A stretch of 34,830 nucleotides of DNA from a virus: IMG/VR virus record IMGVR_UViG_3300005731_000060, positions 1 through 34,830 of that record; one strand, written 5' to 3'. A program made the translations under genes and the position numbers. How positions within the stretch are numbered: the first letter of the stretch is position 1; the number at the start of each line of letters is the position of its first letter. The notes beneath the pieces were generated by a model. That model was not told where the DNA came from. It did not search any database and saw only the letters and a program-made list of their open reading frames with translations. This document shows positions 1 to 34,830 of the stretch, one piece after another.

Positions 1-525
1 GGCAGCAACGGGTGCAGCAACGGGTGCCGCTGGGGCAGGGGCAGGGGCAGGGGCCGGTGCAGCAGGTGCAGGAGGTGCAGCAGGTGCAGGAGCCCCGCCA
101 CCCAACGGAACGTCAGCAGCAGGAACGCCAGCTGCGGTCAGGTATTCGGAAACAGTGTTTTCGGATTTGCTTGGATCGTCTTGGCGTGGCTTTTTGACCA
201 AGTTCATCTTGAACGGTATTCCGTGCAACTGTTGCGAATCTTGGATCTGTGTCACGCCGGTCACCCGTGCGATGGCCGACAGCTCGGCGTTGGCGATCTC
301 GACCGCGGTGGCGTTCGGGTTGTCAATGTTCAAACGAACAGTGAAAGGCCCGTTGGCGTGCTCGCCCGACAGGATACGCATGTTCAGTTGCAGGTAATGC
401 CCTGTTTTTGCGTTTGTCGCTTTCAGTTCGGAACCGTTGATCGCCATGTCATATTGGCCAGATTCATAGACCTTGAACCCAGAAGATGGCTCATGTTTTG
501 TCGCATCGAAGTTTAGTGCAACCAT
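1..525 (-). CDS. DUF669-like single-strand-binding candidate (3' end cut by window edge)
   Basis: The reading frame starts at an ATG at 525 behind an AAGGAT-type ribosome site and stays open to the window edge, so the C-terminus is missing. About 175 residues are visible. The first 130 residues look like the DUF669 family of phage proteins, which usually sit beside a Sak4/AAA_24 ATPase and are thought to act in DNA recombination, possibly as single-strand-binding proteins. From about residue 140 the protein becomes an Ala/Pro low-complexity tail (APAAPP-type repeats), which explains the GC-rich repeats at 1-110. It is the last visible gene of the leftward replication operon, 12 bp downstream of the ATPase gene. 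The family assignment is by recognition only; whether an acidic tip ends the protein cannot be seen. Confidence 0.7.
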   Translation of the reverse strand, partial: MVALNFDATKHEPSSGFKVYESGQYDMAINGSELKATNAKTGHYLQLNMRILSGEHANGPFTVRLNIDNPNATAVEIANAELSAIARVTGVTQIQDSQQLHGIPFKMNLVKKPRQDDPSKSENTVSEYLTAAGVPAADVPLGGGAPAPAAPPAPAAPAPAPAPAPAAPVAAPVAA

Positions 526-536
526 TGTGGATATCC

Positions 537-1235
537 TTATGCTGCGTTGATTTTGCGAATGATGTTACCGAGGTCCGGAGCCTCGATTGCGTCCAGCTTT
601 CCGGAACGATCTTTTGCATCGTTTTGAAAGTCTGGTTGGGTACGCAAGAACCTGTAGTCGGTCTGCGTGGTGGGATCTTTGGCGATGTCCAATTGGAACA
701 CTTCGTCAAAGAAATAGGGAAGCTGTTGTGCAAGTTTTGCGCCAGGCATAGCAGGGCCGTTGAGCGTGACGCCCGTTGCCTCGTCCTTGGTCAATTCTTG
801 TTTAGCAGCCATGTAAACGTGGAAGCGGGGCAGGTCACGGAACGCGCGAATTGCTGCGGTCATTTGCTCAATCAACGCGCCGTATGCTTGACGCGGGTCA
901 ATGAGCTTGCCGTTGGCCCCTTTGGTGTTCTTTGCGTTGCTCAACACCACTTCCCCGATCTCGGACAGGGAATCAATGCACAACGTTTCGAATTGTCCAG
1001 CCTCGGCTGAATCTTGTGCCCAGTTGAAGGCGTCGGTCAAGTCGTTAATGTTCTTGATTTCCACAAAGGGGAGATCGTAACCGTTCAACGACAACAAACC
1101 GCCTTCCGCTGAGAAGATAACAGGGTTCGGGCACGTTGCGCACAACGTTGTTTTGCCTCGCCCAGCCTTGCCATAGACAAGCATTTTGACGCCGTTCTCA
1201 ACGCCAATACCTCGTGTGTTGCGCAATTGCATCAT
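537..1235 (-). CDS. Sak4/AAA_24-type phage RecA-like ATPase
   Basis: This 232-residue protein has a P-loop, GKAGRGKTT, at residues 22-30 and a Walker B strand, TLCIDS, at 84-89. It is the size of the AAA_24 phage nucleotide-binding family, which includes the Sak4 single-strand annealing proteins, short Rad51-like recombinases. The likely role is ATP-dependent annealing or strand exchange in phage recombination and replication, together with the neighbouring DUF669 protein. Two adjacent ATGs (1235 and 1232) follow a GGGGG ribosome site; either could be the start. It is transcribed with the small genes upstream. Sak4 function is inferred from family resemblance and gene context. Confidence 0.8.
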   Translation of the reverse strand: MMQLRNTRGIGVENGVKMLVYGKAGRGKTTLCATCPNPVIFSAEGGLLSLNGYDLPFVEIKNINDLTDAFNWAQDSAEAGQFETLCIDSLSEIGEVVLSNAKNTKGANGKLIDPRQAYGALIEQMTAAIRAFRDLPRFHVYMAAKQELTKDEATGVTLNGPAMPGAKLAQQLPYFFDEVFQLDIAKDPTTQTDYRFLRTQPDFQNDAKDRSGKLDAIEAPDLGNIIRKINAA

Positions 1236-1243
1236 GCCCCCTT

Positions 1244-1468
1244 TCAGAGAGTCAAATTGTTAAGGGTGTTGACGCTATGCGCCGTTTCGATCTGTTCCCA
1301 CATGACGCCAGGAACGGATGTTGCGTTGTTGCCTTTCAGCCGGATGAATCCCGAGCCACGTTTGGCAAACAATTCGTTTTGGCGGACATACACGTCGTTG
1401 ACAGTGAACACACCCTTGGAACGAAGAATGACGGTATCGCCGTCAATGAGTTTGAACGGGTCAAGCAT
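1244..1468 (-). CDS. Hypothetical small protein, 74 residues
   Basis: Its ATG overlaps the stop codon of the upstream gene (TAATG), so translation is probably coupled. The protein is mixed alpha/beta with a predicted beta-rich first half (LIDGDTVILRSKGVFTVNDVYV) and no cysteine, membrane segment or motif that I recognise. The pattern of alternating hydrophobic residues and glycines could fit a small SH3-like or OB-like barrel, but that is only an impression. Its place directly before the RecA-like ATPase suggests an accessory role in replication or recombination. Confidence 0.65.
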   Translation of the reverse strand: MLDPFKLIDGDTVILRSKGVFTVNDVYVRQNELFAKRGSGFIRLKGNNATSVPGVMWEQIETAHSVNTLNNLTL

Positions 1469-1746
1469 TAGATCAAACCTTTCTGCGTGCTTGGCATAAT
1501 CAATTTCGATTTGGTTTCGACGGGGCGATCAATCAAACGCAGCGCAAAGTACTCGCGGTCGATTGCGACTTCCATTTCTTTGTCCTTGGTCGCAGCCAAC
1601 ACGTCGTTAAGATCGACTTCAAGGATCTGTTGATCCTCCTTGGCCACGAGATACATCAGAACGCGCAACATGAAAGCCGTGTGTTCAGCTGAGGACATCG
1701 TGCCTTGTGTGGGCACCACTTGCCCTTGTGACGGGTCGTTGTTCAT
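1468..1746 (-). CDS. Hypothetical protein, 92 residues
   Basis: It starts at an ATG at 1746, ten bases after the stop of the upstream gene, and ends overlapping the next start. The N-terminus is polar (NNDPSQGQ), followed by predicted helices at about residues 18-45 (TAFMLRVLMYLVAKED) and 55-75 and a basic C-terminus. No family is recognised. The central helix is amphipathic and moderately hydrophobic but carries charges soon after, so a soluble protein is more likely than a membrane one. It lies in the recombination block between the protein with an SSB-like tip and the ATPase. Confidence 0.65.
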   Translation of the reverse strand: MNNDPSQGQVVPTQGTMSSAEHTAFMLRVLMYLVAKEDQQILEVDLNDVLAATKDKEMEVAIDREYFALRLIDRPVETKSKLIMPSTQKGLI

Positions 1747-1756
1747 GGCGGTTCTC

Positions 1757-2113
1757 CTAGAACGGGATTTCGTCGTCTTTTTCGAAAACAGGCTGGTCGT
1801 ATTCAGCCCCGCGATTACGGCCGGGAATCGTTGATTTTGTTGCCGGCGGGTGTTGATGTTTGCGTTGACGCTTTGGTGTTGGGCGGGGCGGGGCCTTATC
1901 TAGGGCGATGATGCTCGCCCCAGAATCAATGATTGCTTGCCGGATGACCATGACGCTTGCGGTCGACCAAATGTCATAGTTGTTGGCGTCACGCATGACT
2001 ATCACCGTCTTCCCGTTGATCGTTTTCAGGCGGCTAATGCCCTCAATGTTGACGAACTCAACGTTGTGTTGCCCGTCCCGATCTGTGGTTGGAACTTCGA
2101 TGAAGGTGGGCAT
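1757..2113 (-). CDS. Small protein ending in an SSB-like acidic tip (DDEIPF)
   Basis: The 118-residue protein has three parts. Residues 1-70 form a beta-rich domain with a GKTVIVMRDANNYDIW stretch. Residues 71-108 are a Pro/Arg/Lys/His-rich linker. The end is a terminal EKDDEIPF. The last six residues nearly copy the DDDIPF tip with which bacterial single-stranded DNA-binding protein recruits its partners. The N-terminal domain does not read as a classical SSB OB-fold; it is shorter and more like a small barrel or FlbD-like fold. It may be a divergent phage SSB or a mimic that recruits SSB-binding host proteins. The start codon overlaps the upstream stop (TAATG). The tip is seen directly; the role is inferred. 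Confidence 0.7.
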   Translation of the reverse strand: MPTFIEVPTTDRDGQHNVEFVNIEGISRLKTINGKTVIVMRDANNYDIWSTASVMVIRQAIIDSGASIIALDKAPPRPTPKRQRKHQHPPATKSTIPGRNRGAEYDQPVFEKDDEIPF

Positions 2114-2850
2114 TACTCGATCACCTCGGCGTCGTCAACGTCGGTTGCGTTGTTCAGGATCGAAAGCGGGGCAGGCTCGTAGTCAGGCAGGCCAAAATCT
2201 TCGAGCATTTTCTTGCGCGCTGCTTTGCGTTCGAGATCGTAAAGCGCCTTAGCTGCACCGTCCAACCATTCGTTAAGCTGATGCTCGACGTTGGTGTCCA
2301 CCTTCTGCAAGATCCATTTGTACTGGACGTTGGATGGATCGTTGAGCAGGCATTCGTCGTGCACCTCGTCCACGGTAACGATTTTGTGTCCGTCACGGAC
2401 CTGCGCCACAACGAGGTCATGTGCGGACAGGTGTTGCGCAAGATCACGGGGACACAGGAATGTATGTGGACGTTCTGCCTCGTGTATGGTTGCGGTCACG
2501 GTTACAATGTCTTCAGACAACATTGCGGCGGTGTTACGGAGTTCGGTTTGAGATTTCATAGAAGCGGCTTTCTTTTGTGGTTTCAAAGTTTCAGGTTGTT
2601 TGGTTTCGAACGGCGACCCAGCGACGTAGATATCGGAAGGTTGTTGGTACCCATGGCACGTAACTGCATATTCCCAGTTACGGGTAAACGTTTTGTCTTC
2701 CCATGGACTCCCTACCGCTCGTCCCAATTGTTTTAAGACGTCGATTGGCACGCTACCGAGGGCTACACGTCGGTCGTATGTACGATGGTATTCGCGGTTC
2801 AGTTGTTCGCGGTAATGTTCCACGTTCAATTGTGAAATGAAATCCGACAT
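2113..2850 (-). CDS. Hypothetical replication-region protein, 245 residues
   Basis: The ATG at 2850 is chosen because a G6 tract lies at the correct spacing upstream; an in-frame ATG at 2922 lies inside the upstream gene. An N-terminal helical part (residues 1-90) leads to a mixed domain at about 95-200. That domain has a central VRDGHKIVTVDEVHD stretch and a WILQKVD strand, then a basic coiled-coil-like helix (LERKAARKKMLEDFG) and an acidic C-terminus (DVDDAEVIE). I do not recognise the family. Its stop codon overlaps the start of the gene with the SSB-like tip. A role in phage DNA metabolism is suggested only by position. Confidence 0.65.
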   Translation of the reverse strand: MSDFISQLNVEHYREQLNREYHRTYDRRVALGSVPIDVLKQLGRAVGSPWEDKTFTRNWEYAVTCHGYQQPSDIYVAGSPFETKQPETLKPQKKAASMKSQTELRNTAAMLSEDIVTVTATIHEAERPHTFLCPRDLAQHLSAHDLVVAQVRDGHKIVTVDEVHDECLLNDPSNVQYKWILQKVDTNVEHQLNEWLDGAAKALYDLERKAARKKMLEDFGLPDYEPAPLSILNNATDVDDAEVIE

Positions 2851-2851
2851 A

Positions 2852-3250
2852 TCATGCCCCCCGCTTTGGGAGCACGATTTTGAGCATCGGCGTGCCAGGT
2901 TTTTCAACAACGGCATCTGCAACCATTTTCAATTCGTTGTCGCTCAGGGTTTTCCATTTCGCCGCTGAAAGCGAATACTTGGCTGGGAACACGGGTTGCA
3001 CAATGTCGCGTGTTTCAGGATCGGACATCAATGTGGTCACGACGGCTTGGTCCACGGTGCGATTGATTTTATGATCGCCTTGCAAGATCCAGCCATTGCT
3101 CAACGGCATTTTGTTTTCCTTTGAACCCTCAGTCGGGGTCGGGAACGCCGCTGCAAACAATTCCTTGCGCAGTTCGAGTTCACGCGACTTGAGCACGTCA
3201 AGCTTGGATATGATTCCGTGCCATTCGGTCAATTTGTCCATGTTCAGCAT
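2852..3250 (-). CDS. Conserved phage protein (DUF7173-like), 132 residues
   Basis: Residues from about 45 onward follow a pattern often seen in phage replication regions. There is a LSNGWILQGDHKINRTVD core, a K-Y-x-LSAAKWKTL stretch and a C-terminal KPGTPMLKIVLPK motif. This resembles the DUF7173 family, whose function is unknown. I place the start at ATG 3250, after the primase-helicase stop and a predicted promoter at 3287-3315; longer versions would run through the preceding gene. The ribosome site (GAAAG) is weak. It is followed after one base by the next gene. Family name is by memory and moderately certain. Confidence 0.7.
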   Translation of the reverse strand: MLNMDKLTEWHGIISKLDVLKSRELELRKELFAAAFPTPTEGSKENKMPLSNGWILQGDHKINRTVDQAVVTTLMSDPETRDIVQPVFPAKYSLSAAKWKTLSDNELKMVADAVVEKPGTPMLKIVLPKRGA

Positions 3251-3286
3251 TTTGAAAACTTTCGTTTGTTTGTTGTCGATATAATC

Positions 3287-3315
3287 ACAATACGGGAATT
3301 GCGCCTCGGCGTCAA
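3287..3315 (-). promoter_or_regulatory. Leftward sigma70-like promoter inside the operon
   Basis: On the minus strand TTGACG (3315-3310) and TATTGT (3292-3287) are separated by exactly 17 bases. The -35 overlaps the stop codon of the primase-helicase gene. It would start transcription near 3280 and feed the gene at 3250 and the recombination genes below. The same -35/-10 hexamers occur at 10,951-10,979. Confidence 0.5.
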
Positions 3316-5696
3316 CGCCATATAGGATCGTTTGTTGGTAAATAATATTCGGTGGGTCGCCCTTTGCCCTCAGTCGGTGGCGTATGAAGCGCGAGCATGC
3401 CGTCTTCAACCATGAATTTAAGCACCTGCCTAGTCGCTGCATACCCGCCAATTTTCGATTCCTTGAATGGCAACAATCCACGCAACAGGTTGACGACGTA
3501 TGACTTGCGAACACCATTCGGGTCTTGTTTCCGCTTTAGCTCGCGTGTTATCGTGCGCACCACGACTTCTACCGACTTGCTTTCGGATGTACCCACAACG
3601 CCAGTCTGCATGAGATCGAGAATGTTCAACATACGCGAACCGACCAGCTGAATAGCCCACTTGACGTGTTGTTCGCTCACCATTGGCTGCGTCGGATTGT
3701 CGAGCACAGCGCATACAGCCGCCAATCGTTGCGCTGTCATGGACACACGCCCCATCGCCACGAACATTTCTGGCAGGTCGTCAGCGTCGCTCTGTGCGCG
3801 TCGTGTGACCGTTCGTGCTGCTGCCCCGAACTCGGTCAACATTTGTTTGGCACGTTCAGCAATGCGCACCTGCACCATCTTTGACACGTTGCCAATACCA
3901 TCAACGGGCATGTGGACATCGTTCTCAACCACAACGCTGTTGATAACGGAGAATGTCTTTGACACCTTGTCAGGGAACTTCAACACAGGATCAAAATTGT
4001 CTTCGCCCATCGAGCCCTCATACAGGACCGGAATGAAACGTGACAAGAAACCGTCTGCAACCTCAGCGTCGCCAAGCGCGCTATACACCTTCTCTCGTGT
4101 GGTGAACCAGCCAATGCCCACCGACAAACAAGTGATGCTTTTATCTTCGCGTTGTGATGCTCGCGACGCCGGCGGGGACCATGTCTCGCCTGGAACTGCT
4201 GCGTCATACAAGGCGTTGATAGCATCCTTTAGTTCGTGATCCCCTTGCGCTTGCGGGGATGTCAATGCACGTACTTGCGCACCGCACTCATCGGTGATCC
4301 AACTGCCTGCTGGGTATTTCTCGAAGTACGTCTGCATCCCCTGTACTGTCTTACCAGACACGGAATACATTCGATCTTTAAGCCCGTGCGCGTCGGTCAC
4401 GCCACCAAGCAAACGTTTCAACGCTTTCAGGCTTTGTGTCTTGCCCGTGGCTGACTTCGCTGCAACGATCCAGAACGTGTTGATGCCTTCGTTACCAAAA
4501 CGATATGCACGCCCGAGCAGCCCCGATGCAAACGCCATGCCCACACTGAGCGCAAACTCTGGCACGGGCGTTGCACACGCGTCATGAATTGCCTTGATAT
4601 ACATGCCAGCCACGCCAGGCGGGAATGGACATGACTTGTCGTCAATGTCAAGGTGTGGGAGATCAACCTTATGCATACGTGCAAGGGCCGATCCCATCTG
4701 TGCAGAATTGGCATGTTCTATTCGTGCTTGGGAGACCATACCTTGCGCGATTGCCTTGCCCTCTTCGGCTGCAACTGCTCGCTGTTGTTCCTTGACGACA
4801 TTTTCCCCCCAAACCTTGGCCATGTTTTTGCCAATGAGGTAGTCGTCAATGTATTTGTTTTCAGGCTTGTATCCACCTTTGCCGCCGGCACGCCATAGGG
4901 ATGAGCGACTGAAGATCTCAATGGCTTTCGCTGTGTCTTTCGTACCGCTTGCAATGAAGTTACAAAGGGCAAGGTCTGCCGCGGAATGATCCTGCTTGAA
5001 ACGGGATAGGACAGTCGGAAGGTTGTTGTCCATGAGAAAGGAGAACTCGGCACCGTTTGTCCATGAACGTATGTCGGATATGATCTGATCCGTTGTTCGC
5101 TCATCCCGTACATCGTCATGTACTCGCGCGCTTTGCGTTGCGCTTGCCGCGCCCCGCATTGTCTGGCATAGCTCAAGTAGCGGTGTTCCGCAATCGAGTA
5201 GTCGATCTCGGTTAGGGTACGTGTCCCCTGTAAAGGTAAAGAATCTATCGTGGTCGTAGATTTCGATCCCGTACTTAGAATCCTTAATTGCTCCGATAGT
5301 CTCCGGAATCGCTCCGCGTCCGATATAATGGACGCCCTTGCCACTAGGCGACCGCTCGCAGTATGTGGGAAATGCTTCATGGATCATAACTCTCAGTTGC
5401 TCGGCAGCTTCTCGATCCTCGGGCGCGACCTTGTCCAGGTCGTCAACGTCAATGCCGAAGATGTTGCCACCTTTTTGAAAAACAAAGCCGATTCCTGCAA
5501 CGTTCGCTTGACCAAAGTCGCGGTATGCGTTGTCAAGCGTGCTCCATGTGTCGGCGTCGGTCGAACGGGCACCCATATGCCACGCGTCGATTTGATACGG
5601 GACTTTGGTCAGCCCGCCTCGCTCGTTCAAGTCATAACGCCAGAACACCCACTGAGGCAGACGTGCCAAGTCGTCGGGCACGTAACTTGGTAGCAT
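3312..5696 (-). CDS. Primase-polymerase/helicase fusion protein
   Basis: This 794-residue protein joins a primase-polymerase half to an ATPase half. Residues 1-180 resemble an archaeo-eukaryotic primase fold: a GIDVDD motif at 81-86 supplies the two metal-binding aspartates, SPSGKGVHYIG (116-126) is the histidine motif, and GIEIYDHDRFFTFTGD (143-158) holds the third acidic motif. Residues 205-300 resemble the helix-bundle domain that follows such modules in NrS-1-type proteins. Residues 345-700 look like a DUF3987-type helicase, with Walker A AAKSATGKT at 412-420 and a later WITDECG Walker B-like strand. It probably primes and unwinds at the phage replication fork. It starts directly after the stop of the HTH gene (TAAATG). 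Confidence 0.85.
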   Translation of the reverse strand: MLPSYVPDDLARLPQWVFWRYDLNERGGLTKVPYQIDAWHMGARSTDADTWSTLDNAYRDFGQANVAGIGFVFQKGGNIFGIDVDDLDKVAPEDREAAEQLRVMIHEAFPTYCERSPSGKGVHYIGRGAIPETIGAIKDSKYGIEIYDHDRFFTFTGDTYPNRDRLLDCGTPLLELCQTMRGAASATQSARVHDDVRDERTTDQIISDIRSWTNGAEFSFLMDNNLPTVLSRFKQDHSAADLALCNFIASGTKDTAKAIEIFSRSSLWRAGGKGGYKPENKYIDDYLIGKNMAKVWGENVVKEQQRAVAAEEGKAIAQGMVSQARIEHANSAQMGSALARMHKVDLPHLDIDDKSCPFPPGVAGMYIKAIHDACATPVPEFALSVGMAFASGLLGRAYRFGNEGINTFWIVAAKSATGKTQSLKALKRLLGGVTDAHGLKDRMYSVSGKTVQGMQTYFEKYPAGSWITDECGAQVRALTSPQAQGDHELKDAINALYDAAVPGETWSPPASRASQREDKSITCLSVGIGWFTTREKVYSALGDAEVADGFLSRFIPVLYEGSMGEDNFDPVLKFPDKVSKTFSVINSVVVENDVHMPVDGIGNVSKMVQVRIAERAKQMLTEFGAAARTVTRRAQSDADDLPEMFVAMGRVSMTAQRLAAVCAVLDNPTQPMVSEQHVKWAIQLVGSRMLNILDLMQTGVVGTSESKSVEVVVRTITRELKRKQDPNGVRKSYVVNLLRGLLPFKESKIGGYAATRQVLKFMVEDGMLALHTPPTEGKGRPTEYYLPTNDPIWR

Positions 5697-5942
5697 TTAA
5701 ATTCCGGATTCGAGGTTGTTAATTTGTTCCATGAACAGCGCGGTGTGTTCTGTGGCCAGCCATTCAATGATGGGCCGCGTTTGTTCGTAACCAGGATCTT
5801 TCAAACGCCCTGACCGCATTGATGCAAGCCAGTTGGGGTTCGCGCCACAGGCGTCGTAAATCATCAGTGAGGTGACGCCCTGTAGTTTCAGCGCGCATAC
5901 GCAGGCGCGTACTGCTTCGAATGGTGGCATGTAAACTTGCAT
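5697..5942 (-). CDS. Small HTH protein, candidate regulator of the replication operon
   Basis: The 81-residue protein contains a helix-turn-helix-like stretch at about residues 22-55 (SLMIYDACGANPNWLASMRSG), followed by LKDPGYEQTRPIIEWL. That matches the usual pattern of Cro/CI-like domains, where a recognition helix is followed by a basic G-R/K-x-P turn. It is the first gene of the replication operon and lies right after a promoter overlapped by a perfect palindrome (5971-5987), which suggests self-regulation. The start is the ATG at 5942, with GGGAAAGG upstream; an internal ATG (residue 5) is less likely. The DNA-binding role is inferred from pattern. Confidence 0.65.
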   Translation of the reverse strand: MQVYMPPFEAVRACVCALKLQGVTSLMIYDACGANPNWLASMRSGRLKDPGYEQTRPIIEWLATEHTALFMEQINNLESGI

Positions 5943-5970
5943 TGAATTTGGCCTTTCCCGTTTGTTGTAT

Positions 5971-5987
5971 GAGCATACGTTATGCTC
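5971..5987. promoter_or_regulatory. Perfect inverted repeat, probable operator
   Basis: GAGCATA-CGT-TATGCTC is a 7-3-7 perfect dyad. It covers the -10 hexamer and the adjacent part of the spacer of the leftward promoter at 5972-6000, where a bound repressor would block RNA polymerase. The HTH protein encoded just downstream is the obvious candidate ligand. Confidence 0.6.
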
Positions 5988-6000
5988 GTGTTGTTGTCAA
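5972..6000 (-). promoter_or_regulatory. Leftward promoter of the replication operon
   Basis: Read on the minus strand, TTGACA (6000-5995) and TATGCT (5977-5972) are 17 bases apart, a near-consensus sigma70-type promoter. The predicted start is near 5965, about 22 bases before the HTH gene. Confidence 0.7.
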
Positions 6001-6042
6001 CGTGCAATCGCACAAAAGTGGATACCCACAAGATATTGTGTG

Positions 6043-6064
6043 TGACGCGAGCGAACCCGCGTCA
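6043..6064. repeat. Short perfect hairpin between early and replication operons
   Basis: TGACGCG and CGCGTCA form a 7-bp stem around an 8-base loop. It lies just downstream of the last small early gene, so it may terminate or stabilise that transcript, but no U-tract follows on either strand. The rest of 6001-6075 holds no credible gene. Confidence 0.35.
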
Positions 6065-6075
6065 TGAGTTGGTTT

Positions 6076-6189
6076 TCAGTTGTTGGGGCCGATCATTTGA
6101 TTTCCTCCATCTTGGCGCGGGTAGCGGCGACACTGACCGGACCCTTCCGGTTCGCCCTGCGTGTCTGGAACGCCGTAGATAATAGCCAT
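6076..6189 (-). CDS. Very small protein, 37 residues
   Basis: An ATG at 6189 overlaps the stop codon of the upstream gene (TGATG) and is preceded by a strong GGAGG site with a 7-base gap, which is the main reason to accept it. The peptide (MAIIYGVPDTQGEPEG..., then CRRYPRQDGG) is hydrophilic with one cysteine. Short peptides carrying a C-R-R/x-Y-P pattern are frequent at the ends of early operons in proteobacterial phages, but no function is known to me. Confidence 0.5.
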   Translation of the reverse strand: MAIIYGVPDTQGEPEGSGQCRRYPRQDGGNQMIGPNN

Positions 6190-7133
6190 CACACGTCCTC
6201 CATTGCTTTGCGGATAGCGGCGGGCACTTCACACAAGTCGTCTGGCACCATGGCGCTGGCAATCTTCGCCGCCAGTTCCATGCCATCACGGATGGCGTCG
6301 ACCTTGGGGGTGAGAGTGATGGCGGATTGGATGCGCTCGTCGTAGTCGGCTTGGGCTAAATCCATTGCTGATGAGAGGCACGGCACGTCTCTTGCATATT
6401 CGGCGTCACTTACAGGAGAGGACACATAAAAATTATCAGGCACTGATCGGTGACTTTTGACCTCCGCGAAGTATCCGAAATGTGTCGGTGCTCGCCAAAC
6501 ACATGTACTGATTTGCTCCCACACCAGCGGCTTGACCTCTGCCGCCATCTCAGGCTGTGCGGCTTCCAACTCGGAAAAGGCATCGCGAATAATGTCATGC
6601 GCCCTATCCGCTTGAATGCCATCGCTTGTATCTTCTGACGTCCATTTATATCCGACGCGCTCAATCAATGAACGAAGAACCGCCCAGCATTCCCCCTCAA
6701 ATTCCGTGCTTAATTTCTCTTGGTGGCGGCTGAACTCGTCGCGTTCATCTTCAAGCTCTGCCTCCAACTCGACAACGCGGGCGGATAGGGCGTCCCGTTC
6801 GGCGATGGTTTTGTTTAAACGCTTTTGCAGCCCTTCACCGTGTTCTCGACAGCGTTCCCACGCGGCTTTCCAATCGGTATCGTTCGGGTAAAAACTGCCG
6901 GTGCCCCAATCTTGAGAACTCAGCGCACCATCTTTAAAGATTCGGTCCTCGGTTAATTTAAGTTGGTCAATCATCCGCTGCCACGCTGTCTGCTCGCCAA
7001 TGAGGTCAGCTTGCATGACGGGCTGTTCAGGCGCGCAATCCACCACGGGCCAATCGGTGTCACCAGCACTGATGATGCCAGGACCCCAGCCGAGGAATGT
7101 AGCCGGTTCTTTGTCTTTGCTCGTATCAGTCAT
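6189..7133 (-). CDS. Coiled-coil early protein, 314 residues
   Basis: The ATG at 7133 follows GAGGG with an 8-base gap and overlaps the upstream gene by 8 bases. A central coiled coil at about residues 90-145 (KRLNKTIAERDALSARVVEL and on) separates two parts. The C-terminal third (PLVWEQIS..., then AQADYDERIQSAI) resembles a short domain common in alphaproteobacterial phage proteins of unknown function, in which a PLVW strand is followed by an AQADYExRI helix. It could be a multi-domain early protein that interacts with a host target. No catalytic motif is seen. Confidence 0.7.
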   Translation of the reverse strand: MTDTSKDKEPATFLGWGPGIISAGDTDWPVVDCAPEQPVMQADLIGEQTAWQRMIDQLKLTEDRIFKDGALSSQDWGTGSFYPNDTDWKAAWERCREHGEGLQKRLNKTIAERDALSARVVELEAELEDERDEFSRHQEKLSTEFEGECWAVLRSLIERVGYKWTSEDTSDGIQADRAHDIIRDAFSELEAAQPEMAAEVKPLVWEQISTCVWRAPTHFGYFAEVKSHRSVPDNFYVSSPVSDAEYARDVPCLSSAMDLAQADYDERIQSAITLTPKVDAIRDGMELAAKIASAMVPDDLCEVPAAIRKAMEDV

Positions 7134-7512
7134 CAAACTTACCCTCCGGTACATCAATGTCGATCTTGATGCAGGACATCCTATCGGACGACTGCAGCTT
7201 ATCAGCGAGGTCTCTGGTGTATATAGGTGCTGAGAATGTACCATCGGCATACACGTTCACATACCCCTCCACCTTCACCATGCGCGGGGCGTCAACTAGG
7301 TCGCACGGCGTCTGTTCGCCTTTCCTCCAAGCGCCAAGGGGGTCCCAAGTCCGAACAAGCCATTCTTCCTGTCTTTCATTCCAAATCGCACCGTGGATTG
7401 GGTACGCGCCTCCGGCGTCGTACGTGTAGATACGCGCCTTTTCCCCCTCGTCGGATTGCCAGTTGTGGCCTTCTTCTGCGTCTCTCGGGTGTGTGAATTT
7501 ACGTTTGGTCAT
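7126..7512 (-). CDS. Conserved hypothetical early protein, 128 residues
   Basis: The protein is mainly beta-strand with many aromatic residues (ARIYTYDAGGAYPIHGAIWN, then a DAPRMVKVEGYVNVYADG stretch and a C-terminal SCIKIDIDVPEG). This pattern resembles a small protein common in prophages of Rhizobiales and Rhodobacterales, in which a W-rich N-terminal part precedes a VNVYPDG segment. Function is unknown. Start at 7512 overlaps the preceding stop (ATGA), and its end overlaps the coiled-coil gene by 8 bases, so the row is translationally coupled. Confidence 0.7.
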   Translation of the reverse strand: MTKRKFTHPRDAEEGHNWQSDEGEKARIYTYDAGGAYPIHGAIWNERQEEWLVRTWDPLGAWRKGEQTPCDLVDAPRMVKVEGYVNVYADGTFSAPIYTRDLADKLQSSDRMSCIKIDIDVPEGKFDD

Positions 7513-7757
7513 TTTGCTAAAGCCCTTTCAACTTCTGCTTCAATGTATTGTGGAATACCACATGGTTGCATCCAATCGGGCACTTCGTCGGGGCCTGATA
7601 CGTGATAGAACAGGCACTCGTCTGTTACCGGCCTCGGGTGGAAAAGCACGCAGGAAAACCCAGCGTTCTCAAACGCAGCTGCTGGTGAGCCTTCGAACTT
7701 GTCATCATCCCAAAGGGAAATGCGATAATGACGGTTTGTCCGCTTAGGCTCAGTCAT
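7509..7757 (-). CDS. Hypothetical early protein, 82 residues
   Basis: I place the start at ATG 7757, which overlaps the upstream stop codon as ATGA; an in-frame ATG three codons earlier is possible. The protein has strands RHYRISLWDDDK and CVLFHPRPVTDECLFYHVSG and a C-terminal helix. No cysteine cluster, membrane segment or known motif is recognised. It is one of a run of overlapping early genes. Confidence 0.65.
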   Translation of the reverse strand: MTEPKRTNRHYRISLWDDDKFEGSPAAAFENAGFSCVLFHPRPVTDECLFYHVSGPDEVPDWMQPCGIPQYIEAEVERALAK

Positions 7758-7942
7758 TCCAACCACCCCAGCACTTCCTTGACACTGGCACGCAGTTCTG
7801 CGTTTGTGGCCAATGCGTCGGCCAAGTTGCCGTTGACGTCCTCGAACAACACTTCCAATGTGGCTGCCGCTGCATGTGGGCGGGTAGGATGAACCTGTCC
7901 CCCGACTTTGTAGGCTTCGACGCGCTCAAGCTTTAAAGGCAT
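7754..7942 (-). CDS. Hypothetical early protein, 62 residues
   Basis: The ATG at 7942 is preceded by GGAG with a 7-base gap and overlaps the upstream gene by 17 bases. The N-terminal 25 residues are basic (KLERVEAYKVGGQVHPTRPH); the rest is a predicted amphipathic helix pair (LADALATNAELRASVKEVL) that could pair as a coiled coil. No family is recognised. Confidence 0.6.
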   Translation of the reverse strand: MPLKLERVEAYKVGGQVHPTRPHAAAATLEVLFEDVNGNLADALATNAELRASVKEVLGWLE

Positions 7943-8165
7943 ATTTAATCTCCGTTTCTACGCAGCGAGGATCAAATGCCTCGCCTGCTGTTTCGTCAAG
8001 TAGTTCGTGTGGATGTTCGGTGAGCACCGTGAGGGAATGCCCCGTTGTGTATGTCACAACATGCCAAGGCGTTTCGACGTGCCCACACATCAGGGCCGAA
8101 TTGAGTACGTCAAGGTCGGTGTGTTTTTCCCGACCTGTGAACGTTACGGTTGCCAAGGCGCTCAT
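7926..8165 (-). CDS. Hypothetical early protein, 79 residues
   Basis: It starts at ATG 8165, three bases after the stop of the DUF2786 gene, using the G6 tract at the end of that gene as ribosome site. The protein is a predicted all-beta domain (ALATVTFTGREKHTDLDVL, then WHVVTYTTGHSLTVLTEH) with a short C-terminal helix. No motif is recognised. Confidence 0.65.
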   Translation of the reverse strand: MSALATVTFTGREKHTDLDVLNSALMCGHVETPWHVVTYTTGHSLTVLTEHPHELLDETAGEAFDPRCVETEIKYAFKA

Positions 8166-8167
8166 GA

Positions 8168-8845
8168 TTACCCCCCGATCCGTTTGACAGTTGACCCGCC
8201 CGTTTGACGTGCAAGGCTGACCTTGTTTGCAGCAGCCCGTGCTGTGCTGTTGGTCGACGAACTTGTTTTGCGCCCTTTTTCAAGGTTTGGGTAACGGTCT
8301 TGCACGTATGCATCCAACGCTGTGCCCATCGCCACCAATGCATTGCGCGTCTTGTCGTTGTGTTGTGCGGCGTTCTTCGCTTTGTCGCGTTCAACCAACA
8401 TTGCCGAAACACGATGGTTGAATGCGTTGGCGACACGTCGGATTGCAGCCTCGGGTTTCAGCCCCATATCAGATGCAGCCTTGCGTCCCTCAGCGCGAAT
8501 TTGTGCCGTCACGAATGGCAACATTGCTTCGAATGTCACGCGGGCTGATTCTGGCCCAAACACCTCGACTTCATACGTTTTGCGGTCAACGAAGTTTATC
8601 ACGCATTTGCAGCCATAATATTTGGCTAGGACGTTGGTCAAATGCTTTTTCCAGCTGGGCGCTGACGTTGTTTGACGCAAGCCCACCATGTGGCCAATTT
8701 CGTCATCCTCGTCCAAATCAATCATGCTGATTTGGTGCTTGGTCATCAAGGCTTGCGCTTTATCCAAGAACAGGGCCGCTTCGGCCTCATGATCTGATTG
8801 CGCTGCTTTGTCCAGGAGGGCTTTGATTTTTTCGTTCAGGGTCAT
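8168..8845 (-). CDS. DUF2786-domain protein, 225 residues
   Basis: Residues 1-40 (KIKALLDKAAQSDHEAEAAL, then a KAQALMTKHQIS helix) match the DUF2786 family, a helical domain common in phages and plasmids. A second domain at about 55-150 contains an SWKKHLTNVLAKYYGCKCV stretch as in the DUF7168-type partner. Its last 30 residues are basic and low in complexity (SSSTNSTARAAANK). The biochemical role is not established; the basic tail suggests nucleic-acid contact. It has its own predicted promoter and palindrome at 8867-8897 and an AAAGGA ribosome site 8 bases before the ATG. Confidence 0.8.
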   Translation of the reverse strand: MTLNEKIKALLDKAAQSDHEAEAALFLDKAQALMTKHQISMIDLDEDDEIGHMVGLRQTTSAPSWKKHLTNVLAKYYGCKCVINFVDRKTYEVEVFGPESARVTFEAMLPFVTAQIRAEGRKAASDMGLKPEAAIRRVANAFNHRVSAMLVERDKAKNAAQHNDKTRNALVAMGTALDAYVQDRYPNLEKGRKTSSSTNSTARAAANKVSLARQTGGSTVKRIGG

Positions 8846-8866
8846 TTTGTTTTCCTTTCGTTACAT

Positions 8867-8885
8867 TCACAATACACGATTGTGA
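8867..8885. promoter_or_regulatory. Perfect inverted repeat, possible operator
   Basis: TCACAAT-ACACG-ATTGTGA is a 7-5-7 perfect dyad in the 64-bp gap before the DUF2786 gene. It covers the -10 and part of the spacer of the predicted leftward promoter, so it could be a repressor site. Its sequence differs from the palindrome at 5971-5987. Confidence 0.5.
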
Positions 8886-8897
8886 GCAACGGCACAA
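8869..8897 (-). promoter_or_regulatory. Possible leftward promoter before the DUF2786 gene
   Basis: TTGTGC (8897-8892) and TATTGT (8874-8869) stand 17 bases apart on the minus strand. The -35 is imperfect, but the -10 is identical to those at 3287 and 10,951. Confidence 0.4.
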
Positions 8898-8909
8898 GCG
8901 AAAAGAGGA

Positions 8910-9251
8910 TCACTCAAGCTTCCCTTCGTAAACGCGGGAGATCAACCATTCTTTCATTTCGTCAAGCGTGGCGATTGCATTGATGCTGTCCACAAGTTGT
9001 TGTTGTTCGGTGTGTTGTTGTTCGGCCGCGCTGCGTTCTTCATCACATGAGGAGCAACAATCAATGCCCTGCTCGATCAAGCGGGGTGGCACTTTGTTGT
9101 CGCACCCATACGTTGAGCACGTTGGCAATGCCCGCATTCGTTCAGCGTACTCGCGCTGCTTGCGTTTGTATTCAGCAAGGTGTACCTCGCAGTATTGTTT
9201 ACCATGTGGCACAGCGGGTTCACGGCAATTGCTCAATTTACAACGTTTCAT
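8910..9251 (-). CDS. Double zinc-ribbon-like protein, 113 residues
   Basis: Two cysteine clusters suggest two zinc sites: C4-x4-C9...C21-x2-H24, and C45-x4-C50...C65/C66-x2-C69. Between them is a basic helix (EYKRKQREYAERMR), and after them an Asp/Gln-rich linker and a C-terminal helix. Proteins of this build often bind nucleic acids or other proteins; no specific family is recognised. Its ATG overlaps the stop of another Cys-rich gene (ATGA), so the two are probably made together. Confidence 0.65.
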   Translation of the reverse strand: MKRCKLSNCREPAVPHGKQYCEVHLAEYKRKQREYAERMRALPTCSTYGCDNKVPPRLIEQGIDCCSSCDEERSAAEQQHTEQQQLVDSINAIATLDEMKEWLISRVYEGKLE

Positions 9252-9499
9252 TTAACATCCTCCAAACAATTTGTGCAATAGCGTACCTTTGAATACAGCG
9301 CGGTATGCACGGGTTTTGCGCAGCATTCAGACAGCGACGCATTGTCACGCGCAACACGCGCACAATCCGGACAACGTTTGGCGTCGTGCATATCGACGTG
9401 CAACACGTCATTGAACGAAACGCCACAGTCGGAGCAACTGTTCAATTCAGGCAGGCGACACAACCAAGCATCGCCTATGTGGTCATGAGGGTCGTTCAT
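9248..9499 (-). CDS. Double zinc-ribbon-like protein, 83 residues
   Basis: The ATG at 9499 is chosen because AAAGG lies 7 bases upstream; longer versions would run through the small membrane gene before it. Eight cysteines form two likely zinc sites: C22-x2-C25 with C43-x2-C46, and C59/C60 with C75-x2-C78. The first resembles a DksA/TraR or treble-clef type finger with its CSDCG and RCPDC knuckles. It may bind RNA polymerase, DNA or another host protein; this is inference from the cysteine pattern. It is coupled by ATGA to the next Cys-rich gene. Confidence 0.65.
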   Translation of the reverse strand: MNDPHDHIGDAWLCRLPELNSCSDCGVSFNDVLHVDMHDAKRCPDCARVARDNASLSECCAKPVHTALYSKVRYCTNCLEDVK

Positions 9500-9510
9500 T
9501 GTATTACCTT

Positions 9511-9627
9511 TCAACCAAATAGTGCGAGCAATACCCACACAAGAATGCCCACGATTAACAGGGGCCAACGGATCGGGCGTTCGACGTGCTCGGTGTTGAT
9601 GCATGAGTAGTGGTGGCGTCGTTTCAT
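9511..9627 (-). CDS. Small membrane protein, 38 residues
   Basis: Start ATG at 9627 overlaps the stop of the upstream small membrane gene (ATGA). The N-terminal 20 residues are basic and polar (MKRRHHYSCINTEHVERPIR), and the C-terminal 18 form one clear membrane helix (WPLLIVGILVWVLLALFG). By the positive-inside rule the N-terminus should stay in the cytoplasm. It ends 12 bases before the next gene. Function is unknown; holin-like, toxin-like or superinfection roles are all possible for such peptides. Confidence 0.6.
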   Translation of the reverse strand: MKRRHHYSCINTEHVERPIRWPLLIVGILVWVLLALFG

Positions 9628-9758
9628 TTCAGGTGCCCCCACTCGACCTTGACGTCTTCGTCCCATTGCACCTTAGCAGGCACATCAAATGTTGTCAAGG
9701 TGTATGCCAGCATGAAAGCAGCAGTCGATGCCATTATCATGAATTGAAAAGGTGTCAT
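9624..9758 (-). CDS. Small membrane protein, 44 residues
   Basis: The ATG at 9758 overlaps the stop of the upstream gene (ATGA). Residues 4-22 (FQFMIMASTAAFMLAYTL) form a probable membrane helix or uncleaved signal anchor; the last 20 residues are acidic and soluble (PAKVQWDEDVKVEWGHLK). It is coupled at its end to a second membrane peptide with the opposite layout, so the pair may work together. No family is recognised. Confidence 0.55.
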   Translation of the reverse strand: MTPFQFMIMASTAAFMLAYTLTTFDVPAKVQWDEDVKVEWGHLK

Positions 9759-9994
9759 GTTGTCGCCCGTTGCATCATAGCCCAGACGCCGGTCAACATG
9801 CCGTTGATGTATGCGTCCATCTCGCGGTTGTTCATGCGGTTGGTAACGTGGTTGCGCGTGCCCTCATATTCGAGTTTGTACCCATAGTATCGGTTGTAGT
9901 CGAGCGCGTATGTGGGTAGCCCCTCTTTTTCAAGGTTGCGGTTGAGGGTGGCCAAGCGGTGTTCGATTGTTGTGCGTGTGATGACTTCGGTCAT
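9755..9994 (-). CDS. Hypothetical early protein, 79 residues
   Basis: The start at ATG 9994 follows GAGG with a 9-base gap, one base after the upstream stop. The sequence (TRTTIEHRLATLNRNLEKEG, LDYNRYYGYKLEY, then a NNREMDAYINGMLTGV helix) resembles a small phage family in which an N-terminal helix is followed by a YGGYxL-type strand and a final REL..L.G helix. Such proteins are common in early regions of many phages and have no known function. Confidence 0.65.
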   Translation of the reverse strand: MTEVITRTTIEHRLATLNRNLEKEGLPTYALDYNRYYGYKLEYEGTRNHVTNRMNNREMDAYINGMLTGVWAMMQRATT

Positions 9995-9995
9995 T

Positions 9996-10211
9996 TTAGT
10001 GTACCTCGATTGAATGAATTTTGCGTTGCATGGCATGCGTTGTCAGTGAGTATTTGGCCCCTTCACAATCGCCGATCAATTCGATAACATCGTAAACGGT
10101 GTGTTCCCCGTAATATTTACCGATGCGTGACAGGACGCGCACAATTACAGGGTCGCCGTTGTCCTCGCCAAAATAGGCGAAAACAATGTCATTGGGTTTC
10201 ACATCAATCAT
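9996..10211 (-). CDS. Hypothetical early protein, 71 residues
   Basis: I choose ATG 10211, which overlaps the upstream stop (ATGA) and has AGGA 8 bases before it; ATG 10220 sits directly on the ribosome site and is less likely. The N-terminal part is a predicted small beta barrel (VKPNDIVFAYFGEDNGDPVI) of the kind seen in SH3-like early proteins, ending in KIHSIEVH. No family is recognised. Confidence 0.6.
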   Translation of the reverse strand: MIDVKPNDIVFAYFGEDNGDPVIVRVLSRIGKYYGEHTVYDVIELIGDCEGAKYSLTTHAMQRKIHSIEVH

Positions 10212-10402
10212 ACGAAACATTCCTTTTGAAAGTGGCCTGACAGGGCATGCGTTGTGGGAACGTGGAACGGGTGAACCGTTCCATTTATCGTTACGGTGTA
10301 GTGGTCAGCACGTTTCGTTGAATTGAGCGATGCAGCGAGGTCGAACCAAAATGCACATTTGGTATTGACAACGTGTTGGATAAGTTCGTCGTTGGTCAGC
10401 AT
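10208..10402 (-). CDS. Hypothetical early protein, 64 residues
   Basis: The ATG at 10402 follows a G5A ribosome site with a 7-base gap and overlaps the upstream gene by 7 bases. The protein has an N-terminal helix (TNDELIQHVVNTKCAFWFDL) and a beta hairpin (HYTVTINGTVHPFHVP). No known motif is seen. Confidence 0.6.
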   Translation of the reverse strand: MLTNDELIQHVVNTKCAFWFDLAASLNSTKRADHYTVTINGTVHPFHVPTTHALSGHFQKECFV

Positions 10403-10659
10403 GACAATTCCCCCGCATAGTAGCGTTGCATTTGGTCGATGTATGCGGCAACGCTTTCGTGCGTTTCGATGCAATCGTCGTCGTTCATGTTTTCGGTAAT
10501 CGAGCCGTCAGCGTTCAGCGTCAGCTTGATATGCATGTAATAGTAACCATGGATCGACATTTCAACGGTGCAGTCGTCAACGTCAACACGGGCACGGTAC
10601 AAATGTTCGTTGTTGATGTTCACAGCGAGCATGGCGGTCAGGGTTTGTGCATCAGTCAC
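10396..10659 (-). CDS. Hypothetical early protein, 87 residues
   Basis: The protein is acidic, with strands HLYRARVDVDDCTVEMSIHG and YYYMHIKLTLNADGSITEN and a terminal helix (ESVAAYIDQMQRYYAG). Its ATG at 10659 lies three bases after the upstream stop. It reads like a small beta-sheet early protein; no family is recognised. Confidence 0.65.
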   Translation of the reverse strand: MTDAQTLTAMLAVNINNEHLYRARVDVDDCTVEMSIHGYYYMHIKLTLNADGSITENMNDDDCIETHESVAAYIDQMQRYYAGELSC

Positions 10660-10662
10660 GGT

Positions 10663-10914
10663 TTATACCCCCTTATACGTGTCGTTGATTGCAGCACAAT
10701 ATTCGAGCACGTAGGTGTACGTGTTTACATTGCCATCAATGATTTCAACAATCGAGCCAACGTTGCCCACAACGATCATAACGTTGGTCACGTAGCATTC
10801 GTGAATTTCAAACGTCATAATGCCCGTTGTTGTGTTCATGTTGACGTTTTGAATATCGGCATCATGTTTCAGGTGCGTTTTGATGATTTTCATCATAATT
10901 TGCAATTCGGTCAT
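10663..10914 (-). CDS. First early gene of the leftward operon, hypothetical, 83 residues
   Basis: The ATG at 10914 follows AAGGA with a 9-base gap and lies about 30 bases after the predicted start of the leftward promoter at 10,951-10,979. The protein begins with a helix (ELQIMMKIIKTHLKH) followed by repeated beta strands (GIMTFEIHECYVTNVMIVVG, VEIIDGNVNTYTYVL). It has no recognised domain. As the first gene behind the main leftward promoter it is probably among the earliest proteins made after infection. Confidence 0.65.
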   Translation of the reverse strand: MTELQIMMKIIKTHLKHDADIQNVNMNTTTGIMTFEIHECYVTNVMIVVGNVGSIVEIIDGNVNTYTYVLEYCAAINDTYKGV

Positions 10915-10950
10915 GTTGTCAATCCTTGTGTTTTCGTATTCGTTATAATG

Positions 10951-10979
10951 ACAATAGCATTTGTGCGATACATCGTCAA
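10951..10979 (-). promoter_or_regulatory. Main leftward early promoter
   Basis: TTGACG (10979-10974) and TATTGT (10956-10951) are 17 bases apart on the minus strand. Three copies of CAAAAAGGTG lie just upstream, the nearest running straight into the -35 (GGTGTTGACG). A near-palindrome, TCGTTATAATGA (10940-10951), covers the predicted start. Confidence 0.7.
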
Positions 10980-11024
10980 CACCTTTTTGCACCTTTTTGT
11001 GCTTTTATTTTTTTCACCTTTTTG
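10980..11024. repeat. Three CACCTTTTTG direct repeats between divergent promoters
   Basis: Identical 10-mers start at 10980, 10990 and 11015. The first two are exactly one helical turn apart. The stretch between the second and third is T-rich. The array lies between the -35 boxes of the two divergent promoters and could be an activator or repressor site or an UP-like element. Confidence 0.6.
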
Positions 11025-11035
11025 CAAATTAGGTG

Positions 11036-11064
11036 TTGACCCCCTCAATGGTACAGGTTATATT
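11036..11064 (+). promoter_or_regulatory. Rightward promoter for the gene at 11,100
   Basis: TTGACC (11036-11041) and TATATT (11059-11064) have a 17-base spacer. The -35 is embedded in ATTAGGTGTTGAC, which recurs exactly at 12,482-12,494. Confidence 0.7.
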
Positions 11065-11099
11065 GAATGTATTGAAACGATAATCAAAGGAACGAACAA

Positions 11100-11438
11100 A
11101 TGACCATCAACAAAAATTCATATGCAAACCTCAAAGGCGCCAAAGCCGCTGCAAAACGTCAAAACATCGAAAACCCTCGCTTCGACGAAACCCCAGACGG
11201 ACGCGTCACACTCACCGACAATTCGCGCCCCCTGTACAATCACGAAGCACGCGTCAAATCGACCATCAAAGGGGCCGTTGCGATTGTGTGGGGACTTGCC
11301 GACACGATGCACAAACAAGGCGCGAAACGTGGGGAAATCGTCGCAGCCGCAATTGAACAGGGCGTGTCACCCAACACCGCGAAAACACAATATCAATACT
11401 GGCGCAAAGCCTCGGGGCTCGTCAAGGCGCGTTCGTAA
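11100..11438 (+). CDS. Small HTH-like protein, 112 residues
   Basis: The ATG at 11100 has AAAGGA 8 bases upstream and its own promoter. Residues 1-45 are polar and basic; residues 55-105 look helical, with a possible helix-turn-helix (RGEIVAAAIEQGVSPNTAKT, then QYQYWRKASG). The A-I-x-x-G-V/I-x-x-N-T-A-x-T-Q-Y-x-x-W pattern is one I associate with small phage proteins of unknown function, perhaps DNA-binding. It is a single-gene rightward unit closed by a hairpin at 11,475, opposite in direction to the early operon, so it could be a switch regulator or an origin-binding protein. Those roles are inferred. Confidence 0.7.
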   Translation: MTINKNSYANLKGAKAAAKRQNIENPRFDETPDGRVTLTDNSRPLYNHEARVKSTIKGAVAIVWGLADTMHKQGAKRGEIVAAAIEQGVSPNTAKTQYQYWRKASGLVKARS

Positions 11439-11474
11439 CGTTGTTAGGTCGACGTATCCACAATGATGCTGTGA

Positions 11475-11502
11475 AAGGGGGCGATCAATGCAATGCCCCC
11501 TT
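11475..11502 (+). terminator. Hairpin after the HTH-like gene
   Basis: AAGGGGGC (11475-11482) pairs perfectly with GCCCCCTT (11495-11502) around a 12-base loop. There is no U-tract after it, so termination may be partial. The stem arms are identical to those of the terminator at 12,061-12,080. Confidence 0.5.
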
Positions 11503-11603
11503 GACGTTGTGTGATGTTGTGCGAATGTGCCGTCTTACGTGTTTAATCGATTTGATTTTCCATGTAATGTCAAGTGTGCCTAAAAATGTACTTGTTTTGT
11601 ATA

Positions 11604-11650
11604 ATTGTATTGAATGAACCACGCGTTTGTGTTATTGTATTAAATGTGCC
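11604..11650. repeat. Two direct 17-bp repeats 30 bp apart
   Basis: ATTGTATTGAATGAACC (11604-11620) and ATTGTATTAAATGTGCC (11634-11650) agree at 14 of 17 positions. Their core resembles the TATATTGAAT block found at the two flanking promoters. Confidence 0.5.
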
Positions 11651-11814
11651 CCCGATTTTTTATGTAAATTCAAAGAAAATTTAGCGCGAACAGAAAATTT
11701 GAAAAAAATCTTACAGGAAAATAAAATTGCCTCACAAACCCTTGATAAATAACAATAATATAAAAAAATACCTATTTATATTGTATGTATAATGCATGTA
11801 GGATTTCGTAAGGG

Positions 11815-11861
11815 AAAATGTGCCGGTATTTTAACCCGGGTTCACACAGGTGGCACATTTT
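11815..11861. repeat. Nested dyad: 10-bp inverted repeat around a central palindrome
   Basis: AAAATGTGCC (11815-11824) and GGCACATTTT (11852-11861) are perfect inverted copies. The palindrome AACCCGGGTT (11833-11842) lies within half a base of their common centre. The whole 47-bp element is two-fold symmetric in layout. Confidence 0.6.
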
Positions 11862-11868
11862 GCACCAT

Positions 11869-11963
11869 GATTTTCCATGTAAGACCTTACGGGTATATCG
11901 TTGGGTCGCATTTTCCACGTAAGGGTACACATTCAAATTTGTGCATGGTCTTACATGGAAATT
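11869..11963. repeat. CCAYGTAA boxes with a 15-bp inverted repeat
   Basis: TTTCCATGTAAGACC occurs forward at 11872-11886 and inverted at 11947-11961, with a related box, TTTTCCACGTAAGG, at 11911-11924 between them. A fourth copy of the core (GATTTTCCATGTAA) lies at 11554-11567. The spacing suggests binding sites for a phage or host protein. Confidence 0.6.
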
Positions 11964-12057
11964 ACGTGCAATTTACATCTCGTGCGACAATGTGGCACGT
12001 TTGCGTTGGGTAAACGCAGAGCGTGGTTGTGCGTTGATCGTTGTGTGGGTACACGTG

Positions 12058-12080
12058 AAAAAGGGGGCCGAAGCCCCCTT
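12058..12080 (-). terminator. Strong terminator of the gene at 12,084-12,368
   Basis: On the minus strand AAGGGGGC-TTCG-GCCCCCTT is an 8-bp GC-rich stem with a stable UUCG loop, and the second arm runs into a T5 tract. It begins four bases after the stop codon. It could also act weakly on rightward transcription because GTTTT follows on that strand. Confidence 0.85.
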
Positions 12081-12083
12081 GTT

Positions 12084-12368
12084 TTAAATGAAGTCGCAGT
12101 ACATGCCGTCAACACAATTCGTTGCGATGCGGGGGTTTGCGTCGTTGTTGAAATTCCCACAGTATGCAAACATATCAGCTGAATTGAACGCCTCGTCTAC
12201 GTCGTACTTGTTCGATTGCAGGGCGACGAACGTTTCACCTACATACACGTGTACGTTTTCATCGTCCCTTGCGTAGACGAGCGCATCCTGTATTGTGGTT
12301 GCGTTGCGATGCACAATCATGGTGCACGTGTGCGTTGCGCATATCGCGCGAATTTCATCATGTGTCAT
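12084..12368 (-). CDS. Single-gene unit, hypothetical protein, 94 residues
   Basis: The gene has everything a separate unit needs: a promoter at 12,404-12,432, AGGA 6 bases before the ATG, and a strong UUCG terminator. The protein is acidic, with an N-terminal helix (THDEIRAICATHTCTMIVHR) and a middle beta segment (DENVHVYVGETFVALQ), then a cysteine-containing Asn/Asp-rich C-terminal half (YCGNFNNDANPRIATNC). No family is recognised. It points into the repeat region from the right, mirroring the gene at 11,100. A regulatory, host-takeover or accessory role is possible. Confidence 0.65.
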   Translation of the reverse strand: MTHDEIRAICATHTCTMIVHRNATTIQDALVYARDDENVHVYVGETFVALQSNKYDVDEAFNSADMFAYCGNFNNDANPRIATNCVDGMYCDFI

Positions 12369-12403
12369 AATGTGTCCTATGTGCGTATCGTTTCGTTGTA
12401 TTC

Positions 12404-12432
12404 AATATACCATGTGCCCGTTGTGATGTAAA
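12404..12432 (-). promoter_or_regulatory. Leftward promoter of the gene at 12,084-12,368
   Basis: TTTACA (12432-12427) and TATATT (12409-12404) are 17 bases apart on the minus strand. The region from the -10 to about +12 nearly repeats that of the rightward promoter at 11,059. Confidence 0.65.
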
Positions 12433-12489
12433 CAATAAAGGACGAACGATTGTTGCGTAGTTGGATGTAAATTCGTAACCTATTAGGTG

Positions 12490-12518
12490 TTGACGTGATG
12501 GGTCAAACATGATACAAT
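12490..12518 (+). promoter_or_regulatory. First rightward promoter of the late region
   Basis: TTGACG (12490-12495) and TACAAT (12513-12518) have a 17-base spacer. The -35 lies in a second exact copy of ATTAGGTGTTGAC. Transcripts from here would begin with the G-rich leader at 12,530-12,565. Confidence 0.65.
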
Positions 12519-12529
12519 TTATTGGTAGG

Positions 12530-12565
12530 CCCCCCTATGGGTGGGGGGTGGGGGGATGCCGTGGG
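12530..12565 (+). promoter_or_regulatory. C-tract/G-tract leader: hairpin or G-quadruplex candidate
   Basis: A C6 run (12530-12535) is followed by G-runs of 3, 6, 6 and 3 at 12539, 12543, 12550 and 12563. The C6 can pair with either G6, or the four G-runs with loops T, T and seven bases fit the usual G-quadruplex pattern. The element lies within a few bases of the predicted transcript start, ahead of the late operon. Confidence 0.55.
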
Positions 12566-12633
12566 CGTGGAGTCTCAAAATACACATGGGCGACTGAATA
12601 TCCATTTTGTATGATTATACATGCAGGTAAGTG

Positions 12634-12662
12634 TTGACAGGGAGAGCGTGATCGCATATAGT
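12634..12662 (+). promoter_or_regulatory. Second, near-consensus rightward promoter of the late region
   Basis: TTGACA (12634-12639) and TATAGT (12657-12662) are separated by 17 bases. The predicted start is near 12669, about 35 bases before the first late gene. A short dyad TGTAT-GATT-ATACA (12608-12621) precedes it. Apart from this and the elements above, 12,369-12,704 holds no gene longer than a 13-codon frame. Confidence 0.75.
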
Positions 12663-12704
12663 ATTGTGTATACGCATTTCACAACGTAACGACCGGAGCA
12701 CATA

Positions 12705-13151
12705 ATGAGCCTTATAGGAAAGACCCTAGCCGAGATCCTGCCGCAATCGAATTATGAGGCACGACCGCGACGTCCAGATGCTCCAGAGCCTCGCAAGCAT
12801 CAGACATTCGATTACAGCCATATCACTGTGGAAACCGCATTGGCTGGACAGTTGTTGCGAGCATTTTTGGACCAGTATGATCCAGAACGTGGCACAAAGA
12901 AAATGTATAAGACGCCGACAGTCAAATGTGCCTTGCTTGTATCGATTGGCAATCGTGGGCAGGACAAATGGTTCGGTCCATCTTACATTTATGACGACCT
13001 CTGGCCGGACAGCAATATGCGGCCAGAGAATTACCGTGGACGCCTGTCGCATTATGTCACGCGCTTGCGCCCGTTTCTGTATTCGCAAGGATACGCCCTC
13101 AAAGGTTCCATGTCTCATGGACGCAAACTTGTAAAGGTTACATCACAATGA
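12705..13151 (+). CDS. Winged-helix-like protein, first gene of the late operon
   Basis: The 148-residue protein starts at ATG 12705 after a GGAG site. The first 35 residues are Pro/Arg-rich and probably disordered. The last 60 resemble an OmpR/PhoB-like winged helix: a segment SYIYDDLWPDSNM, a likely recognition helix YRGRLSHYVTRLRPFLYSQG, and a C-terminal hairpin YALKGSMSHGRKLVKV. Its position directly behind two promoters makes it a candidate late-transcription regulator that acts on its own or other promoters. Fold assignment is by pattern and could be wrong. Confidence 0.65.
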   Translation: MSLIGKTLAEILPQSNYEARPRRPDAPEPRKHQTFDYSHITVETALAGQLLRAFLDQYDPERGTKKMYKTPTVKCALLVSIGNRGQDKWFGPSYIYDDLWPDSNMRPENYRGRLSHYVTRLRPFLYSQGYALKGSMSHGRKLVKVTSQ

Positions 13152-13315
13152 CATTCGAAACAATTATCACCTATGTGACGGCGGTATTGGTGTTCATCGC
13201 CCATATCGACGTTATCCGCAAGGCCCGAAAGGCCGAGCAGTACGGGTCAATTGCAATCGTGTATGCCATCGTGCTTCACGCATTGGGCATGATTGTAAAC
13301 GGAGGGGCGTTGTAA
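13148..13315 (+). CDS. Small two-helix membrane protein, 55 residues
   Basis: The ATG overlaps the stop of the preceding gene (ATGA). Two hydrophobic helices, about residues 4-20 (TIITYVTAVLVFIAHI) and 33-50 (IAIVYAIVLHALGMIV), flank a basic loop (RKARKAEQYG). This layout fits small holins, antiholins and other phage inner-membrane proteins. The clear holin of this phage appears to be at 15,949, so this one may be an accessory or a superinfection-immunity protein. It ends overlapping the next start (TAATG). Confidence 0.6.
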   Translation: MTFETIITYVTAVLVFIAHIDVIRKARKAEQYGSIAIVYAIVLHALGMIVNGGAL

Positions 13316-13539
13316 TGTTTACCCTTATCGTCACAGCCTGCCTCAACATTCCATTGCCTGCGGACGTGTCACCGTGCGCGTCAACGAACCCCATTGTGGT
13401 CAACAATCACGAAGAATGCAAACTCAGGTACGAGATCTTCCGTCATGATTACGTCGAAGACATCGTTTTGCAAGGCAATTTGACCCTTGATCAACTCAAC
13501 ACATTTTACACCTGCTTTCCGAATGGGGTGACGTCATGA
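13315..13539 (+). CDS. Hypothetical small protein, 74 residues
   Basis: The start overlaps the upstream stop (TAATG). The first 12 residues are hydrophobic (MFTLIVTACLNI) and four cysteines follow at wide spacing, so an exported or membrane-linked, disulfide-bearing protein is possible, though the N-terminus lacks the basic residues of a normal signal peptide. The rest is helical and acidic. No family is recognised. Confidence 0.55.
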   Translation: MFTLIVTACLNIPLPADVSPCASTNPIVVNNHEECKLRYEIFRHDYVEDIVLQGNLTLDQLNTFYTCFPNGVTS

Positions 13540-14000
13540 CACCTGAACAGTTGGCCAAGAGTGGCTCGGAATCGGCGCATCAGAAAGCTTTGTTCTGTCA
13601 AGCGGCGTTGCACTACAATCAATATCCCGAACTCAAATGGATGCATGCTATCCCAAATGGTGGGATGCGGTCTGCGCGGACAGGGGCCAATATGAAGGCC
13701 GAGGGCGCGAGAGCTGGGGTACTAGACATTTTCCTTCCTGTTAGCATTACCACCCCTATCGGTGCAACGACATCTGGCCTTTACATTGAGATGAAGAAGC
13801 CAGGATTCGAGAATCGCAAGAACGGCGGTATGTCAGACAAGCAGGTCGAGTTCTCACGTCATGCCATGTTTTTCGGGTATCGTGTTCGCATTTGTTACAC
13901 GTGGGAACAGGCTTGGGAACAGATCATTGGATACCTCGAAAACGTTTCCGAGGAACAGCGCGGTGCATATCACACATGGATGGAGGCCCAAAATGGTTAA
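13536..14000 (+). CDS. VRR-NUC-type nuclease
   Basis: The 154-residue protein shows the VRR-NUC form of the PD-(D/E)XK fold. It has an N-terminal helix with a glutamate (SESAHQKAL), then HAIPNGGMRS (37-46), a catalytic aspartate in GVLDIFLP (D64) and a YIEMKKP strand with E85-x-K87. A DKQVEF segment follows. Such phage enzymes are thought to act as Holliday-junction or flap nucleases in recombination or in clearing DNA before packaging. The length is typical of the stand-alone phage form. The start overlaps the upstream stop (ATGA). Confidence 0.85.
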   Translation: MTPEQLAKSGSESAHQKALFCQAALHYNQYPELKWMHAIPNGGMRSARTGANMKAEGARAGVLDIFLPVSITTPIGATTSGLYIEMKKPGFENRKNGGMSDKQVEFSRHAMFFGYRVRICYTWEQAWEQIIGYLENVSEEQRGAYHTWMEAQNG

Positions 14001-14250
14001 AGTCAATGGCGTCGGCGTCCTGTTCAGACGTTTCTATGCGATCCGGAAGGATACATACGAACAACCCGGCAAACAAATGTATCTGCATCTGCGTGGATGT
14101 GGACACACCTCAATTCCAGAGTACGCATGGTGCGCACGTGAGTTCCAATGGAAGAACCTTGTGAAGAAGCATCGTTTGAACCCTGACGATTACGTGTTGG
14201 TACGCGCCAACGTTATCAAGCCCACCCTCGACCGGAAGGACATGCTTTGA
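13993..14250 (+). CDS. Hypothetical protein, 85 residues
   Basis: The ATG at 13993 overlaps the last codons of the nuclease gene. The protein is basic, with a beta start (VKVNGVGVLFRRFYAI), a HLRGCGHTSIPEYAWC segment and a helix FQWKNLVKKHRLNPDDYVLV. The C/H residues (C36, H38, C47) could hold a metal but are few. No family is recognised. It is coupled to the nuclease, which suggests a shared DNA-processing role. Confidence 0.6.
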   Translation: MVKVNGVGVLFRRFYAIRKDTYEQPGKQMYLHLRGCGHTSIPEYAWCAREFQWKNLVKKHRLNPDDYVLVRANVIKPTLDRKDML

Positions 14251-14360
14251 CCATTCCCCTTATCATGTTGGCGTTTCCTGTCGTCATGCTCATCTTGGTC
14301 GTTGTGGCCTTGCTCGTTTCCTCATACATCACTGGTTTCATAGAAGGACTGCTCAAATGA
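14247..14360 (+). CDS. Single-helix membrane protein, 37 residues (TTG start)
   Basis: TTG at 14247 is preceded by AAGGA with a 6-base gap and overlaps the upstream stop; the in-frame ATG at 14265 has no ribosome site. Nearly the whole peptide is one membrane segment (LAFPVVMLILVVVALLVSSY) followed by a short acidic/basic tail (GFIEGLLK). The end overlaps the next start (ATGA). Function is unknown; it is one of several tiny membrane proteins in this block. Confidence 0.5.
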   Translation: MTIPLIMLAFPVVMLILVVVALLVSSYITGFIEGLLK

Positions 14361-14890
14361 CCCAGCTTTCACCGCAAACAATCAGACGGTTGTCACCGCC
14401 CATGATTATGCCCTTCATCGAACGCACGGTGCACGAACAAACCGGCATGTCCGGTGGCCTGTCATGTGCCGGATACGATGTCCACATGGGGGACAAAATC
14501 CAAGGGTTGCCGGCGTTCAAACGACAACCGACAATGGCATACGATTACCATGGCAACAAAGTATGGATGCTGCCAAAACGGACAGGCTGTTTGGCTGTTA
14601 CTAAAGAGAAGTTCACGCTTCCACCGGCTGTGTCGATGCAGTATTTCAATAAGTCCACACTGGCCCGTCAGTTCATCAATGCTTGTGCAACGCTGGGCGA
14701 GCCAGGATGGGAAGGGTATTTGACCCTTGAGCTTTACAACCAGACAGACGATCCGGTTTTTTTGTATCCAGGCCAACCCATCGGGCAAGTGGTCTTCCAT
14801 TTGCTTGACGAGCCGTCGGAAACGCCGTATGCTGGGAAGTATCAAGGGCAGGGTTCCGAGCCTGTCGCAGCCAAGCGGGAAGAATCATGA
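14357..14890 (+). CDS. dcd: dCTP deaminase/dUTPase-family protein
   Basis: The 177-residue protein has the Dcd trimer-family motifs: GLSCAGYDVHMG (34-45), the KSTLAR segment (99-104) with its phosphate-binding Ser/Arg, PGW (116-118), the catalytic glutamate in TLELYN (E125), and a PGQPIGQVVF barrel strand (138-147). A KYQGQ motif sits near the end. It probably deaminates dCTP to dUTP, or hydrolyses dUTP, in the cytoplasm, supplying the dTMP pathway for phage DNA synthesis. Which of the two reactions occurs cannot be decided from these motifs. It starts with an ATGA overlap. Confidence 0.85.
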   Translation: MTQLSPQTIRRLSPPMIMPFIERTVHEQTGMSGGLSCAGYDVHMGDKIQGLPAFKRQPTMAYDYHGNKVWMLPKRTGCLAVTKEKFTLPPAVSMQYFNKSTLARQFINACATLGEPGWEGYLTLELYNQTDDPVFLYPGQPIGQVVFHLLDEPSETPYAGKYQGQGSEPVAAKREES

Positions 14891-15078
14891 TTAATCGTTT
14901 TGGGCCATACGGCATGAATTACGTTCAACCAGAAGAGTTCGAAGGCAAGACTCAGGAAGAGATTCGCCAAATGAACTTGGAACGGCTGGACGACAATATC
15001 CACAACGCAAAGATCGGCTTGGCAATCAGCCTTTGCACGACCATTGTGTGGATAACCCTTGTGGTGTTGTTCGGATGA
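14887..15078 (+). CDS. C-terminally anchored membrane protein, 63 residues
   Basis: The first 40 residues are polar and helical (EEFEGKTQEEIRQMNLERLD), and the last 20 form one membrane helix (IGLAISLCTTIVWITLVVLFG). The start overlaps the upstream stop (ATGA). Tail-anchored peptides like this are frequent beside phage lysis genes, but no family is recognised. Confidence 0.6.
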   Translation: MINRFGPYGMNYVQPEEFEGKTQEEIRQMNLERLDDNIHNAKIGLAISLCTTIVWITLVVLFG

Positions 15079-15413
15079 TTGATTACGTCAAGTTGTTCGG
15101 GCCTGCTGGCGACTTGCGCGAATATATGCGCTCCCACCCAAACGGTGGGGGTGACTGGGTTGACGGGTTCTGCGATGGCATTATTCGTCAACTCGAAACC
15201 GGCAATGCGATTACCGAGCTCCTGACTGAGTTCAATTGCAAAGCTGTAAACCTTGGGATCAATTCTCAGGGGCAACCAATCGTTTCTATTCGTGAACGGG
15301 TAGATGACGGTTTCAAATGTTACGCGGCTGATTCTTTCAATGACGCCGTGGACATGTACTGGTCTGAAAAGGCCCTGATTATGAAAGCTAAGGAAGAAGA
15401 TGGAACATCATAA
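15075..15413 (+). CDS. Hypothetical protein, 112 residues
   Basis: The ATG at 15075 overlaps the upstream stop (ATGA). The protein is acidic; the N-terminal half is helical (DYVKLFGPAGDLREYMRSH, then WVDGFCDGIIRQLETGNAIT) and the second half contains beta strands (AVNLGINSQGQPIVSIRERV) and a final helix. No known domain is seen. It overlaps the endolysin gene by 14 bases. Confidence 0.6.
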   Translation: MIDYVKLFGPAGDLREYMRSHPNGGGDWVDGFCDGIIRQLETGNAITELLTEFNCKAVNLGINSQGQPIVSIRERVDDGFKCYAADSFNDAVDMYWSEKALIMKAKEEDGTS

Positions 15414-15879
15414 ATTTGGTAAGCACTCTCTCATCGAGATGGAATACACCAACGAAGGTCTGGTTGAATGGACAGAACGCGCCCTGTTCTATTCGCGCGT
15501 TGACTTCGGCGTGTTCGATGGGCTGCGCACCGCGGTCGAACAGAACAAGCACTATCGTCGCGGTCAATCACAGATCGACGGGTACGAACGCAAGTCGAAA
15601 CACCAGACACAAGACGACGGTACGAGCCACGCTGTTGATCTCGTTCCGTGGGTCGATGGCAAATGGACATGGCGCTGGGGTGCGATCTATCAAATCGCTA
15701 ACGCAGGCATTCGTGCATCGAAAGAACTGGACATTGATATCCGCTGGGGCGGCTGTTGGCAAAATATTAATCAACTGCCGTTGCTCGGCGCGTATGATGC
15801 GCAACGCGCATACGTGGAACGCAAGCTGAAACAGGGCCGTCGTGCATTCACAGACGGGCCGCATTTCGAACTGCTTTAA
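15400..15879 (+). CDS. Endolysin, M15-family peptidoglycan peptidase
   Basis: The 159-residue protein matches the M15C (T5 endolysin-like) L-alanyl-D-glutamate peptidases. An RVDFGVFDGLRT strand region leads to QSQIDGYERKSKHQ. The metal ligands are probably H68, D80 (in TSHAVDLVP) and H155 (in GPHFEL). W-rich WRWGAIYQIA and IRWGGCWQNI segments are typical. It has no signal peptide, so it should wait in the cytoplasm for the holin at 15,949 to open the membrane, then cut the cell-wall peptide. AAGGA lies 5 bases before the ATG. Confidence 0.9.
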   Translation: MEHHKFGKHSLIEMEYTNEGLVEWTERALFYSRVDFGVFDGLRTAVEQNKHYRRGQSQIDGYERKSKHQTQDDGTSHAVDLVPWVDGKWTWRWGAIYQIANAGIRASKELDIDIRWGGCWQNINQLPLLGAYDAQRAYVERKLKQGRRAFTDGPHFELL

Positions 15880-15885
15880 AACCGC

Positions 15886-15915
15886 TTGACAGCGCGTGTC
15901 TGTGGGGCGTATCAA
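15886..15915 (+). promoter_or_regulatory. Possible rightward promoter before the lysis cassette
   Basis: TTGACA (15886-15891) and TATCAA (15910-15915) have an 18-base spacer. The -10 and part of the spacer lie inside the inverted repeat at 15,899-15,931. It would boost holin and packaging genes. Confidence 0.45.
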
Positions 15916-15931
15916 TAAGGTGCCCCACAGA
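15899..15931. terminator. 10-bp perfect inverted repeat after the endolysin gene
   Basis: TCTGTGGGGC and GCCCCACAGA pair perfectly around a 13-base loop, 20 bases after the endolysin stop codon. No U-tract follows. On transcripts from upstream it would fold as a strong hairpin (partial terminator or mRNA end protector); on DNA it could be an operator over the promoter at 15,886. Confidence 0.5.
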
Positions 15932-15948
15932 TAACGCGGAGATCCAAG

Positions 15949-16353
15949 GTGCCTGTCGATAACCCCGAGCTAATTGCAATCATTAAAGGATGGCCGTACT
16001 CCCTCTTGGCAGGTGTCGGAGGACTTCTGGGGCATATGCTCCGCAGTATCGACGATGGCCGGAAGATGGATATCAAACGCGCTTTGATCGAAGCATTTGC
16101 CGCCGGATTTGTGGGCATCATGGTTTACCTCCTAAGTTCAGCAATGGGTGTCGGTCCTACGTGGGCGGCATTCTTGTCTGGGGTGTTGGGCTGGGCAGGT
16201 GCCCCCGCAAGTATGTTGATCCTAGAACGAGTAGTCAAAAAGAAATTAGGAGTCGACGCCCCCGAAACACAAGGAAAGCCACATGCTTCTCACCCTGCTC
16301 TCAAAACCCCAACGCCTGATCCGAGTGATCCTAATTCTGGGAATTTTGGTTAG
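15949..16353 (+). CDS. Holin (GTG start)
   Basis: The GTG at 15949 follows GGAG with a 9-base gap. The 134-residue protein has about three membrane segments: near residues 17-32 (YSLLAGVGGLLGHML), 47-63 (AFAAGFVGIMVYLLSSA) and 72-95 (AAFLSGVLGWAGAPASMLIL). A basic stretch (VVKKKLG) and a Pro/Ser-rich cytoplasmic tail follow. This fits LydA-like phage holins, and the gene lies between the endolysin and the spanins. It would form the membrane lesion that releases the endolysin. Confidence 0.8.
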   Translation: MPVDNPELIAIIKGWPYSLLAGVGGLLGHMLRSIDDGRKMDIKRALIEAFAAGFVGIMVYLLSSAMGVGPTWAAFLSGVLGWAGAPASMLILERVVKKKLGVDAPETQGKPHASHPALKTPTPDPSDPNSGNFG

Positions 16354-16591
16354 TATCCTTCTATACAGTACAGAACGCAGCTCGAAGGTTGTTCTGAAAC
16401 AGCAGGTCGAAGTGTTACAAGCATCCCGTGATGCCGACGCAATTTTGTTGACCGCATCCAAGACGGCACAACGTCAACTGGAAGAGCGGGCACAAGAGCT
16501 GGAACAAGCATATGAGGAACTGTCCAATGAAGCGCGCGATTATCTTAACATGGACGTCCCTGATGATATTAACCAGTTGTTCAGGGACTGA
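16283..16591 (+). CDS. Rz: Rz-like inner-membrane spanin
   Basis: This 102-residue protein starts inside the holin gene at ATG 16283 after AAGGA. Residues 12-28 (LIRVILILGILVSILLY) are a membrane anchor. The rest is a long coiled coil (KQQVEVLQASRDADAILLTA, QRQLEERAQELEQAYEELSN) reaching into the periplasm. That is the layout of i-spanins. The final 65 bases overlap the start of the Rz1-like gene in another frame, as in lambda-type cassettes. The pair should fuse inner and outer membranes in the last lysis step, which implies a Gram-negative host. Confidence 0.8.
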   Translation: MLLTLLSKPQRLIRVILILGILVSILLYSTERSSKVVLKQQVEVLQASRDADAILLTASKTAQRQLEERAQELEQAYEELSNEARDYLNMDVPDDINQLFRD

Positions 16592-16778
16592 GTATGTTGC
16601 GTTAAAGCCACAACAAGAACATTTGGTTAGGGTCGAAAAGATCGAGCGGCCCCCGTTCAAGAAGACAGCGGACATAGTCGATTACGCCCATGCCCTAGAA
16701 GGTGCATACGAAGCATTGCGGGTTACCCACAACGGATTGATTGATTGGATATTGACAACCTCGCAGAGCCTCCGTTAA
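16527..16778 (+). CDS. Rz1: Rz1-like outer-membrane lipoprotein spanin
   Basis: The ATG at 16527 is chosen because AGGA lies 8 bases upstream; another in-frame ATG lies 15 bases earlier. A short signal (MKRAIILTWTSLMI) ends in a lipobox, L15-T16-S17-C18, so the mature protein of about 66 residues should be lipid-anchored in the outer membrane. It contains a proline pair (RPPFKK) but fewer prolines than lambda Rz1. The gene begins within the Rz-like gene in a different frame, which supports the call. Confidence 0.8.
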   Translation: MKRAIILTWTSLMILTSCSGTEYVALKPQQEHLVRVEKIERPPFKKTADIVDYAHALEGAYEALRVTHNGLIDWILTTSQSLR

Positions 16779-16780
16779 CG
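16752..16780 (+). promoter_or_regulatory. Weak possible promoter before the terminase genes
   Basis: TTGACA (16752-16757) is followed after 17 bases by TTAACG, a poor -10. It lies at the end of the Rz1-like gene, 27 bases before the small terminase gene. Confidence 0.25.
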
Positions 16781-16806
16781 TTTACAAAACAACCACAGGC
16801 ACAGTA

Positions 16807-17256
16807 ATGATCGACACGGACGAAATCTACAGCAACTATGCGAACCGGTTCTTGACAATCGGTAACGCAACGCAGGCTGCGTTGGACGTCGGTGTACCGA
16901 AAGATACGGTCAACGAGTTCCTACGCATTGCCAAAGATCATCCGGACGTAATGGATATCATTGCCGCTGATGAGCAGGATATGCCCGATTTCAACAATCC
17001 GGAGTCGGTAAAACGTTTCATTCTCAAGCAGTTGTTGCGCGAATCCCAATTCAAGGGACAAGGTGCACAACAGGCCGCACGTATTGCTGCGCTCAAGGCG
17101 ATTGGCGAGTTGACGGGCATCGAGCCTCCCAAGAAGATCGACATTAACCAAGCTGCACAAGGCGGCATGATGGTGATCCCCGTAATGGACGCCACAATGT
17201 GGGAACAATCGGCTGAGTTGATGCAATCAGAATTGAAGAAGAACGCTCGTGAGTAA
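16807..17256 (+). CDS. terS: Terminase small subunit
   Basis: The 149-residue protein has an N-terminal helix-turn-helix-like region at residues 5-45 (FLTIGNATQAALDVGVPKDT), a central helical oligomerisation part (SVKRFILKQLLRESQFKGQG, AARIAALKAIGELTG) and a flexible C-terminal end. This is the usual layout of small terminases that bind the packaging site and load the large subunit. The gene lies directly before and overlaps the large subunit gene. The family is deduced from layout and context rather than a strict motif. Confidence 0.8.
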   Translation: MIDTDEIYSNYANRFLTIGNATQAALDVGVPKDTVNEFLRIAKDHPDVMDIIAADEQDMPDFNNPESVKRFILKQLLRESQFKGQGAQQAARIAALKAIGELTGIEPPKKIDINQAAQGGMMVIPVMDATMWEQSAELMQSELKKNARE

Positions 17257-18817
17257 TACCGCAGAGATCATTACCCCACGTGTTGCATGGCAACCCTTGC
17301 CTGGTTCGCAAACGTTGGCGATATGTTGCCCAGCCAACGAGATCCTGTATGAGGGCTCACGTGGACCAGGCAAGACTGACGCGCAACTACTCAAGTTCCG
17401 TTCATACGTCGGATTAGGTTACGGACGTTTTATGCGTGGCGTGATCTTTGACCGAGAATACAAAAACCTTGATGACCTTGTGTCAAAATCGCAACGGTGG
17501 TTCCCAACCATCGCAGGTCCAAAGGCTGTGTTCAAATCGTCCAACTCAGACTACAAGTGGGTTTGGGAGACCGGTGAAGAACTTATGTTCCGACAGGTCA
17601 AACGCCCGACCGATTACTGGAACTACCACGGGCAGGAATTCCCCTTCATTGGTTGGAACGAGCTTGCGAAGTACCCAACCCCTGAATTGTACGAAGCAAT
17701 GATGTCCTGTAACCGGACGTCGTTCCTACCAAAGGAAAGCACGCCCCGTCGACCCGCAAACGATATGCGCAAACGCGGACCAAACGATCAAGGGTTTGAC
17801 ACACCGACAGGGGAACCCCTGCCCGATCTCCCGTTGATGATATTCAGCACGACAAACCCATATGGTCCTGGCCACACATGGGTTAAACGTGAGTTCATAG
17901 ACCCTGCCCCTGCCGGCGTCATGCAAAAGAAGACGCAAGAGGTGTTCAACCCACGAACACAGAAGCGGGAAGAGATCACTAAGACACGGGTTCGATTGTT
18001 CGGGTCATACAAAGAGAATCGTTACCTGCCCCCTGAGTACGTTCTTGAGCTGGAGAACATCCGCGACGAGAACAAACGCCGTGCTTGGTTGTATGGCGAC
18101 TGGGATATCGTTGCAGGTGGGGCGTTTGACGACGTATGGCGCGAGCACACGCACGTAGTTCCTCGTTTCGTTGTGCCTAACAGCTGGCGCATTGATCGAG
18201 CATTTGATTGGGGTTCGACACACCCCTTCTCAGTAGGATGGTGGGCAGAAGCGAATGGCGAAGAAGCACTACTCCAAGACGGGTCAACATGGTGTCCGCC
18301 GCGCGGCACACTCGTTCAAATTGCAGAATGGTACGGCAGTGAAGAGATCGGCCGTAACTCAGGACTCAAACTATCGGCAAAGAAAATTGCAGTGGGTATC
18401 GGTAAATTTGAACAGAACCTACTGGACCTTGGATGGATTCAAACTCGTCCGTTGGCTGGACCGGCTGATAACCAGATTCGGAATGTGACCGAAGCTGATG
18501 TTGAAACCATTGAGATCAAGATGGGCAAGGAAGGCATCCTGTGGGAACACTCGGATAAGTCGCCGGGATCGCGTAAGAACGGTTTGCAGCTAGCGCGCGA
18601 CCGCCTAGAAGCATCGCTTGACAACGAAGGTCCGGGACTGTACTTTATGGATAACTGTCGTGCGTCGATAGGCATTCTCCCTACGCTGCCGCGTGACGAG
18701 AAGGACCTAGACGACGTTGACACCGAAGCAGAGGATCACGTCTGGGACATGATCCGTTATCGAACATTGGCAAGTAACAACCGTTACGTTACGTCGCTTA
18801 GTATGAGGATGCCTTAA
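17249..18817 (+). CDS. terL: Terminase large subunit (GTG start)
   Basis: This 522-residue packaging motor has a Walker A GSRGPGKT at 36-43, a Walker B IGWNE at 134-138 and a TTNPYG motif (201-206) typical of the coupling region. It also has an RNase H-like nuclease half starting at FDWGSTHPFSVGWW, with D320 as the first metal ligand. It pumps DNA into the prohead and cuts it. The start GTG overlaps the small subunit stop (GTGA). The stop overlaps the portal start (TAATG). Confidence 0.95.
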   Translation: MSNTAEIITPRVAWQPLPGSQTLAICCPANEILYEGSRGPGKTDAQLLKFRSYVGLGYGRFMRGVIFDREYKNLDDLVSKSQRWFPTIAGPKAVFKSSNSDYKWVWETGEELMFRQVKRPTDYWNYHGQEFPFIGWNELAKYPTPELYEAMMSCNRTSFLPKESTPRRPANDMRKRGPNDQGFDTPTGEPLPDLPLMIFSTTNPYGPGHTWVKREFIDPAPAGVMQKKTQEVFNPRTQKREEITKTRVRLFGSYKENRYLPPEYVLELENIRDENKRRAWLYGDWDIVAGGAFDDVWREHTHVVPRFVVPNSWRIDRAFDWGSTHPFSVGWWAEANGEEALLQDGSTWCPPRGTLVQIAEWYGSEEIGRNSGLKLSAKKIAVGIGKFEQNLLDLGWIQTRPLAGPADNQIRNVTEADVETIEIKMGKEGILWEHSDKSPGSRKNGLQLARDRLEASLDNEGPGLYFMDNCRASIGILPTLPRDEKDLDDVDTEAEDHVWDMIRYRTLASNNRYVTSLSMRMP

Positions 18818-20400
18818 TGCCTGGTTTTATTGATCCAGTGATCTCGCCAAACAAGCTTCCGGTGACGGATCGCGGGAACGTGTCTTACGTGCGTCCTGAT
18901 GTGGCGTTGAGCCGTGAACGTTGGACGCGCATTGCCGATTGTCTACGTGGCGAAGATGCCGTCAAGGCGAAGAACACAACTTACCTTCCATTGCCCGATC
19001 TGGACGATGAAAACGGAATCAACGGTAACCGGTACAAATCCTATATTGGACGGGCTGTGTTCTACGGTGTTACCTCGCGTACCTTGAAAGGTCTCGTTGG
19101 TCAGGTATTCGGACGGGATTCGAAGATCGATTTTACGGGACAGCTCGAACCGTTGATGAAAGATGCATCCGGTGAAGGCGTTGGAATCAATCAGCAGGCG
19201 AAGAAGACCCTCGAATGGGTTCTCGCGTTCGGCCGTGCTGGCATTCTTGCTGACTTCCCAAAAACGACAGGACCGGTGACCAAGCTTGACGTGGACGAAG
19301 GCATTGCACGCCCCATCCTGCGCACGTACCGTCCTGAGAACATCATTAACTGGCGCACCCGTAAGGTTGGGGCCAAGACAGCCCTGTCGTTGGTCGTGCT
19401 GGTCGAGATGGTGGATATCGAGGACGATGGGTTCGAAGCACGCACGGCAACAGCTTATCGCGTGTTGCGTTTGAACGAGCAAAACGAATACACCGTTGCA
19501 GTTTATTACGAGAAGGTCGAGAACGGTCAAACTAATCTGTTTGAACATCAACCAGAAGCCGTCGTAAAAGACGCGACTGGTAAGCCGTTCAAAGTCATCC
19601 CGTTCACCTTTGTTGGACCAGAAAACAACGATGCAACGATTGACGACGCCCCGCTGTACGACCTGACTAACATCAACATTGCACACTATCGGAACAGCGC
19701 CGATTACGAAGACGCTTGTTTCATTGCCGGCCAGCCTACACTGTGGGCAGCCGGACTAACGCAGGAATGGGCAGACAAGTACTTCAAGGACGGGATCAAG
19801 CTTGGTTCTCGTGCTGCGTTGCCGTTGCCCCGTGACGGTCAAGCAGGTTTGTTGCAAGCGGCAATGAACTCCATGCCTAAAGAGGCAATGGATCAAAAAG
19901 AGAATCAGATGGTCGCCCTTGGTGCCAAGCTGGTCGAAGAACGCACCATTCGTCGCACAGCAACGGAGGCCAAACAAGACGAGGCATCCGAAGTGTCGAT
20001 CCTGTCGAGTTCAACGAAGAACGTCAATGAGGCATACATCCAAGCGTTGGAATGGGCGGACATGTTTACTGCCGATGCACCAACCTTTGAGTTCGAACTG
20101 AACAGCGACTTTGATCTGTCGGCACTGACACCAAACGAGCGTGCTCAATTGATTGCAGAATGGCAAGCCGAGGCGATCAGCTGGACCGAGATGCGGGCTG
20201 GGTTGCGTCGTACTCGCGTGGCCACACAGGACAACGAGGAAGCGTTGTCGGACATTAAAGAGAACCCGCCAATCACGACCAAGGAACAAAAAGAAATGGA
20301 CGCAGCCGAGAAGGCCGCGGAACAGGCCGTTAAAGCGGCTGAACAAACGGCTGCAAACCAACAGCCAGCCACCGGTGGTGGTAATCAATCCGGTCTATAA
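18817..20400 (+). CDS. Portal protein (DUF4055 family)
   Basis: The 527-residue protein resembles DUF4055 portals: RGNVSYVRPDVALSRERW near the start, RYKSYIGRAVFYGVTSRTLK, then FGRAGILADFP, ILRTYRPENIINWR and an NINIAHYRNSADYEDACF segment. The last 50 residues are Ala/Glu/Gln-rich (AEKAAEQAVKAAEQTAANQQ). It would form the ring at the head vertex through which DNA enters and to which connectors bind. Gene order (large terminase, portal, scaffold, capsid) supports it. Confidence 0.9.
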   Translation: MPGFIDPVISPNKLPVTDRGNVSYVRPDVALSRERWTRIADCLRGEDAVKAKNTTYLPLPDLDDENGINGNRYKSYIGRAVFYGVTSRTLKGLVGQVFGRDSKIDFTGQLEPLMKDASGEGVGINQQAKKTLEWVLAFGRAGILADFPKTTGPVTKLDVDEGIARPILRTYRPENIINWRTRKVGAKTALSLVVLVEMVDIEDDGFEARTATAYRVLRLNEQNEYTVAVYYEKVENGQTNLFEHQPEAVVKDATGKPFKVIPFTFVGPENNDATIDDAPLYDLTNINIAHYRNSADYEDACFIAGQPTLWAAGLTQEWADKYFKDGIKLGSRAALPLPRDGQAGLLQAAMNSMPKEAMDQKENQMVALGAKLVEERTIRRTATEAKQDEASEVSILSSSTKNVNEAYIQALEWADMFTADAPTFEFELNSDFDLSALTPNERAQLIAEWQAEAISWTEMRAGLRRTRVATQDNEEALSDIKENPPITTKEQKEMDAAEKAAEQAVKAAEQTAANQQPATGGGNQSGL

Positions 20401-20412
20401 GGAGAACCGACA

Positions 20413-21126
20413 ATGCTTAAACGCAAAATCAACAAAGACGCATTTGATGCCCTCGATGCCGCTATTCAGGGGCTCTACAAGGCGGACGGGGACTCGTTCG
20501 TGTTGCAAGTCGAGGACAGTGGTTTTGAAGCCTTAAAGGGCGAGAAAACCGCAGCACAACAGCGCGCAGACGAGGCAGAAGCGAAGTTGGCCGAGATCGC
20601 ACAACGCGAAGCAGATGCTGTTGCAAAAGCGCAACGCGAAGCAGACAAGGCTGCTCGTGCCAGTGGTGATATTGACGCGCTGGAGAAGTCGTGGAAGAAG
20701 AAATACGACACGTTGCAAAACGAGTTCAACACCATGAAAGAAGCCAATGCTCAGACGCTCAACAAGTTGTTCGTTGACGGCGAAGCAAAGCGTCTTGCAG
20801 CTGAAATCTCGACGGTCCCCGACCTCATGACCGATCTTATTGCCAAGCGCCTCATTGTGGACACCTCGGGCGAAACACCAATCACTCGTGTGGTCGATAT
20901 TGACGGTCGTCCATCTGCGCTCTCTATCAACGAGTTGAAACAAGAATTTGTTGACAACAAAGCGTTCTCTGCTATTATCAAAGAATCGAATGCCTCGGGC
21001 GGCGGTGCTGACCAGACGGGCGACGGGAACGGTGTTCCAAAGAAACTCTCAGACATGACAGCAACAGAAGAAGTTGCTTTCGCAAATTCGCATCCAGAAG
21101 CCTATAAGGCGATGCTGAACACATAA
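20413..21126 (+). CDS. Capsid scaffolding protein
   Basis: An AAGGAG site precedes the ATG. The 237-residue protein has a long charged coiled coil at about residues 35-120 (EKTAAQQRADEAEAKLAEIA, QREADAVAKAQREADKAARA) and a C-terminal part ending in a short conserved-looking tail (ATEEVAFANSHPEAYKAML). Its position between portal and capsid genes and its helical composition are typical of scaffolds, which guide prohead assembly and then leave. No protease gene is seen nearby. Confidence 0.85.
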   Translation: MLKRKINKDAFDALDAAIQGLYKADGDSFVLQVEDSGFEALKGEKTAAQQRADEAEAKLAEIAQREADAVAKAQREADKAARASGDIDALEKSWKKKYDTLQNEFNTMKEANAQTLNKLFVDGEAKRLAAEISTVPDLMTDLIAKRLIVDTSGETPITRVVDIDGRPSALSINELKQEFVDNKAFSAIIKESNASGGGADQTGDGNGVPKKLSDMTATEEVAFANSHPEAYKAMLNT

Positions 21127-21136
21127 GGAGCCATCC

Positions 21137-22147
21137 ATGGCACAAGTACAACTTGCGGATATCTACAATCCGCTGACCTTCGCCCGTCGCGAACAAGAAG
21201 CCCAGCTGGAACTGAACAAGTTCTTGTCCTCGGGTGTTGTCATCTCGGACGGTCGCATTGCTGAACAGATCGCAGGTGGTGGCAACGTCGGCGAACTGAC
21301 CGAATATAACGCGCTGGACACCTCGTCTGAGCCTGATTACACCACAGACAACCCTGCTGATGTATCGACTCCGGACAACATCGACAGCAAGACCATGCGC
21401 TTCCGTATGGCGTCGATGCACAAATCCTGGTCGACCATGGACCTCGCTCGTGAACTTGCGTTGCAAGACCCTGTCGGTGCTATCACCGGACGTATCGGTG
21501 CATACTGGGCACAGAACGACGAACAACGTTTGATCTCTGCATCCCTCGGCATCCTGGCTGACAACGTTGCCAACGATGGTTCGGACATGCTGATTACCAA
21601 GGCAACTGACGCAGCTGGTGCTGTTACGGACTCCGAACGTTTGAACGCAGAAACGGTTCTCGATGCAACGCAAACCATGGGCGACCACGGTGGGATGTTG
21701 TCGGCAATCGCAATGCACTCGGTCCTGTATACTCGCTTGAAAAAGCAAAACTTGATCGACTTCATCCCGAACGCTCGCGGCGAGATCGTCATTCCAACGT
21801 ACCTGAACAAGACAGTTATCGTTGACGATTCCATGCCTGCTGTGATGGGCACCAACCGCATCACATACACTTGTATCCTGTTTGGTGCTGGTGTGTTTGG
21901 TGAAGCGATGGGTCCGATCCTGCGTCCTTCGGAACTCGAGCGTGAAGCATCACGCGGTAACGGTGGTGGTCAAGATATCATCCACTCGCGTCGTGCAACT
22001 GTCCTGCACCCACAAGGTTTCGATTGGACCGATGCTTCCCGTGCTGGTCAGTCGGCAACTCGTGCAGAACTCGCAAACGGTGCCAACTGGAACCGTCAAT
22101 GGGATCGCAAGCACATTCCTCTGGCGTTCATCCAAGTGAACGACTAA
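21137..22147 (+). CDS. Major capsid protein
   Basis: The 336-residue protein follows the scaffold after a strong AAGGAG site. It has features of an HK97-fold capsid subunit: an N-terminal extended part (NPLTFARREQEAQLELNKFL), a long middle helix region (MHKSWSTMDLARELALQDPV), and a central HGGMLSAIAMHSVLYTRLKK segment. Beyond these lie VIPTYLNKTVIVDDSMP and a late RATVLHPQGFDW stretch. Similar segments (AMHSxVYxxL, VIVDDxMP) recur in many siphovirus capsids. A terminator-like hairpin follows it. Confidence 0.92.
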   Translation: MAQVQLADIYNPLTFARREQEAQLELNKFLSSGVVISDGRIAEQIAGGGNVGELTEYNALDTSSEPDYTTDNPADVSTPDNIDSKTMRFRMASMHKSWSTMDLARELALQDPVGAITGRIGAYWAQNDEQRLISASLGILADNVANDGSDMLITKATDAAGAVTDSERLNAETVLDATQTMGDHGGMLSAIAMHSVLYTRLKKQNLIDFIPNARGEIVIPTYLNKTVIVDDSMPAVMGTNRITYTCILFGAGVFGEAMGPILRPSELEREASRGNGGGQDIIHSRRATVLHPQGFDWTDASRAGQSATRAELANGANWNRQWDRKHIPLAFIQVND

Positions 22148-22154
22148 ACAACAC

Positions 22155-22176
22155 AAGGGGGTTTAACGGCCCCCTT
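22155..22176 (+). terminator. Hairpin after the capsid gene
   Basis: AAGGGGG (22155-22161) pairs with CCCCCTT (22170-22176) around 8 bases. The stem resembles those at 11,475 and 12,061. The following bases (CATTTGATT) are only partly U-rich, so read-through to the head genes is expected. Confidence 0.6.
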
Positions 22177-22195
22177 CATTTGATTGGAGGCCAGC

Positions 22196-22534
22196 ATGGC
22201 TAAGAAAGATACCACCCCTGATGAAAACGCTGTAACGCAACCTTGGGCAAACGACACCGCACCAAAAGCTGCTGTTGCAGAAGTGTCCACTCAAGAAGTT
22301 GCAATTGCAGCTAAGGCCGCTGCATCACTTGACGCCGACGGTTCAGTTGACGATCAAGCCAAGCGCGTCGAAGCATCTGGCGCTGTCACTGTGGGCACAC
22401 AAGCACCATTGGCGATTGTCAACCTGACCGCTCGTGGCCTGACCGTTGACGCTGCTAAGGCAGTGCTCGCCGGTGAAGCAACCTTTGCGGATGCATACGC
22501 ATACTGCAACCCCGTCGCAGACGAGGCAGAGTAA
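22196..22534 (+). CDS. Ala-rich head-region protein, 112 residues
   Basis: The ATG at 22196 follows GGAGG with a 5-base gap. Residues 1-70 are Ala/Thr/Asp/Val-rich and look disordered or weakly helical (AEVSTQEVAIAAKAAASLDA); residues 71-110 may form a small helical domain (LTARGLTVDAAKAVLAGEAT). It lies between capsid and lectin-like genes, so it may be a capsid-associated or decoration protein. No family is recognised. Confidence 0.65.
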   Translation: MAKKDTTPDENAVTQPWANDTAPKAAVAEVSTQEVAIAAKAAASLDADGSVDDQAKRVEASGAVTVGTQAPLAIVNLTARGLTVDAAKAVLAGEATFADAYAYCNPVADEAE

Positions 22535-22535
22535 G

Positions 22536-23441
22536 ATGGCTCGGAAAGCGTCGAAGAAACGCCGCAGCACCCGTAACGGGATTACCCACATTGGGTTCAC
22601 GCGGACACGACGCTTTCCGGCAGCTAATTCGACGCGGATGCAACGTTGGTTAACGTGGCGTGCGCAGCAAGACACCCCATTCACCCTTGCATCCCTTTTT
22701 CGGAACGGACAAGTTGGTGGCGCTGCTTTTGTGTTCAATCCGAATACCTGTTTCCAAGACGTAGCAGCAACGGTGCCTTGTACGGCCCATGGCGATCCTG
22801 TGCGAGCCGTGATGGATCAATCTGGTAACGGATACGTGGCTGTGCAAGATGGGGCAGACGGAAGCCGCCCACTGCTCAAGCAGGATGCAGACGGATTCTG
22901 GCATCTTGAGACCAACGGGTCTTCTACGTTCTTACGGGCGGATGGCATTGACCTCACTAGATCAGATGAGGTGACGGTTATCACCGGTTATCAGAAAGAC
23001 ACTGATACGTCTGCGCGGATGGTCTACGAGTTTTCCACCGCAGCGGACAGCACCTCTAATCACGGGACGTTTGCGTTGTTAGCCCCTCGAGACAACCTTG
23101 CTTCCAACGCTAGATTGTTTGCGTCTGGTGATGCACTTCGCACTGCGCTTACACAAACAGGGATCGAGGTGGGCGAGACCCATGTGTATTCACAGTTGGT
23201 TAAAATTTCAGCGGATTATCACGTACTGCGTCTTGATGGGGTGCAGACCCAAAGTACTAGCGATGACTTGAAAGGCGGTATGATGGGGAATCATTCGTTG
23301 CATATTGGTAGCCGTGCGGGCACCTCATTGTTTGGCCAAGGGAAGACGTATTCCCTGCTCGTTATCAACGAAGTATTGACAGGAGCAATTCTTGCGGAGG
23401 CGGAAGACTACACTGCTCACCTCTCGAATGTTTCGTTATAA
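22536..23441 (+). CDS. Concanavalin A-like structural protein
   Basis: The ATG at 22536 lies one base after the preceding stop. After a basic N-terminal 28 residues (MARKASKKRRSTRNG) the 301-residue protein carries the pattern FRNGQVGGAAFVFNPNTCFQ, DPVRAVMDQSGNG, and SRPLLKQDADGFWHLETNG. Phage proteins with a lectin/LamG-like jelly-roll share this pattern. The middle is beta-rich throughout. In phages this domain decorates heads or tails and may bind sugars. Its position in the head block suggests a capsid surface protein. The basic N-terminus might bind the acidic capsid surface. Confidence 0.7.
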   Translation: MARKASKKRRSTRNGITHIGFTRTRRFPAANSTRMQRWLTWRAQQDTPFTLASLFRNGQVGGAAFVFNPNTCFQDVAATVPCTAHGDPVRAVMDQSGNGYVAVQDGADGSRPLLKQDADGFWHLETNGSSTFLRADGIDLTRSDEVTVITGYQKDTDTSARMVYEFSTAADSTSNHGTFALLAPRDNLASNARLFASGDALRTALTQTGIEVGETHVYSQLVKISADYHVLRLDGVQTQSTSDDLKGGMMGNHSLHIGSRAGTSLFGQGKTYSLLVINEVLTGAILAEAEDYTAHLSNVSL

Positions 23442-23476
23442 CCCATCACGTTGTAACAATTAAATCAGGAACCGAT

Positions 23477-24019
23477 ATGGCATTGACAATCGAAGATGGA
23501 ACAGTAGTTGCCGGTGCAGACAGCTGGATCACCGAAGCTGAGTGGATCACACATCTCTCCGACCTCGGGCGAACAGTGACCACGTCAACAGCAGAGAACG
23601 AAATCACATTGCGGAAGGCGCAGCGTGCTTTGTCTCAACGTTTGCGTTACAAGGGAACACCTGTCAATGCGGCACAAACAACCGTGCTTCCTCGGGAATG
23701 GGGCGACACCGCGCTATACAATGGTTTCACTGTGGCTAACACCGATATCCCACAAGCGTTCAAGGATGCGCAGGCTGAGCTTGCATGGTCGATCCATAAC
23801 GGGGCTGACCCGTTCGTTGACACCAGTGCAATGACCGCGGGCACAGGTCCCCTTATCAAACGGGTAGTCACTGCCGGTCCTGTCAAGACGGAATACGGTT
23901 ACGCAGACACAAGCGACGATACAACATTCGACGCAACGGATATGCGCAACTACACCATCGTCATGGATCTGCTTAACGTGTATCTCAAGATCAACTCCTT
24001 TCAAGTGAGCCGCAGCTAA
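23477..24019 (+). CDS. Head-tail connector, DnaT-like adaptor type
   Basis: The 180-residue protein begins with LTIEDGTVVAGADSWITEAE, the hallmark of the phage family annotated as putative DnaT-like. It has helical repeats (EITLRKAQRALSQRLRYKG, IPQAFKDAQAELAWSIHNGA) as in gp6/gp15-type adaptors. It likely forms the first ring under the portal. The DnaT name is historical; no replication role is suggested here. It starts 36 bases after the lectin-like gene with AGGA upstream. Confidence 0.75.
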   Translation: MALTIEDGTVVAGADSWITEAEWITHLSDLGRTVTTSTAENEITLRKAQRALSQRLRYKGTPVNAAQTTVLPREWGDTALYNGFTVANTDIPQAFKDAQAELAWSIHNGADPFVDTSAMTAGTGPLIKRVVTAGPVKTEYGYADTSDDTTFDATDMRNYTIVMDLLNVYLKINSFQVSRS

Positions 24020-24396
24020 TGGTCACCACGGCAGAAATCGCGAAAGAAGCGTTCGACGCAGTGTCAGCAGAAATCACTGACGCGATCTACAACGCGGTTA
24101 TCACACGCACAGCGCAGGGCGCGTATAACGTGACGACCGACACGTATGCGACGACACAGACCACGCATAACGGGCGGGTTGTCGAGATCACAGCATGGCT
24201 TGGTCAGCGTTCCCCGTTGCCCGATCTGTTCCCTGACTTCGTGGTCGGGCGCAACAACAAGATCTTCATGGGCGAGGGGTTCGATATCCTTCCCCAACAG
24301 AACGACACTGTGCAGATCAAAGGCGTGGATTACCACATTGAGCGAGTGGCTGACACAATGTTGACTGCAACGATCCCCTACTTCGTGGTGCGGTAA
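24019..24396 (+). CDS. Head closure/stopper protein candidate
   Basis: The 125-residue protein starts with an overlap (TAATG). It has an N-terminal helix (TTAEIAKEAFDAVSAEITDA) and a beta barrel-like remainder (RVVEITAWLGQRSPLPDLFP, NDTVQIKGVDYHIERVADT). Such an order, between a DnaT-like adaptor and a gp10-like tail completion protein, is where head-tail stoppers are found. Assignment is mostly positional. Confidence 0.65.
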   Translation: MVTTAEIAKEAFDAVSAEITDAIYNAVITRTAQGAYNVTTDTYATTQTTHNGRVVEITAWLGQRSPLPDLFPDFVVGRNNKIFMGEGFDILPQQNDTVQIKGVDYHIERVADTMLTATIPYFVVR

Positions 24397-24815
24397 TGCC
24401 AAAGGGTGCAGTGTTATTCGAACTCGAACTAGAACAAGAACTACAGGTTCTTGAACAACAGACCAACGACTGGGCTGCTGATGTTCTCGAGTACGCATGG
24501 CGCGGCCTGTTTGCGCGTACACCTGTGGACAGCGGTAAGTTCAAGGGATCATGGCGTGTATCGTTGGGCGCAGCTGGTTCGACAGTTCCCGAGGCACGCG
24601 ATCCTGGAGGTGGGTTTGGCGGTGTTATGGGCATCACGTTTGCGCGTGGGTTCAAGGTTATTCACTCATTGCGTTCGATGACCTCAATCCCGACTATTGT
24701 GCTTTACAACAACCAGCCGTATGCTCAACGTCTAGAGAATGGATATTCGAGCATGGCCCCGCAAGGCATCATGGCAATAACCATTGAGAACGTATATGCG
24801 AGGTACGGACGATGA
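24396..24815 (+). CDS. Tail completion protein, HK97 gp10-like
   Basis: The 139-residue protein contains the family pattern of a helix ending in FARTPVDSGKFKGSWRVS, followed late by IVLYNNQPYAQRLENGYSSM and QGIMAITIENV. In HK97-like phages this protein joins the tail to the connector. The start overlaps the previous stop (TAATG) and the end overlaps the tail terminator start (ATGA). Confidence 0.85.
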   Translation: MPKGAVLFELELEQELQVLEQQTNDWAADVLEYAWRGLFARTPVDSGKFKGSWRVSLGAAGSTVPEARDPGGGFGGVMGITFARGFKVIHSLRSMTSIPTIVLYNNQPYAQRLENGYSSMAPQGIMAITIENVYARYGR

Positions 24816-25261
24816 GTTACGAACAAGAGCGCGTGGCAATCGCAACGTTTATGCAGGCAGGCTTGATCGCGGCAGGTTACGCAGGTGAGATCCACGAGGA
24901 TTCGCACAAGGCCGAGCCAGTGTCTGGTGACATTCGCGTGACCATCCAGAACGGCGACGTTATGCAGGTGTCAATCGGACGCACAATCAACCGAGACCTC
25001 TACGTGGGCATCTTGCAAATCCAGGTGTTCTACACCGCAGGGATTGGTTCCAAAGTATGGCGGGACGTTGTTGACATCCTTAGCGATCTGTTTCATGATG
25101 TGCAGATAATGACGACGGGCGTGGCTGTTGATGGAACACTTCCAGAGTTTATCCGGTTCTCCCCTGATGGGCGACACGGGTACATTGCAGGTGGGATAGA
25201 AGGTACCCAGCTGTCAACCAAAACGTTCAATGTGCCGTTCTGGCGGTACGAACATAAGTAG
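24812..25261 (+). CDS. Tail terminator protein candidate
   Basis: The 149-residue protein has a helix (EQERVAIATFMQAGLIAAGY), then alternating strands (GDIRVTIQNGDVMQVSIGRT, LYVGILQIQVFYTAGIG) and a second helix (KVWRDVVDILSDLF). This alpha/beta order is that of lambda gpU-like tail terminators (DUF4128-like). It lies between tail completion and tail tube genes, the usual place. It would cap the tail tube when the length set by the tape measure is reached. Confidence 0.75.
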   Translation: MSYEQERVAIATFMQAGLIAAGYAGEIHEDSHKAEPVSGDIRVTIQNGDVMQVSIGRTINRDLYVGILQIQVFYTAGIGSKVWRDVVDILSDLFHDVQIMTTGVAVDGTLPEFIRFSPDGRHGYIAGGIEGTQLSTKTFNVPFWRYEHK

Positions 25262-25271
25262 GAGTTAGCAA

Positions 25272-26213
25272 ATGGCTGGCGCAGCATCAAATAGTGTTCG
25301 TTCCGCATACGTGGCGGAGACTGTATCAGGAACAATTCCAGCAACGCCTGGTTTCGTAACGTCGGACGATCTTATCAACGTCCGTGCCGTTCCGATCCTG
25401 TCGGAGCAATCAAGCCAACGTGTCGGTGGCGCGCGTTCGGGTCACGGCGTCCAAGGTCTTGACGTAACGGGCACCCGAGAAGGCGCAGTGATCTACGGCG
25501 TGGATGACCTGTGGCTTGAAAGCCTCTTGCAAGGTTCGTGGACAGCCGACGTTCTGAAAGACGCGAAAGAACTGCATACCCTCGCAATCGAGAACGCCGT
25601 TCCCCGTGGCCAAGGCGGCGCATACGATTATCACCGTTACCGCGGCGTCGAAGCAATCGCTGCAACGTACACCATGCAAGCACGTTCCGACGTTATGCGC
25701 AGCATGGATCTTCTGGGCATTGGCGCAGACGACGTAACCGCAACAGCCGTCGCTGGTGCAACATATGCTGACCCGACAGAAACAGACGTGATGACCACAG
25801 GTACCGAGATTGGGTCCCTGACCATTGGCGCGCATGTGTTGCCGTGTATCTTCTCACTCGAAGTCGAACTTGCCTTTGATTCCCGTCAAGGTCAACCTCG
25901 CATCCAGACCAACGACCTTTGCGGCGTTACTCGCGGTGCATTCAAACCAATCATTCGTGCCCGCCTGTATGTGGAAAACGCAGCCGCTGGGGATATTATG
26001 AATGCATCCCGTACAACGCATACTGCGTTTGCGGTATCGTTCACAATGGGTTCAATCGCTGGCAAGAAGTACACATGGGAGTTCCCAACCTGTCACTTTG
26101 GCACGGGTACCCTTGAGCTGGATCAGCCAGACGCTTTCGTTGATGTTGAGATCTTGCCCGAGTACGACACCACAGAGGGTTCAGTGGTCAAAATCACACG
26201 GGCGGTGGCATAA
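25272..26213 (+). CDS. Major tail tube protein
   Basis: The 313-residue protein starts after TAGGAG. Its N-terminal ETVSGTIPATPGFVTSDDLI segment and the following RVGGARSGHGVQGLDVTGTR and GAVIYGVDDLWLESLL stretches match the phage tail tube protein type 2 family. The second half has LEVELAFDSRQG and a beta-rich end. Gene order supports it as the tube subunit, which stacks in rings around the tape measure. Confidence 0.85.
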   Translation: MAGAASNSVRSAYVAETVSGTIPATPGFVTSDDLINVRAVPILSEQSSQRVGGARSGHGVQGLDVTGTREGAVIYGVDDLWLESLLQGSWTADVLKDAKELHTLAIENAVPRGQGGAYDYHRYRGVEAIAATYTMQARSDVMRSMDLLGIGADDVTATAVAGATYADPTETDVMTTGTEIGSLTIGAHVLPCIFSLEVELAFDSRQGQPRIQTNDLCGVTRGAFKPIIRARLYVENAAAGDIMNASRTTHTAFAVSFTMGSIAGKKYTWEFPTCHFGTGTLELDQPDAFVDVEILPEYDTTEGSVVKITRAVA

Positions 26214-26353
26214 TGAAAGCGGCAGACAAATTCACAGGCATCATTGACGGGAAGGAAAAGACATTCCCGAAAGGTGCGAAGATCTCGGCAAAGGATGCAA
26301 CAGCCCTCGGCCTTGATAAGAAACCAGAATTGGTAGAGCCTGCAAAGGCTTGA
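26213..26353 (+). CDS. Small basic protein after the tail tube gene, 46 residues
   Basis: The ATG overlaps the tail tube stop (TAATG). The peptide is lysine-rich (MKAADKFTGIIDGKEKTFPK, then GAKISAKDATALGLDKKPEL), with a beta start and a short helix. Similar short genes with a kkf.g-type start often follow tail tube genes. Function is unknown; it may be a minor tail or chaperone-like partner. Confidence 0.6.
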   Translation: MKAADKFTGIIDGKEKTFPKGAKISAKDATALGLDKKPELVEPAKA

Positions 26354-26357
26354 CCTT

Positions 26358-26392
26358 AGTGGGGGTGTTGCTTGTCGGTCGGCACCCCCGCT
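26358..26392 (+). terminator. Hairpin after the tail tube unit
   Basis: AGTGGGGGTG (26358-26367) pairs with CACCCCCGCT (26383-26392), with one G-U pair, around a 15-base loop. No long U-tract follows. It may weaken transcription of the genes below it. Confidence 0.5.
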
Positions 26393-26422
26393 TAAACTGA
26401 CACAACCGACGGAGATCGACAA

Positions 26423-26902
26423 ATGAAACTCAATACCACTGCTGTTCCTCGCGGAACGTTCAAACATACCCTTCCTGAGTACCTCGGGCCAGGCGATGTT
26501 CCTTGCACCATCACCATCAATCACCTGCCGGCTGGTTCGACCAACCCAAAGTTCGGTGAGCTGTCGCAAGGGTTCAATATCAAGGTTGTTGCTGCCGAGC
26601 TCGAACGAAACGAGATGGCCAAATGGAACGACCGTCACCAAGAACGCGCTGTTCGTTTGTCGTCCATCGTTGAAGAACTCGCGGCCGAACGTCTCGCCAT
26701 GTATTATGATTCCTGTGTGGTCACATGGGAAACCAACATGCTTGACGACAACAAAACGTTGGCCCCGACCCGTGAAAACTTCTTGGCGTTGGGTGACGAA
26801 ACGTTGCCAGCCCTTGGCGTGATGTTCACCAAATTCATCGAAGCGTGTATCAAAGCAGACGAGGACGAACGCAAACGACAGGACACCATTCTGGGAAACT
26901 GA
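26423..26902 (+). CDS. Tail assembly chaperone, short form (G-like)
   Basis: The 159-residue protein has a beta-rich N-terminal half (GDVPCTITINHLPAGSTNPK) and a helical second half (DRHQERAVRLSSIVEELAAE, FIEACIKADEDERKRQ). It lies between tail tube and tape measure genes, the place of lambda gpG. Its last codons hold the slippery sequence GGGAAAC just before the stop codon, so part of the ribosomes should shift into the -1 frame and make a longer form. Chaperones of this kind bind the tape measure during tail assembly and are absent from the virion. Confidence 0.8.
   Translation: MKLNTTAVPRGTFKHTLPEYLGPGDVPCTITINHLPAGSTNPKFGELSQGFNIKVVAAELERNEMAKWNDRHQERAVRLSSIVEELAAERLAMYYDSCVVTWETNMLDDNKTLAPTRENFLALGDETLPALGVMFTKFIEACIKADEDERKRQDTILGN
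26893..26899 (+). promoter_or_regulatory. Programmed -1 frameshift site GGGAAAC
   Basis: In the zero frame the codons are CTG GGA AAC TGA, which places a canonical X-XXY-YYZ heptamer (G-GGA-AAC) directly before the stop. After a one-base backward slip, translation continues through 27,237. Lambda uses GGGAAAG at the same place. Confidence 0.85.
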
Positions 26903-27237
26903 TTGAAGGGTTACGGTGGTCTTACAAGTACAGTGCAGCTGAGGAAGAGTTCCTCCGAGCACGCGGGACCACCGGACCCCTCGCAGACAAACCAGAAGCA
27001 GTTGCCGATGTTGCATGGGAAGCATGGCAAGTTGTTAAGGGATCACGTCCTCAGCATCCCATCGAAACGTCAAAGGGTTTTGTTTTCTTTACCTCTCCGT
27101 TAGTGCCAAGTGAAATAGAAGCCTATTGCAATCTAATGGGCATCCGTGATAACGTGACGAGACGATGGATCACCTACGCGGTGGTTACCCTAGACAACGT
27201 GGATCGTGAATATGCCAACACTGCGCTTAAACGCTGA
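26899..27237 (+). CDS. Tail assembly chaperone, frameshift extension (T-like)
   Basis: This 112-residue extension has no suitable start of its own and is reached by the -1 shift at 26,893-26,899, giving a fusion of about 271 residues. It begins LIEGLRWSYKYSAAEEEFLR, then a helical region (DVAWEAWQVVKGSRP) and a final basic/helical part. It overlaps the tape measure start by about 26 bases. By analogy with lambda gpGT, this part recruits tail tube subunits to the tape measure complex. Confidence 0.8.
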   Translation: MIEGLRWSYKYSAAEEEFLRARGTTGPLADKPEAVADVAWEAWQVVKGSRPQHPIETSKGFVFFTSPLVPSEIEAYCNLMGIRDNVTRRWITYAVVTLDNVDREYANTALKR

Positions 27238-29302
27238 CCCGTCCGGAATCGTAAGCGGCTTTGCAACGGCGCGGACGGCGGCGTCCGGTCTCCTCGGGGA
27301 CATCAAGAAACTAGAAACGCGCATTGACAATTTCAGCACCGCAACCCGTCAAGCGGGTGTGTCTGCTGCGTCAATGACGCGCGACCTCCAGAAACTTAAT
27401 CGACAGGCCGCAGCGGGCGGCGGAACCGTTGCCAAGTTCACGCGCGAGATGCGGCGCATGAAAGGGGTCAATCAAGGTACCGCCGGTGGCCTGCAAAACG
27501 TTTCGTTTCAGGTACAAGACTTCGCAGTTCAGGTAGGCGCAGGAACATCAGCAGCGCAAGCCCTTGGTCAGCAGTTACCACAGTTGTTGTCAGGCTTCGG
27601 TCTGATGGGCATTCTGTTGGGTACCGCGGCTGCGATCTTCGTTCCGTTGATCTCGTACTTCATAACGGGTGGCGAGAAAGCCAAGTCGTTTGCCGATCAG
27701 CTGGACATGACCTCTGAGGCATTGGAGCAATACCAAGAACGCACCCAACTGTCGGTGAGCGCGACCAGCGCCTTGATCGATGAGTTCGGGGCTGCGTCCC
27801 CTGCCTTGCGCCAAGCGTTGATTGATCTCGCTGCAATCGAGAAAGTCAAGGCGTACGAATCTTTCGACGCATTGGCATCGTCCATGCGGGAGATCGCTGA
27901 TACAGCTTGGTGGGATACACGATCCACTGAGTCCGCAATCTCGGACATGTTGCGCCTGTCGTCAATCTCTAGTTCGGCACGACAAACATCCGCAGAACTC
28001 GTCGCACAACTGAACACCGTAAGTTCGTCCACAGCAACGATGGAACAACGTGTTAACGCGGCGTCAGCTGCCATGGACACCCTACGGGAACACGGTGGCG
28101 ACAGCTTCGAACGTTTGGGCGTTGGTGGTGAGGAGCTGGTTGCAGCTCTCGCTGAGATCATCATCAAAGGTGAACAGTTCATTGACACCTCAGCAAGCAT
28201 GCCGGACGGGGTTAACGCCGCAGCCGCAGCAGCATCACGTCTTGCCGATGAACTTACCCGCGCTGTGGATAAAGCCAATGAACTTGCGCTTGCAGGATTG
28301 AACTCGCAGGAAACGGCACGCATCAAATATGACTTCCGGAACGATCCTATTGGGGAAGCTGCCGCCTTGGCTCGCCTCAAATTCGATTCCACAACTGACG
28401 TGCCACAGGGTGCGGATTCAACCGTGCTTAACGTCATTGAGAGCGAGCGTCAAAAGTTCGTTGCCGCTGAGGTTGAAGCAGCACGTTATACAGAAGCCCT
28501 CGCCGCATGGCGCAAGGAACAACGAGCAATAACTAAAGCAGGTAACACAAGCGCAAACGAGCTTGAGAAGCTTGCCAACAAATACGATGCGTTGGCATCA
28601 CGTCTAGATCCATTGCGGGCTGCAAGCATAGCGTATGCCAAAGCGCAAGAAATAATCGCTGCCGCTGTGGTCACCGGTCGTATCTCGCACGAGGAAGCAG
28701 CCGACACACTCGAGAAGGTTCAAACTCAATACGAGAAGGTTTCCACAAGCGCAAAAATCGCTGCGTCTGGTTACGGTGATTTTGTTGATGCCTCGGGCGA
28801 TGCAATCGACGGGTTGATCCGTGGCACGGACAACTGGCGCGACTCGTTGAAAGGTCTCGTGGTTGAACTCGGGTACGCAATCATCAAGGCACGATTGCTC
28901 AAGACCGTATCGGGTGCAACCTCTGATATGTCTGTCGGTCAGATCATCACGCAAGGCCTGTCCGGTTTGTTCGGCGGGTTCTTCGACGGCGGTGGGACGT
29001 TGGCAGCAGGCATGACAGGCATCGTTGGTGAGTATGGACCTGAGATCGTTACCGCAACGAGCACGGGGGCAGTCATCACATCACGCAACGACACAGCGAA
29101 GCAATTACGCGGTATGCGTAGCGCCTCCCAACAGAACGTTCAAGTGGGCGTGACAGTTGACGACGACGGTAAAATCCAGGCATACGTCAAGGAAAATTCG
29201 CGTAACGCAGCCATCGCAGGCGCGCAAGCAGCTGTGCGGGATGTAAAGACAAACTTTGGCAATTGGCAGGGTCAATTGAACCGTGATGGAGTACTTGCGT
29301 AA
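27212..29302 (+). CDS. Tape measure protein
   Basis: I favour ATG 27212 (GGA 8 bases upstream); a GTG two codons earlier is possible. The 696-residue protein is mostly helical, with coiled coils (LLGDIKKLETRIDNFSTATR and others) and one hydrophobic stretch near residues 135-160 (LSGFGLMGILLGTAAAIFVP). The C-terminus ends in a glycine-rich region (GGFFDGGGTLAAGMTGIVGE) often seen in such proteins. If the known scaling of about 0.15 nm per residue holds, the tail should be near 100 nm. It would set tail length and may contact the membrane on DNA entry. Confidence 0.9.
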   Translation: MPTLRLNADPSGIVSGFATARTAASGLLGDIKKLETRIDNFSTATRQAGVSAASMTRDLQKLNRQAAAGGGTVAKFTREMRRMKGVNQGTAGGLQNVSFQVQDFAVQVGAGTSAAQALGQQLPQLLSGFGLMGILLGTAAAIFVPLISYFITGGEKAKSFADQLDMTSEALEQYQERTQLSVSATSALIDEFGAASPALRQALIDLAAIEKVKAYESFDALASSMREIADTAWWDTRSTESAISDMLRLSSISSSARQTSAELVAQLNTVSSSTATMEQRVNAASAAMDTLREHGGDSFERLGVGGEELVAALAEIIIKGEQFIDTSASMPDGVNAAAAAASRLADELTRAVDKANELALAGLNSQETARIKYDFRNDPIGEAAALARLKFDSTTDVPQGADSTVLNVIESERQKFVAAEVEAARYTEALAAWRKEQRAITKAGNTSANELEKLANKYDALASRLDPLRAASIAYAKAQEIIAAAVVTGRISHEEAADTLEKVQTQYEKVSTSAKIAASGYGDFVDASGDAIDGLIRGTDNWRDSLKGLVVELGYAIIKARLLKTVSGATSDMSVGQIITQGLSGLFGGFFDGGGTLAAGMTGIVGEYGPEIVTATSTGAVITSRNDTAKQLRGMRSASQQNVQVGVTVDDDGKIQAYVKENSRNAAIAGAQAAVRDVKTNFGNWQGQLNRDGVLA

Positions 29303-30006
29303 TGGCACTTATTGACGACGTAGTTGATTGGCCAACGTTGGTCGAACCTTTGAACCAAGTGTTTCGCTCGGGTGGTTCGGTCATCTCAGGTGGATCAACC
29401 CTAGGCGGGATCGCTATCAGCAACATTGAACCAGGCGGTCGTGGTGTTGTAGATATGTCGTTTGCCACAATGACGGATGAGGATCGAAACGTAGAGGCAA
29501 GCTACGCCATGACGCAGATCCTTGCGGGGCGTACTGTGTCGTTGCAGTTGAGCGAGAGCGTTCAATTGTTCCCTGCCGCGGCTATGACCGTCACAGGCAC
29601 AACAAACACAGCCCCTTGGTCCAACGACGAGAACTGGTCAAACAGCCAGCCTTGGTTGTTGGGTGCATATATCAACATTCAATCCGGCTTGGAAGGTTCA
29701 CGTCAATTGACGCTGGACACAACTGACTTCTTGGATCACACGCTTATCAAGCGCGGGCATGTGTTTGGGATCGAGCACGGGAGCCTGTCGTTTACGCACA
29801 TTGTGGACAACGTTGCAGTATCCGGAACCACGATGACCCTGACAGTATCCCCGCCTCTGCGTCGGACTGTCGCAGCCAACACCCGTCTGTCACGTATCCC
29901 TACTATGTACGCGCAATGCACCAATGCCAGCGAGGTCGGACAACAGTATGAGCATGGGCGTCATGTGAGCCTTGGGTCAGCTAAGTTTGTGGAGGTATTG
30001 TTTTGA
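29302..30006 (+). CDS. Distal tail protein candidate
   Basis: The 234-residue protein starts with TAATG coupling. It is beta-rich (GGSVISGGSTLGGIAISNIE, AMTVTGTTNTAPWSNDENW) and has a middle LLGAYINIQSGLEGSRQLTL segment. The place after the tape measure and before a second beta-rich tail protein matches the distal tail (Dit) position of siphoviruses and of gene transfer agent gp12. No clear family motif is seen, so the call is positional. Confidence 0.65.
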   Translation: MALIDDVVDWPTLVEPLNQVFRSGGSVISGGSTLGGIAISNIEPGGRGVVDMSFATMTDEDRNVEASYAMTQILAGRTVSLQLSESVQLFPAAAMTVTGTTNTAPWSNDENWSNSQPWLLGAYINIQSGLEGSRQLTLDTTDFLDHTLIKRGHVFGIEHGSLSFTHIVDNVAVSGTTMTLTVSPPLRRTVAANTRLSRIPTMYAQCTNASEVGQQYEHGRHVSLGSAKFVEVLF

Positions 30007-30650
30007 GCACGTTCGAGCAGGAACTCCTTTCAATCATCGGTGACAAAGACGCGCCTTTCACGGACATCCGTGTGGCTATCCGTCGTTGTTGGCATTACGC
30101 ATTCCCATCCGGCGACCTTCGACTGTGGGACGGTATCGGAAAACTGATTACCGTTGGCGACGTTGAGTGGCTCGGGACCACCGACGGTTCAGGGGTCAAT
30201 CATCACACCACACCGGCGATCTTCGACACACGGGACGGGGCGTCGCCTCAATACACGTTCGGGTTGCCATACTTGGACGCTGCGACATTCGAGACATTCA
30301 AGAACCACGTTGTCGAAGTGAAGGGAACGATCCTCAAGTGTTACAACGTGCTGGTTTATCCACATGAGGGATTGCGGCCAGGATCGACCTTGCGGTTCGA
30401 TTCCAAGTTCGTATTGAAAGGCGCAGAGTTCGAACAGAGCTTGACAGACCTAGGCAACGGCAGTTATCAACGGACCTTGCGGGCTACGGCCTACGCACGG
30501 TCAACCGAGGAAGGCCGATCACGTTTTCCTGGCGGGACTTACACCGACACCATCCAACGCGCAAGAGCAGCACGCCTTGGAGTGGATTCAGATTCAGGCT
30601 GCTCCTTTATGGCGCAAAATGCGCGGAGGACTTACATTGTTGGCGGATAA
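30003..30650 (+). CDS. Minor tail protein, baseplate/hub part candidate (TTG start)
   Basis: A TTG at 30003 follows GGAGG with a 7-base gap and overlaps the upstream stop; no better start is nearby. The 215-residue protein has beta segments (DLRLWDGIGKLITVGDVEWL, QYTFGLPYLDAATFETFKNH, RPGSTLRFDSKFVLKGAEFE). This resembles the N-terminal hub proteins found before NlpC/P60 proteins in tail tips, as in gene transfer agent gp13 (DUF2163). It ends overlapping the NlpC-like gene by 14 bases. Confidence 0.65.
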   Translation: MSTFEQELLSIIGDKDAPFTDIRVAIRRCWHYAFPSGDLRLWDGIGKLITVGDVEWLGTTDGSGVNHHTTPAIFDTRDGASPQYTFGLPYLDAATFETFKNHVVEVKGTILKCYNVLVYPHEGLRPGSTLRFDSKFVLKGAEFEQSLTDLGNGSYQRTLRATAYARSTEEGRSRFPGGTYTDTIQRARAARLGVDSDSGCSFMAQNARRTYIVGG

Positions 30651-31029
30651 GATTGAATACGCAGTAAACCGTTGGCGAAGCGAACCATTCGACTGGGCAA
30701 CGGCAAACTGCTGTTTCTCGGTTGCGGACTACGTGCATCATGCGACAGGTTGTGACCCTGCTCGTGTGTATCGTGACTTGGTGTCCGACGAAACGTCATG
30801 CATGGACGTGGTCGAACAAGAGGGCGGCGTTCTCGAATTGGTAGGGCGCATGATGGGTGAAAACGGGTTCAATCCCGGCCCCATGAAAGTTGGCGCTGTC
30901 GTTGTTGTGGATATCCATGGCGTCCAGATATGCGGGATCGTTCGCGGCAACGGGAATGTAATCGTGCGGATGCCCCGTGGCATTTTTGAGACACGTTCGG
31001 AGGTGCTGGAATCATGGCCGCTCGACTGA
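30637..31029 (+). CDS. NlpC/P60-like tail protein (DUF6950-like, TTG start)
   Basis: TTG at 30637 has GGAGG exactly 7 bases upstream, the best ribosome site in the region; an ATG at 30619 has none. The 130-residue protein shows the pattern PFDWATANCCFSVADYVHHA with the candidate nucleophile Cys25 or Cys26, and later VVVVDIHGVQICGIV. This matches DUF6950-like proteins related to NlpC/P60 peptidases, which sit in this position in many siphoviral tail tips. It may help cut peptidoglycan at infection. The catalytic histidine is uncertain. Confidence 0.7.
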   Translation: MLADKIEYAVNRWRSEPFDWATANCCFSVADYVHHATGCDPARVYRDLVSDETSCMDVVEQEGGVLELVGRMMGENGFNPGPMKVGAVVVVDIHGVQICGIVRGNGNVIVRMPRGIFETRSEVLESWPLD

Positions 31030-33266
31030 TCCTACTCGCGCTACTGTTCCTTGTCCCGTCGCAGGCATTTGCCGTCCCAGCGGCCGCGGCATTCATTCAA
31101 GGGGTCGCCGCCGGCATCACAGGTGCAGCTGCAACAGCGGGTGCAACCGCAGCGTTCGCATTTGGTACGCAAGTAGGCGCGTTCTTCGCTACGTCGATTA
31201 GCAGCCTACTGTTGCAAACAGGCCTCAGTTTCGTTGCCAATGCGATCTTCGGACAGAAACCGGATGTCCCTGCTCAGGATGAACTTCGATACAACACCCG
31301 ACTGGAAGACTCGCAACGTTGGCAGGTTGGCGGGTTTAACATCGTTGGCGGTGCAGCTGGTTCGTTTGGGGAATACGATGCAGACGGGAACTTCTGGTAC
31401 ATCGTGATCCATTGCGACAACGAGTTGTTGAGCACGCCCATATATTACCTAGATGACATCGAGGTAGAGCTGGACGAGGACGGCAACGTAACCACAGATG
31501 ACTTTTGTCTTACAGCTGGATATTCGCAATACGACGGGGTAGGAACTAAGGTTCCGTACTTCCGTTTGTATACTGTAACGATCCCACAAACCGGATTGAA
31601 GTACGGGCAGCTGCCTACCGGCTTCACAGATGCGTTCCCTGACCTTCCCGAGGACTTCCGTCTAACAGGAACAACGTTTACCGTTGTTCGTTGCAAGTCG
31701 ATCCCGCAACAACATTATGGCAAGGCGTTCCGCTGGCGTGGTCCAATGGGTCTTGGCGAACCTTCGGTGGCGATGTATGCCGATTTCTCGCGCATGTATG
31801 ATCCGCGGAATGCAGCCCACGATATAAACGATTCCACCACATGGACGAGCGGGAACAGCAATGCGGCTATTGTGTGGGCATGGTGGAGAACGCATGCCTT
31901 CGGACGTAACAAAGCAATGGCGGACGTCAATTGGGATCGTGTTGCCGTTGCAGCAGACATCTGCGACGAGCAAGTTGTCAACCGTAGCGGCGAGTATATC
32001 CCGCGCTATCGTTGCGGTATCGCTGTGCCTGATAGCCAAACCCGATCTGATGCAGATGCCACTATCCGGTTGACATTCGACGCTATGGTGTTCAACGACG
32101 ACGAAGGACGGGTGTATCCGAAGGCGGGCAAATACGAAGAACCCGTCTACGCCGTGAATGGTTCGCGCGACATAATCAGCGCAATGACCCAGATCGTTGA
32201 CGATGGCGAAGCAGCACTTGACGGTGTGGTGGTCAATTACCTATCGCCAGATCATAACTACACGTCACAGCCTTGCGCACCTTGGAAGAACCCTAATTTC
32301 TACGACGAGACACGGGAACCCAATTACCTCTACCTAGACATCCTCGGATGTCAGGACCATAACCAGGCTGTGCGTCTCGCTAAAGCATACGGGGGTCGTG
32401 TTCAGCCGACACAGAAAGCCGCGTTCGTGTCCACAGTGTACGGCGTGTTGTTGAGCGATCAACGCAGCATCTATCTCAATTACGATTCCACGTTCACTGG
32501 TGTTTACGAGATCGCCTCCCCTGTTGAGAAGGCTGCAGATGGTAACAGTGTTAGTTTTGGGGTTGTTCCTTTGGCATCGGATCGTTGGGGACTGCAAGCA
32601 GGGGAAGAAGGCGAACCCCCTAGCGACACTCCTGTACTGGTTGAAACATCACTTGCCACCACGACGGTGACCAAGGTCGGAACAATCAATATTGCATCTG
32701 AGCGGGTCACCGCAACGTCGGCCCGTGTCGTCGTATCGTTTGACGAATACACACGCGCAGACTATCGTCCTGAGTTCCGGTTCTACGATTATGAAACGGA
32801 TCAAGGCACCGAGGTGTATCAATACCTGTCTGTGGCGGATGATGCCCCAGTAGCTACGTCTGCAACGGTTCGTACCAATCGCAACATCCTTTTGCAATCA
32901 AGAACGGTTACTGCATCTGGTCGCGCGAGCGCATGGGAACTTCACGAGGTGTTCCGCGTGACTTCGAACATCACCCCGCCAATCGAGCTGACCAGCGCAA
33001 CGTTTGACGCATCGACAGCCGGACAAGTTACTATCAGCCTGACGTCTGGCAACGATCCGCAATTGTTCTCGGTCGTGGTTCGACGCAACACAACAAACGA
33101 TCTGTCAACCGCCAACGTTGTGGATACCGTCTACATAGCCGCGAACCAAAACGCCAACCATGTTGACATTATCGACGCAGGGTCTTATTATTACTGGGTA
33201 ACACCTGCCAACGCTTCTGGGATCGACGGTCCGCAAACAAGCCCAACCCAAGTTACGGTCACATAA
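31014..33266 (+). CDS. Tail-tip hub / central fibre protein
   Basis: The 750-residue protein overlaps the preceding gene by 16 bases. Unusually, it opens with a Sec-like signal, MAARLILLALLFLVPSQAFA, followed by Ala/Gly-rich hydrophobic segments to about residue 65. A large beta-rich central part follows (DDIEVELDEDGNVTTDDFCL and onward). The last 90 residues resemble a fibronectin type III domain (TFDASTAGQVTISLTSGND, YYYWVTPANASGIDGPQ). Position after the NlpC-like gene and size fit gpJ/gp15-type hubs, which bind the receptor or carry the fibre. Confidence 0.75.
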   Translation: MAARLILLALLFLVPSQAFAVPAAAAFIQGVAAGITGAAATAGATAAFAFGTQVGAFFATSISSLLLQTGLSFVANAIFGQKPDVPAQDELRYNTRLEDSQRWQVGGFNIVGGAAGSFGEYDADGNFWYIVIHCDNELLSTPIYYLDDIEVELDEDGNVTTDDFCLTAGYSQYDGVGTKVPYFRLYTVTIPQTGLKYGQLPTGFTDAFPDLPEDFRLTGTTFTVVRCKSIPQQHYGKAFRWRGPMGLGEPSVAMYADFSRMYDPRNAAHDINDSTTWTSGNSNAAIVWAWWRTHAFGRNKAMADVNWDRVAVAADICDEQVVNRSGEYIPRYRCGIAVPDSQTRSDADATIRLTFDAMVFNDDEGRVYPKAGKYEEPVYAVNGSRDIISAMTQIVDDGEAALDGVVVNYLSPDHNYTSQPCAPWKNPNFYDETREPNYLYLDILGCQDHNQAVRLAKAYGGRVQPTQKAAFVSTVYGVLLSDQRSIYLNYDSTFTGVYEIASPVEKAADGNSVSFGVVPLASDRWGLQAGEEGEPPSDTPVLVETSLATTTVTKVGTINIASERVTATSARVVVSFDEYTRADYRPEFRFYDYETDQGTEVYQYLSVADDAPVATSATVRTNRNILLQSRTVTASGRASAWELHEVFRVTSNITPPIELTSATFDASTAGQVTISLTSGNDPQLFSVVVRRNTTNDLSTANVVDTVYIAANQNANHVDIIDAGSYYYWVTPANASGIDGPQTSPTQVTVT

Positions 33267-33278
33267 AGGGACTAGCTT

Positions 33279-34830
33279 ATGACAATGTTTACCGCCGCAG
33301 AGCGTGCGATCTTTAACTACCCACGTAACACCGCGGAGAAGCCATCGAACCAAGGGGTTGCAGACCTCTTTCAATTCATCCAGCGATCCTATGCGACCAA
33401 GGCGACGTTGTTGGCGGACACCACAATGTCCTACACCGTCGGACAATCAGGAAGCATGGTCGCGGGTGAGATCATCCTTGCGGAAGGACACAGCTATATC
33501 GTTGCTGCATCTGGTGCCGGCGACAATGACGAAGTGACGGCCGGCGGCGTCAAGCTGTATGAGAGCGGCAATCATTACTCGCTGTTGACACGGTTCGAAG
33601 CGGCCATTGCTCGCGGGGATACATACGCGACAAACGCAGTGGTTGCAGCCGAAGGTAAGTTCTACAAGAAGGACGGCGGCTCGGCTATTCCCACATTGAC
33701 GGGTTGGACCGAAGTCACACAGACGCCGGCATCGTTCGCGCGTACTATCAGCACATCCGCCGGTGACGGAACAGCGGTCGACTTCAACATTGGGGTGTCT
33801 GTTACTTCGATTGCACAGGTAGACGTGTACCTTGGCGATGGTGTGCAAGCGCGCGTTGCCCCTGATCAATACACGATCCACCCGACAGATTCGACCAAGT
33901 TGCGGTTCCTGCAAGCACCCGCGTCGGGCGTCAAGCTGACCATTGTTCCGTATGTGGACAGTGGCATGTTGACCATCCCGACCACGTTGTCAAACCTCGG
34001 TATCACAGGGGCAGAAGCCAACGCACAAGCAGCATTGGACTTGCGTGGCCCATCATATGCAACCCGTGCTGAAGCGGTCGCCTATTCGCAATCTGCATAC
34101 GCAGCTGTCCTAGGAGATGGCGCAATCGTTACTGGTGGCGGGGCTACCTACGTCAAAACGACGGGTGCAACCGACGTGTCAGACATGCCCAACTGGTTGC
34201 CGTTCGGACGCATTATCAGCCCGCTGCACTTTGAAGGTACGTTTGACGGGGTTGTCAACAACACCGCGTCGGTTCGTGAATGTCACTTCTATGCAAACGC
34301 CAACCAACTGTTGGTGTCGTATGCAGGGATCGACCAAGTACTTATTAACGCCAATGCGGCGATCATTGTCAATACCAGCGTGAACTTCGGCGGGTGTACT
34401 CTTAAAGCACGTCTGGGTATCAACGCGACCCCAGCAAGCCACACAGTCAACACGATGTATCTAATTCAGGATGCTGCTACACCCGAGGTTACAGGGACGG
34501 CGCAAACACCTGCAGCCAATGGCGCGCTGGTCGCCGATCTCACCGCAGGTTCGACACGTCCAACCCCTGACTTCTTGCGCAGCATGGGCTTTGCCTATAT
34601 CCAAGGCTCTGGTGGAACGGGTCCGAACATTGCAGATCGCGACAAGACAGGACTTATCTCTTATCGTCAATCGTTCGCTATCGATGTCAATGCACGGGCA
34701 TTACAACCGTTGTCACATGACATCTCGACTGAGACTGAACTGTTCTATGCCTATCGTCTGATGCCCGCCGGCGGACGGATCGAGATCAGCAACGCTACTG
34801 TGGACACCACCACATTCAACAACCAAGAGA
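33279..34830 (+). CDS. Tail fibre or tailspike protein (3' end cut by window edge)
   Basis: The ATG at 33279 has AAGGG 8 bases upstream, and the frame is open to the window end, giving at least 517 residues. The N-terminal 60 residues are polar (TAAERAIFNYPRNTAEKPSN). Near residue 150-225 comes a pattern common in podo- and siphophage fibres, with GDGTAVDFNIGVSVTSIAQV, DVYLGDGVQAR and a YTIHPTDSTKLRFLQAPASG stretch. The remainder looks beta-rich (VLINANAAIIVNTSVNFGGC). It probably binds the host surface. A depolymerase or chaperone domain could lie beyond the edge. Confidence 0.75.
   Translation, partial: MTMFTAAERAIFNYPRNTAEKPSNQGVADLFQFIQRSYATKATLLADTTMSYTVGQSGSMVAGEIILAEGHSYIVAASGAGDNDEVTAGGVKLYESGNHYSLLTRFEAAIARGDTYATNAVVAAEGKFYKKDGGSAIPTLTGWTEVTQTPASFARTISTSAGDGTAVDFNIGVSVTSIAQVDVYLGDGVQARVAPDQYTIHPTDSTKLRFLQAPASGVKLTIVPYVDSGMLTIPTTLSNLGITGAEANAQAALDLRGPSYATRAEAVAYSQSAYAAVLGDGAIVTGGGATYVKTTGATDVSDMPNWLPFGRIISPLHFEGTFDGVVNNTASVRECHFYANANQLLVSYAGIDQVLINANAAIIVNTSVNFGGCTLKARLGINATPASHTVNTMYLIQDAATPEVTGTAQTPAANGALVADLTAGSTRPTPDFLRSMGFAYIQGSGGTGPNIADRDKTGLISYRQSFAIDVNARALQPLSHDISTETELFYAYRLMPAGGRIEISNATVDTTTFNNQE

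Follow-up and report, generated by a model that had tools for sequence, protein, structure and literature searches.

A gene-free, AT-rich slot with repeated boxes at the early/late junction of a marine phage genome as a candidate replication origin

A gene-free locus between the early and late genes of an uncharacterised marine phage is, on balance, probably a theta-type replication origin. The locus holds the AT-richest DNA of the contig and an array of short, degenerate boxes. The corresponding slot in two relatives is likewise AT-rich, carries box arrays of different sequence and lies at the minimum of the cumulative GC skew. We propose that the phage primase-helicase is the initiator that acts on these boxes.

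The window (the whole stretch analysed) is a linear viral contig, 34,830 bases long, which we treated as a fragment of the genome of a marine bacterial virus. Its early genes run leftward and include those for a Sak4-like annealing protein and the primase-helicase, and its late genes run rightward from about 12,705, with the large terminase at 17,249. Searches of viral contigs for close relatives with the protein encoded at 11,100, the protein encoded at 12,705 or the primase alone gave no matches; relatives were better reached with the terminase and with alignments of two proteins, the primase and the one encoded at 13,536-14,000. The closest record is Sulfitobacter phage M39 (49,844 bp; 58% identity in the primase and 82% in the terminase), followed by the IMG/VR contig G001 (50,494 bp; 56% and 78%), and both were treated as near-complete. 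M39 has an exact 127 bp repeat at its termini (L082 1-127 and 49718-49844), which is typical of a circular assembly and looks like the assembler's overlap of a circular map, although the record was deposited as linear and complete. RNase H-like early genes (Pfam RVT_3/RNase_H) occur in M39 (L082 12580-13041, minus strand) and G001 (L105 2940-3452, plus strand), and none was recognised in the window. Rfam searches found no RNA family and ARAGORN found no tRNA.

The locus and the genes that border it are as follows.

11439-12083, no strand: gene-free locus, proposed replication origin (core), delimited by the gap between genes, the AT-richest windows and the equivalent slot in relatives
11581-11793, no strand: AT-rich stretch at the GC minimum of the whole contig, candidate DNA unwinding element
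11100-11438, plus strand: early gene for a conserved small protein of 112 aa, C-terminal half helix-turn-helix-like (judged by eye only)
12084-12368, minus strand: small leftward gene, 94 aa, with only a weak PHROG match (E 0.008)

Two genes thus converge on gene-free DNA, as originally predicted, and the 645 bp between them form the longest gap between plausible genes in a hand-made gene list covering positions 1-17,256. The predicted AT-rich stretch was also borne out. Specifically, the AT-richest 100 bp (11,694-11,793, 19% GC), 200 bp (11,581-11,780, 25.5% GC) and 600 bp (11,381-11,980) of the entire contig all fall here. Initiation through DnaA was considered and rejected because the locus contains no strict DnaA box; a single 8/9 match lies at 11,454.

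Homologues of the 112 aa protein are 58% identical in M39 and 56% identical in G001; PHROG returned only weak matches of unknown function and the PDB no match. Relative to the late genes, the strand of this gene in the window (11100-11438) is opposite to that in M39 (L082 13744-14073) and G001 (L101 4119-4466), suggesting a local inversion or transposition beside the locus. The gene at 12,084-12,368 lacks a counterpart in both relatives, which have one continuous noncoding stretch there. A defence-protein search with both flanking genes gave no matches. The functional unit probably extends rightward to about 12,600 and encloses this intruding gene.

The original prediction described many repeated boxes within the locus. 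This wording was too strong, since repeats of exact words are not clearly above those in local shuffles, but an array of similar short boxes does exceed chance. The degenerate box GATTTTCCATGTA occurs in five copies with at most two mismatches (11,554, 11,654, 11,869, 11,909 and 11,952), a count reached in 0 of 200 local shuffles, for which the maximum was 4. A fitted motif, TTTTCCAYGTAAG, identifies ten sites between 11,534 and 11,973, several of them weak, from a fit that had no shuffle control of its own. Seven sites are listed here.

11534-11546, minus strand: box 1, TTAAACACGTAAG, fitted motif (13.4 bits); M39 has its ACGTAAGACGG core as well, at about 16508
11556-11568, plus strand: box 2, TTTTCCATGTAAT, fitted motif and mismatch count
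11656-11668, plus strand: box 3, TTTTTTATGTAAA, fitted motif and mismatch count
11710-11722, minus strand: box 4, ATTTTCCTGTAAG, fitted motif
11871-11883, plus strand: box 5, TTTTCCATGTAAG, the best copy, with a perfect 15 bp inverted partner at 11947-11961
11911-11923, plus strand: box 6, TTTTCCACGTAAG, fitted motif and mismatch count
11950-11962, minus strand: box 7, ATTTCCATGTAAG, fitted motif and mismatch count

The density of boxes in the window is modest, and the relatives lend independent support to an origin. The equivalent noncoding stretch spans 16,170-17,132 in M39 and 49,499-50,494 in G001, with mainly leftward early genes on one side and rightward late genes on the other; barring one or two small junction genes, this division holds in all three genomes. 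The AT-richest windows of the M39 and G001 genomes lie at or beside the slot. Each slot also contains a box array, with 8 copies of ATTTATCCGTAAT in M39 and 12-15 copies of TAACGAATA in G001, neither of which was equalled in 60 local shuffles. Matches to the fitted motifs scoring at least 9 bits are concentrated inside the locus, which holds 10 of 13 in the window genome, 9 of 16 in M39 and 13 of 16 in G001. Written in one direction, the fitted motifs of the three genomes (TTTTCCAYGTAAG, TTATCCGTAAT and TTATTCGTTA) look related by eye. A comparison of relatives for conservation of the boxes therefore gives a divided answer: slot, AT-richness and arrays are kept, and the box sequence differs by phage. 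Judged from these sequences, the position of the locus is shared among relatives while its boxes diverge.

These observations bear on the simplest alternative, that the region is an ordinary spacer in which small accessory genes with terminators sit between the gene blocks, the AT-rich DNA is filler and the repeats are due to chance. The modest repeats of the window and the absence of the 12,084-12,368 gene from this position in M39 and G001 would suit such a spacer. We nevertheless consider it very improbable, given that both relatives have the same slot, which is extremely AT-rich and carries significant box arrays.

GC skew agrees with an origin at this slot in the two near-complete genomes. 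The cumulative skew of M39 is lowest at 15,916 and highest at 35,026; that of G001 is lowest at 49,313 and highest at 20,574. Both minima thus lie about 0.3 kb or less from the locus, and the maxima lie about 19-22 kb to its right. The window, which is a fragment, has its minimum at 9,552, about 2 kb from the locus, such that the skew change expected from the original prediction is found at the slot in the relatives and displaced from it in the window. Because gene direction switches at the skew minimum, transcription could explain part of the skew. A regression of skew by codon position was set aside as confounded, since the automatic gene set contains antisense ORFs and the terminus was picked from the data.

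The original prediction further held that two hairpins with the same stem arms fence the locus.

11475-11502, plus strand: hairpin AAGGGGGC-12 nt-GCCCCCTT located 3' of the 11,100 gene and, from its RNA fold, a probable weak terminator
12061-12080, minus strand: bidirectional intrinsic terminator from its fold z-scores, with a stem of 8, a tetraloop and U5 on the leftward transcript

The two hairpins indeed have identical arms, AAGGGGGC/GCCCCCTT, and their loops are 12 and 4 nt, respectively. AAGGGGGC is absent elsewhere in the window, where perfect 8 bp GC-rich stems occur at only two other places. The left hairpin folds well (-17.6 kcal/mol for 11470-11520, z -2.9 against shuffles) and is followed by no U-tract, so that the fence is only half shown. 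The hairpin at 12,061-12,080 combines a CUUCGG loop with U5 for the leftward gene and UGUUUU for the rightward direction, with z-scores against shuffles of -3.1 on the minus strand and -3.6 on the plus strand. It is the only convincing intrinsic terminator of the pair, and closes the right side of the locus in both directions.

A wider idea, that converging units keep the locus free of passing transcription, finds no support as a general principle. M39 has a converging gene on the left and none on the right, and the left neighbour in G001 (L101:5258-5455, minus strand) points away. Because the 12,084-12,368 gene lacks a counterpart and the direction of the left neighbour differs, the arrangement of two converging units is not conserved. 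Any insulation of this kind is peculiar to the window phage.

To the right of the locus lie two elements that the relatives share.

12490-12518, plus strand: putative rightward (late) promoter, TTGACG-17-TACAAT
12530-12600, plus strand: conserved G-run element CCCCCCTATGGGTGGGGGGTGGGGGG...TACACATGGGCGACT, located 3' of the late promoter and aligned to M39 16865-16940 and to the beginning of G001

M39 (about 16760) and G001 (L101, about 6364-6396) have promoter-like sites in the corresponding position that share a GTRA...GTATTGACA block, and the upstream block is similar in all three genomes. The G-run element, which is one of the contig's two G4-type motifs, is of the form GGGTGGGGGGTGGGGGG...TACACATGGGCGACT and finishes with TACACATGGGCGACT or a similar end in the window (12530-12600), M39 (L082 16865-16940) and G001 (L102 1-75), and the G001 assembly breaks inside it. 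In each of the three phages, a recurrent motif around TATATTGAATGTATTGAAACG that resembles an early promoter lies ahead of several small early genes (window 11051-11079 and 12395-12420; L082 14432-14460; L101 at about 4630 and 5490). A 17-mer, GCTGTAACAATAYGTGA, is common to M39 (L082, about 16734) and G001 (L101, about 6341) ahead of the late promoter. It was dropped as evidence because its 16 IMG/VR matches are close to the chance estimate for a collection of this size; it also occurs in other phages (L214, L215, L216, L220 and L223), several times shortly 5' of an ATG.

The promoter is pertinent to the possibility that the boxes are operators, bound by a transcription regulator such as the 11,100-11,438 protein that times the early-to-late switch, and that the locus is a regulatory hub and not an origin. 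A putative late promoter follows the locus in all three relatives, and a small, conserved and possibly helix-turn-helix-type gene adjoins it in the window and lies 1-2 kb away in M39 and G001. However, the arrays span several hundred base pairs around the AT-richest DNA instead of marking one or two promoter sites, and operators do not predict the skew minimum of M39 and G001. In more distant phages (L015, L029, L063 and G003) the arrays are found behind the primase-helicase gene. We regard operators as unlikely, but they are the main reason why our confidence in an origin is moderate.

The G-run element raises two other proposals. One is a packaging signal (pac or cos), with the terminase recognising either the G-run element at about 12,540 or the hairpins. 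Conservation of the element in three relatives and the end of the G001 contig within it speak for this proposal. Yet the G001 end is a poly-G run suggestive of a break in sequencing, the M39 ends, with their apparent circular-map overlap, are elsewhere, the terminase genes are 4 kb away, and packaging leaves the boxes and the AT-rich stretch unexplained. We give this proposal very little credence. The other is a dual-mode origin, in which the protein-bound boxes would act together with an RNA that starts at the conserved rightward promoter (12,490-12,518) and hybridises over the G-run at 12,530-12,600; an RNase H homologue resembling those of M39 and G001 would trim this RNA and DNA synthesis would start there. 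This scheme, likened to the mitochondrial light-strand promoter or ColE1 but placed in a tailed phage with a primase-helicase of its own, seems to us very unlikely.

For the protein-initiated origin that we favour, the candidate initiator and the arrays found next to its homologues are given below.

3312-5696, minus strand: primase-helicase, candidate initiator (PHROG 3022 DNA primase, E 7e-106; DUF3987)
L015: array 3' of the primase-helicase gene, AAACATTAAACA, 8 copies
L029: array 3' of the primase-helicase gene, GTGTTATATAGC, 5 copies
L063: array 3' of the primase-helicase gene, TAAAGTATATTA, 7 copies
G002: array 3' of the primase-helicase gene, GGGGATAGGGGG, 7 copies
G003: array 3' of the primase-helicase gene, AGCGGAGGTACC, 5 copies

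These arrays come from a survey of eight more distant phages, found via the terminase or the primase, in which 12-mers were counted with at most two mismatches and compared with 60 shuffles. In five of the eight (0/60 shuffles each), the homologous primase-helicase gene is followed immediately 3' by an iteron array; the other three (G005, G008 and L106) have none at this position. This placement links the arrays to the primase-helicase. The window genome and M39 have no array 3' of the gene; their arrays are at the early/late junction instead.

The N-terminus of the primase-helicase matches solved primases (7ola, 6a9w and 6k9a). A full-length model was poor (pLDDT 51) and unfit for structure search, but the C-terminal ~90 aa gave a winged-helix-like model (pLDDT 77). 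A Foldseek search of this domain against the PDB yielded no significant match (best E 0.086), and realignment of the model to PDB structures returned mostly winged-helix domains (VIA Z up to 8.9), a common pattern that proves no function. The modelled winged helix and the precedent of SaPI Rep/Cch2 (see below) are our reasons for proposing that this protein binds the boxes, and its identity as the initiator is a guess, given the poor full-length model.

From this anatomy we infer the following course of events. The primase-helicase (3,312-5,696) would bind the TTTTCCAYGTAAG boxes via its C-terminal winged-helix domain and melt the adjacent AT-rich stretch at 11,581-11,793. It would then load itself as the helicase and prime DNA synthesis, and forks would depart both ways into the early and late blocks. 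The prediction of an origin is therefore upheld by the slot, AT-richness, arrays and skew minima of the relatives and by the arrays beside the primase gene, and is tempered by the sparse boxes of the window itself. If correct, it provides a testable origin for an uncharacterised phage group related to a marine Sulfitobacter phage. It would also supply a rule for finding origins, namely an AT-rich gap with a lineage-specific iteron, located either where the replication and late modules meet or immediately 3' of the primase-helicase gene. A constant slot with changing iterons would make initiator-origin specificity readable from sequence across many phages.

A slot that stays AT-rich and gene-free while its boxes change has precedents in other phages and in mobile elements. 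The origins of Ceduovirus (lactococcal c2/bIL67/923) are noncoding and lie between early and late blocks; several unrelated sequence types of them fill the same slot in related phages and support plasmid replication (PMC7150918). Our locus resembles these in layout, being an ORF-free noncoding stretch that separates divergently transcribed early and late blocks. Ceduovirus origins, however, are flanked by the PE1/PE2 promoters, are thought to be driven by a noncoding transcript and need no phage proteins to support plasmids, whereas here only promoter-like sites were seen, and initiation by a bound protein is suggested by the iteron-like boxes and the primase-helicase.

In SaPI Rep and SCCmec Cch2, a C-terminal domain recognises iterons that lie immediately downstream of the helicase gene itself (PMC7581432). 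L015, L029, L063, G002 and G003 share this placement of the array, in contrast to the window phage and M39, whose arrays are several kilobases from the gene at the early/late junction. The sequence match to 7ola covers the N-terminal primase domain only.

Iteron plasmid origins (RK2, R6K and F) combine repeated binding boxes with an adjacent AT-rich element for unwinding (PMC4980987), and the window locus similarly pairs boxes beyond chance with an adjacent AT-rich stretch predicted to unwind. Plasmid iterons are typically 17-22 bp and are bound by a Rep of another family, whereas the window boxes are about 13 bp, degenerate, present in both orientations, irregularly spaced and unaccompanied by strict DnaA boxes. 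Among phages, the origins of ICP1 were placed by coverage peaks and skew, and its satellite PLE has a demonstrated origin that is a noncoding repeat region with iterons (PMC7145576). By analogy with these systems, the window locus fits as an additional candidate iteron-type origin.
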